Source of the DNA: Desulfatirhabdium butyrativorans DSM 18734
Lineage (GTDB): Bacteria > Desulfobacterota > Desulfobacteria > Desulfobacterales > Desulfatirhabdiaceae
Direction of reading: 5' to 3'
DNA length: 64,000 bases
Assembly (NCBI RefSeq): GCF_000429925.1
Contig: NZ_KE386985.1
Span: 183,225-247,224, forward strand
The first letter of the stretch is position 1. The number at the start of each line of letters is the position of its first letter. Positions 1 to 64,000 of this stretch are shown here, in pieces. The notes beneath the pieces are model-generated. The model had not been told where the DNA came from, made no database searches, and worked only from the letters and a program-made list of their open reading frames with translations. Position numbers and translations under genes: made by a program.

Positions 1-1393
1 GAATATCCCTGTTGGTCAAAATGCCGACGACCGTATCCCGCGCATCGGTGATTGCCAGATGTTTCACGCCCTGCTGCATCATGACCATCATGGCATCGAA
101 TATCGGGACTTTTGGGGAAATACCCCGCAACGGGGAGGACATGATGGCGGCCACCGGTTCCTGAATGTCCAATCCGGCTGCAATGACCTTTTTCCGCAAA
201 TCGCTTTCTGTCACAATCCCGATGAATTTGCCCTGCCTGTCGGTCACCAGGATGCTGCTGCACCGATGGTGTCCCATCCGCTCTGCAACCGTGCGGATGG
301 GCATATCCATGGGACAGTGGACGATGTTGGCCTGATAAATCCCCTCGATGGGTTGATCAAGATGGCTCGGTGCGGTTGTTTCACCGGCGTGAATCATTTG
401 GGCAACGATGGCCGCATAGGATCGATCCAGCATCCATTTCCCGAATGTGTCGGTAAAAAAGGCCCTGAAATGCTCGAACCGGTTGCATGTCTCCAGAAAC
501 CGCTCTTTGGGCCATACGTAGCAATACGTGTTTTCCGTGGCTTTGAGGGAGCGGATGGCGATGGCGTTGTTCAGCAGCATGGAAATGCCGCCATAAAGAC
601 TGCCTTCGCCCATCCGGTCATGCAGGATGAGGTGATTGCCTTCCTCAAAATAGCGCTCGGCCGCGCCTTTCTGAATGAGAACCAGGTACGCGATCTCGGA
701 GCTTCCCTGGCTGAAGATGACGTGATTCTGCGGATGGAATACGATGGACAGTTCGGAGGCGATCCTGGCGATTTCAGCCTCCGGCAGGAAGGAGAACGGC
801 GCAATATCCTGCAGGAAACTCCTGGCCTGCCTGGATACGATCATGGATGCATAGGAGGCATCCATCATTTTCCGAGTGAACGTGCCTGTAAAAAACTCGG
901 TCACAACCGGATGGCGGTTGCAGAGATCCAGAAATACGTGTCCCGGAACCACCCATAAAACCGTATCCCGTCTCGCTTTGACCGATTTGTCCGCCAGACC
1001 GGCATTCAGCAGCATCGATGTTGCGCCAAAAATATCGCCTTCCGAAAGAATGCGGCTTTGGTGGGCGAGATCGAGCAAAAACCCTTCGCACTGGGGGGCG
1101 AACAATTCGCTTTCTTTCGAGCCGTTTGTCCCCGTTGTTTCAATCGGTTGTCGATCCTGAAGCTCCAGTATCCCTGTCTTGACGAGATAGACGTTTTCAA
1201 CCCTGGATGTGCCTTGAAGAAACAGGATGGTGCCTTCGGGAATCGCCTCCGGGTAGATGGCAGGGGATAGGGCTTTTCGTTCGGATTCCGGCAGGGAGGC
1301 AAAAGGCGGGATCCGGGAAAGCCAGTCGACGATCCGGTTGCCGGATTCATCGGAGATTGGGGCCGAATTTGTCGAAAAATAGCCTGTTCCCAT
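1..1393 (-). CDS. Cyclic-nucleotide-binding / CBS-domain protein, C-terminus beyond window
   Basis: One uninterrupted minus-strand frame starts at the ATG at 1391-1393, which follows a GAGGAAAG ribosome-binding site, and runs off the left edge after about 464 codons. Residues about 21-160 and 189-310 look like two cNMP-binding (cap-like) beta-roll domains; each has a glycine-rich turn followed by a SMLLN stretch (FGATSMLLN, YGGISMLLNN). Residues from about 355 onward form a CBS pair with IGIVTESDLR and VGILTNRDI, typical CBS motifs. In this family such a front end usually precedes DUF294-type putative nucleotidyltransferase domains, which would lie outside the window. It is probably a cytosolic nucleotide-responsive regulator or enzyme. 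The ligand cannot be told from sequence. The two cap-like domains are inferred from pattern only. Confidence 0.8.
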   Translation of the reverse strand, partial: MGTGYFSTNSAPISDESGNRIVDWLSRIPPFASLPESERKALSPAIYPEAIPEGTILFLQGTSRVENVYLVKTGILELQDRQPIETTGTNGSKESELFAPQCEGFLLDLAHQSRILSEGDIFGATSMLLNAGLADKSVKARRDTVLWVVPGHVFLDLCNRHPVVTEFFTGTFTRKMMDASYASMIVSRQARSFLQDIAPFSFLPEAEIARIASELSIVFHPQNHVIFSQGSSEIAYLVLIQKGAAERYFEEGNHLILHDRMGEGSLYGGISMLLNNAIAIRSLKATENTYCYVWPKERFLETCNRFEHFRAFFTDTFGKWMLDRSYAAIVAQMIHAGETTAPSHLDQPIEGIYQANIVHCPMDMPIRTVAERMGHHRCSSILVTDRQGKFIGIVTESDLRKKVIAAGLDIQEPVAAIMSSPLRGISPKVPIFDAMMVMMQQGVKHLAITDARDTVVGILTNRDI

Positions 1394-1424
1394 GCTTTCC
1401 TCACATGCTTGGTGGAATCTTGTC

Positions 1425-1660
<236 letters not shown>

Positions 1661-2043
1661 AAGGGAGACGATGCTCCCACAAAATCAACATGTTCCCATC
1701 CGCCCCTATTCTCTCTTTCCTCCATTGAATATCGTGAAGCGATTGTATCGGATCGGACAAGCCTGTCAACATGGATGCTCCCGATAGGCGTTTCACAAGC
1801 CCGGGTTGGCGTCATCGCCATGCCTGATTCCCTTTCGCATCCGGATGCCGTGAAATGTCGTTTTCAAACCGCACGTAATGCGCTATTCTACCAACGTATT
1901 CCTGAACCGGCATCGGGTTTTGGGCTGCATGAGTCGCAGCAGATGCTGCAAGCGGAAACAGCTCTGGTGGATGGGCTTGATAACCACCGGAAGCGGTCTG
2001 TTTTCGTTATGGTTGCAATCAATTCAAGTGATGAGCCAATGCA

Positions 2044-4074
2044 ATGCAACTCGTATTTACCTATCGTCTGAAAATGGATGAAACGGAAGAACATGCCGTC
2101 GCCGATCTTCCGGAAACCGTCGAGGCGCTCTTTCAGGCACTGGTCCGTCTGGGGCATTCCGTTGAAAAGCTGGAAGTGAGCGGCCCGGCAAGCCGGGTGG
2201 TGGCCCGGCTGGAATCCCTTCGGCCCGATCTGATCTTCAATACGGCCATCGGCAAACATGAGAAGGCTCCCGAAGCCTATTACCCTTCCCTGTTCCAGCA
2301 CCTTGGATTCGCCTTCACCGGCTCCGATTCCTGGACTTCGACCATTACCAGCGACAAGCGCATGAGCAAGCTGTTTCTGGCTCAAAACGGCATTCCGACC
2401 CCCCGTTTTTGTTTTGTGGATCGCCTTCCGCTGGCGGATGCCGTCGAACTGCGCTTCCCGGTCATCGTCAAGCCCAATTTCGAGGGTGCGTCCAAGGGAA
2501 TTTATGAAGATTCCGTCATCGAATCTTACGAGGAACTGGTGGCGAGGCTTCCGCAGATGCTGGGGCAGTATCCGACCGGCCTTCTGATCGAGGAGTTCAT
2601 CGTCGGAAAGGACATTGTCGTTCCTTTCCTGGAAAATGCTCCCGGGCCAGGTCCCAAAGGTATCGCAGGCATACTGGCGCCTTGCGGGTACCGGTTTGCG
2701 GCGGATGTGATCGCCAACCGGAAATATCTCTTTTACGATTACAGCCTGCAGCACGAGTTGCGGAATGCTGTCACTGTGGATGTCCCGGCGGATATCGCAG
2801 GCGCCGTTTCGGAAAAGGCCCGGTCCATGACGGCCCGCATTGTGGAGCTGCTCGGCATGAAGGATTTCGGCCGCATCGATTACCGGCTTTCCGAAGATGG
2901 CCAGCTCCATTTCATCGAAGCAAACCCCCTGCCCAGTCTCGAATCGGGGGCATCCATCCTGGCTGCGGCCCAGGCAATCGGGCTGCATTCCCTGGATGCC
3001 GTTCTGCAGGTGATGTTGAAAAGCGCCTGCAGCCGGTATCGGATCGATCCGCGATCCGGTGTTTCCCGTGCCAGACGGAAACTGACCGTGGGTCTCACCT
3101 ACAACATGAAACGGATCAAGGCCAAATCCGCGGAAGACGATGACAGCGAGGCCGAATTCGATTCCATGTCCACCATATCCGCCATTTCGGAGGCAATCGC
3201 CTCCCATGGTCATGAGGTCATACCCATCGAGGCTACTTCGGAGTTGCCTGCCATCATATCGAACATGAAACTCGATCTCGTGTTCAACGTTGCGGAAGGT
3301 CTGCAGGGCAGAAGCCGCGAGGCCCAGATTCCGGCGATTCTCGAACTGGTGGGCATACCCTATGTTGGCAGCGATCCAGCCACGCTGGCCGTTTGTCTCG
3401 ATAAAACCCTGGCCAAGAAAATGGTCCGGGCCGCCGGGATCGCCACCCCCGATTTCGTGTTGATGAAAACCGGCAACGAACATCTTCCCAAATCCATGAA
3501 ATTCCCCATGATCGTGAAACCCTATGCCGAGGGCAGCTCCAAGGGGGTGATGGGCGTAAATGTGGTCGAAAACGAGCAGCAGCTTCGGGAAAACGCCAGA
3601 GCCTTGATCGCCAGATACCGGCAGCCCGTGCTGGTGGAAAACTACCTGTGCGGCAGGGAGTTTACCGTCGGACTTCTGGGGGAATACCGCCCGCGGGTGC
3701 TGCCCCCCATGGAAATCGTCTTTCATGCGGCGCCGGGCGCTCATCCGGTCTATGCCTTCGATCACAAGCTGGCTTTCAACGATCAGGTGAGCTACGATGT
3801 CCCGGCAAAGATCGATCCGGCATTGGCGAACCGGATCGGGCAGGCCGCACGGGGGGCCTTTCGCGCCCTCGGATGCCGGGATGTGGCGCGCATCGATCTG
3901 CGGCTGGACGAACGGGGGAAGGTGCATTTCATCGAATGCAATCCCCTGCCGGGCCTGACGCCGAAATGGTCGGATCTGTGCCTGATCGGGGACGCCGCCG
4001 GGATGGATTACCGGAGCCTGATCGGGGAGATTATGGCGCCTGCCTTGAGAAGGATGCGCGCATCTTTCCGATAG
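2044..4074 (+). CDS. Tandem ATP-grasp (double D-Ala-D-Ala ligase-like) protein
   Basis: 676 residues made of two successive ATP-grasp ligase modules. Each has the ATP-binding lysine/glycine loop (VKPNFEGASKG near residue 138, VKPYAEGSSKG near 492) and the C-terminal metal-binding signature (HFIEANPLP near 288, HFIECNPLP near 627). Single D-alanine-D-alanine ligases are about 300-350 residues, so this is a fusion or duplication of two such enzymes. The reaction is probably ATP-dependent amide or peptide bond formation on carboxylates; the substrate is unknown. An in-frame TGA at 2032-2034 forces the start to the ATG at 2044, preceded only by a weak GATGAG. The next gene, a methyltransferase on the same strand 160 bp downstream, may modify the same product. 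A cell-wall ligase role is possible, but duplication makes a specialised peptide product at least as likely. Confidence 0.85.
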   Translation: MQLVFTYRLKMDETEEHAVADLPETVEALFQALVRLGHSVEKLEVSGPASRVVARLESLRPDLIFNTAIGKHEKAPEAYYPSLFQHLGFAFTGSDSWTSTITSDKRMSKLFLAQNGIPTPRFCFVDRLPLADAVELRFPVIVKPNFEGASKGIYEDSVIESYEELVARLPQMLGQYPTGLLIEEFIVGKDIVVPFLENAPGPGPKGIAGILAPCGYRFAADVIANRKYLFYDYSLQHELRNAVTVDVPADIAGAVSEKARSMTARIVELLGMKDFGRIDYRLSEDGQLHFIEANPLPSLESGASILAAAQAIGLHSLDAVLQVMLKSACSRYRIDPRSGVSRARRKLTVGLTYNMKRIKAKSAEDDDSEAEFDSMSTISAISEAIASHGHEVIPIEATSELPAIISNMKLDLVFNVAEGLQGRSREAQIPAILELVGIPYVGSDPATLAVCLDKTLAKKMVRAAGIATPDFVLMKTGNEHLPKSMKFPMIVKPYAEGSSKGVMGVNVVENEQQLRENARALIARYRQPVLVENYLCGREFTVGLLGEYRPRVLPPMEIVFHAAPGAHPVYAFDHKLAFNDQVSYDVPAKIDPALANRIGQAARGAFRALGCRDVARIDLRLDERGKVHFIECNPLPGLTPKWSDLCLIGDAAGMDYRSLIGEIMAPALRRMRASFR

Positions 4075-4235
4075 GCCCTCCGGCCCGGAGCTTTACGCCG
4101 CCTGCGGGCAGGCAGTTTTGCGATACAGCGTGAAAAACGGCCGCCAGCTCGTTGGGCTTTGCCACCACCATCTGATTCCCCTGCTGATGCCAAAGAAGCT
4201 TTCGCAGCGGATGAAGAAATATTCGCGTGAGAAAC

Positions 4236-5336
4236 ATGACCGATCATGCCATCGAGGCGCCATCCGGATCGTTTTCGGATCGGCTCATCGACATCCTCAA
4301 CATGGGCGCCATCAATCTCGCCATGGGCATCGGATACCGTCTCGGCCTGTTTGAGGCCCTCGACGGATTCGATCGACCGCAGACGGCGGAAACGATCGCC
4401 GAAACAGCCGGGCTCTCTGCCCGCTACACCCTGGAATGGCTGAGCATCATGGCTACAGGCGGCATCGTCCGGCTGAGCCAGGACGCCGACGGCGTCCCGC
4501 TTTTCGATCTGCCCGGGGCCCATGCCGATCTGCTGTGCCGAAGGGCAGGGAATGCAAACCTCGGCGTTTACACCCAGGAAATTCCCATCCTAACTGCAAG
4601 CGCCTATCACCGGATTTGTTCGGCATTCACCAGCGGAGAAGGAATCCCCTATCGGAGCTATCCCGATTTTCACCAGTTCATGGGGGAGCTGGCAGATGCC
4701 AAACACCGGCAGGTGCTGATCGAGCGGTTTTTGCCGAGTGTGGACAAGGGCCGGATCGTTCAGCGGATGCAGCAGGGCATTCGGGTGTGCGATCTGGGTT
4801 GCAGCGAGGGCGTCGCGCTGCTGATCATGGCGCAAGCCTATCCGAAGAGTACATTCGTCGGCATGGACATATCGGAGCAGGCCCTTGCCGAGGCTGGCGC
4901 CGAAGCCATGCGTCTCGGGCTTGGCAATGTGGAATTCGTTCGGATCGATGCGGCTGCCCTCGCGGAAAACGATGCGTACCGGGCGTCATTCGATTACGTC
5001 ACCGCCTTCGATGCCATTCACGACCAGAGCCAGCCGCTGGCTGCGCTCAAGGGGGTGCATCATATCCTGAAAGAAGGCGCCGCATTCTCGATGGTCGATA
5101 TTGCGGCGGAAACCGATGTTGCGCAGAACCTGGCCCATCCCATGGCGCCGTTTCTGTATACGGTGAGCCTGATGCACTGCCTGCCGGTGGGGCTCGTGGA
5201 CAACGGCATGGGTCTCGGCATGATGTGGGGCCGGCAAAGAGCGCTGGAGTTGCTCCGCGAGGCCGGTTTTGAAGAAGTATCCGTTGTGGATATTCCGGAT
5301 GATGCCTTCAATTTTCACTTTTTCTGCAGGAAATGA
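4236..5336 (+). CDS. Class I SAM-dependent methyltransferase with N-terminal winged-helix domain
   Basis: About 366 residues. The N-terminal third (INLAMGIGYRLGLFEAL, then a helix-turn-helix-like stretch ending ARYTLEWLSIM) resembles the dimerisation/winged-helix domain of O-methyltransferase-like proteins. The SAM-binding motif I is VCDLGCSEGVALLIMAQ near residue 183, followed by an acidic FVGMDIS (motif II) and a VTAFDAIHDQ motif. Proteins of this architecture methylate small molecules, but the substrate here is unknown. I chose the ATG at 4236; an in-frame GTG at 4227 is an alternative three codons upstream, and neither has a strong ribosome-binding site. The gene follows the tandem ATP-grasp gene, so the two may form a small unit. 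Confidence 0.8.
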   Translation: MTDHAIEAPSGSFSDRLIDILNMGAINLAMGIGYRLGLFEALDGFDRPQTAETIAETAGLSARYTLEWLSIMATGGIVRLSQDADGVPLFDLPGAHADLLCRRAGNANLGVYTQEIPILTASAYHRICSAFTSGEGIPYRSYPDFHQFMGELADAKHRQVLIERFLPSVDKGRIVQRMQQGIRVCDLGCSEGVALLIMAQAYPKSTFVGMDISEQALAEAGAEAMRLGLGNVEFVRIDAAALAENDAYRASFDYVTAFDAIHDQSQPLAALKGVHHILKEGAAFSMVDIAAETDVAQNLAHPMAPFLYTVSLMHCLPVGLVDNGMGLGMMWGRQRALELLREAGFEEVSVVDIPDDAFNFHFFCRK

Positions 5337-5406
5337 TGCCTGACGCCGTTTTTTCGGAGATTCTCCCGCCACTCGGGAACGGAATCCCGGAATGTGGATG
5401 TGACCG

Positions 5407-8322
5407 ATGCAAATGATGCAGCAGCCCATAACACCATCCGCCGCTGGAACGAGTCGCCGCCGTTGGATCGCGCTGGTCTTCGCGCTGGTGGTCTTGGGTG
5501 TGCTTTTTTCCGCGTGGATGGTCAGGCGGGCCGACATCGAGCTGCGCAGTGACATCTTGCTGCAGGCGAGGATGATTGGCCGCTCGATCAACGCCGAACG
5601 TGTCCAGCTGCTCACCGGAACCAACGCCGACGAGATATCTCCCGACTACCTCCGGCTCAAACAGCAGCTTGCGGGTGTCTGCTCGGCAAACCCCAAATTC
5701 CGCTTTGTCTATCTCATGGGCCGCAAAGCGGATGGCGCGGTGTTTTTTTTCGTGGACAGCGAACCGCAGGGGTCCAAGGACGAATCACCTGCAGGCCAGA
5801 TTCATGTAGAGGCTTCCGCAGATTTGCGCCATGTGTTCGACACCGGCACAGGGATGGTCGAAGGGCCGGTTACGGATCGCTGGGGCACCTGGATCACGGC
5901 GCTGGTGCCGTTGACCGATGCCGGCAGCGGCAAATTGATTGCCGTACTCGGCATGGATATCGATGCCCGGGAATGGAAATGGGATGTGGCCGAAAAGTCC
6001 GCACTGCCTGTCGCTCTCGGATGGTTCTGTATCCTGATCGCCTTGTTTGCGCTGACCATATGGCGAAACGCCCGGCAGATGTATCGCCAGAAGACCCGGA
6101 TGCACGAAAGCGAAACCTATCTGAAGGCGCTTTTCGAGCGGCTTGCCGAACAGGGGCGCACCTTTATCTGGGAGGTGGATGCGGATGGGCGATTCACGTA
6201 TCTGAGTCCGGTCTTCGAGAAGATGCTTGGGTACCGGGTGGAAGATGTCGTCGGCAAAAGCCATTTCTATGATTTGCATCCGGAAGAGGGTCGTGAGGCT
6301 TTCCGGGAATCCTGTTTTGCCATTTTTGCCAGTAAAATGCCTTTCAAGAACCTGGAGAACCCGGTGCAGACAAGGGACGGCCGGATTGTATGGCTGCTGA
6401 CCAACGGCCTGCCCGTTCTGAATCCGGATGGAACATTGGCCGGATATAGTGGGAGCGATACCGATATCACCCGCACCAAACAGGTGAGGGAAGAACTACT
6501 GGAGACGAACCGCCAGCTTGAAGAGGCCATTGCCCGGGCCAACGAAATGGCGGTCAAGGCCGAGATCGCCAGCATTGCGAAAAGCGAGTTCCTGGCCAAC
6601 ATGAGCCATGAGATCCGTACACCGATGAACGGCGTCATCGGCATGTGCGGACTGCTGCTCGATACCGAACTCTCCGAGGAGCAGCGGCGGTATGCCGAAA
6701 TCGCCCGCTCCAGCGCCGAATCCCTTCTCGGCATCATCAGCGACATCCTCGACATCTCCAAAATCGAGGCGAGAAAGCTCGATCTCGAGATGATGGATTT
6801 CGATCTGCAGGAGCTCATGGATGATTTTGCCGTGTCCATGAACCCCCGGGCAACCGACAAGGGACTTGAATGGACATGCGTTATCGATCCCGGGGTACCG
6901 GTGCGCCTCCGGGGGGATCCGGGCAGGCTTCGCCAGGTCCTGACCAATCTGGCCGGCAATGCCGTCAAATTCACCGGCAAGGGTGAAGTGCTCGTCCGGG
7001 TGGAGCGGGTGGCCGGATTTACGCGTCGGGACGAAGGAAACCGATGGGTGTGGGGTCCTGTACGCCCGGCTGGGGGGCGGATAGAAGCGCACGACATGTC
7101 ATCCGGCGGTCAACCGGCAGAGGCTGGAACGACTCCTTCGGTTTTGCCGGATCCGGGCTGGGTTTCCCTGCGCTTTTCGGTTCAGGATACCGGCATCGGC
7201 ATACCGGAAGACAAGATCGGTCTGCTGTTCGATAAATTCACTCAGGTGGACACATCGACCACCCGGCAGTATGGCGGCACGGGGCTGGGATTGGCCATCT
7301 CGAAGCAGCTTGTCCTGATGATGGGCGGAGAAATCGGGGTCAGCAGCCAGCCTGGCAAAGGATCCGAATTCTGGTTCACCGTTCCGTTTCAGATGCATTC
7401 GGCTGGAGGTGCTGGTTATAAACAGCCGTCCCGGAAACCGTTCGATGCTCAGGCGCGGTTTACCGGACGCAGGGCCCGCATTCTGGTGGCTGAAGACAAC
7501 GTTACCAATCAGCAGGTTGCCATGGGGATGCTGCGGAAATTCGGTCTTTCGGCCGATGCCGTGGCGGACGGACACGAAGCGCTCACCGCCCTGAAAACGA
7601 TTCCCTACGATCTGGTCCTCATGGATGTTCAGATGCCGGAAATGGATGGTCTGAAGACAACGCGAAAAATCCGGGAGTGGGAAGCGACACGGAACATGGC
7701 TGCCGGAACGGCAGGCCCGGCGACGCGTGATAAAAGGCATCATCTTCCGATTGTTGCCATGACGGCTCATGCCCTGCAGGATGACAGGCGAAAATGCCTG
7801 GAGGCGGGCATGGATGACTATGTGACCAAGCCGGTTTCGCCGCAAATGCTGGCCTCCGTGCTGAATAAATGGCTCCCGGAGGAGCCGGAAGGAACCGAGC
7901 AAGCGGAACGCAAAGGGCCTGGTGCCGTCGTTCCGGATTCGGCGTTTGCGATTTACGGTTCAAGAAGGCAGGAGGAGGCATTGCCTCCGGTCTGGGATCG
8001 CGCCGGAATGCTGGATCGGCTGATGGGAGACGAGCAGCTTGCCGATCAGATCATGGCGGACTTTTTGGCGGATATGCCGCGAAGCATCGATGAGCTGAAA
8101 GGGTATCTCGCTGCAGGTGATGCCGTGGGCGCCGAGCGGAAAACGCACAGCATCAAGGGTGCATCGGCCAATGTTGGCGGCGAAGCCTTGTATCAGGTTG
8201 CATTTGAAATGGAAATCGCGGCAAAAGCAGGCGATCTGGGCAGTATCCAGATGCGCTTGCCCGAGTTGGAAGAAGCATTCAATCAGTTGGAAAAGCGCTC
8301 GAAGGATTGTATCAGCCGGTAG
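5407..8322 (+). CDS. Hybrid sensor histidine kinase (PAS-HisKA-HATPase-REC-HPt)
   Basis: 971 residues. An N-terminal membrane segment (about 20-40) and a second (about 199-219) enclose a periplasmic sensor region of about 160 residues. A PAS domain follows at about 245-360, then HisKA with the phosphorylated His401 in [15 protein letters not shown]. The ATPase domain has the N box ([12 protein letters not shown]), [10 protein letters not shown] and [14 protein letters not shown] receiver domain begins near residue 693 (ILVAEDN, acceptor Asp in [11 protein letters not shown] about 740), and a C-terminal HPt carries [13 protein letters not shown] near 912. All phosphorelay residues are present, so this is a complete tripartite (ArcB/BarA-like) relay kinase. 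Its partner could be the response regulator immediately downstream. The stimulus is unknown. A GGGCAGT heptamer array begins three bases after its stop codon. Confidence 0.9.
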
Positions 8323-8325
8323 CTG

Positions 8326-8358
8326 GCAGTGGGCAGTCGGCAGTGGGCAGTGGGCAGT
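8326..8358. repeat. GGGCAGT/CGGCAGT heptamer array at stop codon
   Basis: Five near-perfect heptamers of the form GGCAGTG/GGGCAGT/CGGCAGT start three bases after the TAG of the hybrid kinase. The same unit occurs at 33438-33478, 33706-33766 (inverted) and as a short remnant near 59921. Confidence 0.8.
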
Positions 8359-8467
8359 TATGGCCCGTCACCCTGGCGACTGCCGCAGGAATCGCCTTAG
8401 TGGTGCCTGAACGGAAACCCAGTTTTGGTTACAACCTGAGCCGGGGGACAGGCTGTTTCGCGATGCA

Positions 8468-8528
8468 GCCGGAACCTGTCTGAAGCCGCCGGAGATCACG
8501 CCAAAGGCGTGATTGGGTCGGGCGAGTT
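8468..8528. repeat. Possible relic of the MITE-like repeat
   Basis: The string CTGTCTGAAGCCGCCGGAGATCACG, followed by GATTGGGTCGGGCGAG, resembles the core of the element at 53774-54078 (CTGTTTGAAGCAGCCGGAGATCG then TTGGATCGGGCGG). No terminal inverted repeat is visible, so this is a fragment at best. Confidence 0.4.
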
Positions 8529-8556
8529 CATCAATCTTTAATTACCAGGAACGATC

Positions 8557-9177
8557 ATGAAAGTACTCATTGCTGAAGACGACCTGTCTTCCCGCAACCT
8601 GTTGTCCGCCATGCTTCGAAAAGCCGGCTATGAAGTGCTGGAAACGCTGGATGGCGAAGAGGTCTGGAAGGCGCTGCAAAAGCCGGATGCGCCGAAACTG
8701 GTTATCCTTGACTGGCTGATGCCGAAAATGGACGGATTGGAGGTGCTTCGGCGCGTCCGTGCGATTGAAAGCGATCGGCCGCCGTATATCCTCATGCTGA
8801 CGGTCAAGACGGCGAAAACCGAAATCATCGAAGGACTGAGAGCCGGGGCAAACGATTATCTGACCAAACCCTTCGATATGGGTGAGCTGCGCGCCCGGCT
8901 TGAAGTGGGCCGGCTCATGATCGAAACGCAGGATGCACTTGCCGCTAAAATTGAGGAGTTGCACCGGGCGCTTGGCGAAATCAAGACATTGCGGGGCATT
9001 GTGCCTATCTGTGCAGGCTGCAAGAAAATCCGCGATGACCAGGGCTATTGGAAGCAGGTGGAAGTCTATCTAAAGGAACATACGGAAGCCGAGTTCAGCC
9101 ACGGCCTTTGCCCGGATTGCAAGAAAAGACTGTATTCCGATCTTTCGGGGGATGCCGATCAAATTCCGCCTGAATGA
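8557..9177 (+). CDS. Response regulator with C-terminal Cys-rich domain
   Basis: 206 residues. The N-terminal receiver domain (1-120) has the acidic pair in IAEDD, the acceptor Asp in VILDWLMPKMDG (about residue 52), a Thr in MLTVKT, and Lys in YLTKPF. The C-terminal part (about 145-200) has two cysteine pairs, PICAGCKKIRD and LCPDCKK, with GYWKQVEVYL and FSHG between them. This small domain of unknown function is common in deltaproteobacterial response regulators and probably binds a metal. There is no DNA-binding domain, so output is probably through protein contact. It lies 234 bp after the hybrid kinase on the same strand and is a candidate partner for that relay. Confidence 0.9.
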   Translation: MKVLIAEDDLSSRNLLSAMLRKAGYEVLETLDGEEVWKALQKPDAPKLVILDWLMPKMDGLEVLRRVRAIESDRPPYILMLTVKTAKTEIIEGLRAGANDYLTKPFDMGELRARLEVGRLMIETQDALAAKIEELHRALGEIKTLRGIVPICAGCKKIRDDQGYWKQVEVYLKEHTEAEFSHGLCPDCKKRLYSDLSGDADQIPPE

Positions 9178-9215
9178 AAAGCCGTGCCGCGTTGGGGTCG
9201 ATCCGTCGAGCGGCG

Positions 9216-9294
9216 TGTTGTCGTTCACTATCGTTGTCACTATCGTTATCGTTATCGTTGTCGTTATCGTTGTCGTAATCGTAATCGCAATCGA
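9216..9294. repeat. GTTATC/GTTGTC hexamer array
   Basis: Roughly twelve head-to-tail hexamers (CGTTAT, CGTTGT, CGTAAT variants) lie in the gap between two convergent genes (response regulator and atpF). It is the same family as the arrays at 18665-18797, 36471-36518 and 41611-41667. Confidence 0.85.
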
Positions 9295-9360
9295 ATACCC
9301 CGCAACCCGCTTCCTTTCAGGCACGGTATCTGTGTTGCATCAGCCCCCGAAAAACGCCGC

Positions 9361-9392
9361 GCCCGAATCATGCAGATGACCATGATTCGGGC
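9361..9392 (-). terminator. Stem-loop terminator of the F0 operon
   Basis: A perfect 12-bp inverted repeat (GCCCGAATCATG / CATGATTCGGGC) with an 8-base loop lies 32 bp beyond the atpF stop. On the minus strand it is followed within about six bases by a run of five T. It could end transcription of the F0 operon and marks its 3' limit. Confidence 0.65.
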
Positions 9393-9424
9393 GAAACATT
9401 TCCGTTTGAACGGCGATATGCGGG

Positions 9425-10006
9425 CTATCCGATTTGCCCGAGATAGGATGCGACCATTTTCTCCCTGTCTTCCTTCTTCACGATCCTCGGAAGCAGCTCG
9501 AGGGCGCGATCCGTGGCAATATCCACCATTTCTTCCCGCAGTTTCCGTTTCGCTTCGAGCAGATATGCCTCGGACTTTTTGGCTGCCGACTCGATCAATC
9601 GCTGGCTTTCGGCCTCTGCCTCCTGGAGCAGGGCAGCCTTCCGCCGCTTGCCTTCTTCGATAATCCGCTCCCGGATTTCCGCCATACGGGCATCGCTTTG
9701 GGACAATTTCTTCTGCACCTGTTTCAACTGATGCAGGATCTCGGCCTTGTATGTTTCGATCTTGGCCATTTCCCGCTCGATGTCTCTTCCCTGGGCGCGC
9801 AGAAAATTCATCAGTGGAGGCCCGGCATATTTGACGATCACGAAAAGAAGAATCGCGAAATTGACCCACTTCATGATGGGATCATACGTTTCCCGCCATG
9901 AAGAGGCGCCATGTGTCTCCGCTCCCCAGACAACGGAAATGCCCCATGCGGAGACAAAAAGGGATGTACACCCGATACGGATGAATGAAGCGATGCGATG
10001 GCTCAT
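9425..10006 (-). CDS. atpF: F0 ATP synthase subunit b
   Basis: 193 residues. An N-terminal hydrophobic leader (residues about 5-28) is followed by the membrane segment (about 45-65, VNFAILLFVIVKYAGPPL) and then a long charged, heptad-like helix rich in Glu, Lys, Arg and Ala to about residue 180. That is the peripheral-stalk architecture of subunit b, which links the membrane a/c motor to F1. Its start overlaps the stop of the second b-like gene by four bases (ATGA). It is the last gene of the operon; a hairpin terminator follows and no delta, alpha, gamma, beta or epsilon gene is present. The two unequal b genes suggest a b/b' heterodimer. Confidence 0.9.
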   Translation of the reverse strand: MSHRIASFIRIGCTSLFVSAWGISVVWGAETHGASSWRETYDPIMKWVNFAILLFVIVKYAGPPLMNFLRAQGRDIEREMAKIETYKAEILHQLKQVQKKLSQSDARMAEIRERIIEEGKRRKAALLQEAEAESQRLIESAAKKSEAYLLEAKRKLREEMVDIATDRALELLPRIVKKEDREKMVASYLGQIG

Positions 10007-10458
10007 GCTTCCACCTTTCGATCCAGAAGCTTTTCGATCATGAATACGGACAGGGCATCGGCTTCGGATTGAAGCTGCTCGCGAATGGTTGCAATGGTTT
10101 GATTGACCTGCTCCAGCGCCTTTTCCCGCTCCTGCGCCAGCTTCTGCTGCGTTTCGAACAGAATGGCCTCTCCGGCCGCTACACCTTCGTGCTCGATATT
10201 TGCCCGCATTTCAATGGCTTCGGCCTTCGCAGCGGCTTCCTGTTCCGCGATCGCTTTCGTCAGACGCAGCACTTCCTGGTCCGCATCCACGACGTCCGCC
10301 TTCAGCTTTTCGATATGGGTCTGGCGGTTGTTCATCACCCCCTGCAGGGGTCTGAACATCACGCGCGTCACGATCACCATGAACAGCAGAAAGGACAGGA
10401 GTTGAAAAAAGAAGGTTTCATTGATGGTAATCAGTGCAACCTTGTTGATGATTTCCAT
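10003..10458 (-). CDS. F0 ATP synthase subunit b' (second b-type stalk protein)
   Basis: 151 residues. A single membrane segment near the N-terminus (about 15-33, TFFFQLLSFLLFMVIVTRVMF) precedes RPLQGVMNNRQTHIEKLKAD, the typical membrane-exit sequence of b-type subunits, and a coiled-coil-like charged helix follows. It is shorter and clearly distinct from the 193-residue b protein directly downstream, as in bacteria with b and b' heterodimeric stators. It starts 66 bp after the single-hairpin c gene and overlaps atpF by four bases. Confidence 0.88.
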   Translation of the reverse strand: MEIINKVALITINETFFFQLLSFLLFMVIVTRVMFRPLQGVMNNRQTHIEKLKADVVDADQEVLRLTKAIAEQEAAAKAEAIEMRANIEHEGVAAGEAILFETQQKLAQEREKALEQVNQTIATIREQLQSEADALSVFMIEKLLDRKVEA

Positions 10459-10523
10459 GATCAGTCACCTGTCGTGAAAACGGACCGTTCTTGTTCCTGC
10501 AGGGCCATACGCGATACCCGCAC

Positions 10524-10775
10524 TCAGACAACCACGAACATCAGCAGCAGCGCGATGACCAGTGAATAGATGCCGGTCGATTCGGCGACCGCCTGACCCA
10601 CGAGCATGGTCCGCGTGATCAGACCGGCTTCAGCCGGATTCCTGCCGATGGCCTCGCATGCCTTCGATGCCGTGATGCCTTCACCGACGCCAGGCCCGAT
10701 GGCGCCAAGCCCCATTGCAATGCCTGCTCCCAGAAAAGCCGCAGCCTTGACCAGATCCGCTCCTTCGATTGCCAT
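10524..10775 (-). CDS. atpE: F0 ATP synthase subunit c, single hairpin, Na+-type two-carboxylate site
   Basis: 83 residues from the ATG at 10775, which sits 5 bases after GGAGG; a GTG at 10787 overlaps the ribosome-binding site and is rejected. Two transmembrane helices form one hairpin with the polar loop GRNPAE. In this numbering helix 1 ends GPGVGEG with Glu32, and helix 2 has VAESTGIY with Val63, Glu65, Ser66, Thr67 and Tyr70. Those positions match the Na+-binding residues known from Ilyobacter tartaricus, except that Gln32 is Glu, as in the two-carboxylate c subunit described for Fusobacterium nucleatum. I infer Na+ coupling. The gene directly follows the fused four-hairpin c gene. Confidence 0.93.
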   Translation of the reverse strand: MAIEGADLVKAAAFLGAGIAMGLGAIGPGVGEGITASKACEAIGRNPAEAGLITRTMLVGQAVAESTGIYSLVIALLLMFVVV

Positions 10776-10827
10776 GTGTTCCTCCACAACGTGTGTGTTG
10801 ATGAGTTGATGATGGGTTGATATGCCG

Positions 10828-11799
10828 CTAAAAAACGAAAATCATGATCAGCGCGATCACCAGCGAATAAATGCCGGTCGATTCGGCCACAGCCTGACCG
10901 ACCAGCATGGTCCGGGTCAGTTCGCCCGCAGCCTTGATGTTTCTGGAAAGCCAGTCCACCGCCGCCATGCCGGCAAACCCCTCTCCGACACCGGGCCCGA
11001 ATGCGCCAAGCCCCATGCAGATGCCCGAGGATAGAAGGGCCATGGGCCGGGAGATCGTTTCGGTTTCGGGAAAAACCCGGAAAATCAGGATGAAACTGAT
11101 CAGAAGGCCGTAAATGGCCGTCGTTTGCGTCACGGCCTGAGCGAGCAGCATCAGGTTGGTCACCGGCGCCGCATTGGCCGGATGCCGGGCCACACCTTCG
11201 CAACTGGCTTTCGCGACCAGACCGCCGCCGATGCCCGGCCCGATGGCGGAGAGCCCCGTCGAAATGCCTGCACCGAGAATGGCGGCCCAGGTCGGAGACA
11301 AGGCCCGATCGGAGAAATCCGTGAAGATGAGGATGAAGGCGATGACCAGGGAAAAAATGGCGGGCGTTTGGCAGACGGCTGAGCCGACCAGCATGTTGGT
11401 CATCAGCCGGCCGCTGGCGGCAGGTTGCCGGGCGGTTCCCACGCATGCGGCCCCTGCGGGAAAGCCGGAACCGATGCCCGATCCCATGGCGCCGAATCCA
11501 ATGCATATCCCTGCAGAAAGCGATACGGCAATATTGATGGTGTGAGGCGCCTGATCGGTGAAGAGCAGCAGCATGGCGACGACCAGCGCGAAAATGGATG
11601 CGGATTCGGCCACCGCCTGGCCGACCAGCATGAGCTTGAGGATATCGCCCGATTGTTCGGGCCGGCTTCCGATGGCGAGAGCTGCCTGTGAAGCCGCATA
11701 TCCTTCCCCGACTGCAGCACCGATGGCCCCGAAACCGATGGCGATGCCTGCGGCAGCGAACGAAGCCGCATTGACCCAGGTTTGAATGTCGAATGTCAT
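10828..11799 (-). CDS. Four-hairpin fused F0 c subunit, two of four ion sites lost
   Basis: 323 residues forming four consecutive c-type hairpins (about 1-82, 85-162, 168-244, 250-323), so eight membrane helices. Hairpin 1 has GAAVGEG (Glu32) and QAVAES (Glu65). Hairpin 4 has GPGVGEG (Glu273) and QAVAESTGIY (Glu306). Hairpin 2 has GSGIGSG (Ser111) and SAVCQT (Gln144). Hairpin 3 has GPGIGGG (Gly192) and QAVTQT (Gln225). Both carboxylates are therefore missing in hairpins 2 and 3, by CAA codons in both cases. Fused c subunits with fewer ion sites are known in V-type ATPases and in Acetobacterium-type F-ATPases, where they mix with single-hairpin c. It starts one base after the atpB stop and precedes a normal atpE, so a mixed rotor ring is the likely use. 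There are no frameshifts. Confidence 0.93.
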   Translation of the reverse strand: MTFDIQTWVNAASFAAAGIAIGFGAIGAAVGEGYAASQAALAIGSRPEQSGDILKLMLVGQAVAESASIFALVVAMLLLFTDQAPHTINIAVSLSAGICIGFGAMGSGIGSGFPAGAACVGTARQPAASGRLMTNMLVGSAVCQTPAIFSLVIAFILIFTDFSDRALSPTWAAILGAGISTGLSAIGPGIGGGLVAKASCEGVARHPANAAPVTNLMLLAQAVTQTTAIYGLLISFILIFRVFPETETISRPMALLSSGICMGLGAFGPGVGEGFAGMAAVDWLSRNIKAAGELTRTMLVGQAVAESTGIYSLVIALIMIFVF

Positions 11800-11800
11800 A

Positions 11801-12475
11801 TCAGTTCACCATGACCGAGATATAGACAATGGAAAGCATCGTGAAGACGAACGCCTGGATGGTTCCCGCGAACAGTCCGAAGAATGCGTTCAGCAGCGGC
11901 GGCAGAAGCAGGCTGTAACACAGGTGGGTGATCACCAGGATGATGATGGAGCCGCCCATGATGTTGCCGAAGAGACGAAAGGAGATGGAGACGACCTTGG
12001 CGATTTCTCCGATGATGTTGAGCGGGGCCATGAAAAAGATCGGATCGAAATAGCCTTTCAGATACGCCTTCATGCCCTTGGCGCGGATGCCCGCATAGTG
12101 GGAGATCACGAAAACCATGGAGCCCATGCTCAGGGTCGTATTGAGGTCCTTGGTGGGTTCTTCGCAGACGGGGATCAGCCCGATCCAGTTGGAGAGCAGC
12201 AGAAACAGGAACAGGGCGCTGATCATGGGGGAATATTTCTTGGCGAGATCTTCTCCCATGGCGTCTTCCGTCAGGGAGTACAGGTTCGAGACAAGCAGCT
12301 CGCCGACCACCTGCAGGGGGCCGGGCTTCAATGCCCGCTTTCTGGCGGTCATGAACCCGAAGACGATGAGTATGCTCAGGACGATCCATGTCATGATCAT
12401 CGTTTCAAGATTGAGGGTAGCCGTGTAATCCCCGATGTGAAGCAGTATTTGATGGATCTTCCCCAATTCACCCAT
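11801..12475 (-). CDS. atpB: F0 ATP synthase subunit a
   Basis: 224 residues with five or six hydrophobic helices. The essential stator arginine is Arg167 in SISFRLFGNIMGG, and the last helix has GTIQAFVFTMLSIVYI, the conserved C-terminal signature of subunit a. This protein forms the ion half-channels beside the c ring. Length is within the family range (about 220-270). It starts 45 bp after the atpI-like gene and is followed after one base by the four-hairpin c gene. The position Arg-free substitutions seen in c have no visible counterpart here. Confidence 0.93.
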   Translation of the reverse strand: MGELGKIHQILLHIGDYTATLNLETMIMTWIVLSILIVFGFMTARKRALKPGPLQVVGELLVSNLYSLTEDAMGEDLAKKYSPMISALFLFLLLSNWIGLIPVCEEPTKDLNTTLSMGSMVFVISHYAGIRAKGMKAYLKGYFDPIFFMAPLNIIGEIAKVVSISFRLFGNIMGGSIIILVITHLCYSLLLPPLLNAFFGLFAGTIQAFVFTMLSIVYISVMVN

Positions 12476-12519
12476 ACATCATTCCCCAATTTGAAAGGAT
12501 TTGCAAAAAATCGATTTCC

Positions 12520-12900
12520 TCAGGAGAGCCGCCGGTGAAAGCGTTGGTACAGCCTTTCTCCCAGCATGACGATCTGCACCATGAACAGCCCGATGCATAC
12601 ACCGAAAATCTCGAAACGGCTGCTTTTGAAGGCAATCAAAATCGGAACGGCCAGAATCAGATATCGCAGCCCGACCGATCCAAAAGAGAGCAATGTCGAT
12701 CGCTTGCGGGTTGCAGCGATGGTTTTGGGAAGCGCCTGCGCCATGAGAACGAAATTGATCACGCTGAAGAGTGTGCCCAGGATCAGCCCTCTTCCCCAGG
12801 CGCCCCGGCCTGCAAGAATCAACACCAGTCCCGCGGCGATGGCCAGAATCATCGCCCTTGAGCCGTACTGTTTCTGGAGTTCGCGAATGGATGCCGTCAT
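12520..12900 (-). CDS. ATP synthase subunit I-like membrane protein
   Basis: 126 residues with about four hydrophobic segments (17-35, 38-58, 78-94, 97-115) and short charged ends, the pattern of AtpI/AtpR proteins. These are encoded next to F0 genes and are thought to help c-ring assembly. It overlaps the upstream AtpZ-like gene by four bases and precedes atpB, as expected for a Z-I-B-E order. Sequence conservation in this family is low, so the name rests mostly on topology and position. Confidence 0.75.
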   Translation of the reverse strand: MTASIRELQKQYGSRAMILAIAAGLVLILAGRGAWGRGLILGTLFSVINFVLMAQALPKTIAATRKRSTLLSFGSVGLRYLILAVPILIAFKSSRFEIFGVCIGLFMVQIVMLGERLYQRFHRRLS

Positions 12901-13256
12901 GGGATACGATCAGCGGGGGGATGAATCCGTTTGTCCCGATCGGTCATTTCGATGATCTGCCGATAGGTGGTGAAGGCGCCGCCGACGACCCCGAAGACGG
13001 TGGACAGGCTGACGAAGATACCCCTGAGATGCAGGATGCCATCGATGTACCTGCCGAGAAAAAAACAGAATACGATGCAGCCGGCCATCGTCAGGCCAAT
13101 CTGCATGATGAAGGACAAATGCTCCGACCACATCCGGCTGGTCCGGAACCGGAGCCATCGGTAGGGTTTGGGCGTGCTGTCTGTTTCCGTGTCTATGGCG
13201 GAAAAAGCCGTTGTTTTCAGCGGAACCTGCTTCACGCGGTTTCCCTTCGCAAACAT
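12897..13256 (-). CDS. AtpZ/AtpI-family membrane protein (AtpQ-like)
   Basis: About 119 residues with a basic N-terminus and two C-terminal membrane helices (FIMQIGLTMAGCIVFCFFLG and FVSLSTVFGVVGGAFTTYR), the hallmark of AtpZ/AtpQ proteins found at the head of F0 operons. AtpZ/AtpI pairs have been proposed to act in cation import or c-ring assembly. The start is uncertain: I use the ATG at 13256. A GTG at 13235 has a better AAGGGA ribosome-binding site, and an in-frame TTG at 13385 is also open. The promoter at 13421-13449 allows any of these. It is the first gene of the F0 operon. Confidence 0.7.
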   Translation of the reverse strand: MFAKGNRVKQVPLKTTAFSAIDTETDSTPKPYRWLRFRTSRMWSEHLSFIMQIGLTMAGCIVFCFFLGRYIDGILHLRGIFVSLSTVFGVVGGAFTTYRQIIEMTDRDKRIHPPADRIP

Positions 13257-13420
13257 GATGAAGTCGCAAAAAAGCCGGATGCCCCGCATATCGTGGGTGT
13301 GCCGTGCATCGCGACGGCACCAATCCGATGCCCGGAGCCGCAAAATCGGGCGGTATTGGAGAAAGGAACGGAATGAATCCAGCAATTGTGCGTCAAAAAT
13401 ATCAAATTCTGAACAGGGAT

Positions 13421-13449
13421 CATTAACAGAAAGAAAAATTCCCTGTCAA
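13421..13449 (-). promoter_or_regulatory. Sigma-70-like promoter of the F0 operon
   Basis: On the minus strand TTGACA (13444-13449) is followed by a 17-base spacer and TTAATG (13421-13426). It lies about 165-190 bp ahead of the likely starts of the AtpZ-like gene and points into the operon. The 13450-13817 stretch upstream has no recognisable gene. Confidence 0.55.
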
Positions 13450-13817
13450 CAAGCTTTCCGGATATGAAAAAAATAGTTATTGAATATTGCTCAGCAAATG
13501 GGAACCGTATAATTCGCTTGGAACACGCCTCATTTATGAGTGTTGGACGGTAAAACGAACATTCGTTTTGGCTGCTGATATGAGCGGAAATGTCCTGCTG
13601 TTTTTTGCTGTACCGTTCGGGCTGGAGGGCTGTTGTCTCTCATGGACTAAATGTTGACATTGATGGTCGATTGAACGTACTGAATCACAACGTGATCAAA
13701 CGCGCTTCCGATTTTTTGATCTCCATCCGGTTGGGTATGGGCGGCAAGACGTCCTCAATGGTGGCGCTAGGGATGAAGCGAATCAATGGATTGGAAGGCA
13801 AGGAATAATGACGCGAT

Positions 13818-14009
13818 ATGAACCATGTGATCCACAACGGCATCGTGAATTTTATCTGGGGTATCGCCGACGACGTGCTGCGCGATTTCTATGTGCGCGG
13901 CATCGAGGTGCCGAAGGTTGCCGAGGAAGAGCTGCGGGCGTTGAAAGAGGATACCGCCGATGCCGATGACGTGATCGATAACGAGCTGGAAGCGGAGGCT
14001 GAGCAATGA
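13818..14009 (+). pseudogene. Remnant of type I restriction-modification methylase HsdM
   Basis: The first about 28 residues (MNHVIHNGIVNFIWGIADD, then VLRDFYVRG) match the N-terminus of type I DNA methyltransferase subunits (HsdM). The next 35 residues are a Glu/Asp/Ala-rich tail of unknown origin. HsdM is normally about 500 residues, so more than 400 residues are gone and none of the methylase motifs (F-x-G-x-G, NPPF) are present. The reading frame remains open, which suggests an in-frame internal deletion. It overlaps the next remnant by four bases, which looks like the original operon junction. Confidence 0.7.
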
Positions 14010-14900
14010 CCGTGGACCGGCCAACCGAATATCTGATCGGTCTTGTGCATGAACTGCGCAAACTACCCGCTGAAACGGAATGGGTGGAGTTCAAGCACAA
14101 CCGGGCTGAGCCAGAGGAGATAGGCGAATATCTCTCTGCCTTGGCAAACTCTGCGGCGCTTTTGGGCAAGGTCAATGCCTATCTGGTCTGGGGCGTGGAT
14201 AACGAAAACCAAAACATCATCGGGACTACATTCAGGCCTGCCGCCACCAAGTTCGGTAATGAGGAGTTGGAGAGCTGGCTGCTGCGGTTGCTGGACCCCA
14301 AAATCAATTTTCGTTTCTATACGTTGAAAATCGATGAAAAACCGGTTGTTCTGCTGGAGATTGGCGCGGCCTTCCGGCATCCCGTGCGCTTCAAGCACCA
14401 AGTGTTCATCCGCGTCGGCTCCTACAAGAAGAAGCTGAAGGACTATCCGGAGAAAGAGCGTGCGCTTTGGAGGATGTTCGATCAGATTCCCTTCGAACGC
14501 GGAGTTGCCGCAGAACACCTTTCCAGCGAAAACATACTGAAACTACTTGACTATCCAGCTTATTTTGACTTGCTGGAGCTACCGCTGCCCGATGGCCGGG
14601 CGGCGATTCTCGATGCCCTCGCCAGGGATGAATTGATCCATGCCTGCGATGCCGGCGACTGGAACATAACGAATCTTGGCGCTATCCTTTTTGCGAACAT
14701 GCTACCTCCATGCTTGTCTGAAATGGGTGATGCGCGACTACTTAACAAACGCCTCGCTGAGGGAGCGTTTCGGCGTGGAGGAAAGGAACAAGGCGACCGT
14801 TTCCCGATACATTCGTGAAGCGGTCGAGGATGGGGCGATCAAGCCGTATGACGCAGACGCATCGAAGAAACTGATGAAATACGTCCCGTTCTGGGCCTGA
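14006..14900 (+). pseudogene. Truncated AlbA_2 (Schlafen-like AAA_4) DNA-binding regulator
   Basis: Residues 1-230 from 14006 look like an AlbA_2 protein of the kind found beside type I systems: EWVEFKHNRAEPEEIGEYLSALANSAAL is the domain core, followed by HQVFIRVGS and a winged-helix stretch ending NLGAILFA. The frame then breaks at about 14693-14700. A different frame continues with HACLKWVMRDYLTNASLRERFG and ends MKYVPFWA at 14900, the usual C-terminus of these proteins. About 200 residues between, including the ATPase-like region, are missing. The gene was therefore cut by an internal deletion that also shifted the frame. The 14901-15090 gap holds nothing recognisable. Confidence 0.75.
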
Positions 14901-15090
14901 TTTTAATTGATGGGTAATTGATAGATGCTGGCGTAATTGGAATGAATTTTAAGTAACCTAATGATATGATACTTATTACATAGCCAAGCCTCATTGATGG
15001 GTGATTGACGGAAGGTGGTTGGGAGAGTTTCAAGTATTCATTGCAAGATGACGCGTGATTCCGGGTGTCAGAATGGCTTTTGCCGGAATG

Positions 15091-15384
15091 GGCAATGTGA
15101 AGGCAGCAGAGCGATTCGCCGCCAACATCTTCAGTGTTATCCGCCAGCTCCGGTAAAGCCGCAACGAAACGGCCCTCGTCCTCGACATGGCCGTGTTCAT
15201 CAACACATGCCCATTGCCACCTTCGAACTTAAGAACAAACTCACCCAGCAGACGGTGCTCGACGCCGTACAGCAGTACCAGCGGGACCTCGACCCAAAGG
15301 AGCTGCTGGTCCAGCTCGGCCGCTGCATCGTCAATTTTTCAGTGGAAGACCACGAGGTGCGTTTTTGCACCCACTCTAACCATA
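15091..15384 (+). pseudogene. Fragment of type I restriction endonuclease HsdR
   Basis: Reading from about 15091, one frame gives NIFSVIRQLR, a TAA, then SRNETALVLDMAVFIN. A second frame continues MPIATFELKNKLTQQTVLDA, VQQYQRD and LGRCIVNFSVEDHEVRFCTH. Together these match the N-terminal nuclease domain of HsdR (pattern VIRQ-R-S, then FxLKN-LT-Q--DA--QY--D-DP-E, then GRC-V-F-V-D-EV--CT). There is a nonsense codon where an aromatic residue is expected, a frameshift at about 15205, and loss of everything beyond about 100 residues. The homology stops about 25 bp before the prkA stop codon. Confidence 0.75.
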
Positions 15385-15410
15385 CTTCATTTTTCTTGAT
15401 CCGTGGAGCA

Positions 15411-17768
15411 CTACACGGATTTGTTGAATTTCCGTGCAATGTCGTTGTCGATGACGTACATGCACACTTCCTTTGCACCCAGTTGGGAATACTGAAACTT
15501 TCTGCCCAGATTGTCGATGACGTTGCGGACGTCCTCGATGATTCTCGGATTGTAGTTGTTGAAGGATTCCGTGCCAAAATCCTTGATGGCCATGCGGAAC
15601 GCCTCGCTCTTGAGCAGGGGATCGAGGGCTTTCTCCTTCAGATTGTATACGGCCCGGGTGTGCAGATCGTCGTACAGTCTGGTCTCGGTGATCGATTTGC
15701 CTTCCTGGAGCATTTCGACGCTCAAGGTTCTGGCCGCGTATTCCTTCTGCACATCGGATCGAAACCGGTTCCGTTTTTCGGCAGGCATGTTGTCACCGAG
15801 GAGAAAATTTTCCTGGGAAACGAGATACTCTTCCGTGATTTCGAGCCGGTCTCCCGTAAACCGGCATTTCTCCACGGCGCCGATCTCGAAATTCACGGCA
15901 AAGATGTAGTTCTGGATATTGCGGGAGATGGCCTCTTCGTTGTAATCGTAGAGCGCTTCCTTGACTTCCTGCAGGACCGTGTAGTTGTAGAGCCGCTGGA
16001 GGGATTCGAGAAAGCCTGCCGGAATGGCTCGCAGCAGATCGGGGCGGATGCGCGTGAAGAAATGGCTGAGCGCCCCCATGTTGATGAGTCGCCCTTCCCG
16101 TGCGGCAAAAGAATGGAACTCATTGAAAATCTTGATCGAATCCCGCCCGGATAGCCCCTGGTTGCCTTCGCTTTCCGATTCGCCTATGACCCGCCTTCTG
16201 CGTTTTGCCGTGAACCGTTTCCGGTCCTCATCCGAAAGCCAGGCAGGAATGTATCCGGTGTAAATTTCCATCTTGAGCAACATCAGGTTTTCATCGCAAT
16301 ACTGGCTGTATCGCCCCGGGTTTTCGATCCATTCGAGCAAGGCTTCGGATCGGGTTTTCAGCCGGGTGGAGATGATGACACGGGCGAAATTGTGCAGCAC
16401 CCTGGGCAGGAAATCGTTGTCGATGTGCTGGCCGAAAATGTTCCGGTAGATGGCGACTTCCGTTTTCAGATCGAGCACATAGGGGATGTTGACATACTCG
16501 ATGCGGTCGCTGAAGGACTGCAGATCGGAGATGTTTTTCTTGTCTTCCGGATTCATCAGGGCCATGAACAGCGAGTGGACGTTTTCCTCGATGTCCTCGA
16601 CCTTGTGCACTTCTTCGCTGATGATGTTGTGCAGCTCGATCAGCCGCTCGACGTTGTGGCTCTTGATGTCCATCAGGGCGTAAATCCCGTTGTTGGTGCG
16701 GGCATACTGGGAATAGAGGTATTTGACCCGGTTGCTGTCCCGGAGGATGGCATTGATGCGGCTCTGGAGGATGGGATTGGTGAGGATGGTCTGCCGCATG
16801 GGCTTGTCTCCCGGATTGAAGACGGAAATGCCTTCCCCGAGCCGTCTGGAAAACCGGTAGGCCCTGGCGAAAACCATCTCGAACACTTTCAGGGGACTTT
16901 TCAGTTTTTCGAGAAGCGCCTCGTACAGAGACTGGCAAATCGTGCAGGGCGTTTCCCGGAACACCCAGTCATATTCCTTTTCGGTATACAACCGGTTTTT
17001 GAAATCGTCATTTTCGAACAGTGCGTCGAAAAAAGCCCTGCGGAATTCCTTGGGAATGATCAGGATGGGGTGGTCATGGCTCGGGCAGGGCACTTCGATG
17101 TCGTTTTCGACAAAGGATGGCTGCTCCACCATCGGCGGCGTTTCCGGATGAATGCGGCCACCCGGATCATCCAGGCTCTGGGGAGGGGTTTTGAATTCGA
17201 ACGGTATATCGGATTCGGGCGCTGCGTTCATCAAATGCAGAATCCGGTCGACCAGGGGATGGGCGTCCCCGTTGGGCAATCCGCCGATGATTCTCCGATC
17301 GAGCCGCCACAGGGTTTCGTATCGCATGCCTTCCTCGGTGTTGGCATACTGTTCGAATTTCATCAGCAGGTTGTTCAGAAACGTGCTCTTCCCGCAACCC
17401 GGAGGGCCATCGAAGATGTAGATTTTGTTCTGCTGGGCGCCCCGGCGCAAGGCATCCACCTGATGAATCAGGCGGTTGGAGAAGAGGCGATCGGCGAAAT
17501 AGGGGTGATCGGCGCCTTCCACGAGCAGGCGGGTGCAGTCGTAGTGCATGAACCGGATGGATTCCGGATCGTCGGGATATTCGTCTTTGCCTTCCCCGAC
17601 ATAGGCATGCATCATGTCGTGAAAAACCTGAAATACGTTTCGCAGCACCTGAACGGGATTTTCAACCAGGTGTCGGGTGAAGGCTTCGTACGAGATCACG
17701 GATCGCTGTTTGTCCTGGCGGTGCAGGTTGTCTTCGAGATGGCGAAATGCGTTTCGAATTCTTTCCAT
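15411..17768 (-). CDS. prkA: PrkA-family AAA+ serine protein kinase
   Basis: 786 residues from the ATG at 17768, which has GGGAGG six bases upstream; the frame is open further upstream but without a good start. The Walker A motif FDGPPGCGKSTFLNNLL is near residue 118-134. The N-terminal half is the AAA+ PrkA core and the C-terminal region carries the kinase-related domain, ending NDIARKFNKSV. PrkA/YeaG proteins phosphorylate protein substrates and act in starvation or stress responses. They often travel with YeaH/SpoVR-like genes, which are not seen here. The downstream side of the gene borders the HsdR remnant. The fdhD gene lies upstream on the same strand but ends 50 bp before, so co-transcription is possible. 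Confidence 0.9.
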   Translation of the reverse strand: MERIRNAFRHLEDNLHRQDKQRSVISYEAFTRHLVENPVQVLRNVFQVFHDMMHAYVGEGKDEYPDDPESIRFMHYDCTRLLVEGADHPYFADRLFSNRLIHQVDALRRGAQQNKIYIFDGPPGCGKSTFLNNLLMKFEQYANTEEGMRYETLWRLDRRIIGGLPNGDAHPLVDRILHLMNAAPESDIPFEFKTPPQSLDDPGGRIHPETPPMVEQPSFVENDIEVPCPSHDHPILIIPKEFRRAFFDALFENDDFKNRLYTEKEYDWVFRETPCTICQSLYEALLEKLKSPLKVFEMVFARAYRFSRRLGEGISVFNPGDKPMRQTILTNPILQSRINAILRDSNRVKYLYSQYARTNNGIYALMDIKSHNVERLIELHNIISEEVHKVEDIEENVHSLFMALMNPEDKKNISDLQSFSDRIEYVNIPYVLDLKTEVAIYRNIFGQHIDNDFLPRVLHNFARVIISTRLKTRSEALLEWIENPGRYSQYCDENLMLLKMEIYTGYIPAWLSDEDRKRFTAKRRRRVIGESESEGNQGLSGRDSIKIFNEFHSFAAREGRLINMGALSHFFTRIRPDLLRAIPAGFLESLQRLYNYTVLQEVKEALYDYNEEAISRNIQNYIFAVNFEIGAVEKCRFTGDRLEITEEYLVSQENFLLGDNMPAEKRNRFRSDVQKEYAARTLSVEMLQEGKSITETRLYDDLHTRAVYNLKEKALDPLLKSEAFRMAIKDFGTESFNNYNPRIIEDVRNVIDNLGRKFQYSQLGAKEVCMYVIDNDIARKFNKSV

Positions 17769-17818
17769 GATTCCCTCCCGATGCCTGCCGGATTGATGGG
17801 GGTTCATGAACCGGATGG

Positions 17819-18613
17819 CTATCGCCGGATGCGCTCCTGCCCGCAGAAAATCAGCAGCCCGTAGCCGGGCGCGAGGCACGCCAGGGTCATGCCGATGCTT
17901 TTGGCCAGATCGCAGGCGAGCGATGTCGGCCTCGATACGGATACGACGATGGGAATGCGGGCCCTGCCCGCTTTCTGCACCAGCTCGTAGCTGGTCCGGG
18001 AAGAGAGAACGAGCACGCCGGCCTCATCCAGGCGATTTTCCAGAAACACCTTTCCGATGACTTTGTCGAGCGCGTTGTGGCGACCCACATCTTCGGCTAC
18101 CGCCAGAATCCTGCCTTCGCGGTCGGCAATCATGGCGGCATGGGAAGAATGGGTGGTTTGCCGGAGCGGTTGATGCGTGCCGATATCCTCGATGCAATTC
18201 ATGATGACATCCACCGGAAGGCCGCCTCCCGGCGGAAAGGGCTCGATGCGGGTGCTGAGTTCCTCGAGCAGTTCCTTGCCGCAGATGCCGCAACTGGTCT
18301 GGCTGATGAAGCCTTTCCGATCCAGAAAGCCCGCGATCATTTGCCGCCGTTCCGGTTTGAGGGTGATGGTGATGACCTGCGCATCCTGGGCCTCACATTG
18401 AGAGATGTTGCCGATATCATCGATGGTGTCCACGATGCCTTCTGTCAGACAGAAACCTGCCGCGTGGGCCATCTCGTCTCCCGGAGTTCGCATGACAACC
18501 GAATAGGGTTTCCCCTCGATCCGGATCGCCAGGGGCTCTTCGACGATGAGATCACGGCTGTCGGGTACGCTGACATTGCCGCTCCAGTGGGTAATCGTTG
18601 CTTTTCGAATCAT
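17819..18613 (-). CDS. fdhD: FdhD: sulfur carrier for formate dehydrogenase maturation
   Basis: About 264 residues. It has the N-terminal VEEPLAIRIEGKPYSVVMRTPGDE, the cysteine motif SCGICGKELLEEL (two Cys in CxxC form, needed for sulfur transfer from IscS), and the AEDVGRHNALDKVIG and SRTSYELVQKA motifs of the family. FdhD sulfurates the molybdenum or tungsten bis-MGD cofactor of formate dehydrogenase. No formate dehydrogenase gene is in the window. I chose the ATG at 18613, which has AGGA three bases upstream. The ATG at 18628 lies inside a TTTTCATCGCC-GGGGCGG repeat that also occurs at about 19003 without a gene, so it is probably not the start. Confidence 0.9.
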   Translation of the reverse strand: MIRKATITHWSGNVSVPDSRDLIVEEPLAIRIEGKPYSVVMRTPGDEMAHAAGFCLTEGIVDTIDDIGNISQCEAQDAQVITITLKPERRQMIAGFLDRKGFISQTSCGICGKELLEELSTRIEPFPPGGGLPVDVIMNCIEDIGTHQPLRQTTHSSHAAMIADREGRILAVAEDVGRHNALDKVIGKVFLENRLDEAGVLVLSSRTSYELVQKAGRARIPIVVSVSRPTSLACDLAKSIGMTLACLAPGYGLLIFCGQERIRR

Positions 18614-18664
18614 CTTTCCTGTTTTCATCGCCGGGGGCGGCTGCCCTCGCAATGCCGGGGATAA

Positions 18665-18797
18665 TTGTTGCCGTTGCCGTTGCCGTTATCGTTATCGTTG
18701 CCGTTATCGTTATCGTTGCCGTTATCGTTATCGTTGCCGTTATCGTTATCGTTGTCGTTGTCGTTGTCGTAATCGTAGTCGTAGTCGTAATCGAAAC
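18665..18797. repeat. Long GTTATC/GTTGCC/GTTGTC hexamer array
   Basis: About 22 hexamers without interruption. The centre has a higher-order 18-base unit (GTTGCC GTTATC GTTATC, three to four copies), and the ends drift to GTTGTC and GTAATC/GTAGTC. It is the longest of the four arrays of this family and lies between fdhD and hsp20. Confidence 0.9.
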
Positions 18798-18840
18798 TCC
18801 ATGGGCCTGTCCCCCCGGCTTTCGAGGGAATGCCCCATGG

Positions 18841-18990
<150 letters not shown>

Positions 18991-19149
18991 ATGCCTGCCG
19001 GATTTTCATCGCCTGGGGCGGCGACCCTCGACATGGCCGTTTATGGAAAAACAATGGTTGAAGGTGTTGCGTCTTTACAACAGGCTATGTGGATGTTACA
19101 TTCTCGGAGAAACGCATGTTACCAACAACCCTTGTCGCAGGAGTTTGCC

Positions 19150-19596
19150 ATGGAATACATCAAGATCAAGTTCGGCAACGAGTTGAATGCGATCAACTCG
19201 CGTTTCGAAACCACACTTGAACACATGTTCCGCTCGATGAACAAGGGATTTTCCCTGTGCAGCCCTTCCTGGACGCCTCCCATGGATATTTACGAAACGC
19301 AGGATACCATCATTATCCGGGCGGATATGGCTGGAGTCAAGAAAGAAGACATGGAGGTGGAGATCAACGCCAAGGCCGTCCGTATTTTCGGAAAGCGCAG
19401 CGAAATCTCTCCGGGACAGAATGGCACATACCGGCTTGCTGAAATCCAGTATGGGGAATTCGAGCGCATTCTCTTTCTTCCCGCCCCGGTGGATACGGAA
19501 ATCGTGAACGCCACCTATCTCAACGGTTTTCTGCAGATCACGCTCGCCAAGCTTCCAATGGACGTTACCCACAAAATCCCGATCAGCGATGAATGA
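19150..19596 (+). CDS. Hsp20 / small heat-shock protein
   Basis: 148 residues from the ATG at 19150, seven bases after AGGAG. The alpha-crystallin domain spans about residues 38-140: PPMDIYETQDTIIIRADMAG, the GV-KEDMEVEI strand, the RIFGKRSE turn, and the conserved NATYLNGFLQITLAK near the end (family pattern A-x-x-x-x-G-x-L). Small heat-shock proteins are ATP-independent holdases that keep unfolding proteins soluble. The gene is followed after 64 bp by lon on the same strand, so a chaperone-protease stress pair is likely. I saw no clear heat-shock sigma promoter or CIRCE element. Confidence 0.93.
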   Translation: MEYIKIKFGNELNAINSRFETTLEHMFRSMNKGFSLCSPSWTPPMDIYETQDTIIIRADMAGVKKEDMEVEINAKAVRIFGKRSEISPGQNGTYRLAEIQYGEFERILFLPAPVDTEIVNATYLNGFLQITLAKLPMDVTHKIPISDE

Positions 19597-19660
19597 TCCG
19601 ATTGCGCCGTATTCCATGTGCCGTGCTCGCTGAAATTCCACCCGTATATGGAGGTCACCC

Positions 19661-22009
19661 ATGTCTGATATAACACAACAAACCGAAGATTCGACAGAAA
19701 AACCGATCGAATTCTTACCGATACTTCCGCTTTTCGATGCAACGCTGTTTCCCAAGATGGTGCTGCCGCTCATGGTCATGCAGCCCGAATCCGTGCAGCT
19801 CGTCGATGAGGCGATGTCCAAAAACCGGATCATCGGACTCGTCGTATCCCGCAAGATCGAAAAGGAGGATGCACCGCCTAAAGAGGCTCTGTTTGAAATC
19901 GGCACGAGTGCGCTGATTCTCAAGATGGCCAAAACCCAGGACGGCAGGGCGCAGCTTCTGGTTCAGGGCTTGAACCGCTTCCGGATCCTCGAATATATCG
20001 AGGGAAAGCCTTACCTGCAGGCCAGAATTCAAATCGTTGCCGAGCAGGAAACCAAGAACACCGAAATCGAAGCCATGATGAGCCGGGTACTGCAGCTATT
20101 CGGCCGGGTTGCGGAGCTTTCTCCCGGCATGCCGCCTGAAATCGGCGCCATGGCCAAAACCATCACGGAACCGGGTGTGCTGGCCGACATGGTGGTTTCG
20201 ACCATCAATGTGACCAATGAAGATCGCCAGAAAACGCTCGAAATCATGGATGTCGCCGAACGTCTGAAATTCGTCCTGAAGCTCATCAGCCATCAGGTCG
20301 AAATTCTCGAACTGGGCAACAAGATTCAGAGCCAGGTGAAAGGAGACATGGACAAGAGCCAGCGGGAGTATTTCCTGCGCCAGCAGCTCAAGGCCATCCG
20401 GGAAGAGTTGGGCGAAAAGGACGATGGATCGGTCGAAGTCGAGGAATACAAGAAAAAGATCGAGGAGCGAAATCTGCCGGAAGAAGCGCGGAAGGAAGCC
20501 GAACGGGAGCTGTCCAGACTTTCCCGGATGCACCCGTCTTCTGCGGAATACACCGTGGCATCCACGTATCTTGACTGGTTGACCGCGCTGCCCTGGCATG
20601 AAACCACCACGGACAACATCGACATCAAGAAGGCCCGCAAAATTCTCGATGAGGATCATTTCGGGCTGGAAAAGGCAAAAAAGCGCATCATCGAATACCT
20701 GGCCGTTCGAAAACTCAATCCCGAATCCAAAGGACCGATCCTTTGTTTTGCAGGCCCTCCGGGAACCGGAAAGACATCTCTCGGACATTCCATCGCCAGG
20801 GCGCTGGGGCGCAAATTTCACCGGATTTCCCTTGGCGGGGTTCGGGATGAGGCGGAAATCCGGGGGCATCGCCGGACGTATGTGGGAGCGTTGCCCGGGC
20901 GGATCATTCAGGGAATCCGCAGGGCCGGAACCAAAAACCCCGTATTCATGCTCGATGAAATCGACAAGGTCGGAAGCGATTTCCGGGGAGACCCTTCCTC
21001 CGCGCTTCTCGAAGTGCTCGATCCGGAGCAAAATGCCACGTTTCAGGACCATTATCTCGATGTACCCTTCGATCTGTCCAATGTCATGTTCATCACGACG
21101 GCCAATGTTCTCGATACCATTCCGCCCGCCCTGCGGGACAGGATGGAGGTGCTGCAGCTTCTGGGCTACACCGAGGATGAAAAAGTGAAGATCGCCAATC
21201 GCTATCTCATTCCCAGGCAGCGGAAAGCGCATGGCATAACGGCCTCCCAGATCACGTTCACCCAGGGCGCCATCCGGTTCATCATCTCCGGCTATACCCG
21301 GGAGGCGGGCCTTCGCAATCTCGAGCGGGAGATCGCCACCGTCTGCCGGGGAGTCGCCACGAAGATTGCGGAAGGGGAATCCGATTCCGTCATCATCAAT
21401 CAAAACAATGTGCCGGAATTTCTGGGGCCGGTCCGGCAGATTCCGGAAACCAAGGCCAGAATCATGTCTCCCGGTTTGGCAACCGGCCTGGCCTGGACCC
21501 CTGCGGGCGGAGATATCCTCTTTATCGAAGCGACGGCCATGCGGGGCAGCAAGGGGCTGACCCTGACGGGGCAGTTGGGTGATGTGATGAAGGAATCGGC
21601 CCAGGCGGCGCTCTCCTTCATCCGCTCGAATGCGAACGCACTGGGAATTGCCGATGATTTCTACGAAAAACACGATATCCATATCCACATTCCGGCAGGC
21701 GCCATTCCCAAGGATGGGCCATCTGCAGGGGTGACGATGCTGACGGCCTTAACCTCGCTCATGACCGGAAAGCTCGTCAAAAAAGACCTGGCCATGACCG
21801 GCGAGATCACCCTCAGGGGCCAGGTGCTTCCCGTCGGCGGGATCAAGGAAAAGGTGCTTGCGGCCCACCGGGCTGGAATCAAGACCATCATCATGCCCAA
21901 ATGGAACGAAAAAGACCTGGATGAAATCCCCAAATCGGTCCAGAAAGACATCCAGTTTCATTTCGTGGACAAGATGATGGATGTGCTGAAACTTGCCCTG
22001 GAGAAATAG
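19661..22009 (+). CDS. lon: Lon ATP-dependent protease
   Basis: 782 residues, normal Lon length. The N-terminal substrate-binding domain (about 22-215, [17 protein letters not shown]) leads to a coiled-coil region and the AAA+ domain with Walker [12 protein letters not shown] near 365 and Walker [10 protein letters not shown] near 430. The protease domain has the Ser in [10 protein letters not shown] near residue 690 and the catalytic Lys in the [10 protein letters not shown] region near 733. Lon degrades misfolded and regulatory proteins in the cytosol. The start ATG at 19661 follows GGAGG. It lies downstream of hsp20 and nine bases ahead of rlpA. Confidence 0.97.
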
Positions 22010-22018
22010 GGAAAAGGG

Positions 22019-22801
22019 ATGATCAAACGGATGCAAGGCCTTGCAGTGGCGCTGGTGGTGCTGTCGATGGTGTTCTGGTTTGGTGGATGCGCCAAGAAGG
22101 TTCCGACAGCGCCGCTGCCTCCGCCTGCTGCGCCCAAAGCCCCGCCTGCAACCACCCTTCCCCCTACAAGCAGGCCGTATCAAGTCCTCGGCAAATGGTA
22201 TTATCCGCTTCCGGATGCAAGGGGATTTCGCGAAACCGGCATTGCGAGCTGGTACGGAAAGCCTTTCCATGGCCGGAAAACCGCCAACGGTGAAATCTAT
22301 GACATGTATGCCGAATCGGCCGCGCACAAGACGCTGCCGCTGGGTACGGTCGTCCGGGTGCGCAATCTGCTGAACGGCAAGGAGATGGACATCCGGGTCA
22401 ACGACCGGGGGCCTTTCGTGGAAGGCCGGATCATCGATCTGTCCTACGCCTGCGCACAAAAGCTCGAAGTGGCCGGTCCCGGTACGGCCCCGGTGGAGGT
22501 CGTCGCCATCGGCACCACAGACGCCGCAGCCCAAAGCGGGAAGGTCGATCCGAATTATTTCTATACCGGCAATTTCACGATTCAGGTCGGTGCGTTCGCC
22601 AATCGGGCCAACGCCGACAGACTCAGGCAGCGGCTCGATCGGGAAGGCTACCCGTATAGCCATGTCGTTCAAGGGCTTGTCGAATCCGGAACCGTCTATC
22701 GGGTTCGGGTTTCCCGAAGCACATCCCTGGAACAGGCCCAGGTCTATCAAAAGCATTTCAGGGATAATGGTTTTGGGGATGCCTTCGTCGTGGCGGAGTA
22801 G
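22019..22801 (+). CDS. rlpA: RlpA-like septal ring lytic transglycosylase lipoprotein (DPBB + SPOR)
   Basis: 260 residues. A lipoprotein signal peptide ends in the lipobox FGGC with Cys23 or so, followed by a proline-rich linker (about 26-55). The double-psi beta-barrel domain (about 70-160) has GIASWYGKPFHGRKTANGE and the catalytic-type Asp in VRVNDRGPF. The C-terminal SPOR domain (about 183-260, NFTIQVGAFANRANADRLRQ) binds denuded glycan at septa. RlpA enzymes cleave peptide-stripped peptidoglycan during cell separation. It follows lon with a 9-bp gap and is followed by gmhB after 15 bp. Confidence 0.93.
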   Translation: MIKRMQGLAVALVVLSMVFWFGGCAKKVPTAPLPPPAAPKAPPATTLPPTSRPYQVLGKWYYPLPDARGFRETGIASWYGKPFHGRKTANGEIYDMYAESAAHKTLPLGTVVRVRNLLNGKEMDIRVNDRGPFVEGRIIDLSYACAQKLEVAGPGTAPVEVVAIGTTDAAAQSGKVDPNYFYTGNFTIQVGAFANRANADRLRQRLDREGYPYSHVVQGLVESGTVYRVRVSRSTSLEQAQVYQKHFRDNGFGDAFVVAE

Positions 22802-22816
22802 GGTCTGAAAACGGGG

Positions 22817-23422
22817 ATGGAAATCGGCATGAAAAACGGAATTGGCCAGGATGAGGCTCCCGATCGGAGAGGGCGCTCCAAGCCGTGCGTTTTTCTGGAT
22901 CGGGACGGGGTGATCAACCACGATTCCGCAGATTACATCAAGAGCCTCGACGAGTTCGTCCCGATCGAAGGCAGTTATGAGGCGATTGCCCGGCTGAACC
23001 GGGCCGGCAGGATGGTCATCGTGATCACGAATCAGTCCGCCATTGGCAGAGGCATTATCGATGGATCGACCCTGGAGCGGATTCATGAGCGGTTGGCCGA
23101 AGAAGTCGGGGCGGCAGGCGGTCACATCACGGATATCCTCTTTTGTCCCCACAGGCCCGATGAAAAATGTTCTTGTCGAAAACCCGAGCCCGGCATGCTC
23201 TTCGAAGCCGCTGCGCGCCATGGCATCGATCTGTCCCGTTCCGTGATGGTGGGCGACAGCGCCAAAGACATCGAATGCGGGATCCGGGCGGGATGCAAAA
23301 CCGTTCTGGTGCTGAGCGGAAACGGCAGACAGGCGCTGGAATCCCTGAAAAACCGGGGAATCAGCCCGGATGCCGTTTTCCCCTTCCTTCGTGACGCCGT
23401 CCACTGGATCATTCGGCAATGA
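22817..23422 (+). CDS. gmhB: GmhB: D-glycero-D-manno-heptose 1,7-bisphosphate 7-phosphatase
   Basis: 201 residues of the HAD family. It has the nucleophile motif FLDRDGVINHD (residues about 26-36), ITNQSAIGRG, a zinc-type Cys/His cluster CPHRPDEKCSCRKPEPGM, and the HAD motif MVGDSAKDIECG with an Asp pair. GmhB removes the 7-phosphate in the ADP-heptose pathway for lipopolysaccharide core. The start could be the ATG at 22817 or at 22829. The last four bases overlap recD2 (ATGA), so the two are co-transcribed. The organism therefore makes heptose-containing LPS. Confidence 0.92.
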   Translation: MEIGMKNGIGQDEAPDRRGRSKPCVFLDRDGVINHDSADYIKSLDEFVPIEGSYEAIARLNRAGRMVIVITNQSAIGRGIIDGSTLERIHERLAEEVGAAGGHITDILFCPHRPDEKCSCRKPEPGMLFEAAARHGIDLSRSVMVGDSAKDIECGIRAGCKTVLVLSGNGRQALESLKNRGISPDAVFPFLRDAVHWIIRQ

Positions 23423-25656
23423 ATCCTCCGGAAGCCGCCGTCACCATCGAGGGCCGCATCGAGCGGATCACCTTCCACAACCCCGACAACCACTATTCGG
23501 TTGTCCAGATCAGCGTTTCCAACACCAAGACCCCCATCACGGCAGTCGGCTACATCCCCAATCCCAACGTCGGCAGCCTCTTCCGGATCACCGGAACATG
23601 GGACAGCCACAACCGATACGGCATGCAGCTCAAAATCGCCTCCTGCGAACCCAGGCTTCCCGAAACCGAAAGCGAAATCCGCCAATACCTCAAATCGGGA
23701 TTTCTCAAAGGCATTCCCAGGAAAGTCATCCATCGCATTGTCGCTGCCTTCGGCGCCGCTACCTTCGATGTCATCGAAAACCATCCCGAACGCCTGAATG
23801 AAGTCAAGGGAGTCGGGGATGCCATCGCCGCCAAGATTGCGGATGCCTATCAGGAAAACCACGGCCTGCACCGGCTGATGCATCTTCTGGAGAAAGCGGC
23901 GCTCCCGGCTTCCTATGCGTCCCGGATCTACCGGCAATACGGCGCGCAGAGCGCCTCGATCCTGACCCAAAACCCGTACCAGGCGGCTTTCGACATTCCG
24001 GGATGGGGATTTTACATTGCGGACCGGATTGCGCGGAGTCTTGATTTCCCCATGGACGCTCCTGCCAGGGCCAGGGCCTGCATTCAGTATGTCCTCGAGA
24101 TGGCTGCATCCGATGGAAACACGGCCGTCGAGTTGCCGGAGCTCGCCCGAAAAAGCGCTTCCCTGTTCGATATCGAGGGCGAGGCCTTCGATCAGGCCCT
24201 GGCCGCGCTGGTGAAAAAAGGGGATGTGGTTATCCGGAGCATCGCAGGCGTCGAGAACGAGCTGGCGCTGCTGGCGCATCTCGACGAGGCCGAGCGCCGG
24301 ATCGCCAAGCACGTCGAGCGGCTCTTGCGCGCCCCGATTCCGGATGTCCGCTTCGATCGGGAAGCCCTGAGCCGGGAAGTGATCGAGAACCTGGCCATCG
24401 AGCCGTCGGCAGACCAGGTGGCGATCCTCGAGCGGATTCTGCATCACCGGATGGCCATCATCACGGGCGGACCGGGGACTGGCAAGACGACCCTGTTGCG
24501 CGCCGTATGCGCCCTGTTCAAGCGGCTGGGTAAATCGGTGATGCTCGCGGCCCCGACCGGAAGGGCGGCCCGCAGGCTTTCGGAAGTGGCCCGGAAAAGC
24601 GCGAAGACGCTTCACCGGATGCTGCTCTACGACCCGGATGCGGAGCAGTTCGGGAAATCGGAAAGCGATCCGCTGGAGGCCGATGTCGTCATCGTCGATG
24701 AGGCGAGCATGATCGATGTGGTGCTGATGCGCCATCTGCTCGAGGCGCTGCCCACGAAGGGGCGTCTGATTCTGGTGGGGGATCGGTTCCAGTTGCCATC
24801 GGTAGGACCGGGAAACGTGCTCTCCGATCTGATCGAATCCGGGGTGATTCCGGTTTTCGAGCTGACCGAGATTTTCCGCCAGGCTGCCCAGAGCCCCATC
24901 GTCATGAACGCGCACCGCGTCCGCGGCGGACAAATGCCGATCATGGAAAGAGGAAGCGATCCCGGTGACTTGCTGGAATTCTACATCATCGAACAGGGCG
25001 ATCCGGAGGCTGCGGCGCGGCAGATCGTCGAAATGGTCACCCATCGGATTCCCGAGTCATTCGGCCTGGACCCGGTTCGGGACATCCAGGTTCTTTCCCC
25101 CATGCACAAGGGCGTGCTGGGGACCATCGCGCTCAACCAGGCCCTCCAGCAGGCGCTCAATCCGCAGAGCCCGGGCATCGAAGCCTTCGGAAACGCTTTC
25201 CGGATCCGGGACAAGGTGATGCATCTGCGGAACAACTACGAAAAGGAAATTTACAACGGTGATATCGGAATGGTCGAGGATTTCGAGAAAAGGCATCAGC
25301 GGCTGCATGTCCGCTACGAAGAGCGCATCGTCGTCTATGAAAAGGAAGAAATGCAGGATGTGATCCCGGCCTACGCCATCACGGTGCACAAATCCCAGGG
25401 TTCGGAATATCCCGCCGTCATTCTCCCGCTCATGGGGGCCCATTTCCCCATGCTCCAGCGAAATCTGCTCTATACGGCCCTGACCCGCGGCAAGCGCCTC
25501 GTCATTCTCATCGGCACCCAGCATGCCATTCGGACGGCCGTGGAAAACGACCGGAGCGGAAAGCGCCTGTCGGTCCTCAAGGCCCTGCTCCAGGAAAAGA
25601 GGGCACATCCGCCCGAATCCGAAAACGGTCCGATACCGTCCATGCGGGGTGCCTGA
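23419..25656 (+). CDS. recD2: RecD2-type ATP-dependent DNA helicase
   Basis: 745 residues. The N-terminal OB-like domain (about 8-80, VTIEGRIERITFHNP) and the helix-hairpin-helix region (about 85-160, VKGVGDAIAAKIADAY) characterise RecD2, not RecBCD-type RecD. The superfamily 1B helicase core has Walker A ITGGPGTGKTTLLRAV near 352, motif II VIVDEASMI near 432, and LVGDRFQLPSVGPG. The C-terminal AITVHKSQGSEYPAV is motif V. These 5'-3' helicases act outside RecBCD in replication fork repair and recombination. The start overlaps gmhB by four bases. Confidence 0.95.
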   Translation: MNPPEAAVTIEGRIERITFHNPDNHYSVVQISVSNTKTPITAVGYIPNPNVGSLFRITGTWDSHNRYGMQLKIASCEPRLPETESEIRQYLKSGFLKGIPRKVIHRIVAAFGAATFDVIENHPERLNEVKGVGDAIAAKIADAYQENHGLHRLMHLLEKAALPASYASRIYRQYGAQSASILTQNPYQAAFDIPGWGFYIADRIARSLDFPMDAPARARACIQYVLEMAASDGNTAVELPELARKSASLFDIEGEAFDQALAALVKKGDVVIRSIAGVENELALLAHLDEAERRIAKHVERLLRAPIPDVRFDREALSREVIENLAIEPSADQVAILERILHHRMAIITGGPGTGKTTLLRAVCALFKRLGKSVMLAAPTGRAARRLSEVARKSAKTLHRMLLYDPDAEQFGKSESDPLEADVVIVDEASMIDVVLMRHLLEALPTKGRLILVGDRFQLPSVGPGNVLSDLIESGVIPVFELTEIFRQAAQSPIVMNAHRVRGGQMPIMERGSDPGDLLEFYIIEQGDPEAAARQIVEMVTHRIPESFGLDPVRDIQVLSPMHKGVLGTIALNQALQQALNPQSPGIEAFGNAFRIRDKVMHLRNNYEKEIYNGDIGMVEDFEKRHQRLHVRYEERIVVYEKEEMQDVIPAYAITVHKSQGSEYPAVILPLMGAHFPMLQRNLLYTALTRGKRLVILIGTQHAIRTAVENDRSGKRLSVLKALLQEKRAHPPESENGPIPSMRGA

Positions 25657-25672
25657 TCCTTCGGTCCTCCGA

Positions 25673-26986
25673 TTACAGCCGCCAGTAGCGGATGCCTTTC
25701 GCTCTGGCTTCGTTCGGGTCGAAGGCGGCCTTGACGTCGATCAGAATGGGGGCGCCATTCCGGCAGAGGGCTGCGATGCGATCGAGCCCCATTTCCAGAT
25801 ACGGCCTGTGCAGCACGGCCAGAACGACGGCATCCACGCCTTCGATGGCCGCAATTTCCCGGTGGAGTTCGATGTCATAGTATTTTCGGGCTTCCGCCGG
25901 GTCCGCCAGCGGATCGTGGACCAGCACTTCGATGCCGTAGTCCCGCAGCTCGGTGATGATGTCCATGACCTTGGTGTTGCGCAGGTCCGGCACGTTTTCC
26001 TTGAACGTGAGCCCCAGAATGACCACCCGCGCGTTGCGAACCTGTTTGGAGGCCGCGATCATCATCTTGACGGTTTTTTCAGCGATGGTCTTGCCCATGT
26101 TGTCGTTGATCCGTCTGCCGGCCAGGATCATTTCCGGATGGTACCCGAGCGCTTCGGCCTTGAACGTCAGATAATACGGATCCACGCCGATACAGTGGCC
26201 GCCGACGAGCCCCGGCCGGAAGGGCAGAAAATTCCACTTGGTCCCGGCCGCCTTCAGGACATCCTGCGTATCGATGCCGATCCGGTCGAAGATCATGGCC
26301 AGTTCGTTCATCAACGCGATGTTGAGATCGCGCTGGGTGTTTTCGATGACCTTGGCAGCCTCGGCCACCTTGATGGACGGGGCGGCGTGGATGCCCGCCA
26401 GGGCAACCTTCCCGTAGACGGCGCAGAGCATGGCGCTCGTGGTGGGGTCCGAGCCCGACACCACCTTGACGATTCTGTCCACACTGTGCTCCCTGTCTCC
26501 GGGATTCATGCGTTCCGGCGAATAGCCGATCGTAAAATCCGCCCCCAGCTTCATACCGGAGTGCTGTTCCAGAATCGGCAGGCACACTTCCTCCGTGGCC
26601 CCCGGGTACACCGTGGATTCATACACCACGCAGCTTCCCCTGGCGAGGTGTTTGCCAACAGCCTCGGATGCGCCGATCAGGGGGCGGAAATCCGGGATGC
26701 GGTAGGCGTCAATGGGTGTGGGCACGGCCACGATGATGAGCCTGCAGTTGGCCAGCACCTCCGGATCGTTGCTGAAAGCGATATCCGCGGTACGGAGTTC
26801 CTCCGCGTCCACCTCATGGGTTCGATCGATGCCGTTGCGAAGCTCCTCGATCCGGGACAATTTGAGGTCGTAGCCGGTCACCGAAAAATGTCTGGACAGA
26901 TGAACGGCAAGGGGGAGACCGACATACCCGAGGCCGATGACGGCGATGCGGTCTTTCCGTTCTGTCAGGGATTCAAATGTCACCAT
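25673..26986 (-). CDS. Nucleotide-sugar dehydrogenase (TviB/WecC-like)
   Basis: 437 residues of the UDP-glucose/UDP-N-acetylmannosamine dehydrogenase family. The N-terminal Rossmann motif is IAVIGLGYVGLPLAVH, the central helix has ENTQRDLNIALMNELAMIF, and the catalytic cysteine lies in VGGHCIGVDPYYL near residue 265. A second Rossmann-like domain follows with ILGLTFKENVPDLRNTK. These enzymes oxidise a C6 alcohol to the uronic acid with two NAD+. TviB/WbpO types act on UDP-GlcNAc or UDP-GalNAc, and the product feeds capsule or O-antigen; the substrate is not settled by sequence. The ATG at 26986 follows GGAG; a TTG at 26995 is less likely. It overlaps the end of comEC by 14 bp. Confidence 0.9.
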   Translation of the reverse strand: MVTFESLTERKDRIAVIGLGYVGLPLAVHLSRHFSVTGYDLKLSRIEELRNGIDRTHEVDAEELRTADIAFSNDPEVLANCRLIIVAVPTPIDAYRIPDFRPLIGASEAVGKHLARGSCVVYESTVYPGATEEVCLPILEQHSGMKLGADFTIGYSPERMNPGDREHSVDRIVKVVSGSDPTTSAMLCAVYGKVALAGIHAAPSIKVAEAAKVIENTQRDLNIALMNELAMIFDRIGIDTQDVLKAAGTKWNFLPFRPGLVGGHCIGVDPYYLTFKAEALGYHPEMILAGRRINDNMGKTIAEKTVKMMIAASKQVRNARVVILGLTFKENVPDLRNTKVMDIITELRDYGIEVLVHDPLADPAEARKYYDIELHREIAAIEGVDAVVLAVLHRPYLEMGLDRIAALCRNGAPILIDVKAAFDPNEARAKGIRYWRL

Positions 26987-29540
26987 CGATGGCAATCTCC
27001 TCGTTCAAAGAATCGGGTTTGAAAACGCTCAGGAAAAGCCGCCTGCCGTCGGTCGTCATCGAGACGGCGCCTGCCTGCGCCGTCGAAACCAGGCGGCAGC
27101 CGGCTTGCCGGTAACGGGCCAGCACATCCGGATGCGGGATAAAGCGGTTGTTCCCTGCGGAAAAAATGACGACATCCGGCCGGACGGCATCGATGAAGGC
27201 CGGGGTGCTGGATGTTTTGCTGCCGTGGTGGGGTGCGACCAGCACCGTGCTTTTCAGTCGCCCGGGCCCGTGTTCCAACAGCCATGTTTCGGCAGGCGCC
27301 TCGATGTCCGCCGGAAACAGAAACCCTATTTCCCCCATCCGGAGCGAAATCACAAGGGAAAAATTGTTCGTATCGCGCCGTTTCTTCGGGTTGAGCGGCG
27401 GCGCGAACGCCGCTTCCGGATGCAGGAGGGAAAGCTGGAGACCCGCCTCCCATATATGTCTCGGGATGGCATCCCCTTCGATCAGGGGAATGGAGCGCTC
27501 ACGAAGGATTTGCAGAAATTCCCGATAATTGGGCTCGTCGATCGGCCTGCCGTTCGTCCAGACTTCCCGGATCGCAAAATGCTTTAGGATGTAGAGCAAC
27601 CCGTTCAGATGATCGCTGTCGGGATGGGTCAGAACGACCCGATCGAGCGACAGAATTTTTTTGGCGCACAGGGCAGGGGTAACGATCCGTTTTCCGACAT
27701 CGAAAAGGGACGGATCGGGCAGGCCGCCGCCGTCAATGAGCATCACCCGCCCCTTCGGTTCTTCCACCAGGATGGAAAGGCCCTGCCCGACATCCAGGAC
27801 ACTCACCCGGAGCTCCGGATGCCAATACCGCTCGTTGATCCACCAGCCGGCATCGGCCAGAGCGATGACGGCAATGAGCAGCCAGGCCCACCGGGTCCGC
27901 GGATCGATGGCAAATCGGCCCGCATCGTGGCAAAGCGCTATGGGATGGTCGCTGTTACCGCCGGTCTGTGTTTCATCTGCCGATTGGACCGCGATATACC
28001 TTGCCGTCATCCAGCAAAGCGCGGCATACCAGGCAATTTCGACGATCGTCGGCTTGAATGTGACAATCGATGCCGACGGGATGGCGGCAAACCAGCGGAC
28101 AACATCCAGAACCCGGTCCAGGATCCCGCAGGCGAGATCGAAACACCATTGGACGCCCGGCAGATGCAGAAAATGGAGGGCTGCGCCGAAGAGCCCGACC
28201 GGAATGACGAGCAGGCTCATGATCGGCACGATGCAGGCGTTGGCCGCCAGGCTGACGAGCGATACGCGCTGGAAATGGTACATGACGAGCGGCAGGGTGC
28301 CTGCGGTCGCACAGGCGGAAACCAGGATCGGCAGCAGGAGGTGATCCCGCCAGCGCAGAGGTTTGGCCATCCGGGGCAACACGAGGGCCATTCCCGCCAG
28401 AATGGCCAGAACGGAGGCGAAGGAGAGCTGGAAGGATATGGCGAACAGGGCCGGCGGATGGACGATCAGGATACCCCAGGCGGCCAGCGCGAGGGTATTG
28501 AACCCATCGTGGTCCCGCTCGAACAGGGATCCCGCCACGACAAGGACGACCATCAGGATGGCCCGCTGGGTGGATGGCGACATGCCGGAGAGCAGGCCGT
28601 AGTAGGCGACCGGAATCAGACTCAGCAGGGCTGCGGCCTTTCTGGCCCAGGCCCGCATCAGCAGCGGTTTGACAAAGGCCAGCAGCCGGTAGAAGACAAA
28701 ATAGGCGGATGCCGCAACGATGCCGACATGCAACCCGGAAATGGCGAGCAGGTGGCCAAGTCCGGTCCGGGCAAAGTAATCGGTCGTTTCCGGGGAAACG
28801 CCGTTTCGAATGCCGAGCAGAACGGCCTTCAGGATCCCCCGCGCATCCGCCGACCCGTCGGCCTCATCCATCCGGGCGGCCAGCAGGCCGCGATCTTTCT
28901 GAAGCATTCTGGCCAGTATCGGCGGATGGCTGGCTTCGAGACTGACGGCCTCAGGCCGCACGAACGCTGTGCCATCGATTCCGGAAAAGCGCAGGGATCG
29001 GGCCACATCGAACCCGCCCGGATTGTGATGGGTCCGGACGGGATAGAGCTTTGCGAAAAACCGGATCCGATCTCCGGAAACCAGGGGGCAGTCGCCTTCA
29101 ACGGTCAGCCGGATGTTGCCGCTGACCGCATGATCGTTCACCTGGTCGAGTTTCAACCGGAGGCGGGTCCTGCCGTGTACGGTCTCATCCGTGTCGGTGA
29201 CCGTGCCGACGATCGTGCCCGGCGTTTCGGCGATGCGATGCAGGAAATGGCTTTCGGGAAAGGATGCGCTCGCCCAGGGCTGGATGGCGAGATATCCGAG
29301 GGCGGCGAATACGGCCAGCGGTGAAAAAGCGAGCGGCCTGCCGCGGAACAACCCGTAAGCCATCCAGGCGCCTGCCGCGAAACCCGCCAGGATGGCTTCG
29401 AGGATGTGATCCGGCCAGGCGTCGCAGACGGCGATCCCGGAGGCAAAAGCGAGCAGCAACGCCACCATCGGTCTGTCGTAGCACCTGAACGGGAGCGCTC
29501 CATTCGGGGCAGTGCGCCGTCTGCCTTCGGGGAAAGACAT
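26973..29540 (-). CDS. comEC: ComEC/Rec2 DNA uptake channel protein
   Basis: 855 residues. Two N-terminal helices and a DUF4131 OB-like domain (about 75-200) lead into the Competence domain with many membrane helices (about 230-530; GLGHLLAISGLHVGI is the family signature). The C-terminal metallo-beta-lactamase-like domain (about 570-850) has LSILVEEPKGRVMLIDGGG, LTHPDSDHLNG and VAPHHGSKTS. ComEC transports single-stranded DNA across the inner membrane in natural transformation. Only this component of a transformation system is in the window; no comEA or pilus genes. It starts nine bases after the purH C-half end. Confidence 0.93.
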   Translation of the reverse strand: MSFPEGRRRTAPNGALPFRCYDRPMVALLLAFASGIAVCDAWPDHILEAILAGFAAGAWMAYGLFRGRPLAFSPLAVFAALGYLAIQPWASASFPESHFLHRIAETPGTIVGTVTDTDETVHGRTRLRLKLDQVNDHAVSGNIRLTVEGDCPLVSGDRIRFFAKLYPVRTHHNPGGFDVARSLRFSGIDGTAFVRPEAVSLEASHPPILARMLQKDRGLLAARMDEADGSADARGILKAVLLGIRNGVSPETTDYFARTGLGHLLAISGLHVGIVAASAYFVFYRLLAFVKPLLMRAWARKAAALLSLIPVAYYGLLSGMSPSTQRAILMVVLVVAGSLFERDHDGFNTLALAAWGILIVHPPALFAISFQLSFASVLAILAGMALVLPRMAKPLRWRDHLLLPILVSACATAGTLPLVMYHFQRVSLVSLAANACIVPIMSLLVIPVGLFGAALHFLHLPGVQWCFDLACGILDRVLDVVRWFAAIPSASIVTFKPTIVEIAWYAALCWMTARYIAVQSADETQTGGNSDHPIALCHDAGRFAIDPRTRWAWLLIAVIALADAGWWINERYWHPELRVSVLDVGQGLSILVEEPKGRVMLIDGGGLPDPSLFDVGKRIVTPALCAKKILSLDRVVLTHPDSDHLNGLLYILKHFAIREVWTNGRPIDEPNYREFLQILRERSIPLIEGDAIPRHIWEAGLQLSLLHPEAAFAPPLNPKKRRDTNNFSLVISLRMGEIGFLFPADIEAPAETWLLEHGPGRLKSTVLVAPHHGSKTSSTPAFIDAVRPDVVIFSAGNNRFIPHPDVLARYRQAGCRLVSTAQAGAVSMTTDGRRLFLSVFKPDSLNEEIAIDGDI

Positions 29541-29549
29541 GGGCCGCCT

Positions 29550-30800
29550 TCAGTGCTTGAAGCTGCGCTGACCCGTAAACACCATCGCAGCGCCGTATTC
29601 ATTGCAGGCCTCGATGGATTGATAATCGTTTTCGGAGCCGCCCGGCTGAATCACCGCCGTAACGCCTTCGCGGAGCCCCACGTCGATGCCGTCGCGGAAG
29701 GGGAAAAACGCATCGCTCACCATCGCGGCGCCTGTGAGCCCGCCGTTCTCCCGCCGAACCCGGGCATCGATTTCCCGCCGCTTGTCTTCGTCCTTCATGT
29801 CGTTGTAGGCGATGCCCCAGGCTTCGAAACAATAGCGGTCTGCCAGCTTGCGATATGCCTTGTCCCGGGCGATTTCGGCGACCCCGACCCGGTCCTGCTC
29901 ACCCGTTCCGATGCCCACCGTCACCTGGTCCTTGACATAGATGACGGAATTGGAGGTGATCCCGGATTCCACCAGCCATCCGAAGAGCATGTCATCGATT
30001 TCTTTCGCGGTCGGCTGCCGGTTCACCCGGTATTCACGGCCTTTATAGGTGCATACGGCAGGCATGAGCTTTTCCGGGGAGCGGGCCTCCGGAACGAAAG
30101 ACCACTGGGCCACGATGCCGCCGTCGATCAGGCTCTTGAAATCCACGACCCGTTCACCGACCCAGTCTTGCAGCCGCTCGATGTTCCGGATCCGCATGAC
30201 CCGCAGGTTTTTCTTCTTTTCGAAAATGGCCATCACCCCGTCTTCGAATTCCGGCGCAACGACCACTTCGGCATACTGCCGGACAATCGCCTCGGCCGTA
30301 GCCCGGTCGATGGGCCGGTTCAGGGCGATGCAACCCCCGAAGGCCGCGATGCGATCCGCCATGTTGGCCTTTTCATAGGCGTCGAGCAGGCTTTCGGCCC
30401 GCGCCACGCCGCAGGGGTTGTTGTGCTTGACGATGACGGCGGTCGGCCGATCCGTAAAATAGCGCAGGATGTTCAGGGCGTTGTCCGCATCGGTGACATT
30501 GGTCTTGCCGGGATGTTTCCCGGACTGGAGCAGTTCCACATCCGAGGCGAGGTATCGGCCCGGCAGGATGGAGCGGGTATCGCCGAGCACAAGATTGCCG
30601 TTGACGAGGCGATACAGGGCGGCTTCCTGGCCGGGGTTCTCGCCGTATCGCAGCCCCTTGCGCTTGCCGGCGATTTCCCAGCTGGCTCTCTCGTAGACGA
30701 GGGTCTGCCGATCGGCGCCGTTGACGAAGGAAATTTCCATGACGGGCGGAAAATGATCGGTCACGATCGTGCGGTACATCTGTTTGAGGTCTTCAGCCAT
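29550..30800 (-). CDS. purH: AICAR formyltransferase, stand-alone half of PurH
   Basis: 416 residues. This is the formyltransferase part of PurH without the IMP cyclohydrolase domain: KGLRYGENPGQEAALY, the catalytic HNNPCG (Lys-His-Asn-Asn-Pro-Cys), IAAFGGCIALNRPID and SDAFFPFRDGID are all typical. It transfers the formyl group of 10-formyl-THF to AICAR, the ninth step of purine synthesis. In most bacteria both steps are on one protein of about 520 residues; here the cyclohydrolase half is the adjacent upstream gene, 27 bp away. The extra length of about 80 residues over the fused domain suggests a genuine split form, as found in some Desulfobacterota, not a fresh frameshift. Confidence 0.92.
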   Translation of the reverse strand: MAEDLKQMYRTIVTDHFPPVMEISFVNGADRQTLVYERASWEIAGKRKGLRYGENPGQEAALYRLVNGNLVLGDTRSILPGRYLASDVELLQSGKHPGKTNVTDADNALNILRYFTDRPTAVIVKHNNPCGVARAESLLDAYEKANMADRIAAFGGCIALNRPIDRATAEAIVRQYAEVVVAPEFEDGVMAIFEKKKNLRVMRIRNIERLQDWVGERVVDFKSLIDGGIVAQWSFVPEARSPEKLMPAVCTYKGREYRVNRQPTAKEIDDMLFGWLVESGITSNSVIYVKDQVTVGIGTGEQDRVGVAEIARDKAYRKLADRYCFEAWGIAYNDMKDEDKRREIDARVRRENGGLTGAAMVSDAFFPFRDGIDVGLREGVTAVIQPGGSENDYQSIEACNEYGAAMVFTGQRSFKH

Positions 30801-30827
30801 TGGGGTTTTCCTCCGTTCGGTTGTCTT

Positions 30828-31508
30828 TCACGACATCAGACGGTAGCAGCCGGTTACACGATCCATCGTCTGCTGCTCCAGGTAATCGGCGATGGCCCTG
30901 TCGTATTGCGCCGTGTGGCGGAAGGCCTTGCGGGCCAGCCGGAACCGCAACTCGAGGGAAAGCGCTCCGCCCAGGCGATCCATTTCTTCGATCACGGCGT
31001 CATAGTCGGCAGGCGCCACCACCGGGGCCACCCGAATGAAGTTTTTGGCCGCAGCCCGGATCATGCAGGGGCCGCCGATATCGATGTTGCCCCTGGCCTG
31101 TTCAACCGTGACGCCTGTTTTTCGGATGGTCTGCTCGAAGGGATAGAGGTTGACGACGACCATGTCGATGGCGACCGCCTGCGTACGCGCCAAGTCCTTC
31201 TGGTGCGCCGGGTTGTAGGTTTCGGTCAGCAGTCCGAGATAAATCTTGAAATCGAGGGTCTTCACCAGCCCGCCCTGGGTTTCGGGCTGGCCGGTATACG
31301 CGGACACCTGCCTGAGACAATCCGAGGATGGCCCCAGAAAGGAGCGGATAGCCTCGTACGTGCCCCCCGTCGAAAAGATGGTGATTCCGGGATTGATCTC
31401 GAGCATCCGGGTGACCAGCGGCTCGAGGCCATTCTTGTCCGAAACGCTGATCAGCACGTGGCGGACCTGTACCAGATTGTCAATGTGTTCGACGACGTTC
31501 AGTTGCAT
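30828..31508 (-). CDS. IMP cyclohydrolase, stand-alone half of PurH
   Basis: 226 residues. The MGS-like fold of the PurH N-terminal domain is seen in HVLISVSDKNGLEPLV, ISTGG-type FSTGGTYEAIRSFL, VKTLDFKIYLGLL, VVVNLYPFEQTI and NIDIGGPCMIRAAAKN. It closes FAICAR to IMP, the last step of purine biosynthesis. The open frame ends cleanly and the formyltransferase half has its own start 27 bp downstream. The next upstream gene (HD protein) ends five bases before this one starts, so it belongs to an operon of small enzymes. Confidence 0.92.
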   Translation of the reverse strand: MQLNVVEHIDNLVQVRHVLISVSDKNGLEPLVTRMLEINPGITIFSTGGTYEAIRSFLGPSSDCLRQVSAYTGQPETQGGLVKTLDFKIYLGLLTETYNPAHQKDLARTQAVAIDMVVVNLYPFEQTIRKTGVTVEQARGNIDIGGPCMIRAAAKNFIRVAPVVAPADYDAVIEEMDRLGGALSLELRFRLARKAFRHTAQYDRAIADYLEQQTMDRVTGCYRLMS

Positions 31509-31513
31509 GGTCT

Positions 31514-32158
31514 TTACCTTTCTCCTTCGATTTCCTGCAGGAATCGCTCGAAAAATTCCGCCATGAAGCGATGCCGTTCTTCGGCGATCCTTCTGCCTTC
31601 ACCGGTCAGGATGCATTCTCTGATCCGGCTCAATTTCACGACATATTCCCGGTATCCCGTATCCTGCATGGAGTAGGCCAGGCTCTGGGAAACCGGAATT
31701 TCCGGGCAGTGCAGCCGGGCGCCGATTTCACCGGCGAACAGATAGGCCCGGGCGACACCGATGGCGCCGATGGCATCGAGCTTGTCGGCATCGAAAATCA
31801 CCCGGGCTTCGAGGCTTTCCGGGGCTTCCCGCCCCCGGAACCGGTGGCTGCGGATGCAGTGCAACACATTTTCCCGCTGATCGCCGCTCAGCCCCATGCA
31901 CGTTTCCTGAAGGACCGGTTCGGCAAGTCTTGCCCCGTGCATCGCATGGCAAAGGCTTCCCCGGCACTCGTCCTCTGCGCGCCTGCCGATATCGTGCAGC
32001 AGGCTCGCAACGAGAAGGACGTCCGGATCGGCTCCTTCCACCCCGCCGATCCGCTGAGCCAGGCGCAATACCCGCAGGGTGTGGTCCCATCCGTGGCTTC
32101 CCCGCCCTTCCCCGAAGAAAGAACGGGCCGCAGCTTCCACCGCCTTTCGATCGATCAT
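31514..32158 (-). CDS. HD-domain phosphohydrolase (YedJ-like)
   Basis: 214 residues from the ATG at 32158, which overlaps the end of the upstream gene by four bases. The HD motif is seen as HGWDHTLRVLRLA (His and metal-binding positions) and LLHDIGRRAED, followed by HCIRSHRFRG and VIFDADKLDAIGAIG, the DAD/KLDA signature of the YedJ/PF01966 group. These are metal-dependent phosphohydrolases; the substrate is unknown. It sits in a tight operon with a flavin-type protein and a metallo-hydrolase. Confidence 0.85.
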   Translation of the reverse strand: MIDRKAVEAAARSFFGEGRGSHGWDHTLRVLRLAQRIGGVEGADPDVLLVASLLHDIGRRAEDECRGSLCHAMHGARLAEPVLQETCMGLSGDQRENVLHCIRSHRFRGREAPESLEARVIFDADKLDAIGAIGVARAYLFAGEIGARLHCPEIPVSQSLAYSMQDTGYREYVVKLSRIRECILTGEGRRIAEERHRFMAEFFERFLQEIEGER

Positions 32159-32616
32159 CCGGATACCTTGGCCGTCAGGGTTTCGCAGAACACCGAAAAA
32201 ATCACCGTTCGCCGCAGCGCCTCTTCCGGATAGTCGAAGGAAAGCGAAGCGCCGGCATACCGCTGCATGATCCTGTCGAAAGCCTGGCGCTTTTCCGCCG
32301 TATCTGCAATGAAGCGGGCCTCTCCGAATCCGATGACGCTTTCGTAGCGTGCGCTCCAGGAACAGGCTTTCGGATTCGGGAGGATATCGTAGTCGGAAAC
32401 CACGCTGATGCACACCCGGGGGTTATGGCGAAGCATGTCGATTTTGCGGCCCTCCGCCGCGCTGTGGAAGTAGAAGGTTTTGCGTTCGTACCCAAAAGAC
32501 AGGGGAAGCACATAGGGATTTTCCCCGTCGCTGAACCCGACATGACAGATGCAGGCCCGGGCGATCATGTCCTCGATGGCTGCGGTACTTTGAATTTCCT
32601 TGTCGGTGCGTCTCAT
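32155..32616 (-). CDS. Pyridoxamine 5'-phosphate oxidase-like flavoprotein (NimA-like)
   Basis: 153 residues. The split-barrel flavin-binding fold of the PNPOx-like family is indicated by ACICHVGFSDGENPYVLPLSF near the N-terminus, then FYFHSAAEGRKIDMLRHNP and VSVVSDYDILP. Family members include 5-nitroimidazole reductases of the NimA type and FMN-binding redox proteins; in anaerobes several have no known substrate. The substrate here is unknown. It overlaps the HD gene by four bases and lies one base after the end of the MBL hydrolase. Confidence 0.8.
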   Translation of the reverse strand: MRRTDKEIQSTAAIEDMIARACICHVGFSDGENPYVLPLSFGYERKTFYFHSAAEGRKIDMLRHNPRVCISVVSDYDILPNPKACSWSARYESVIGFGEARFIADTAEKRQAFDRIMQRYAGASLSFDYPEEALRRTVIFSVFCETLTAKVSG

Positions 32617-32617
32617 A

Positions 32618-33316
32618 TCATCCCAAATTCATGACGGCGGTCCACCGCTCGAACTCGGTGTCGACCGGAAGACCTTTCTGTTTCAGCACGGCGATCATCT
32701 CCGGCGCATTGAAGCGCAGATAGGGATTCACCTGCAGCTCTTCGCTGAGGGTCGATCGGACAAAGCCCGGATCGTATCGTTTGAGATACCCTTCGATGTG
32801 GGGATTGTCCGGCTCCACGATCCGGGCGAATGCCATGGAATAGGTGACGTAATCGTGGCCCGCCAGAACGATGGTGCCGCCATCGAGGGACATGAGGCGG
32901 AGCACGGAGCGGTAGAAGGCCTCGATGTCCCCGGAAAAGCAATTGCCCACCGTTCCGTTGAACAGGGTGTCCCCGGTCAGGATGTGGCCCGGCAGGTGAA
33001 AGCATCGGGAATCGGTCGTATGACCCGGGGTGGCCAGGACCCGGATATCGATGGCGCCGATACGAAGAACCGGCTCCCGGAGCAGCTCTTCGGAGGGGAT
33101 CACGGGTGCGGGGATGAGCCGGAGCAGATCCGCTGTGCCGCAGGTGTGATCGGGGTGTTCGTGGGTGTGGGCGATAGCCCGGAGCTTGAGGCCTCTGTCG
33201 GCGATATGATCCGCAATCGCTCGGGATGCACCGGGATCGATGGCGAGGGCCTCGGTTTCATCGTGGACGACATAGGCCAGGTTGTCCGAACCGTAGCGGA
33301 ATTGTCGAATATGCAT
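32618..33316 (-). CDS. MBL-fold metallo-hydrolase (glyoxalase II-like)
   Basis: 232 residues from the ATG at 33316, four bases after GGAG. The metal-binding motif HTHEHPDHTCG (H-x-H-x-DH) near residue 50, the GHTTDS and GDTLFNGTVGN turns with the bridging Asp, and a later histidine in LAGHDYVTYS make up a dinuclear site as in hydroxyacylglutathione hydrolases. The C-terminal lid helices that bind glutathione look short, so a glyoxalase II reaction is not certain. First gene of the operon that runs to the sugar dehydrogenase at 25673. Confidence 0.83.
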   Translation of the reverse strand: MHIRQFRYGSDNLAYVVHDETEALAIDPGASRAIADHIADRGLKLRAIAHTHEHPDHTCGTADLLRLIPAPVIPSEELLREPVLRIGAIDIRVLATPGHTTDSRCFHLPGHILTGDTLFNGTVGNCFSGDIEAFYRSVLRLMSLDGGTIVLAGHDYVTYSMAFARIVEPDNPHIEGYLKRYDPGFVRSTLSEELQVNPYLRFNAPEMIAVLKQKGLPVDTEFERWTAVMNLG

Positions 33317-33437
33317 GGGGCTCCTGCATGGGGATGATGGATTTTCGATCCGCACAGCGGATGCAGCCGAAAATGGCGCAACGCTTTTCGAATCACCTTA
33401 AGCAAATGGTGTGGAATCGTCAAGCCTGGTGAAACGG

Positions 33438-33478
33438 GTCGGCACTCGGCAGTGGGCAGTGGGCAGTCGGCAGTGCCG
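33438..33478. repeat. GGGCAGT heptamer array
   Basis: About five GGCAGTG/GGCAGTC heptamers (with CGGCACT at the edge) lie upstream of the metallo-hydrolase gene. Same family as 8326-8358. Confidence 0.8.
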
Positions 33479-33571
33479 AATGGCTGCCGTCATGCCGCCA
33501 CACTCATAAGGAAGTTGCTCCATCGACTTTCATTCAGCGGGGTGAAACCCGGGTTGCATGGGCGATTCCTT

Positions 33572-33674
33572 CGAAAGTCGAATGTCAGGAGTCAGACGTC
33601 AGAAGTCAGGAGTCAGGAGTCAGAAGAAAGCGGATGGCTCCCATTTTTTGCAGCTTGCTCCTGCGACTTTCATT
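33572..33674. repeat. Composite dispersed repeat with TGACTCC array, copy B (inverted)
   Basis: CGAAAGTCGAATGTCAGG, then five GAGTCAG-type heptamers, then AAAGCGGATGGCTCCCATTT, TGCAGCTTGCTCCTGCGACT and TTCATT. Base for base this is the reverse complement of the order at 18841-18990. The flank at 33540-33565 (GGTGAAACCCGGGTTGCATGG) also matches. The unit is bounded by GAAAGTCG and CGACTTTC. Confidence 0.85.
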
Positions 33675-33705
33675 CATCGGGAGGCAACCCTAAGTCCATG
33701 GGGAA

Positions 33706-33766
33706 CTGCCCACTGTCGACTGCCCACTGCCCACTGCCGACTGCCCTCTGCCCATGCCGACTGCCA
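33706..33766. repeat. GGGCAGT heptamer array, inverted, at stop of PBP1A gene
   Basis: Eight CCCACTG/CCGACTG heptamers run up to about five bases from the stop codon of the PBP1A gene (33771). The array therefore directly follows that gene on the minus strand. It is the same family as at 8326 and 33438. Confidence 0.8.
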
Positions 33767-33770
33767 AACG

Positions 33771-36185
33771 CTACATGTCGGACTTGAACAGGTCCTCCGG
33801 TTGCGTAGGCGCCATTTTTCCGGGTTGCGTCTCGGCCGGCGCTTCCAGAATCTGCGGCACCGTACCCTCCTTGAAACATTCGAAAATGACGTGGCTTGAA
33901 TGTGGGCCTGCCAGAAGGCCGGTGTCGGCATCGATCTGGGCGAAAACGATGCCTTCGGGGATGGGAAAGGATGTCGCCGGCAAATTGGCCAGGGCCTGTT
34001 TCATGAATCCCATCCAGATGGGGATGGCGGCGGACGCCCCGGTTTCGCCTCTGCCCAGCGACGCCATGTCGTCGAACCCGACCCATACGCCGGTGATGAG
34101 CTGGGGCGTGAATCCTTCAAACCAGGCGTCGTTCAGATTGCTCGTCGTGCCGGTTTTTCCGGCAACCGGCCGGTTGAGCGCCAGCACCCTCCTGGCCGTT
34201 CCATTTTTCACGACGCCTTCCATCAGGTTGGTCATGATGTAAGCGGTTCGGGGATCGAGCGCATTCTTCTTTTCGGGTTCGAACGTCTCCAGAACATTCC
34301 CGTTCTTGTCCTCGATTTTCGTGATGAACAAGGGCTGGATCAACTCCCCCTGGTTGGCGAATACCGAAAAAGCCGTCGTCAATTCGAGCGGCGATACGAC
34401 CGAGGAGCCCAGGGCAATGGACAGGTTCCTGTCGATCGGGGATTGAATGCCGAGCCGTTTGGCATAATCGACGACCGTATCGATGCCGATGTCCTGCAGA
34501 ATTTTGACCGTGACGACGTTGAGGGATTTTTCGAGGGCCGTTCGCAGCAGCACCCGGCCATGATACTGGCGATCGTAGTTTTTCGGATTCCAGACCGGAT
34601 CCGTGTCTTCGTTCTGAAACGAGACGGGCGTGTCCATCATGATGGTGGCAGGCGTGTAGCCCTTGTCGATGGCGGCGGCGTAAACGATGGGCTTGAAAGC
34701 CGAGCCCGGTTGCCTTCTGGCCTGGATAGCCCGGTTGAACTGGCTTTCGTTGTAATTCCTGCCGCCGATCATGACCTTGACGTTCCCGTTTCCGGCTTCG
34801 ATGCAGACGATGGCGCTTTGCACGGCCGGGGTCTGCTCGAGTGAAAAGCGCAGGCCATCCTTGCTGCCTGCCGGGCTTTCCAGGACACGCACCATCGCCA
34901 CATCACCCGGCTTGAAAACATCGCTCACCTTCCGGACGGCTGCCCCCCGCGATTCGGGATTGGGCTTTCTGGCCCACTTCATTTCGGAAAGCGGCAGGAT
35001 GCCGACGCTTTTGCCGATCCGGATCAGCGCCCGTTGCTGGGCATCCTGGACATCGGTAACGACCCCTGGCACAATGATGTCGGGCTTGATGTGGGATTCG
35101 GGCGTTTTTTCCTGAAGTTCCCTGCAGAACGCCTCGATTTCCATGGGTTCGAGATGCCGGATCGGTCCTCTGTATCCCTGGCGTTTATCCAGTTCCCGCA
35201 AGCCTTTCTGCATGGCGTCATAGGCCTGCCGGTGCATTTCGACATTCGCAGCCGTGTACACCTTGTATCCGCCGGTCAGAAAGGCTTCCGATCCGTATTT
35301 CGTCTCCAGATAGCGGCGCACATGTTCCGAATAGTAGGAAACGCTTTCCGGGAAAGGCCTGCGGGCCGGTTGCAGTTTCAGCGGGGTCATCATGGCTTCC
35401 TTGGCTTCCGCCTCGGAGATGTAGCCTTCGGCAACCATGCGGTTGAGCACATAGAACTGCCGCTGCTTGGCCCGCTCGGGGTAGCGAATGGGCGAATAGC
35501 GGGTCGGGGCCTGCGGAAGGCCCGCAAGAACGGCCATTTCCGCCAGGTTCAGTTCCTTGGCCGATTTCCCGAAATAGACTTCAGCGGCGGATTCGACGCC
35601 GTAAGCTCCCTGGCCGAGATAAATCTGGTTGAGATAGAGGTAGAGAATTTCGTCTTTCGTGAAGGCCTTGTCGATGCGGTAGGCCAGAATGGCCTCCTTG
35701 AATTTCCGCATGAAAGACTTTTCCGGCGTCAGCAGAAAGGATTTGGTCACCTGCTGGGTGATGGTGCTTCCGCCCTGGACGATGCCGCCCGCTTCGATAT
35801 TCTTGAAAACCGCCCGGGCGATTCCGAGAAGATCGATGCCGGGATGGGAATAAAACCGGGAGTCTTCCGCAGCGATGAATGCCTGTTTGAGTTTTTCCGG
35901 AATATCGTTGATCGGCAGAACCCTTCTTCTTTCCCGGAAGAATTCGGCGATGATCTGCCCGTCATCCGCATAGACTTCCGTGATGGCGGGGGGATTGTAA
36001 TCCGCCAGCGTCTTGATCTGCGGAAGATCTTCGTTGACATAGTAGTAAAAAACCACAAGCGATGGGATACCGACTGCCATTCCGATCAATGCCAGTCGGA
36101 TCATCCATTTCAACATGCCCGGGAAAAGCGTTCCGCTTTGCGCTTTGGCCCGCTTTTTCAGGATGTCGGATCGTTTCGGCGTCAC
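33771..36185 (-). CDS. mrcA: Penicillin-binding protein 1A (transglycosylase-transpeptidase)
   Basis: 804 residues from the GTG at 36185, nine bases after GGGAG; a TTG at 36206 is less likely. One N-terminal membrane segment (about 30-50) precedes the GT51 transglycosylase domain with the catalytic Glu in AFIAAEDSRFYSHPG and QGGSTITQQVTKSF. The transpeptidase has the Ser of the SxxK motif in RRQPGSAFKPIVYA (about residue 475), the SLN motif in EKSLNVVTVK, and KTGTTSNLNDAWF. The enzyme polymerises and cross-links peptidoglycan in the periplasm. A GGGCAGT heptamer array begins about five bases beyond the stop. Confidence 0.95.
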   Translation of the reverse strand: MTPKRSDILKKRAKAQSGTLFPGMLKWMIRLALIGMAVGIPSLVVFYYYVNEDLPQIKTLADYNPPAITEVYADDGQIIAEFFRERRRVLPINDIPEKLKQAFIAAEDSRFYSHPGIDLLGIARAVFKNIEAGGIVQGGSTITQQVTKSFLLTPEKSFMRKFKEAILAYRIDKAFTKDEILYLYLNQIYLGQGAYGVESAAEVYFGKSAKELNLAEMAVLAGLPQAPTRYSPIRYPERAKQRQFYVLNRMVAEGYISEAEAKEAMMTPLKLQPARRPFPESVSYYSEHVRRYLETKYGSEAFLTGGYKVYTAANVEMHRQAYDAMQKGLRELDKRQGYRGPIRHLEPMEIEAFCRELQEKTPESHIKPDIIVPGVVTDVQDAQQRALIRIGKSVGILPLSEMKWARKPNPESRGAAVRKVSDVFKPGDVAMVRVLESPAGSKDGLRFSLEQTPAVQSAIVCIEAGNGNVKVMIGGRNYNESQFNRAIQARRQPGSAFKPIVYAAAIDKGYTPATIMMDTPVSFQNEDTDPVWNPKNYDRQYHGRVLLRTALEKSLNVVTVKILQDIGIDTVVDYAKRLGIQSPIDRNLSIALGSSVVSPLELTTAFSVFANQGELIQPLFITKIEDKNGNVLETFEPEKKNALDPRTAYIMTNLMEGVVKNGTARRVLALNRPVAGKTGTTSNLNDAWFEGFTPQLITGVWVGFDDMASLGRGETGASAAIPIWMGFMKQALANLPATSFPIPEGIVFAQIDADTGLLAGPHSSHVIFECFKEGTVPQILEAPAETQPGKMAPTQPEDLFKSDM

Positions 36186-36273
36186 TGCTGTATGCTCCCA
36201 ATTCAAATTGCAGCCCGGTTACCCGGATCGGATAACGGCGTTTATCGTGAAAATGCGTCAGTGGGCAACCTGT

Positions 36274-36297
36274 AGGGGCGACCGGCGGGTCGCCCCT
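36274..36297. repeat. Dispersed 24-bp palindrome
   Basis: A perfect 10-bp inverted repeat AGGGGCGACC / GGTCGCCCCT with a GGCG centre. The neighbouring sequence CAGTGGGCA-CCTGT is shared with a decayed copy at 59926-59961, so this is a dispersed unit of more than 24 bp. Confidence 0.75.
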
Positions 36298-36470
36298 GCG
36301 AGTCCCTGCGAATGCCTTGGTCTGTATTACCGCATCTGCCGGAATGACGGGTTGGATGTTCATCTCCGGGGGCGGTCCCACCATGAACATTTGTCGTGAA
36401 AATACGAACTCAGGGTTAAGGGATGAATGGGGATTACCGTGAAAACACCCCTCCTCGCGACATGGGGGGA

Positions 36471-36518
36471 ATCGTTGTCGTTATCGTTGTCGTTGTCGTA
36501 ATCGTAATCGTAATCGAA
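36471..36518. repeat. GTTGTC/GTTATC hexamer array
   Basis: About eight hexamers (GTTGTC, GTTATC, GTAATC) in the gap between the PBP1A gene and hisI. A REP-type palindromic unit (GGCTTCCGCCGGAATGA) follows at about 36596-36612. Apart from repeats and the promoter, the 36186-36778 gap holds no gene. Confidence 0.85.
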
Positions 36519-36694
36519 ATTCCCGGCACCCGTCACCCCGGCGAAAGCCTGGGTCCAGAACATGTCCATAACCGGCAATCGAAGCGCTGGATTCCGGCTT
36601 CCGCCGGAATGATGGCCGCATTGTCCTCTCCAGCGATGGCGAACAGCATCATGAACCCCCTCCCCTTCATCCGGGGCACGCTTTTTGAAAAGGA

Positions 36695-36722
36695 TTGACA
36701 TTATAGGAAGGTATGCTAAAAA
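36695..36722 (+). promoter_or_regulatory. Sigma-70-like promoter of hisI-hisG
   Basis: TTGACA at 36695-36700 and TAAAAA at 36717-36722 with a 16-base spacer. Transcription would begin near 36729, downstream of the in-frame ATG at 36713, which supports the later start (36779) for hisI. Confidence 0.5.
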
Positions 36723-36778
36723 TACAAGATTTTTCGGGGCCGATTTTGGCCATTTCTTTTTTGGGCGGGAGCAACAGA

Positions 36779-37156
36779 ATGGTATCGTTGGATTTTTCCA
36801 AACTGGGTGGACTTGTTCCGGTTGTGACACAGGATGCGGCAACGAATGAAGTGCTGATGGTGGCTTTCATGAACGAGGAAGCCTGGAATCACACGCTTCA
36901 AACCGGAAAGGCGACCTACTACAGCCGAAGCCGGCAGTGTTTGTGGATCAAGGGAGAAACCTCGGGCAACATTCAGAAGGTTCAGGAAATCCGGATCGAT
37001 TGCGACAACGACACGGTATTGCTGAAGGTCGAACAGGTCGGCGGCGCGGCGTGTCACACGGGCCACCGGTCCTGTTTTTATCGGAAGTTGATCGATGGCG
37101 GGCTGGAAACGATCGGATCACCAGTTTTCAATCCCAAGGAGGTATATCGTTCATGA
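36779..37156 (+). CDS. hisI: HisI: phosphoribosyl-AMP cyclohydrolase
   Basis: 125 residues from the ATG at 36779, which follows GGGAG by nine bases; that is the usual HisI length. An upstream in-frame ATG at 36713 lies ahead of the likely transcription start. The Zn/Mg motifs are [16 protein letters not shown] and [10 protein letters not shown], and [15 protein letters not shown] is the substrate-binding stretch. It opens the ring of phosphoribosyl-AMP in histidine biosynthesis. The single-function form has no HisE domain. It overlaps hisG by four bases (ATGA). Confidence 0.95.
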
Positions 37157-38028
37157 GTAGAATCCTGAAACTGGGGATTCCCAAGGGAAGTCTTCAAAAC
37201 GCTACAGTGGAATTGTTCCGCAGATCCGGATGGAAGATCGACATCAACGGCAGAAGCTATTTCCCGGAAATCAACGATGAAGAAATCGAGTGCTCCATCT
37301 GCCGGGCACAGGAAATGAGCCGGTATGTCGAAAGCGGCGCGCTGGATGCCGGTCTGACCGGGAAGGACTGGATCGCCGAAAACCACAGTGACGTGCATGT
37401 CGTCTGTGATCTCGTCTATTCCAAGGTGAGTGCCCGGCCAGCCAGGTGGGTGCTCGCGGTGCCCTTCGATTCGCCCGCCAAACGGCTGGAAGACTGCAAG
37501 GGCATGAAGATCGCCACCGAGCTGGTCCAGTTTACCAAGGATTATTTTGCCGAGCGCAACATTCCCGTTGAGGTGGAATTTTCCTGGGGTGCCACGGAAG
37601 CCAAGGTCGTATCGGGTCTGGCGGATGCGATTGTCGAGGTGACCGAAACCGGCAGCACGATCAAGGCCCACGGCCTCCGGATCATTCACGAGCTGATGCA
37701 GACCAACACCCGCCTGATCGCCAACCACCGGGCCTGGGCGGATCCGAAGAAACGGGAAAAGATCGAGCAGATCGCCCTGTTGCTCAAGGGCGCTCTCCTC
37801 GGTGAAAAGCTGGTCGGGCTCAAGATGAACGTTCCGGAGCAATCCCTCGAGGCCATCGTCGGCCTGCTGCCCAGCCTCAATGCGCCGACGGTTTCCCCCC
37901 TGTACCAGACAAATTGGTTTTCCGTGGAAACGGTGGTGCAAAACGGTCTCGTGCGGGAGCTGATTCCCAAGCTGATGAAAAACGGGGCCGAAGGCATCAT
38001 CGAATATGCCCTGAACAAGGTGATTTGA
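37153..38028 (+). CDS. hisG: HisG: ATP phosphoribosyltransferase, long form
   Basis: 291 residues. It is the long type with a C-terminal regulatory domain (about 215-291). Catalytic-domain signatures are [20 protein letters not shown] near the start, [13 protein letters not shown], and the PRPP loop in [16 protein letters not shown]. It joins ATP and PRPP in the first, feedback-regulated step of histidine biosynthesis. The long form works without HisZ. It overlaps hisI by four bases, and the other his genes are not in this window. Confidence 0.95.
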
Positions 38029-38106
38029 ACGCGAAACACCCGAGAGACGCCGCATCATGCGAAAGGCGAGAAGCGGCTTGGACAAGGCCAGAGGGAAGAA
38101 GGCGGG

Positions 38107-39255
38107 TCAAGACGGAAGATCGGAAGGCGAGTCCGGCCCCGGATAAACCGGCACGGTGACGCTGAAGCACGATCCCATCCCTGGGGTGGAAGAAACATGG
38201 ATCGAGCCCCCGTGCTGGTGGACGATCTGCCGGGTGATGTACAGGCCAAGGCCGGTGCCTTTCTGACCTTTGGAAGAGAAAAAGAGGGTGAACAATTTGT
38301 CCCGGGTTTCCCGGTCCATGCCGCAGCCGTTGTCCGTAATTTCGAATCGGATGCCCTCTGCCACGGGCCGGATCACAAACCGCACCTCATGCCCCGTTTT
38401 CTGGGTGTCGCGCAGGCAGGCATCCACGGCATTGTCCAGAATATTCAACAATGCCGCATGCATGGCATTTTCGTCCATCGAAATCGTTTCTTGGCCTACA
38501 TCGAAATGGCGGATAAATGCGATGCCGTTATCCTCCATGCGCTTTTCCACCGACTGGGCCACGCGTTCCCCGAAATCGGCCAGCCGGACCAGTTGACGCT
38601 CCAGTTCCCGCTCCTTGGCGTAATACAGAATATCGAGCACCTGTTTGCGGATCCGTTCCGCACTCAGACTGACCGCCTTCCATCCTTCTTCGATCCGCTG
38701 ATCGTTCTTTCGCCTGAGCCCGGACTCCAGCATGTAAAGCCCGCCATCCAGGCCTGTCAGCATGCCTTTGATGCCGTGGGCGATCGAACCGATCATCAGT
38801 CCGAGGTTGGCAAGCCGATTCTGCAGCTCCGTCTTTTCCCGGATCAGCCGCTCCAGATTCTGGGTATATTCTGTCAGCAGGCGCTTGCTCCTGATTTTTT
38901 CGAAGACCTTCTGCAGGGCGATTTCCAGTACATCCACGTGAATGGGCTTGGTGATGAAGTCAGCCGCATGGTCCTTGAAACTGACGATGGCAAGCTCCAT
39001 GTCTCCATGCCCCGTGATCATGACAAATTCCGTATCCGGGCTCTCATGCTTGATCCGTCGCAGCAGTTCGATACCGTCCATTCCCGGCATCTTGATGTCG
39101 GAAACGACTACGGGCGGCCGTTGCGTCCGGAACACTTCCAGCGCTTCCTCGCCGTTCTGGGCCGTAAACACCTCATAGCCCATGTCCCGCAGGGAGATGT
39201 CGAGGACATCCCGGATGTCCGCCTCGTCATCGACGAGCAAAATCGATCGTTTCAT
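38107..39255 (-). CDS. REC-HisKA-HATPase: receiver with histidine kinase output
   Basis: 382 residues from the ATG at 39255, six bases after GGGAGAG. The receiver domain (1-120) has the DD pair in LLVDDEAD, the acceptor Asp in VVSDIKMPGMDG (about 52), Thr in MITGHG and Lys in FITKP. A dimerisation/phosphoacceptor helix has IAHGIKG with His near 168, and the ATPase domain has NILDNAVDACL, DNGCGMDRE and GTGLGLYITRQIV. There is no membrane segment. The gene overlaps the haem-type sensor kinase by 29 bp, so the two are made together and probably form one relay. Confidence 0.9.
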   Translation of the reverse strand: MKRSILLVDDEADIRDVLDISLRDMGYEVFTAQNGEEALEVFRTQRPPVVVSDIKMPGMDGIELLRRIKHESPDTEFVMITGHGDMELAIVSFKDHAADFITKPIHVDVLEIALQKVFEKIRSKRLLTEYTQNLERLIREKTELQNRLANLGLMIGSIAHGIKGMLTGLDGGLYMLESGLRRKNDQRIEEGWKAVSLSAERIRKQVLDILYYAKERELERQLVRLADFGERVAQSVEKRMEDNGIAFIRHFDVGQETISMDENAMHAALLNILDNAVDACLRDTQKTGHEVRFVIRPVAEGIRFEITDNGCGMDRETRDKLFTLFFSSKGQKGTGLGLYITRQIVHQHGGSIHVSSTPGMGSCFSVTVPVYPGPDSPSDLPS

Positions 39256-41527
39256 CGTCACTCTCCCGTACCGGAAAATTCAGGGTGAAGGTCGTTCCCT
39301 GCCCTGTTTCGGAGCGCACCTGAATCGTGCCCCCGCATTCCTTCACGATTCCGTAACTGATGGAAAGCCCGAGGCCCGTGCCTTTGCCCACTTCCTTGGT
39401 CGTGAAGAACGGCTCGAAGATTTTTTCCCGAATTTCCCTGGGGATTCCAATCCCGGTATCGCTGATTTCGGCCACAACCTGCTCCCCCTGGCGTTTGACA
39501 GAGATGGAAATGCGCTTGCCGTTGCCGCCGGTTTCATTCCCGGCCGTTTTGGCTTCGATCGCATCCCGTGCGTTCAGCAACAGGTTGATGAACACCTGTT
39601 CGAGCCGGCCCGGATCCCCTACGACGGTTGGCAGCTCCGGTTCCACGTTCCATTCAAGCGCAATGCCCCGCACTTTGAGCTGCTGGCTGAAAATATCCAC
39701 AGCCCGTTCGAGAACTTCGACGAGCTGGACCCGATCCAGGCAGGCGTCCGTTTTACGGGCGAATTGCCGCATGTGCACAATGATCCGGGTGGCCCGATCC
39801 ACATTCGCATCGATTTTCTGCAGCATGCTCCCCAGGATTTCCGGTTCCACCGGCTCAGCCCGGAATGCCTTCTTGATCAGGAAAGAGGCCGCCGTCTTGA
39901 TGACGGAAAGCGGCTGATTCAGCTCATGGGCCACACCTGTGGCCATTTCTCCGAGTGTGGCCATTTTGCTCGCCTGCAGAAACTGCTGCTCCGTTTCGAG
40001 CCGCTCCGTGATGTCGGATGTGGTCACCAGCAGCACCTGCTTTCCGGGATATTCGCAGGGTCGCAGCCAGATGTCAGCAAACAGAATCCTTCCCGATTGG
40101 TGGATTTGCCGCACCTTGTTGAGAACGGCGGCTCCCCCGAATCCGGCTTCGTATTTCGTTCGTTCGGACTGGGGGAAGAGATCGAGAAAGGAGCGCTTTT
40201 TCAGATCCGCAGGCAAGTATCCATACATGGCGGCAACGCTTTCGTTGCAGTCGAGAATGGTCCATTGATCCATTTCCAGGACGAACACGGGGTTTGGGAT
40301 GTTGTTGAAAATGGCGTGGTATTTTTTTTCGGATCGTTCGAGGCTTTCCTCGAGCTGTTTTCGGCGGGTAATGTCCAGGCAGACCTCCATGACCGCCACG
40401 ATCTCGCCCGATTCGTTTTTCACTGGGGAGGTTCTGGCTACCCAATGGGTGATGGAACCATCGGGATTCAGCCGACTCTCTTCCCCATAATGGGGTTGGC
40501 CGTCCTCAAAGGTCCGCTTCACCGGGCACGGATCACACAGGCTGTCGCGGCCTTTGTAGGCATGGAAGCAGGAATCACCGGTTCGGGCGTTGAAACGCTC
40601 CAGAAATTCCCGGTTGCACCGGATGAGGCGAAACGCCCGATCCTGGATGGTGATCAAACAGGGCACCAGTTCGAAGAGATTCTGGTATTCGTCCCGCTGT
40701 TTGTTGAGTTCCCGCTGCTGTTTGCCGATTTCCTCCTGCATCCAGGTGATGGCCTCCGCCAGAAGACCCATTTCATCCTGCTGGTTCACTTCGATCGGAT
40801 GATCGTAGCTTCCCATGCCGATGGCCTTGGTACCCCGGATCAGGGTGTCGATGGGCCGACTGACGAATTTCCGCATGAACATGAAGATCAGAGCGGATGT
40901 CACAAAGAACAAAAAGAAGGACAGAATCAGGATGCCGATTTTGTAATGGTTCATCTCGATGTCGGTGGCACCGAGGGACACCACGACATCGAGGGCGCCG
41001 AGGATGCGTTTGCCTTCCGGATGAATGTGGCAGGCATCGGTGGAGCAGCCCTTTTCGTTGTAGATCGGGGTGATGATGCCGAGGAGCCTGGCATCCTGGC
41101 CGTCAAAGATGCGCGTTCGCTCGGAAAGGGAGAGATCGACGGACGGCGGGTCGCTGTGATGGCAGATGTCACAGGCTTCGGCTTTGATGTTGGTGTAGGT
41201 GTTGACCTCCTGGCTCAGATTGGAAAACCGGATCTGACCGCTTTTGTTGTAAATGCGGATGTGTTCGATGCCCGGCTGTTTCCCGATGTTCTGGATGATC
41301 TGGGTGATGTCGTCCCGGGAATTGAGCATCATGGCGTAATGCGTTCCCAGCCGGATGGTATTTGTCAGCCGATCCGTGTTTGCAATGACATCTTCCATCA
41401 CCCGCTTCTGGGAATAGTTGATGTTGAAATAGGCCCAGATGGCCATCGAAGCGAGCAGGGTCGCTCCCACGATGATGGTGAGTTTCGCGAAAAGGCTCTT
41501 CTGGATGCGGTCGATCGGTGCGATCAT
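39227..41527 (-). CDS. Sensor histidine kinase with haem-type Cys-His motifs in periplasmic domain
   Basis: 766 residues. Membrane segments at about 12-34 and 197-217 enclose a periplasmic domain of 160 residues. This contains CDICH (C119, C122, H123), a classic CxxCH haem c motif, and CSTDACH (C161, C166, H167), a CX4CH variant. HAMP follows (218-270), then a PAS domain (about 280-385) with C320, C331 and C334 in [18 protein letters not shown], a second PAS domain (about 400-510), HisKA with His534 in [20 protein letters not shown], and an ATPase with [14 protein letters not shown] infer that it senses periplasmic redox state or a ligand such as oxygen or NO through covalently bound haem. 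It lies 160 bp downstream of hdrB on the same strand. Confidence 0.9.
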
Positions 41528-41610
41528 GGATACCGCCCTAAATGCTCATGGACAGGGGTGTTGCCCCCCCCGGGAGGAGCTTTTCGCAGAGCTGCTGCGG
41601 GGAAGGGGGC

Positions 41611-41667
41611 GGTTACGACTACGATTACGATTACGACAACGACAACGACAACGACAACGATAACGAT
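41611..41667. repeat. GATAAC/GACAAC hexamer array (inverted orientation)
   Basis: Nine hexamers (ACGATT, ACGACA, ACGATA) in the gap between hdrB and the sensor kinase. It is the reverse complement of the GTTATC/GTTGTC family. It lies inside what may be a transcription unit. Confidence 0.85.
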
Positions 41668-41687
41668 GGCGATGGAGAGATCGCCGA

Positions 41688-42542
41688 TCAAGCGATCATG
41701 AGCGGTTTCGAGAGGTTCAGCTCGAGTCCCAGTCGTCCGGGGGAGATTCCGGCCGCCAGTCCGATCAGTTGCGGAAGATACAGAATCGGGATGTCGATCC
41801 GATCTCCGGCAGTGGTTGGGGCGCTGTGCTGAAATGCCTCGAGATTGAGCTGGCACATGGGGCATACGGTGACAATGGCGTCAGCGCCTGCGGCGTCTTC
41901 CAGGATGCCGCCGATCATGATCAGCGCCGCATCGTGATGGGTGTTGATGTGGGAGGCCCCGCAGCAGGCGGTTGCCATGTGCCAGGGAAAAACCGACGCC
42001 CCAAGGGCCTGGATGATCGGCTCCATCGATGTGGGTGTTTCGGGATCGTCGAATACGGGATAGGGCCGAAGGCACTGGCAGCCATAGTAGGGAGCGATCC
42101 GGAGGCCGGAAAGCGGTTTGCGGACGATGGCGCCGATAGCAGTGGCGCCGATGTCGCGGCTCAGGATGTCGAGCAGGTGACGAACCCGAACCGTTCCGCT
42201 GAGATGCAGGCCATCGACTGCCAGCGCCTCGTTGAGCATGGGCAGGATATCCGGCCTGGTGCGGACGGTTTCCTCGACCCGCTTCAGGTTCAGGTAGCAG
42301 GCGCTGCAGGGCACGAGCATCGTCAGCGGTTTACCTGCCGCTTCGGCCAAGGCGAGATTGCGCGCCGGCAGAACCAGAGAAAGCAGGCGACTGGTGAAAT
42401 CCGCTGCGCTTGCGCCGCAACAGGTCCACCCTTCCAGTTCCTGGAGCTCGGCACCGAGCGCTTCCATGACGGCAAGGGTCGAGAGGTGGTATTCCCTGGC
42501 AGACCCTTCGAGCGAACATCCCGGATAATAGCGATAGTTCAT
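41688..42542 (-). CDS. hdrB: HdrB-like subunit (CCG domains)
   Basis: 284 residues with two cysteine-rich CCG domains. The first has YYPGCSLEGSAREYH, CCGAS and CSACYLNLKR; the second has YYGCQCLRP, ACCGASH and CPMCQLNLE. In methanogen HdrB these bind the non-cubane [4Fe-4S] clusters that reduce the heterodisulfide CoM-S-S-CoB. A bacterium without these coenzymes must use another disulfide or electron acceptor. It overlaps hdrC by four bases. Both CCG sites look intact. Confidence 0.93.
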   Translation of the reverse strand: MNYRYYPGCSLEGSAREYHLSTLAVMEALGAELQELEGWTCCGASAADFTSRLLSLVLPARNLALAEAAGKPLTMLVPCSACYLNLKRVEETVRTRPDILPMLNEALAVDGLHLSGTVRVRHLLDILSRDIGATAIGAIVRKPLSGLRIAPYYGCQCLRPYPVFDDPETPTSMEPIIQALGASVFPWHMATACCGASHINTHHDAALIMIGGILEDAAGADAIVTVCPMCQLNLEAFQHSAPTTAGDRIDIPILYLPQLIGLAAGISPGRLGLELNLSKPLMIA

Positions 42543-43084
42543 GATCGATTCTCCATTTCATCGACTTTCCGGAACAGGGCGCTCAAATCCTTCCGGTGTT
42601 TTGCGGAAGGTACAAACGAGAGTTTCCCCTTGCGGATCAGCCGAATGCCAAGCGATGCAAATCGAAATGGCAGCACCGGGTTTCCCATGGCCATGAAAAA
42701 ACCGCTCATCAGCTCCAGTTCATTCAGCCGGCCGTGTTTGCGCACACTGCTCAGGAAATGGCGATAGAACACCACGGATTCACTGCGTTCGAACCAACCC
42801 GATTGGCAGGCGAGGTTTTTCAAATCCGACATGGCTTCCGTGAGCGGCAGTCCCCTCGGGCAGCGAAGCGTGCATCGAAAACACTGCGAGCACAGGAAAA
42901 ACGTGCGGGACCGGAAGACTTCTTCCGTCAGGCCGGACAATACGAGCCGCCACAAATGCCTCGGCGTCAGGTCCATGGAAAAGGCATTCGGGCAGGAGCC
43001 TGTACAGGTGCCGCATTGCATGCATGCAGCCAGTTTTTCCTGAATGGATGAAAGCATGGTTTCTTTCGCTATTGTTGCATGCAT
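42539..43084 (-). CDS. hdrC: HdrC-like 4Fe-4S subunit
   Basis: 181 residues with two 4Fe-4S motifs: CMQCGTCTGSCPN (residues about 21-33) and CSQCFRCTLRCPRG (about 65-78), then a helical C-terminus. HdrC carries electrons between HdrA and the HdrB active site. The stop overlaps the hdrB start (ATGA). Upstream, a 796-bp gap separates it from the double HdrA gene; that gap is filled by the repeats below. Confidence 0.93.
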   Translation of the reverse strand: MHATIAKETMLSSIQEKLAACMQCGTCTGSCPNAFSMDLTPRHLWRLVLSGLTEEVFRSRTFFLCSQCFRCTLRCPRGLPLTEAMSDLKNLACQSGWFERSESVVFYRHFLSSVRKHGRLNELELMSGFFMAMGNPVLPFRFASLGIRLIRKGKLSFVPSAKHRKDLSALFRKVDEMENRS

Positions 43085-43129
43085 GGCATGTTCCTCCGTT
43101 TCTGCGATATGAAGAAGAGGCGATCCGAG

Positions 43130-43745
43130 CCCCCTTTACTCGAAAAATGCCGTCTTGGGAGCGATGAGGGGATGGCGCCTTTGGGTAAGCAACCGCTCCG
43201 GGGACCGGGAAATTTCGGGAAGAGCCGAGAAAAACTCAGCGCCCCGGCAGCGTAAGGCCGGCCAAAGGCCAAACCCGCTTCTGTCGGCCACGGTTTGCGC
43301 TAATGATCGCCCCTGACGCAGCAGATCCCGTCTTGGGATTTTGTCCGGCCCAACGCTGCCCGGTCGCTTCGGACAGTTTCTCGTCTCTTCCCAAAACTTC
43401 CCGGCTCCCTTCGCTCGAACCAGCACTTTCGTACCCGGTAATGCAAGGCGGCTACTTGGGTAGTGGAACCCCAGCCCCAAAGAACCTTTCGAGGATTCCG
43501 GGCCTGTCTTCAAGCGGTGGGGCGGGTTCCTTGTTGCGGCGCCAGGAGAAACTGTTTGAAGCGGTCGGGACTCGTTGGCCGGACAGCTTGTCGGGCCGAG
43601 GATCGACATAGGGGCAAAGGATGCAGGCTGCGGCCTCATGGCGCGGGGTTTCCCCCTGTCCGGCCGTACGAGGCCGGAACGCTGAGTTTTTCTCCGGCGA
43701 CGCAACAAGGGACCTGCCCTGCCGCATATGCCCCTAACCCCGTCC
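43130..43745. repeat. About 600-bp repeat block related to the MITE-like element
   Basis: The block between hdrC and hdrA-REC contains an inverted pair of about 35 bp: GAGAAAAACTCAGCG at about 43228 and CGCTGAGTTTTTCTC at about 43679, each next to a CCGG-rich hairpin. It also has GAAACTGTTTGAAGCGGTCG and TCGTTGGCCGG, matching the core of the elements at 48968 and 53774. It looks like a diverged copy or two nested copies. No ORF here resembles a transposase. Confidence 0.7.
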
Positions 43746-43802
43746 TTCCCCATGCCGCCCTTTACCGCCTTCAGTCCCCCGCTCATTTCCTATCGCCTTT
43801 TG

Positions 43803-43885
43803 CCTCTCACCCATCACCCATTGCCCATAACCCATAGCCCATCACCCATCACCCATAGCCCATAGCCTATAGCCCATAGCCTATA
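43803..43885. repeat. CCCATAG/CCCATCA heptamer array running into hdrA stop
   Basis: About eleven CCCATxx heptamers (CCCATCA, CCCATAG, CCTATAG). On the minus strand the array begins inside the last two codons and stop of the double HdrA gene. It is the fourth heptamer array in the window that sits at a stop codon or within a few bases of one. Confidence 0.85.
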
Positions 43886-46800
43886 GCCCGCCATCGATGA
43901 TCTCAAACATCTGCTGCGCAAAAAGCCCCTCCACGACCGCAGCGTCGTTCGGACATACGGAGGCGCAGATGCCGCAGGCCCTGCAGGCAAGCGGGTCGAT
44001 GACGATCCGGTCGATATCCGGATCGAGGCTCCTGGCATGGAAGGGGCATGCCGCCACACACTGCTCGCACAGGCTGCAGATGCTGTGGCGGACGCTGGCC
44101 GTCTTTCGAACCTGGTCGAGCGGCCGCTGCGATGCCAGGAAAGGCAGCGCCTGAACGGCGCAGGCCTTTGCGCTCGCAATGGCCTCCGGGATGCTGGACG
44201 GTGCAAGACCTGCTCCCGCAACGAAAATCCCTTCCCGCTCCGTGCGGACCGGATGCCATTTGATATCGGCTTCCCGGATGAATCCATCCTCATCCCGACC
44301 GATTCCGAAAATTCCGCACAAGGCATCGTCCGCCGCTGGTACCATTCCCGCAGCCAGTATCACCCGATCCGCTTCGATTTCGATTTCGCGCCCGATAATC
44401 CGCTCGAAGCTGCGGACCAATACCCGGTCACCCGCCGGTTGAACCACCGGTTTCCGTTCCGGCTCGTAGGTCAGGAAAATCACCCCTGCCTTTCGGGCCT
44501 GGGTATAGACCTGCTCGATGGCACCGATGGCCATCATGTCCCGCACCAGCACATAGACATCGATGTCGGGTTTACGGGATTTGAGCGTCATGGCGTGCTT
44601 GAGCGATGTGGCGCAGCAGACCTTGCTGCAATAGTTTCGCGGCGAAAAACGCGTCCCGGCGCACTGGATCATGACAACCGTATCGATGCCGGAAAGATCG
44701 CAGGACGACTCGGCCAGAAAACGCTCGAACGCAAGCTGCGTCAGAATCCTGTCGTTGACCGGATATCCGCAGAGAGACGGATCGGTTTCCCGGATGCCGG
44801 TCGCCAGAATTACGGCTCCATATGTTTCTTCGATCACGCCGTTGTCCGACTGCTCCAGGACCGCCCGGAACCGGCCTGCCTGCCCTGTGCATGCCGCCAC
44901 CCGGGTTGTCGTTCGGCAGGTGATATTCGGCTGCTGGGTCACCGTATTGACGAGGCTGTCCCGCAATTCCCGAACCAAAGCCCCGTCGATTGTCCGATGG
45001 ATATCGTTGATACGGCCCCCGATCGTATCGCTTGCTTCGATGAGATCGACGGCAACGCCGAGCTGCGCGAGCGCGATGGCGGCGCTCATGCCGGCAACAC
45101 CAGCGCCGACAACCAGGGCTCGCGCGATTCCCGAAGGAAACCGCTGCAGCTCCGGTGTGATCCATTTGAGCCGGGCGATTCCCTTCAGGATTTCCCGAAG
45201 CACATCATCCGTTTCTTCCGCTGCCTGGGCGAGCCCCTTTTCCGACAGGCTCCGCAGAACCGGCGTGTGGATATCGACAACATCGATCAGAAGCGCCGGC
45301 AATTGATACGCTGCTGCCATCACACTGCGTACTTCCGATGGCATCTCGACAGGCCCCGTCCCGACCAGAAGGCGGTTGACGCCGGATGCCGCCGCTTCAC
45401 CCGCACCGGCCGGCAAACCGGCGGCTTCCCGGGAGCCGTCCTGCCATCGCACCCAGGCCACCTCGGGATTTCGTATCAGTCGGGCTTCGATGCTGGTCCT
45501 GTCCAGGGGCTGCAGGGATCGATCATCCCCGGAAAACAACAGAATACCGATTCGCGGCGGCTCCCGGCCGATGGCGGAGAGCCCGTCCGTTTTCCCCGGT
45601 TTTGCGGACGCGCCCGCATCTGCGGTATACCCAATGGCCCGAAGTGCCGCGTGCGCGGCAGCCGAGGCCAGCACCATGCTGTCCCGGATGGATTTCATGC
45701 CGCCGGCCGATCCGGCAACCACCACTCCTTTTCGATCCGTTTCGTTCCAGTCGAAGGGCCCGGTCAGGGGAAATCCCGATGCGTTCAGGGAAAAACCGAA
45801 CACCTTCGAGAGGTTTTCCATGTCTTCCGCAGGCCGCTGCCCGACGGCAAGCACCACCATATCCACTGCCTTTGCATGGGTAATCCCGCCATCGTCCACC
45901 CAGCGCAGCAGAATGTCATGGGTATCCGGATTGTTGCTGAGCGAATGCGCTCTTGCCCGAACCATCCGGACACCTGCGGCTTCGGCGGCTTCCCGGTAGT
46001 GCTGGCCGCTTTTTTCGGGAGTGCGCAGATCCATGTAAAAGATCGATGTTTCACAGGCATCTCCCAGCTTTTCCTTGGCCAGGACAGCCTCTTTGAGCGA
46101 GATCATGCAACAGACCGCCGAACAGAAATCGGCTTCCGACTGCAGATCCCGCGAGCCGACGCACTGCAGCCAGGCAATCTTTCGGACCGGCCGGCCGTCT
46201 TCGAGCCGGATGAGTTTCCCGCCTGTTGGACCTGTTCCGCTCATGATCCGTTCAAATTCGATGCTCGTCACCACACCTGGGATCAGGCCGTACCCGTAAG
46301 GATTTTTCCCGGGAGCCGGATCGAAGAGCGAGCAGCCGGAGCAGAGAACGACGGCTCCGGTTTCCAGATGGATATCCTGCATGGCGAGGATTTGTTGCGC
46401 CTGCTGCTCGACCTTCGGCAGGAGGGCTTCCGGATCGAAGGGTTTGATGAGGTAATCGAGTGCGCCCATTTTCAGCGCATCGACGGCTGTTTCCACCGTC
46501 GCGTAGGCGGTCATCATGATAACGACCAGATCCGGCAGGACTTCCCTGGCTTTTCGCAGTACCTCCACCCCATCCATCCCCGGCATCTTGATGTCGAGCA
46601 GCATCAGGTGATAGGGCTTCTGTCGGAGCATTTCCAGGGCTGCCGGGCCGGAGTCCGCCGTATCGACGGCAAAGCCGCCTTCTTCCTGCAGCCAGTCCCG
46701 CGTCGAATCCCGAACGATGGCCTCGTCGTCCACGACAAGGACCCGGAAATCCCCCCAGGCCGAACCCGGTAAATGAATGGCGCCGGCAGGGCAAACGTCG

Positions 46801-47318
46801 ATGCAGGCGCCGCAACGGGTACAGACGGCCGGATCGATGACGAAGCGGGCCGGCCAGGCATGCGGAAGGGGCGGATGGATGGCTTTTTTCTTGGACAGAC
46901 CGCAGTTGAACGCATCCGAAACCTCGATCGGACACACCTCGGCGCACAATCCGCAGCCCATGCAGGCAGATGGATCAACGGCAGGGGAGACTTGCCGCAA
47001 CCGGATTACAAATCCCTCTCCTTCGGCATTGGCTTCCAGAATCCGGGTGTTTTTGAGGACATCGATGTTTGGATGCGCCAGGCCCTTGCGCAGGCACTGC
47101 TGATCGGCCGTATCGGCAACGGTGTGCGGAAGGATGCGGCACATGCCGCATCCGTTGCTCGGAAACTGGTGATCCAGCATCGAAAGCCATCCGCCGGTTG
47201 CACCCTGTTTTTCGACGAGGGTGATGCTGCATCCGGCATTTGCCAGATCCAGCGCGGCGCGCATGCCTGCAATCCCGCCGCCGATCACCAAAACCCGTTG
47301 GGTAGACTGTTTTGCCAT
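43881..47318 (-). CDS. hdrA: Double HdrA-like flavoprotein with an inserted response-regulator receiver domain
   Basis: 1145 residues. Module 1 has the FAD motif VIGGGIAG (11-18) and two 4Fe-4S sets (C119-C129, C166-C176). A complete receiver domain then sits at about 191-312: DD at 197-198, acceptor Asp242 in LLDIKMPGMDG, Thr270, Lys292. After it the HdrA flavin domain resumes (TGPTGGK 362-368, LQCVGSR 385-390). Module 2 has a second FAD motif VVGAGVAG (736-743), an IQCAGTR motif, and two C-terminal 4Fe-4S sets (C1081-C1091, C1112-C1122). HdrA carries the flavin that bifurcates electrons between low- and high-potential acceptors. A receiver inside it suggests phosphorylation-controlled activity. 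The stop codon lies in a heptamer array; gaps of 29 bp upstream and 796 bp downstream separate it from its neighbours. Confidence 0.92.
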   Translation of the reverse strand: MAKQSTQRVLVIGGGIAGMRAALDLANAGCSITLVEKQGATGGWLSMLDHQFPSNGCGMCRILPHTVADTADQQCLRKGLAHPNIDVLKNTRILEANAEGEGFVIRLRQVSPAVDPSACMGCGLCAEVCPIEVSDAFNCGLSKKKAIHPPLPHAWPARFVIDPAVCTRCGACIDVCPAGAIHLPGSAWGDFRVLVVDDEAIVRDSTRDWLQEEGGFAVDTADSGPAALEMLRQKPYHLMLLDIKMPGMDGVEVLRKAREVLPDLVVIMMTAYATVETAVDALKMGALDYLIKPFDPEALLPKVEQQAQQILAMQDIHLETGAVVLCSGCSLFDPAPGKNPYGYGLIPGVVTSIEFERIMSGTGPTGGKLIRLEDGRPVRKIAWLQCVGSRDLQSEADFCSAVCCMISLKEAVLAKEKLGDACETSIFYMDLRTPEKSGQHYREAAEAAGVRMVRARAHSLSNNPDTHDILLRWVDDGGITHAKAVDMVVLAVGQRPAEDMENLSKVFGFSLNASGFPLTGPFDWNETDRKGVVVAGSAGGMKSIRDSMVLASAAAHAALRAIGYTADAGASAKPGKTDGLSAIGREPPRIGILLFSGDDRSLQPLDRTSIEARLIRNPEVAWVRWQDGSREAAGLPAGAGEAAASGVNRLLVGTGPVEMPSEVRSVMAAAYQLPALLIDVVDIHTPVLRSLSEKGLAQAAEETDDVLREILKGIARLKWITPELQRFPSGIARALVVGAGVAGMSAAIALAQLGVAVDLIEASDTIGGRINDIHRTIDGALVRELRDSLVNTVTQQPNITCRTTTRVAACTGQAGRFRAVLEQSDNGVIEETYGAVILATGIRETDPSLCGYPVNDRILTQLAFERFLAESSCDLSGIDTVVMIQCAGTRFSPRNYCSKVCCATSLKHAMTLKSRKPDIDVYVLVRDMMAIGAIEQVYTQARKAGVIFLTYEPERKPVVQPAGDRVLVRSFERIIGREIEIEADRVILAAGMVPAADDALCGIFGIGRDEDGFIREADIKWHPVRTEREGIFVAGAGLAPSSIPEAIASAKACAVQALPFLASQRPLDQVRKTASVRHSICSLCEQCVAACPFHARSLDPDIDRIVIDPLACRACGICASVCPNDAAVVEGLFAQQMFEIIDGGL

Positions 47319-47347
47319 GTTTTCACCTTCCTTGCGGGGAATCCGCC

Positions 47348-48487
47348 TTATCCAACGACCTCCGGAAACTCACTGGTTTCGAAGACCGTCATTGGCGGCG
47401 GCTCATCGATGCTGCGGCCGGAGAAATATCCGAACGCCTGCTGGCTTCCTGCTGCAATGGTGCAGAAGAGCTCCGTCACCCCGATATCGTTCGGGCAGGC
47501 ATTGGAGCACTGGCCGCAGCCCACACATCCTGTGCTCATGTGGACAAGGCGTGTCAGATGAAAGAACAGCACATCCCGCGGCAGGCGGATGGCGCCGCTT
47601 TTCCGGCTCCAGTTCCGGTATTGCAGCGGCTCGTGGTCGAAGACATCCGTCATGAAGACGCACTCCCGGCAATAGCAGATGGGACAGGCGACGCGGCAGT
47701 TGGTGCACAGGACGCAATTGCTGAAATAAGCCGCCAGTTTTTCCGGAGAATCCACGGCCGCCCTGGTTTTTTCGAACATTGCATCCCGGAAGGCGATGCG
47801 GCGATCCCGAATGTCTGAAACGACGACGTTCCGTTTTTCACAGACTTCCATCCCGGCGTTTTCGAGATGCAATCGCTCCAAAAATCTTCGTCCCTTTTCG
47901 GTTCGGGCTTCGACCGGAAGAAAACCGCTTTCCCAGGCGAATGTGCCGAGCGCGATATCCGCTGCATCCGGCGTGAAGGCGGTACACGCCTGGCAGGCCG
48001 AAGCCAGTGAGAGCCCTTCCGGAAACCGGAGCTCATCCGCCTGGATCGCCTGGCAAAACGCTTCGGCCGGATCACCGGAAACAGTTCCGGAAAACGTTTG
48101 ATAATCCCTGTTGGAGAAAGCTCCCCCGCAATCCATGCCCACCAGGATCACTTCTTCGAGGCTTCCCTGATGCAGCTTCGCCCGTTCGATGGCGGCCCGG
48201 ATTTCGCAGGGCCTGAGACATGCGACCAGAAAGGCGCCTGTCGGTTTTCGGGCAAGCTTGCTCAGGAGTTGCGCCGCATTGAGTGGAAAGCAGGGCGAAA
48301 CGGGATCGATCGCTTCGATTCGCTCCGGATCGGAAACCATGCCCGGCATGATCATCCGCGCTCCGGGTGTGCGAAGCGGCGCCATGACGGCATCGACATC
48401 GTCAAGAGCGAGCAGCAGCCGCAACAGGTTGCGCACGGCGCCTGGAACATTTCCTTTCTCCAACGGAAGTTTTCGGATCATTTCCAT
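47348..48487 (-). CDS. FrhB/FdhB-like Fe-S flavoprotein
   Basis: 379 residues from the ATG at 48487; the frame is open upstream but this start follows a GGGGGAAAAG. It shares the layout of F420-hydrogenase/formate dehydrogenase beta subunits: GAFLVACLRPCEIRAAIERAK and VGMDCGG in the N-terminal half, FSNCVLCTNCRVACPICYC near 255, and a ferredoxin motif CVGCGQCSNACPNDIG near 320. Such subunits bind FAD and Fe-S and move electrons to or from a soluble carrier. In this cluster it probably delivers electrons to or from HdrA. The carrier (F420, ferredoxin or other) cannot be told. Confidence 0.85.
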   Translation of the reverse strand: MEMIRKLPLEKGNVPGAVRNLLRLLLALDDVDAVMAPLRTPGARMIMPGMVSDPERIEAIDPVSPCFPLNAAQLLSKLARKPTGAFLVACLRPCEIRAAIERAKLHQGSLEEVILVGMDCGGAFSNRDYQTFSGTVSGDPAEAFCQAIQADELRFPEGLSLASACQACTAFTPDAADIALGTFAWESGFLPVEARTEKGRRFLERLHLENAGMEVCEKRNVVVSDIRDRRIAFRDAMFEKTRAAVDSPEKLAAYFSNCVLCTNCRVACPICYCRECVFMTDVFDHEPLQYRNWSRKSGAIRLPRDVLFFHLTRLVHMSTGCVGCGQCSNACPNDIGVTELFCTIAAGSQQAFGYFSGRSIDEPPPMTVFETSEFPEVVG

Positions 48488-48509
48488 CTTTTCCCCCTTT
48501 TTGGGAACA

Positions 48510-48932
48510 TTAGAATCCCACAACGTTCCGCATACCGGTCGGCCCGAGTTCCCGCACCTGACGGGTGATGTTGTGCATGATTTCAACGAATCGGATGCCG
48601 TCGCTCGCTCCGATCCAGGTCAGCCGGAGCCGGTTGCGGTCAAATCCGAAACGCGGCAGGATTTCCTGCAGCAGTTTCATCCGCCTTCTGGCCTTGAAAT
48701 TGCCGTTGATGTAATGGCAATCCCCCGGATGACATCCGCTGACCAGAACGGCATCGGCTCCCTCCAGCAGCGCCTTGATCACGTATTGCGGATCTACCAT
48801 TCCGGTGCACATCACCCGGATCAGGCGGATGTTTTTCGGATATTCGAGCCGGGATGTCCCCGCCAGGTCGGCAGCGGTATAGGTGCACCAGTTGCAGACG
48901 AACGCCACGATGGTTGGTTCATAGATTTCCAT
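48510..48932 (-). CDS. mvhD: MvhD/FlpD-like 2Fe-2S subunit
   Basis: 140 residues from the ATG at 48932, seven bases after GGAAG. FVCNWCTYTAADLAG and RVMCTGMVDPQYV, then SGCHPGDCHYINGN, are the cysteine signatures of MvhD, the small subunit that links HdrA with a partner oxidoreductase. It lies 22 bp before the FrhB-like gene, which fits a functional pair. Its upstream gap of 434 bp is filled by the MITE-like element, separating it from the HdrA-GltD gene. Confidence 0.92.
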   Translation of the reverse strand: MEIYEPTIVAFVCNWCTYTAADLAGTSRLEYPKNIRLIRVMCTGMVDPQYVIKALLEGADAVLVSGCHPGDCHYINGNFKARRRMKLLQEILPRFGFDRNRLRLTWIGASDGIRFVEIMHNITRQVRELGPTGMRNVVGF

Positions 48933-48967
48933 GACCGCTTCCTTTCGTTCAGAAGATACTTTTGATG

Positions 48968-49328
48968 GACTCGTAAAAAGTCGGGGACTCTCTCTTGACC
49001 CGCGGGAGGGCGGGTGAATTTTGCTCAGCATCGGAAAAACGCTGCAGCCCGATCTCGTAGAATCGGGCGGATGGTCAAAACCACAATGATGGTTTGCTGT
49101 AATACAACAGATTGTTTTTCAAGGGAAAATACCTGAAGCTCGTCCGCCCGATCCAACGATTTCCGGCTGCTTCAAACAGTTTCTTCTGCTTCGCAAAACA
49201 TCACCCGCCCTCCCGCTGGAGGTCAGGCATCGAAGAAAGATTGGCGGATGGCGAAATTTTTCGAAGCCATCAAAATTCACCCGCCCCCTGCGGGTCAGAA
49301 GAGATACCCTGACTTTTTAGGACTTCGT
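48968..49328. mobile_element. MITE-like element, copy 1
   Basis: About 360 bp with imperfect terminal inverted repeats: GACTCGTAAAAAGTCGGGGA at the left and, inverted, AAGTCCTAAAAAGTCAGGG at the right. No coding capacity. The interior has GCTCAGCATCGGAAAAACGC, a hairpin around GATCTCGTAGAATCGGG, TTGCTGTAATACAACAG, and CCGCCCGATCCAACGAT. A second copy in inverted orientation is at 53774-54078. The 434-bp gap between mvhD and hdrA-GltD holds nothing else. Confidence 0.8.
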
Positions 49329-49366
49329 CACTTTTGTCTTTCATCTTATCGCCTACAGTCATTCGG

Positions 49367-52300
49367 CTATAGCGTATCGCCCATGACGCTCATCAATCCA
49401 TCGAATTCCGAAAAAACCTGCCGTTTCATGAAGTGACGCACCTGTGCCGCGCCGCTCGGGCAGATGCCCGCGCAACTGCCACAGCCTTTGCACAGGGCAT
49501 CGTTCACCACGGATACTTTCCTTCTGAAATCAAATTCGATGGCCGAATAGGGACAGAGGGCGATGCACATCTGGCATCCGGCGCATACATCCGGATCGAT
49601 CCAGGAGATGACCGACGGAACGGTGACTTCCCCCTTGGCTGCCAGGGACAAGGCCTTCGCGGCAGCCCCGGAGGCCTGGGCGACGGTATCCGGAATGTCT
49701 TTGGGTGACTGGCAGGCACCCGCCAGGAAAACGCCGTCGGTTGCCGTGTTGAGCGGGCCAAGCTTCGGATGTTCTTCCAGAAAGAAGCCATCCGCATCGA
49801 GGTTCACACCGAAAATCCTGCCGATGGTTGCCGCATCGGCCCTGGCCTCCATCGCCACGCAGAGAATCACCATGTCGACCGGCACCCGGAGCAGCTTGCC
49901 GATCAATGTATCTTCGGCGATGGCGACGAGTTTACCCTTTTCGTTCGGCGAGCGGGCATGATCGGTGATTTCGGCCACTTTTCCCCGGATGAACTGTGTT
50001 CCCTCCTGTTGGCACCTGCGATAGAACGCCTCATATCCCTGGCCGAAGCAGCGCATGTCGATGTAAAAATCGTAAACCCGGGTGGCATGCCCCACTTTTT
50101 CCTTGATCAGATGCGTGTATTTGAGCGCAGCCATACAGCAGACGCGCGAACAGTAGGCATGTGCCCGCTCATCCCGGCTGCCGATGCAGTGCAGGATCGC
50201 CACACTTTCGGGCGGATCGCAGAAAGCGCCCGTTGCATCGCGCATCCGGATCCGGCCTCCGGTGGGCCCCGTGGCATTGCAGAGCCGCTCGAATTCGAGG
50301 CTGGTCATCACATTGGGATAGCGGCCGTAACCGTATGCCTTCATGGAGGTTGGGTTCCAGACGTCGTATCCGGTGGCCAGGATGATCGTTCCGACGGAAA
50401 ATTCCGTTTCGACGGGCTGCATGCCGTGATCGATGGCCTTGGCTTCACATGCCGAAACGCAGGCCATGCATTCGCAGCAGCCGCCGCAGTTCAGGCACCG
50501 GGCGGCCTCGTTTTCGGCCTGGGTTTCATTGAGTCCCGCGGACACTTCATCGAAATGCCGGATCCGCTCCTGCGGGACAACAAGCCGGGGCTCTTCCCTT
50601 GGCTGAACGGCTGCGGATTTCGGGATATTTTTCCATTGTTTTCCTTCATAATCGCGTTCCGCAGGTGCTGCATCCAGGTTTTTTTCCTGCAGGAGCATAT
50701 CGATGGCCATTGCTGCACGGTGCCCTGCCGCTACGGCCTCCACCACGGTAGCCGGTCCGCTTGCCGCATCACCTGCTGCAAACACCCCGGGAACGCTCGT
50801 CTGGAAGGTTGCCGGATCGACATCGATCGTTCCCCGCCTGTTTCGCCGCGGCCATTGCTCAGGCGATTCGCCCGCCGGTGTCCATTCTTCCGTATCCACA
50901 GCCTGCCCGATGGCTGCGATCACCTGGTCACAGGCCAGAATGAACTCGCTGTTTTCAACGATTTCAGGGCGTCTTCTTCCGTCAGGCCCGGGGTTGCCCA
51001 GCCGGGTGCGCACACAGGCGATGCCGGTGAGCCGCCCGCTTTCCGCTACGATGCGCAGCGGCGCCGTCAGGAATTCGAAGCCGATGCCTTCTTCGCGGGC
51101 CTCCCCGATTTCATCCCGGTAGGCGGGCATTTCCGCTTCGGTCCGCCGGTAGACGATGGTGGCCGAAGCCGCGCCAAGTCGTCTGGCCACCCGTACGGCA
51201 TCGATCGCGACGTTTCCGCCGCCGACCACCGCAACCCGGGCGCCTGCAAATTCGGAATGACTGTTACGATCCAGGTGGATATCGCGCAGGAAGCGCACGG
51301 CATCGATGACGCCATCGGTTGCATCCTCTCCTTCGATATGCATTTTCAACCCGCTGTGCGCCCCGATCCCCAGGAATACAGCGTCATACCCCTGGCTTTT
51401 CAATTCCTTCAGGTCGAAATCCTTACCCAGACGCATCCCGGTTTTCACCTCGATCCCCAGATTCAGAATCGCGTCGATTTCGGCGCCGAGCACATCCGGC
51501 GGGAGCCGATAATCCGGAATGCCTACCCGCAGCATGCCGCCCAGAACGGGAAGCGCCTCAAAAATCGTGATCCTGTAACCTTTGCGTCTCAAATCGTCGG
51601 CCACCGTCAAACCGGCAGGTCCCGATCCGATGATGGCCACCCGTTGCGGTTTCTCTTCGATCGGTGCTGGCGCCATTTCCGCCAACCGGATTTGATCCGC
51701 AGCGAACCGCTTGAGCTCCCGGATCGATACGGGACTGTCCACTTCCTGTCTTCTGCAGGCGGACTCGCAGGGATGGGGACAGACCCGGCCCAGCACGCCT
51801 GGCAGCGGCAGCCGTTCGCGGATGATTCTGTAGGCATCGCCGTACCGCTTTTCCCGGATCATCTGGACATATCCCTGGACGTTGACATGAGCCGGGCAGG
51901 CGCCGACACAGGGAGCGCGATCCGCCTTGTCGATGCAGAACGTGATGGGAACGGCCTGTGGAAAGGCACGGTAAATGGCATGCCGGTTGCCGAGGCGTTC
52001 ATCCCATTCACTCGGCATCGATACGGGACAGACCTTGGCGCACTCCCCGCATCCTGTGCAGATGCCTTCCCGCACATAACGGGGATGTTTGCGGACGGTG
52101 ACGGTGTAATTGCCGATATAGCCTTTGAGTCCCACCACTTCGCTGTAGGAGAAAAGTTTGATTTGGGGGTGCTGTACGACCTCGACCATCTTGGGGGTGC
52201 CGATGCAGGCGGCGCAATCGAGGGTCGGGAAGGTCTTGTCGAACTGCAGCATGTGTCCGCCGATAGTCGTCGATTTTTCGACGAGATAAACGGTGTGGCC

Positions 52301-52789
52301 CGAATTGGCGATGTCGATGGCCGCCTGCATTCCGGCGATGCCTCCGCCGACAACCAGCACATCCGGATGTACCGGAACCTGCCGCGTTTCGAGCTCCCGG
52401 TGGTGAAGGATCCGATGGACCGCCGCGGCCACCAGGGTCTTGGCCTTGGCGGTGGCCTGGTCCGGATTCCGGGTTACCCAGGAAACCTGCTCCCGGATGG
52501 AGGCCATCTGGAACAGATAGGGATTGATTCCGGCCCTTCTGCATGCTCCCTGGAAGGTTTTTTCATGCAACCTGGGCGAGCAACTGGCCACCACCACCCG
52601 GTTCAGGCCGTATTGCCGGATATCCTTTTCGATCATGTCCTGACCGGGATCGGAGCACATGAACCGGTAATCCCGGGCGATCACCACATGGTCCAGTCGC
52701 TGGGCGAAGGCGGAAACTTCCGATACCCGCACCTTGCCTGCGATGTTGATGCCGCAATGGCAGATATAGACACCGATTCGGGCGTTCAT
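49367..52789 (-). CDS. hdrA: HdrA with inserted GltD-like NAD(P)H/FAD module
   Basis: 1140 residues from the ATG at 52789, after AAGGAAAG. It opens with MNARIGVYICHCG, then an HdrA FAD motif VVGGGIAG (147-153), a CxxxCIGTP motif and a 4Fe-4S set (C244-C254). From about 286 to 760 a glutamate-synthase small-subunit (GltD/NfnB-type) domain is inserted: CVGACPAHVNVQGYVQMI, RVCPHPCESACRRQ, IIGSGPAGLTVADDL (386-400), GRVAVVGGGNVAIDA region near 521-530 and IDVDPATFQTSVPGVFAAGD. HdrA then resumes with CLNCGGCCECMAC, HCIGSRDE and two C-terminal 4Fe-4S sets (C1069-C1079, C1100-C1110). The insertion is a plausible NAD(P)H entry point for bifurcation. It overlaps the response regulator gene by four bases. 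Confidence 0.93.
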   Translation of the reverse strand: MNARIGVYICHCGINIAGKVRVSEVSAFAQRLDHVVIARDYRFMCSDPGQDMIEKDIRQYGLNRVVVASCSPRLHEKTFQGACRRAGINPYLFQMASIREQVSWVTRNPDQATAKAKTLVAAAVHRILHHRELETRQVPVHPDVLVVGGGIAGMQAAIDIANSGHTVYLVEKSTTIGGHMLQFDKTFPTLDCAACIGTPKMVEVVQHPQIKLFSYSEVVGLKGYIGNYTVTVRKHPRYVREGICTGCGECAKVCPVSMPSEWDERLGNRHAIYRAFPQAVPITFCIDKADRAPCVGACPAHVNVQGYVQMIREKRYGDAYRIIRERLPLPGVLGRVCPHPCESACRRQEVDSPVSIRELKRFAADQIRLAEMAPAPIEEKPQRVAIIGSGPAGLTVADDLRRKGYRITIFEALPVLGGMLRVGIPDYRLPPDVLGAEIDAILNLGIEVKTGMRLGKDFDLKELKSQGYDAVFLGIGAHSGLKMHIEGEDATDGVIDAVRFLRDIHLDRNSHSEFAGARVAVVGGGNVAIDAVRVARRLGAASATIVYRRTEAEMPAYRDEIGEAREEGIGFEFLTAPLRIVAESGRLTGIACVRTRLGNPGPDGRRRPEIVENSEFILACDQVIAAIGQAVDTEEWTPAGESPEQWPRRNRRGTIDVDPATFQTSVPGVFAAGDAASGPATVVEAVAAGHRAAMAIDMLLQEKNLDAAPAERDYEGKQWKNIPKSAAVQPREEPRLVVPQERIRHFDEVSAGLNETQAENEAARCLNCGGCCECMACVSACEAKAIDHGMQPVETEFSVGTIILATGYDVWNPTSMKAYGYGRYPNVMTSLEFERLCNATGPTGGRIRMRDATGAFCDPPESVAILHCIGSRDERAHAYCSRVCCMAALKYTHLIKEKVGHATRVYDFYIDMRCFGQGYEAFYRRCQQEGTQFIRGKVAEITDHARSPNEKGKLVAIAEDTLIGKLLRVPVDMVILCVAMEARADAATIGRIFGVNLDADGFFLEEHPKLGPLNTATDGVFLAGACQSPKDIPDTVAQASGAAAKALSLAAKGEVTVPSVISWIDPDVCAGCQMCIALCPYSAIEFDFRRKVSVVNDALCKGCGSCAGICPSGAAQVRHFMKRQVFSEFDGLMSVMGDTL

Positions 52790-53208
52790 GAGGCTTTCCT
52801 TTCCGGAATCAGGGATTGGATACAATCGATCAATTCGTGGGCTTCGACGGGCTTTTCGAAATAGGCCAGGGGAGGCGGCAGGGAGTGGCCGCTTTTAGGA
52901 CAGACAAACTGATGGTAAGAGAAGAACAGGTCGCGGTCGATGGCGGAAACGAGAATGACCGGGATGTCATTCAACGCCGGATCGCCGCACAATTGACGAT
53001 ACAGGTGCATGCCTTCATCGTCGGGCATCATCAGATCGAGAATGAGGCAGTCCGGCCGGCGGCTCCGGCACAGATCGATACAAACCACCCGGCTTTCAAT
53101 GCCGACGACTTCGATATGTCTCGTCTTGAGCACATTGGCGACGAAGGTCAGGAAATGGGGATCGTCGTGCACAAGGAAGATGATGGGATAATTGCCTTTC
53201 GGATTCAT
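52786..53208 (-). CDS. Stand-alone receiver-domain response regulator
   Basis: 140 residues from the ATG at 53208 (AAGGTG six bases upstream). Receiver only: DD in FLVHDDPHF, acceptor Asp in LILDLMMPDDEG (about 61), Ser in LVSAID, Lys in YFEKPV. Two cysteines lie near the acceptor region. With no output domain, it must act by protein contact or as a phosphate sink. It is the first gene of the Hdr locus and overlaps hdrA-GltD by four bases, so its signal is tied to this redox complex. Confidence 0.9.
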   Translation of the reverse strand: MNPKGNYPIIFLVHDDPHFLTFVANVLKTRHIEVVGIESRVVCIDLCRSRRPDCLILDLMMPDDEGMHLYRQLCGDPALNDIPVILVSAIDRDLFFSYHQFVCPKSGHSLPPPLAYFEKPVEAHELIDCIQSLIPERKAS

Positions 53209-53400
53209 GCCCCACACCTTGAATGAGTTGAGGAGTTTGCCTTGACCCGTTCAGGAACTGCGTATATGGTGTATGCCGCAGCGATGAAGGATGCGGCGCG
53301 GGTTGCCATGAAATTACCATCGAACGAGGAAAGGGACGGATACGAAGCCGCCGGAAAGGCGTTGGGATCGAACATGCAAATTCATCTGGTTTTCGAATAG

Positions 53401-53416
53401 AGCAAAGTTGATGCCA
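53401..53416 (-). promoter_or_regulatory. Sigma-54-type promoter candidate upstream of the Hdr locus
   Basis: On the minus strand TGGCATCAACTTTGCT, with GG and GC separated by exactly ten bases, close to TGGCAC-N5-TTGC(A/T). It points at the response regulator gene about 190 bp downstream. The window has a sigma-54 activator gene at 56418-58172. The rest of 53209-53773 shows no convincing gene. Confidence 0.5.
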
Positions 53417-53773
53417 TGTCGTGCCGGACAGTGGCGCGACGTAACGATGAATTCTCCCCGGAGGCCGCGATTTTCTTCCGAATGTCGTTTCACAAAATCG
53501 GATTTGCAGAATGGTGACTTTGTAACCACTTGAATTTCAATGATCGTGATATGGAATACTCTTTTGATTTGCTTCTCTGAAGACGAGTCTTTTTGGGAGG
53601 ATGGATATGCCGGATTATATGATATAAGGAAAGAGAAAAGGATATCAGACGAGTGTCTGGTGTGCGAGCGACCAGGAATTGTGCAACAAATGATGCGAAA
53701 TGTTGCGCAGCAGATGTTGCAGATCCGATATCATCGATTGCAGTGACGGGAGACAGCGGCGCCCGCCATGGTT

Positions 53774-54078
53774 GACAAAGTCGTAAAAAGTCGCGGACTA
53801 CCAATTTGCTTTTAATGCCGGATCTCCAGCAGGAGGGCAGGTGATGTTTTGTGAAGCATCGGAAACTGTTTGAAGCAGCCGGAGATCGTTGGATCGGGCG
53901 GACGTGTTTCATTCATTTTCGATTGAAAAACAGCATCTTGTATTACAGCAAATCCTGGTTTTTCATTTTGACTATTCGCACGATCCTACGAGATCGGGCC
54001 GCTGAGTTTTTCCGATGCTGAGCAAATTTCACCTGCCATCCTACGGGTCAAGAGAGAGTCCCCGACTTTTTACGAGTC
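53774..54078. mobile_element. MITE-like element, copy 2 (inverted)
   Basis: About 305 bp. Terminal inverted repeats: GTCGTAAAAAGTCGCGGACT at the left, and AGTCCCCGACTTTTTACGAC-type sequence at the right. Read in reverse it matches copy 1 in order: GACTCTCTCTTGACCCG, GCTCAGCATCGGAAAAAC, GATCTCGTAGGATCG, TTGCTGTAATACAA and CCGCCCGATCCAACGAT. No coding capacity and no transposase. The two copies face each other across about 4.4 kb. Confidence 0.85.
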
Positions 54079-54176
54079 CATCATGATTGATGGTGTCGAA
54101 AACGGCGGATGAGGCGAGATGAGCGGCAGCGCTGAAAGGCTTCTGCCGGAAAACCATTTCATGGGAGGAAACGGGC

Positions 54177-54503
54177 ATGGCATTCTGGAACCTGGACACG
54201 TTGCACCTGGAACAATTCAGGCCGGGAATTTTGAGCAAGGCCGAAATCGGGAAAGACTTGATCATGGTCTGTATGAAGATCGAGCCGGGAAGGGCGGACA
54301 GCGGTCACGAACATGAATTTGATCAGTGCGGTATCGTTCTGGAAGGTCCGATAGAAATGCATGTCGGTTCGGAAGCCCGATTGCTGGAATCAAACGATTG
54401 TTATTTCATCCCCGCAGGCGAGCGCCACGGCTGGAAAACCTTCGATAGCGCCGTAAGGCTCCTGGATATATCCCGCAAACCATCCGAAACATCAAACAAC
54501 TGA
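54177..54503 (+). CDS. Cupin-domain protein
   Basis: 108 residues. The ATG follows GGGAGG. The single cupin domain has the metal-binding pattern GHEHEFDQCGIVLEGPIEM (His-His-Glu type) near residues 43-61 and the second motif FIPAGERHGW near 77-86. Such small cupins bind metal and a small ligand, as enzymes or as sensor parts; no substrate can be proposed. It is followed after 18 bp by the TrmO-like gene, so the two may be co-transcribed. Confidence 0.85.
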   Translation: MAFWNLDTLHLEQFRPGILSKAEIGKDLIMVCMKIEPGRADSGHEHEFDQCGIVLEGPIEMHVGSEARLLESNDCYFIPAGERHGWKTFDSAVRLLDISRKPSETSNN

Positions 54504-54520
54504 GAGGATACCGTTCCGCC

Positions 54521-54937
54521 ATGGACAATCAGGCATTTCAACTGCATCCCATCGGCGTCATTCACAACCCGGGGGATCGGGCATGGATCGAAATCGCATC
54601 GCCATTCCGGCCGGCCATGGATGGCCTTTCGGCATTTTCCCACATCCATGTGCTTTTCTGGTTTCACGAAAACGATCTTCCGGAAGTCCGCTCGACCCTC
54701 CAGGTGCACCCTTGCCGAAATCCCGCCAATCCGCTCACCGGGGTTTTTGCCACGCATTCTCCGATGCGACCCAATCTGATCGGATTGAGCTTTTGCCGCA
54801 TTCAGGCCATCGAAGATCGCATCATCCGGATCGAAGAAATCGATGCCAGAGACGGTACGCCACTGCTGGATATCAAGGGGTATTGGCCGTATGAGACTCC
54901 CCCGCCCATTCGTTATCCGAACTGGACGAGGCCTTGA
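54521..54937 (+). CDS. TrmO/TsaA-like tRNA methyltransferase family protein
   Basis: 138 residues of the YaeB/TsaA family (SAM-dependent tRNA m6t6A methyltransferase in known members). It has PIGVIHNPGDRAWIEI, an acidic DGLSAFSHIHVLFWF strand and GVFATHSPMRPNLIGLSFC, the conserved SPxRPNxIG signature. At the end, GTPLLDIKGYWPYET. Known members are about 235 residues; this short form lacks a C-terminal part, so full tRNA activity is not certain. It ends 30 bp from the convergent rhlE gene. Confidence 0.85.
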   Translation: MDNQAFQLHPIGVIHNPGDRAWIEIASPFRPAMDGLSAFSHIHVLFWFHENDLPEVRSTLQVHPCRNPANPLTGVFATHSPMRPNLIGLSFCRIQAIEDRIIRIEEIDARDGTPLLDIKGYWPYETPPPIRYPNWTRP

Positions 54938-54966
54938 AATACAGGACTCGCCCAGTCGTCCCTGGC

Positions 54967-56262
54967 TCAGGATGCGAAGGATCGTCTCGTGCTCGGTCGT
55001 TTGGAAGCGGATGGTGATCGGAAAGACCTGGAAGACGCTCTTTGGGTGGCGGCTTCAGGGTGACGACGGGAAGCCGGATTGCGTGAGGGTGTTCCCGCGG
55101 CGAATTGCTCCGGTGCGAACGAGCCGTAATCGAAATCGGAAATGCGTCTTCGTTCGATCCTGCCGAGCAGTTTTTCGATTTGTCTCACCATGGGCTCGTC
55201 CGTCATGGCGGCCAGTGTATAGGCTTCACCTGTCTGGCTCGCGCGGCCTGTCCGGCCGATGCGGTGGGTATAGGCGTCCACGGTGTCCGGCATGTCGTAG
55301 TTGATGACATGGGAGATATCGGTCACATCGATGCCGCGGGCTGCGATATCGGTTGCGACCAGAAGATCGTATTTTCCGTTTCGAAAACCGTTGATGGCCT
55401 CCTGTCGGCGGTTTTGCGCCATGTTTCCCTGCATGGCGGCCACGCGATATCCTTTTTTCCCCAAATCTTCGGCCAGATGGCTCGCACGCCGTTTGGTCCG
55501 GGTGAAAATGAGGACGCGCCCGGTCGGCGTTCGATCCAGCATCGCCAGCAGCAATCGGGTCTTCAAACCATCCGGTGCGGGATACAGCGCATGGGAAACC
55601 GTTTTCGCAGGCGCCATCATCCCGATCTGCACAACGGCGGCATCCTGAAGAATGTCTTCTGTCAGACCGCGAATTTCATCGGGCATGGTTGCCGAAAAAA
55701 ACAGCGTCTGCCGCTTTGCCGGAAGATGCCCCAGAATTTTTCGGATGTCCGGCAGAAATCCCATGTCACACATGCGATCCGCCTCATCCAGCACCAGTGT
55801 CTCAACGGCGCTCAAATCGACATCGCCTCCCGTCAGATGGTCCAGAAGACGCCCGGGACAGGCGACGATCATATCTACGCCGGCCCGTAGCGACTTGATC
55901 TGCTGGGCTTTTCCCACGCCGCCGTAAATGGTTGTGCTCCGCAGACCGGTCTTCTTTCCCAGGGTGGTGATGGTTTGATGGGTTTGTTCGGCGAGCTCCC
56001 GGGTGGGGGAGAGGATCAGACTTCTGGCCTTGCGGCCGGAGTGTACGCCCAGCCGCTGCAGAATCGGGAGGACAAAGGCGGCCGTCTTTCCGGTTCCGGT
56101 CTGTGCTAGGCCCAGCAGATCGCGGCCCTGAAGCACGAAGGGAATGGCTTTTTGCTGGATGGGGGTTGGGGTGGTGTAGCCTGCGGCACGGATGGCCGCG
56201 GCAATGCGCGGACTGAAACAAAATGGTTCAAAACTCACTGAATCAATTCTCCCTGGCTTCAT
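54967..56262 (-). CDS. rhlE: DEAD-box RNA helicase (RhlE-type)
   Basis: 431 residues. Motif Q region FSPRIAAAIRAAGYTTPTPIQ, Walker A AQTGTGKTAA, DEAD box VLDEADRMCDMGF, SAT (FFSATMP), then domain 2 with VLIFTRTKRRASHLAEDL, ATDIAARGIDV and HRIGRTGRA. The basic C-terminal tail (about 375-431) is rich in Ser, Arg and Pro, as in RhlE. RNA unwinding in ribosome assembly or cold adaptation is the usual role. The ATG at 56262 has no strong ribosome-binding site. Confidence 0.93.
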   Translation of the reverse strand: MKPGRIDSVSFEPFCFSPRIAAAIRAAGYTTPTPIQQKAIPFVLQGRDLLGLAQTGTGKTAAFVLPILQRLGVHSGRKARSLILSPTRELAEQTHQTITTLGKKTGLRSTTIYGGVGKAQQIKSLRAGVDMIVACPGRLLDHLTGGDVDLSAVETLVLDEADRMCDMGFLPDIRKILGHLPAKRQTLFFSATMPDEIRGLTEDILQDAAVVQIGMMAPAKTVSHALYPAPDGLKTRLLLAMLDRTPTGRVLIFTRTKRRASHLAEDLGKKGYRVAAMQGNMAQNRRQEAINGFRNGKYDLLVATDIAARGIDVTDISHVINYDMPDTVDAYTHRIGRTGRASQTGEAYTLAAMTDEPMVRQIEKLLGRIERRRISDFDYGSFAPEQFAAGTPSRNPASRRHPEAATQRASSRSFRSPSASKRPSTRRSFAS

Positions 56263-56417
56263 GAAGCCAAGGCGGATGCTTCAGCTCGATGATGCTTTTC
56301 TCGATGAAAGGTGGATACGGCAAACGACATGTCCGCCGAAATTTTCGCGCACTATAGCAGGAATCATGCCAATAGACCAGAAAAATTCCGGCGGCCGCAT
56401 TGCTGTTCCCTGGTCGA

Positions 56418-58172
56418 TCACGTTTCCCTGCGAATGCCGATGCCCAGCTTCTTCATCCGGCGCCAGAGGGTGGTGCGATTGAGGCCCATTGTCGCCGCGC
56501 TTTTGCTGACGTTCCATCCGTTTTGCCGAAGGATCGCGATCAGTTCCTCGCCATCTGCGCCGGCGCCTTTATCTCCGGGAGTCTGCTGGATGGCAGGGGC
56601 TTCATCGGTTCGGCCTGCCTTGAGATATTCCGGAAGGTGCTCCGGAGAAATGGTTTCCTCCTCGCTCAGGATCACGGCGTGTTCCAGAATGTTCTCCAGT
56701 TCCCGGACGTTTCCCGGGTATCCGTAGTTCAGCAGAATATCCATGGCTTTGGCGGCAATGGATTTTTCCGATTTCTGGTTCTGCGCGCAGAGCCTCTTCA
56801 GGATGGAGCGGATGAGGATGGGTAAATCCGAAGGCCGCCGCCGCAGGGGAGGCATTTCGATCCGGAGCACATTGAGTCTGTAAAACAGGTCTTCGCGGAA
56901 TTGGGCGTTCCGAACCATTTCGGCCAGATTGCGGTTGGTTGCGGAGATGATCCGCACATCGACCCTGACCGGATTGCGTGATCCAAGCGGGTAAAAATCC
57001 TGATCTTCCAGCACCCGCAGGAGTTTTGCCTGCAGGGAGAGCGGCAGATCGCCGATTTCATCCAGAAACAGGGTTCCGCCGTCCGCATCCTGAAATCGGC
57101 CGGGTTTGGATCGATCCGCCCCTGTGAAGGCGCCCCGCTCGTAGCCGAACATTTCCGATTCCAGCAGGGTATCGGGCATGGCGGCGCAATTGACCTTGAT
57201 GAAGGGTCGATGCGCCCGTCTGCTCGCGCCATGGATGATCTTGGCGAGCAAATCTTTTCCGGTTCCCGTCTCGCCGGCAATCAGCACCGTGGCATCGCTG
57301 GTCGCAACCACCCGGGCCAGATGAAACACTTGCTGCATGACGGCGTCTTTTCCGATCATGTCGTAAAACGTGTAGCTGTCCTGGACGGCGTTTTGAAGTG
57401 CTTCGATCACCGAGAGGTCATCGAATGTCGCCAGGCCGCCGACGATGGCCCCCTTTTCGTTGCGAAGCGCCATGTAGGTTGCCCGAATGGGGATGCGCTC
57501 CCCCGATGTGATGCGCATTCTGCCTTTGGGATTGCCCAGGGTCTTTCCTTGCCCGATGGCTTCCTGGAGAAGCAGAAAATCTCCGGCATGAGATGTCGGA
57601 TCCAGAAGTTTCGAGCAGGGGTTCCCCAGAATTTCCTCCCGCCGAAATCCGGTCATTTTCTCCGCCCGGGGATTGATGAATGTGATATGGCCGCCGCGAT
57701 TCACCGTAAAAATGCCGATATCGAGATTTTCGAGGATCATCTTCAGGCTTCTTTCCTCGTGATGGACCCGGTTGATCAGATCGGAGATGGGGCTTTGGTC
57801 CTGAAGAATCGTCAGGCATCCCGCGAGCCGGCTTTCCGTATCATAAATCGGCATGGCCAGACGGGTGATCAATCGATGCGAGGCCGGATCCACTATCGGG
57901 CTTTCATCCTCCGCCATCGCTTCCCAGCCGCTTTCCTGCTTGAAAATGCACTGAACCATGCAGGGAATGCCGACAAACACCTCGCGGCAATCCTGGCCGA
58001 GATATTCATTTTCCCGAAAGCCCATCAGTGTCTGGGCCACGCAATTCATGGCGGAAACCTTGCGGTGGATATCCACCGTGAAAGCGCCGATGCTGAGCTC
58101 ATCGAGCGCCTGCAGCAGGACATCCGTGGAGACGCTGCCGATGGTGCCGAGTGCCGATGCCACTTCGTTCAT
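56418..58172 (-). CDS. PAS-type sigma-54 transcriptional activator
   Basis: 584 residues from the ATG at 58172, seven bases after AAGGAGG. Two PAS domains (about 15-140 and 143-260, GIFTVNRGGHITFINPRAEKM) replace a receiver. The AAA+ sigma-54 domain has Walker A AGETGTGKDLLAK, the sigma-54-contacting loop ERGAFTGADR, and LFLDEIGDL. A Fis-type helix-turn-helix is at the end (VSKSAATMGLNRTTLWRRMKKLG). It binds enhancer sites and drives sigma-54 promoters in response to a PAS-sensed signal. The upstream gene is a REC-PAS kinase, so the pair could be functionally linked although this protein has no receiver. A sigma-54 promoter candidate lies at 53401-53416. Confidence 0.93.
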   Translation of the reverse strand: MNEVASALGTIGSVSTDVLLQALDELSIGAFTVDIHRKVSAMNCVAQTLMGFRENEYLGQDCREVFVGIPCMVQCIFKQESGWEAMAEDESPIVDPASHRLITRLAMPIYDTESRLAGCLTILQDQSPISDLINRVHHEERSLKMILENLDIGIFTVNRGGHITFINPRAEKMTGFRREEILGNPCSKLLDPTSHAGDFLLLQEAIGQGKTLGNPKGRMRITSGERIPIRATYMALRNEKGAIVGGLATFDDLSVIEALQNAVQDSYTFYDMIGKDAVMQQVFHLARVVATSDATVLIAGETGTGKDLLAKIIHGASRRAHRPFIKVNCAAMPDTLLESEMFGYERGAFTGADRSKPGRFQDADGGTLFLDEIGDLPLSLQAKLLRVLEDQDFYPLGSRNPVRVDVRIISATNRNLAEMVRNAQFREDLFYRLNVLRIEMPPLRRRPSDLPILIRSILKRLCAQNQKSEKSIAAKAMDILLNYGYPGNVRELENILEHAVILSEEETISPEHLPEYLKAGRTDEAPAIQQTPGDKGAGADGEELIAILRQNGWNVSKSAATMGLNRTTLWRRMKKLGIGIRRET

Positions 58173-58245
58173 TTTCGGCCTCCTTGGGTGCATCGAAAAA
58201 CAGTCCTCCTGCCCTTAGCCCCTCACGCTCTTGCGGTTTACGGCC

Positions 58246-59808
58246 TCACGTTTTCACGCTCATCCGAACGGGCAGTCGCAGGGTGAAGGTGGTGCCTGCT
58301 CCCGGTGTGCTCTCGACATCGATCTTGCCCCCATGCCGCTCGACGATGCCGTAAACGGTCGAGAGCCCCAATCCGACACCATAACCTTCGGCCTTGGTGG
58401 AAAAAAACGGTTCGAAGATGTGGGGCATGTCCGCAGGCGAAATTCCGGTCCCCGTATCGGAAACGACGAGCGCTACCGCGTGTTCGTCTTCGGCCGTCCT
58501 GGCCTCGATTTGCAGTTTCCCGCCTGCTGGCATGGCGTCGATGGCATTGAAGATCAAATTGATCAATGCCTGCTGCAACTGGTTCATGTCGCCGCTGATC
58601 CGGGGCAAGTCCGCCGCAAGGGAGATGGCCCACTGAATACGGCTCATCTCCAGTTTGTGCCCGCTCAGGAGCATGCAGCGATCGATCAGCTCCCGGATAT
58701 CGACCTCGGAAAAGACGGGTTCGGATTTTCTGGAAAACAGCAGCAGGTTGGACACGATTTTGGAGCAGCGCTCCGTTTCCCGGAATACCACGTCGAGATC
58801 TTTGCGGACTTTGTCGAGGGATTGGGGATCGGGAAGCGGTTTTTCGAGCCGCCGCATCATGAGCCGGATATAATTCAGGATGCCGGCCAGGGGATTGTTG
58901 ATTTCATGCACGACGCTCGCGGCCAGTCTTCCGAGGGACATCATCTTGTCCTGATGCAGGATGCGGGTTTGATCCGCCAGCTCTTGCTCGAGGCGGCGAA
59001 GATCGCGAAGGTCCCGGAAATAGCAGACAATGCCGGGACCATCCGTTGCATCGGGCAAAACGACGGCCGACACCTGAACCGGAACCGGCTTTCCGGCCCC
59101 GTCCATCAACTGGGTTTCATAGAGGGCCAGGCGATTCTTGCCGCCGTGTCGCTCGCTCTCGAGATCCTCCATGAATCTCTCGTAGGCGCCCGGCGCAAAC
59201 AGCCCTGCCAACGACAATTTCCCAATGACATCCACCCGATTTTCGGAAAGCAGCTTTTCCATGGCATGGTTGAAAATCCGCACGGAACCACCGGGCTCGA
59301 CCCCGACGATGCCGTCCATGGCGCTTTCGATGAGATTTTTCTGGAACGTGAGGTTGGCGAGCAGCTCCTGGGACGTTTTGGCGTTTTCGTGCTCGAGCAG
59401 GGCGGTGTAATCGATGATCTGCTTGCGGGTGGTGTAGCGGTGCCTGGCCCGCTTCAGGGCCATGGCAAGGGCATCCTGACCGATCGGTTTGGTGATGAAA
59501 TCCGATGCGTCGTGCTGCAGGGCCAGAATGGCGGTTTGCATTTCTCCGAAGGCCGTAGCCACGATCACTTCGATCTCTGGCCGCTCGGATTTGAGGGCTT
59601 TCAGCACCTGGATACCGTCCATGACCGGCATGCGGATGTCGGTCAGAACGATTTGGACCGCGTGTTCCCGGCAGAGCCGAAGGCCCGATTCGCCATCCGA
59701 TGCGCTGAGTACCCGGTATCCTTCATCCTGAAGGCTCATGGCAATGACTTCCCGAATGTCGGGCTCGTCGTCCATCACCACAATCGTCCAACCGGCGCCC
59801 TCTTTCAT
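58246..59808 (-). CDS. REC-PAS-HisKA-HATPase histidine kinase
   Basis: 520 residues from the ATG at 59808, after GGAGG. Receiver domain (about 8-120) with DD in VVMDDEPDI, acceptor Asp in VLTDIRMPVMDG (about 58), Thr in IVATAFG and Lys in FITKPI. A PAS domain (about 155-275) precedes HisKA with the His in AASVVHEINNPLAGILNYIR and an ATPase with NLIFNAIDAMP, DTGTGISP and GLGLSTVYGIV. It is soluble (no membrane segment). It lies 73 bp upstream of the sigma-54 activator on the same strand and probably controls it indirectly. Confidence 0.93.
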   Translation of the reverse strand: MKEGAGWTIVVMDDEPDIREVIAMSLQDEGYRVLSASDGESGLRLCREHAVQIVLTDIRMPVMDGIQVLKALKSERPEIEVIVATAFGEMQTAILALQHDASDFITKPIGQDALAMALKRARHRYTTRKQIIDYTALLEHENAKTSQELLANLTFQKNLIESAMDGIVGVEPGGSVRIFNHAMEKLLSENRVDVIGKLSLAGLFAPGAYERFMEDLESERHGGKNRLALYETQLMDGAGKPVPVQVSAVVLPDATDGPGIVCYFRDLRDLRRLEQELADQTRILHQDKMMSLGRLAASVVHEINNPLAGILNYIRLMMRRLEKPLPDPQSLDKVRKDLDVVFRETERCSKIVSNLLLFSRKSEPVFSEVDIRELIDRCMLLSGHKLEMSRIQWAISLAADLPRISGDMNQLQQALINLIFNAIDAMPAGGKLQIEARTAEDEHAVALVVSDTGTGISPADMPHIFEPFFSTKAEGYGVGLGLSTVYGIVERHGGKIDVESTPGAGTTFTLRLPVRMSVKT

Positions 59809-59866
59809 GCCACCTCCCTGGCTTCCGTTCATGCCTGCCCTTGACCGACGGTGTGAACATTCTTAC

Positions 59867-59885
59867 TATCCCAATACATGGGATA
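59867..59885. promoter_or_regulatory. Inverted repeat upstream of kinase gene
   Basis: TATCCCAATACATGGGATA: a perfect 7-bp inverted repeat with 5-base spacer, 59 bp ahead of the kinase start. It could be an operator, but this is only a pattern. Confidence 0.35.
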
Positions 59886-59936
59886 CGGGGTCAGGATCAA
59901 ACAAAAAAATGGGCGGCAGGCAGTGGGCAGCCTGTA

Positions 59937-59961
59937 GGGGCGAGCGGCTGGTCGCCTTCTC
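59937..59961. repeat. Decayed copy of dispersed palindrome
   Basis: AGGGGCGAGCGGCTGGTCGCCTTCT with the preceding CAGTGGGCAGCCTGT matches the palindrome and flank at 36260-36297, with several mismatches in the stem. The gap 59809-60119 holds no other feature apart from the inverted repeat at 59867. Confidence 0.65.
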
Positions 59962-60119
59962 GATGCCCAGCGTATGCCAACGCCCTGAATTCCGCAAACG
60001 CCCTCCCCCAGCGGGGGAGAGATGGGGTGGGGGTATATTGGCTCAACGAGCAGAGACATCATTTGGACGCAGGCCTGTTTCCGCAGGCCAGCCAGCGTCC
60101 ACCAGAAAGGAGATTCACC

Positions 60120-60656
60120 ATGATCAGCGAAAAATTGGCCAAAACGATGAACGAGCAGATCAAAAACGAGCTGGAATCGGCTTATCTCTACCTGTCCATG
60201 GCGGCATGGTTCCATGCGAGAAGCCTCGACGGCATGGCGCACTGGATGCGTTGCCAGGCGCATGAAGAGACGATTCATGCCATGAAATTTTTCGATCACC
60301 TCAACGATCGGGGATATCCAGTTGCGCTGCAGGATTTGAAGCAGGCAAAGACCGATTGGGAAAACCCCATCCAGCTTTGGGAAGACACCCTGCAGCACGA
60401 GCGCTTCATTACTTCCAAAATCGATGACTTGACCACGATTGCGAGAGAAGCCAGGGATTATGCGGTGGAGCCGCTTCTGGCCTGGTTTTCCAAAGAGCAG
60501 GTGGAAGAGGAAGCGACAGCCGCAAGAGTGCTGGAGCAAATGAAAATGGCGGGTTCCGATCGATCCGCCCTGATCTTCATCGATCGGGAATTGGGCGGCC
60601 GGGTATTTGTGGCGGGCTCTCCGTTCGATCCGACGGCATACAACACGGCAGCATGA
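60120..60656 (+). CDS. ftnA: Ferritin
   Basis: 178 residues from the ATG at 60120, seven bases after AAAGGAG. Ferritin-type four-helix bundle with the ferroxidase residues: Glu in NELESAYLYLSM, the EETIHAMKFF helix (Glu and His), a later Glu in LQHERFITSKI, and WFSKEQVEEEATAA. It oxidises and stores iron in a 24-subunit shell. In an anaerobe this suggests iron storage and protection against oxygen or peroxide. The frame is open further upstream but that stretch is repeat-derived. Confidence 0.95.
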   Translation: MISEKLAKTMNEQIKNELESAYLYLSMAAWFHARSLDGMAHWMRCQAHEETIHAMKFFDHLNDRGYPVALQDLKQAKTDWENPIQLWEDTLQHERFITSKIDDLTTIAREARDYAVEPLLAWFSKEQVEEEATAARVLEQMKMAGSDRSALIFIDRELGGRVFVAGSPFDPTAYNTAA

Positions 60657-61039
60657 CAACTTCTCCGATTTGGCCCATCGAGAGAAACGGCCTTTGTCTG
60701 CTATGCATTGGATTCCGGATTGATTTCGTGTTTGAATACCACAGGGGTTTCATCGGGTAACATCCGGCGATGGGGTGATTTTCAGGAGAGTCCATCGTCG
60801 GTGCCGTTTTGCCCCATTCTGGATATGGCTATTCAGATCTTCTGCCCTCCGACAGGCCACAGTTTCCCCCACCTGTCTTCAACTCCAATCAAAATAGCGT
60901 TTCAGGTGGAATACCTGCGGGTTGAAAAGCGCAATGATCGGCTTTTCATCGGCACTTCGAATTGGGGGTTGAAAAAAGATATGTTTTCTTGATATGTTCC
61001 GACTCGCACAATCGGGAACTACCGGTTTCATCCGCTTGG

Positions 61040-61537
61040 ATGACGATGGCACTTTTTGAACGCATTTTCAGTGACATGGGAGCGGCCATTGCGGCCGTTA
61101 TCACGGACATGGATGGATCGGGTACGCTTCTGCGAAGCATTTCCCTGGAAAATGGACTGCTGCTGCAACTGATGGATCGATCCCGACGGATTGCGGCAGA
61201 TCGGTGGCATATCCGCATCAAGGCGTTCATCGATATTTCCGTTCAGGATGCTTTGCGCAATACCCGCTCATACGATCAGAAGGAGGAAATAGAAAACGTT
61301 CTGGGAAAACAGGTCTTGTATGAAAAGGAAATGATCCGGAATTTCATCGATGAAAAGGAAAAACAGGCCGTGATCAATCAAGTGTGCAGCTCTTTCTTGG
61401 AAAATGCCATGACCTATCTTTCCCGACAACACTTTGCAGAGCGCTTTGTTCTCAGGCAATATAAGGAAATGCTTGAAAAAAAGCGAATCGAAAACCTGTT
61501 GCAGAAAGGAGTAACCAGTGGCGATCCGTCGGAATAA
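61040..61537 (+). CDS. Hypothetical protein
   Basis: 165 residues from the ATG at 61040; an upstream TTG at 60962 is also in frame. No recognisable domain. The protein is helix-rich: FERIFSDMGAAIAAVITDMDG near the start, then alternating charged and hydrophobic stretches to KKRIENLLQKG. There is no signal peptide or membrane segment. It overlaps the start of the lytic transglycosylase gene by 20 bp, so the two are coupled. The 60657-61039 gap shows no clear feature. Confidence 0.6.
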   Translation: MTMALFERIFSDMGAAIAAVITDMDGSGTLLRSISLENGLLLQLMDRSRRIAADRWHIRIKAFIDISVQDALRNTRSYDQKEEIENVLGKQVLYEKEMIRNFIDEKEKQAVINQVCSSFLENAMTYLSRQHFAERFVLRQYKEMLEKKRIENLLQKGVTSGDPSE

Positions 61538-62141
61538 CAGCGGATTCATCTGCAGCGTGCTGTTTGCGCTGATCATGATCATCTCCGGGGTTTCTTCCGC
61601 CATTGCGGATATTTACGTGTATGTCGATCAAAATGGTGTAAGACACTTCACCAACGCCCCCACTTCATCCAAGTATCGTCTCTACTCAAAAGACATTCAG
61701 CGCTACCGGTACACGCCCATCTACAGCGGAAATCTGAATTTCAATGTCAACGATCCGGAAATCTATGACGGCCTGATCGAAATGGCCTCGAGGACCTACG
61801 GTGTCTCACCGAAACTGCTCAAGGCCATCATCAAGGTGGAATCGAATTTCAACCCCAAAGCCAAATCCCGGAAAGAAGCCAAAGGGCTCATGCAGATCAT
61901 GAGCCAGAATTTCAACGATCTCAATATTGACAACCCCTTCGATCCGTATCAGAACATCATGGGCGGAACCAAATATTTCAAACAGCTCCTGGAAAAATAC
62001 GACAACCATCTCGATCTTGCCCTTGCGGCTTACAACGCGGGACCTGCTGCCGTAGACAAATACAATGGCATTCCTCCATACCAGGAAACCATTGAATACG
62101 TTCGTAAGGTCAAATCCTATTATCAAAGCAAAGCCTACTGA
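61518..62141 (+). CDS. SLT-domain lytic transglycosylase (DUF4124 + SLT)
   Basis: 207 residues from the GTG at 61518, after AAGGAG. A signal peptide (about 1-30, hydrophobic then SSAIA) exports it. A DUF4124-like stretch (31-60, IYVYVDQNGVRHFTN) precedes the SLT domain (about 80-200) with the catalytic Glu in IKVESNFNPKAKS, the GLMQIM signature and LALAAYNAGPAAVDKYNG. It cleaves peptidoglycan glycan chains in the periplasm. It starts within the end of the unknown gene and is followed by a branching enzyme. Confidence 0.93.
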   Translation: MAIRRNNSGFICSVLFALIMIISGVSSAIADIYVYVDQNGVRHFTNAPTSSKYRLYSKDIQRYRYTPIYSGNLNFNVNDPEIYDGLIEMASRTYGVSPKLLKAIIKVESNFNPKAKSRKEAKGLMQIMSQNFNDLNIDNPFDPYQNIMGGTKYFKQLLEKYDNHLDLALAAYNAGPAAVDKYNGIPPYQETIEYVRKVKSYYQSKAY

Positions 62142-62199
62142 CATCGTTCGCGATCATCGGCGTTCCATTCCAGGTCTCGTTCAGCGTGACCCGTTGCTG

Positions 62200-64000
62200 A
62201 TGCCCTATGTCCGATCCATCCGCAGCAGAATGCGCGCTTATCAACAGGAAAAGCGGGAATTGACGGATCGGTACGGCTCCCTCGCATCGTTTGCAAGCAG
62301 TCATCTCGATTACGGCCTGCACCGGTGTGAAAACGGCGACTGGCTGTTTCGGGAATGGGCCCCTCATGCTTCGGCGATTCATCTGATCGGGACATTTTCC
62401 GATTGGAAAACGGACGAGGCGTTTCGTCTGCACCGCCTGAACGATCCGGGAGACTGGCAGGTGAGGCTTCCAGCGGATGCGCTTCACCACGGCGACCTGT
62501 ATCGCCTGTTCATGGAATGGCCACAGGGGCAGGGGGATCGGATACCGGCCTATGCCACCCGTGTCGTACAGGACCCCCGATCCCTGATCTTCAATGCGCA
62601 GATATGGGAACCGGGCGACCCGTATCCATGGCGGCATTCTCCGGTCAGTGGAACCCCCGAAGCCTTGTTCATCTATGAATGCCACATCGGCATGGCGCAG
62701 GAAGAAAAGCGCATCGGCTCGTATCGCGAATTCACCCGGGATGTGCTGCCGAAAATTGCCGAGGCCGGATACAACACGATTCAGATCATGGGAATCCAGG
62801 AGCATCCCTATTACGGATCTTTCGGGTATCAGGTCTCCAGTTTTTTCGCCCCGTCGTCCCGGTTCGGCACACCGGATGATTTCAAGGCGCTCGTCGATGC
62901 GGCGCACGGGCTTGGCCTGCGCGTGTTGATGGATATCGTGCATTCCCATGCCGTATCCAATGAAGTGGAAGGCCTGAGCCGTTTCGATGGTACGGCGGAT
63001 CTCTATTTCAAACCGGGTCAGGATGGATGGCATCCGGCATGGGGAACCCGCTGTTTCGACTACAGCAAAAGAAACGTCGTTCGATTCCTGCTTTCCAACT
63101 GCCGATACTGGATGGAAACCTTTCACATCGACGGATTTCGTTTCGACGGCGTCACCAGCATGCTCTATACCCATCACGGGCTCGGAAAGACCTTTATCGG
63201 ATATGAGCCTTATTTCGATTCGAGCGTGGACGCTCATGCCCTGTTGTATCTTTCGCTGGCCAACGATCTCGTTCACGAAATCCGGCCGGATGCCATCACC
63301 GTTGCCGAGGAAGTGAGCGGCATGCCCGGCTTGGCCGCCTCCCTCCGCGACGGCGGTTATGGATTCGACTATCGTTTTGCCATGGGGATTCCCGATTACT
63401 GGATTCGTCTGGTCAAGGATATTCCGGACGAGCATTGGCCGATGGGGCAACTGTGGTTCGAATTGACCAACCGGAGGCCGGAAGAAAAAACCATCAGCTA
63501 TGCCGAATGCCACGATCAGGCGCTTGTCGGCGATCAGACGCTGATTTTCCGGATGATCGGATCCAACATGTACGATGCGATGCACGTCGCTTCGAACAAT
63601 CTCCGCGTGGATCGCGGCATGGCCCTGCACAAGATGATTCGCCTGATCACCCTGGCCACTGCAGGAAGCGGATATCTGACCTTCATGGGAAACGAATTCG
63701 GCCATCCGGAATGGATCGATTTCCCGAGAGAAGGCAACAACTGGTCCTTTGACCACGCGAGAAGGTTGTGGTCCATCCGGAAAGACCCTGCGTTGCGCTA
63801 TCGGTTTCTGGACTGTTTCGATCGCGAAATGCTATTCATGGCAAAAACCTATCGATTGTTCTGTACTTCGGAAGTGGTTCATCGATACGATCACGAAGCA
63901 GACAAGGTGCTTGCTTTCGAACGCAACCGGATGCTGTTCGTTTTCAATTTCCATCCGGTTCATTCCTGTGCCGATTATCCGATTCCGGTCAGCGGGCGGA
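62200..64000 (+). CDS. glgB: 1,4-alpha-glucan branching enzyme (GH13), C-terminus beyond window
   Basis: At least 600 residues. The N-terminal CBM48-like domain has GDWLFREWAPHASAIHLIGT. The GH13 barrel follows: the nucleophile Asp in HIDGFRFDGVTSML near residue 315, the acid Glu in ITVAEEVSGMPG near 365, and the YAECHDQALVGDQTL region with the conserved His-Asp near 435. The eukaryote-type (GH13_8) arrangement is likely. It makes the alpha-1,6 branches of glycogen. The frame is open upstream to 62056 (ATG at 62065, inside the previous gene), and the residues upstream of 62200 (IPGLVQRDPLL) look like family sequence, so the true start may lie before 62200. Confidence 0.88.
   Translation, partial: MPYVRSIRSRMRAYQQEKRELTDRYGSLASFASSHLDYGLHRCENGDWLFREWAPHASAIHLIGTFSDWKTDEAFRLHRLNDPGDWQVRLPADALHHGDLYRLFMEWPQGQGDRIPAYATRVVQDPRSLIFNAQIWEPGDPYPWRHSPVSGTPEALFIYECHIGMAQEEKRIGSYREFTRDVLPKIAEAGYNTIQIMGIQEHPYYGSFGYQVSSFFAPSSRFGTPDDFKALVDAAHGLGLRVLMDIVHSHAVSNEVEGLSRFDGTADLYFKPGQDGWHPAWGTRCFDYSKRNVVRFLLSNCRYWMETFHIDGFRFDGVTSMLYTHHGLGKTFIGYEPYFDSSVDAHALLYLSLANDLVHEIRPDAITVAEEVSGMPGLAASLRDGGYGFDYRFAMGIPDYWIRLVKDIPDEHWPMGQLWFELTNRRPEEKTISYAECHDQALVGDQTLIFRMIGSNMYDAMHVASNNLRVDRGMALHKMIRLITLATAGSGYLTFMGNEFGHPEWIDFPREGNNWSFDHARRLWSIRKDPALRYRFLDCFDREMLFMAKTYRLFCTSEVVHRYDHEADKVLAFERNRMLFVFNFHPVHSCADYPIPVSGR

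Follow-up and report, generated by a model that had tools for sequence, protein, structure and literature searches.

Can an electron-bifurcating enzyme be switched directly by phosphorylation? To our knowledge, little is settled about how cells start, stop or reverse flavin-based electron bifurcation. In the window, by which we mean the whole stretch of 64,000 nucleotides analysed here, an uninterrupted reading frame of 1145 amino acids with an ATG start (43881..47318; this and all other features of the window given with coordinates below lie on the reverse strand) encodes a protein that we call HdrA-REC. The first-pass annotation had described it as an HdrA with a complete response-regulator receiver domain in its flavin module and knew of no published example; our search of open-licence literature likewise turned up neither a receiver-containing HdrA nor a bifurcating enzyme under two-component control.

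What kind of HdrA is this? The protein has matches to both HdrA and receiver domains, and its AlphaFold2 model, computed with 60 natural sequences in the alignment (pLDDT 86.6, pTM 0.88), finds HdrA chains, 8rvu and 5odc among them, as its top Foldseek matches in the PDB. The best NCBIfam matches, to the HdrA2 and HdrA models, fall in four separate stretches and all score below the cut-offs, as expected because the protein is rearranged. It is built of two FAD modules. The first comprises residues 1-182 and 313-560: its first part (residues 7-110; 46989..47300) contains GxGxxG and Cys57, Cys60 and Cys75, the inserted ferredoxin domain (residues 117-179; 46782..46970) holds two 4Fe-4S sets with eight invariant Cys, and the second part (residues 313-560; 45639..46382) contains E356, K409 and Cys386, Cys399, Cys403 and Cys404, invariant in 60/60 aligned sequences. 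The second module (residues 731-1143) consists of an FAD domain (residues 731-1065; 44124..45128), recognised by domain matches and by alignment to 5odc, and a C-terminal ferredoxin domain (residues 1075-1128; 43935..44096), recognised by domain matches and its invariant Cys, with a further two 4Fe-4S sets; the two ferredoxin domains thus have two clusters each and 16 invariant Cys. The N-terminus lacks the HdrA N-terminal domain, and a domain of HdrA-N type lies between the halves, at approximately residues 587-720 (45159..45560). E356 and K409 (M. thermolithotrophicus numbering) are the literature markers of bifurcating HdrA and stabilise FAD; they bear the same numbers here as in 5odc, and their half-2 counterparts, E865 and K907, both present in the window protein, are found in 50 and 53 of the 60 sequences, respectively. 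These features support the assignment of HdrA-REC, predicted from its sequence, to the HdrA-family flavoproteins of bifurcation type. The original identification as HdrA is supported; it had taken the protein for a single HdrA, however, and the protein is a tandem one.

Two thioredoxin reductase-type FAD domains are the mark of type II HdrA, described for archaea (PMC12054007), and both such domains of HdrA-REC have GxGxxG. HdrA-REC resembles type II HdrA and the fused HdrA 3/4 of ANME (PMC9012536) in having two FAD halves, ferredoxin domains and E356/K409 in half 1, and also in that the Cys197-type ligand and the HdrA-N domain are complementary across the halves. In contrast to both, its halves are swapped, half 1 carrying the Cys197-type region (Cys57/Cys60) without an N-terminal domain; and, compared with type II HdrA, it has a receiver, and its HdrA-N-type domain stands in mid-protein and not at the start. 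Pfam detects no GltD domain, the type III feature, in HdrA-REC, although the neighbouring protein (49367..52825) has one.

Is the receiver a genuine and complete domain? It occupies residues 191-312 (46383..46748) and interrupts the first FAD module directly behind the inserted ferredoxin domain. PF00072 (Response_reg) matches residues 193-303 with E=1.1e-30 over 110 of 111 model positions, so that the receiver signature originally read in residues 191-312, in one frame, proved right in all the residues named. In the PDB alignment to 5odc_A, residues 6-182, 316-474 and 961-1143 of HdrA-REC correspond to 143-309, 317-474 and 464-648, in agreement with the proposed location between the second 4Fe-4S set and the rest of the flavin domain; because the first two of these stretches flank the receiver, it replaces, by alignment, the short loop that links the inserted ferredoxin domain to the remaining FAD domain. 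An AlphaFold structure, which the first-pass annotation had suggested as a check, displays a full (beta-alpha)5 receiver at 192-311, in which D242, T270 and K292 end beta3, beta4 and beta5, and the last helix, alpha5 (296-311), continues straight into the FAD-domain strand 313-320; the connection to the inserted ferredoxin domain is a short linker. Wherever a relative has a working receiver, its active site aligns with D197 and D198, D242, T270 and K292, and this D-D-D-T-K set is intact in 60/60 receivers scorable at all five sites, a degenerate clade excluded; Asp242, the predicted phospho-acceptor (46593..46595), is D in all aligned receivers, the degenerate ones included. No other domain of the protein is conserved as well as the receiver: mean pairwise identity is 66% in the receiver, 52-63% in the HdrA domains that bind cofactors and 30% in the middle domain. 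The acid pair, the phospho-Asp, the Thr/Ser, the Lys and the modelled (beta-alpha)5 fold together support a receiver that is predicted to be competent for phosphorylation, and it is highly likely that it is phosphorylated in vivo.

How widespread is this fusion, and how might it have arisen? A search for HdrA containing PF00072, also suggested in the first-pass annotation, recovered the same junction in dozens of independent genomes. Relatives of HdrA-REC, with matches stronger than those of any paralogue, occur in 141/389 genomes of the order, representing 68/150 genera, and in 18/395 genomes of a phylum-wide sample, the tallies of genomes taking in a few receiver-less relatives and fragments. 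Within the family, three of seven other genomes have HdrA-REC, the sets searched containing no second genome of the genus, and the named records comprise Desulfobacterales MAGs plus a small number of others. A tree was computed from the HdrA part and rooted on seven paralogues; three outgroup rows from wrong-frame reading frames (OG_L002, OG_L007 and OG_L044) were excluded. A receiver-less family (f93; L155-L157) branches first, and the rest descend from a receiver-bearing ancestor with an SH-aLRT of 99. Among these descendants, L158 and L159 have cleanly lost the receiver, leaving a short linker, while their sister L167 still has it; one family (L160-L162) has a decayed receiver with an altered acid pair and Thr/Lys. 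Two state changes, one gain and one clean loss, are enough to explain the presence and absence of the receiver on the tree, which indicates a single insertion of an NtrC-like receiver, in Desulfobacterota. One further candidate, L068, whose match spans ferredoxin and receiver, was rejected as a fusion, because its neighbourhood encodes a ferredoxin-type protein and, as a gene of its own, an NtrC-like regulator.

The gene encoding HdrA-REC lies in a conserved operon. In the window this begins with a stand-alone receiver (52786..53217), assigned by domain match, followed by an HdrA with an inserted GltD (NAD(P)H) domain of the type III or HdrL kind (49367..52825), an MvhD/FlpD-type electron-transfer subunit (48510..49031; PF02662, E=1.3e-52) and an FrhB/FdhB-type subunit (47348..48586; PF04432), whose listed start overlaps MvhD and whose true start is probably further in. 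Downstream of HdrA-REC are HdrC (42539..43084; TIGR03290), HdrB with two CCG domains (41688..42542; domain matches), a sensor histidine kinase (39227..41527) and, as the final gene of the conserved set, a hybrid receiver-histidine kinase (38107..39261; domain match). Almost all complete loci keep the order HdrA-GltD, MvhD, FrhB, HdrA-REC, HdrC, HdrB, sensor kinase and receiver-kinase, and the small receiver often precedes HdrA-GltD; a few loci lack HdrC and HdrB and have a 772-aa CCG/Fer4 HdrD-like protein upstream instead. Among the three receivers of the operon, conservation is strictest in that of HdrA, and the small stand-alone one is often without its phospho-Asp, its active site being degenerate in many relatives. 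Domain matches in the compared loci revealed no receiver-DNA-binding regulator within the operon; upstream of it in the window lie a PAS sigma-54 activator without a receiver and a receiver-PAS-kinase. A link to a BamE-type benzoyl-CoA reductase was considered and found no support.

Which signal might reach the receiver? The sensor kinase has a periplasmic Cache-like domain, a HAMP domain, two PAS domains, HisKA and HATPase. Its sensor domain contains the heme motif C119-x2-CH (41159..41173), conserved in 40/40 full-length orthologues, and a second, heme-like motif, C161-x4-CH (41027..41047), in which the spacing is x3 in some relatives and the Cys-Cys-His is conserved in 40/40; one of the PAS domains has four invariant Cys among the full-length orthologues. 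A sequence-profile search of the sensor against the PDB returned nothing, and PF21563 appeared only below its cut-off, in one relative; the predicted fold is that of a Cache domain, with structure-search matches to WalK, GSU0935 and GSU0582 (3b42 and 3b47, E<0.001). The kinase thus combines a periplasmic Cache fold with CxxCH, as do the c-heme Cache sensors GSU0582 and GSU0935 (PMC3460858, PMC12889525), and heme binding is predicted from the motif; unlike those proteins, it has a second conserved Cys-Cys-His and is a histidine kinase encoded beside hdr genes. The heme motifs suggest what the signal may be.

The presence of histidine kinases as conserved operon neighbours strengthens the inference of phospho-control. 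When only loci with at least 6.5 kb of downstream sequence were counted, an orthologue of the sensor kinase was found in 39 of the 48 whose receiver is intact and in none of the 7 whose receiver is absent or degenerate (Fisher 6e-5, uncorrected for kinship). A kinship-corrected test of this association was not significant, and because it draws on only two or three independent contrasts, the association supports coupling without proving it. Nine receiver-positive loci with enough sequence, L167 among them, have no nearby kinase. Moreover, the kinase may have another target, since the kinase/receiver-kinase pair is also found apart from hdr genes, in the window genome as well, where a paralogue of the kinase (53% identical) lies between Usp/Fer4/receiver-kinase genes and shikimate-pathway genes; this paralogue blurs the genome-level co-occurrence of the kinase and HdrA-REC. 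Taking these observations together, we think it probable, with some reserve, that the receiver is phosphorylated by the neighbouring kinases.

How would phosphorylation act on the enzyme? We favour, with moderate confidence, a model in which the receiver genuinely accepts phosphate and thereby lets a redox-sensing kinase gate the FAD/ferredoxin branch of the first half. HdrA-REC would be the HdrA subunit of a soluble electron-bifurcating or confurcating complex composed of HdrA-GltD, MvhD, FrhB, HdrA-REC, HdrC and HdrB. The c-heme/PAS sensor kinase, alone or via the receiver-kinase, would phosphorylate Asp242 in response to the periplasmic or cytoplasmic redox state, sensed by its heme and PAS domains. 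In HdrA structures, low-potential electrons exit to ferredoxin via the inserted ferredoxin domain (PMC9012536), and a comparable argument has been made that ferredoxin could be blocked by a GltD inserted close to this domain (PMC12054007). Because the receiver is joined to both the inserted ferredoxin domain and the FAD domain, a shift in domain position upon phosphorylation would act on this exit, opening or closing the ferredoxin branch by altering ferredoxin docking or the distance from FAD to cluster. The reaction so controlled would probably be an exchange among ferredoxin, NAD(P)H (through the GltD protein) and, by way of HdrBC, a disulfide carrier, which as a guess is DsrC. On balance, a direct effect of receiver phosphorylation on electron flow seems somewhat more likely than not, which suggests that an energy-conserving enzyme may be under direct phospho-control, rather than control via gene expression, in many sulfate-reducing bacteria. 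More tentatively, it is possible that bifurcation is the direct output of this two-component system, the kinase reading how reduced or oxidised the respiratory chain is and, by phosphorylating the receiver of HdrA, setting the exchange of NAD(P)H, ferredoxin and disulfide carrier (perhaps DsrC) within seconds and without transcription. It should be noted that a single predicted conformation of HdrA-REC cannot reveal movements that depend on phosphorylation.

Other explanations of the inserted receiver must be weighed against gating of the ferredoxin branch. That the fusion is an assembly chimera or a chance in-frame event might be supposed from the draft state of the window genome (73 contigs), but its recurrence in dozens of unrelated assemblies, complete single-contig genomes included, reduces this to a negligible probability. 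An inert relic or structural spacer would be in keeping with the clean loss in L158 and L159 and the decay in L160-L162; relics do not, however, keep the highest conservation of all domains in a protein, nor, at protein identities as low as ~40%, a catalytic set that is intact in all 60 other receivers that can be scored, and we regard this reading as very unlikely.

Two further readings grant the receiver a function. It might govern assembly or the choice of partners, HdrBC or the HdrD-like protein, or the docking of MvhD or FrhB, and not bifurcation itself; receivers often act by switching protein contacts, and the partners do vary, as the loci with the HdrD-like protein in place of HdrBC attest. 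The insertion, however, adjoins the ferredoxin exit and no known contact with HdrB/C or MvhD, as judged from HdrA structures (PMC9012536), and we consider this explanation rather unlikely. Alternatively, information might flow in reverse: the HdrA complex would then sense redox conditions in the cytoplasm, its electron load would alter phosphate exchange at the receiver, and it would feed the kinase/receiver-kinase network and not be governed by it. The number of signalling proteins in the operon, the PAS sigma-54 activator and receiver-PAS-kinase upstream, and a window copy that has given up one cluster yet kept its receiver best of all would fit such a sensor. Receivers are usually inputs to the enzymes to which they are fused, though, and because E356/K409 and most cluster Cys are invariant, HdrA-REC appears still to be selected as an enzyme; reversed flow is therefore unlikely, slightly more so than a role in partner choice.

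Gating of the ferredoxin branch by the receiver can also be set beside known domain fusions. HdrA proteins with inserted domains are already on record (PMC12054007, PMC2702500); the accessible text of the archaeal survey of 28 classes (PMC12054007) reports no receiver in HdrA and nowhere uses the word "receiver". Type III HdrA and HdrL resemble HdrA-REC in having a foreign domain right behind the inserted ferredoxin domain, and a type III-like HdrA with a GltD insertion is itself the operon neighbour of HdrA-REC. GltD is, however, a module for NAD(P)H and provides an additional entry for electrons, whereas the receiver is cofactor-free and can only be regulatory. There may thus be an evolutionary plug-in site where the inserted ferredoxin domain ends, able to take up either GltD as a new electron entry or the receiver as a regulator. 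Fusions of receivers to metabolic enzymes, thioredoxin reductase among them, are already known (PMC5847659); that with thioredoxin reductase likewise joins a receiver to an enzyme of the flavin disulfide-reductase fold, but it is reported there only as a domain combination, whereas in HdrA-REC the receiver interrupts the FAD fold itself, in a multi-cluster enzyme of bifurcation type. A predicted phospho-switch beside the ferredoxin exit of HdrA, present in nearly half of the genera sampled from a major order of sulfate reducers, makes the control of bifurcation directly testable, and a two-component system with bifurcation as its output would, if real, constitute a lineage-wide regulatory layer in the energy metabolism of Desulfobacterales.

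The window copy has its own peculiarities. It differs at 30/259 strongly conserved positions, forms the longest branch in the HdrA tree, and is 66% identical to its relatives in the receiver, 41-53% in the HdrA domains and 23% in the middle domain. Where 93-97% of relatives carry Cys, the middle domain has F595, G597, R630 and G655; it aligns in register despite the loss of these four ligand Cys, and with them of the N-terminal-type 4Fe-4S site. Cluster domains differ between HdrA classes (PMC12054007, PMC9012536), and the N-terminal-type 4Fe-4S domain, which varies within type II, is not strictly defining. The electron path of the window protein may be altered.

A closely similar arrangement very probably exists in Desulfobacterium autotrophicum HRM2: the L167 locus, which has an HdrL-like protein, MvhD, an FdhB-like protein, HdrA, HdrC and HdrB, appears to match the HdrA4 locus VIII of that organism (PMC2702500), although the main text of that paper, to the extent available, makes no mention of a receiver in HdrA4. 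From this gene order, the receiver-HdrA of L167 is probably the published hdrA4, and a culturable host of HdrA-REC very probably exists. The window copy is atypical, and a typical member of the group would be better suited to experiments.

How do the insertions in the two HdrA proteins of the operon compare? Adjoining HdrA-REC, the tandem HdrA with an inserted receiver domain, is a type III or HdrL-like HdrA (49367-52825, minus strand), and because its inserted GltD-type NAD(P)H domain lies at the place corresponding to the receiver position in HdrA-REC, both proteins carry an extra domain, either within the inserted ferredoxin domain or following it. The middle HdrA-N-type cluster domain of HdrA-REC (45159-45560, minus strand) lacks all four cluster cysteines in the window copy; 93-97% of the relatives keep them. 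No sign of a frameshift was found within this domain, which aligns to the relatives in register.

In three loci (L160, L161 and L162, all from a single outside family), the same place in HdrA holds a degenerate pseudo-receiver, in which the acid pair reads DP or TP, the threonine is changed to alanine and, in two of the three, the lysine to histidine. No orthologue of the c-heme kinase was found near the HdrA of any of them. In L158 and L159, near relatives of the genome matching Desulfobacterium autotrophicum (locus L167, which keeps its receiver), the receiver has been cleanly lost and a short linker is left; the adjacent kinase pair is absent from L158, L159 and L167 alike.

The sensor kinase of the operon (39227-41527, minus strand) combines a Cache-like periplasmic domain, which holds CxxCH and C-x3/4-CH motifs, with a PAS domain whose four invariant cysteines (C290, C320, C331 and C334) possibly make it a cluster-binding PAS. 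Between its gene and hdrB lies an imperfect short tandem repeat of period 6/18 (41613-41667). A paralogous c-heme kinase and receiver-kinase pair is encoded elsewhere in the window genome (locus L195, G000:C13, 6701-10167, minus strand), distant from hdr genes and beside genes for a Usp protein, a Fer4_8 protein and another receiver-kinase. In D. multivorans, a similar regulator set has been reported by its Hmc complex (PMC5109826).

Upstream of the operon are genes for a PAS sigma-54 activator (56418-58193, minus strand) and a receiver-PAS-histidine kinase (58246-59832, minus strand), which may control its transcription; many relatives also have comparable genes ahead of the operon. In the window genome (L010, L014, L015, L017 and L018), several HdrA paralogue matches continue across an in-frame TGA, which suggests that these are selenocysteine HdrA proteins.
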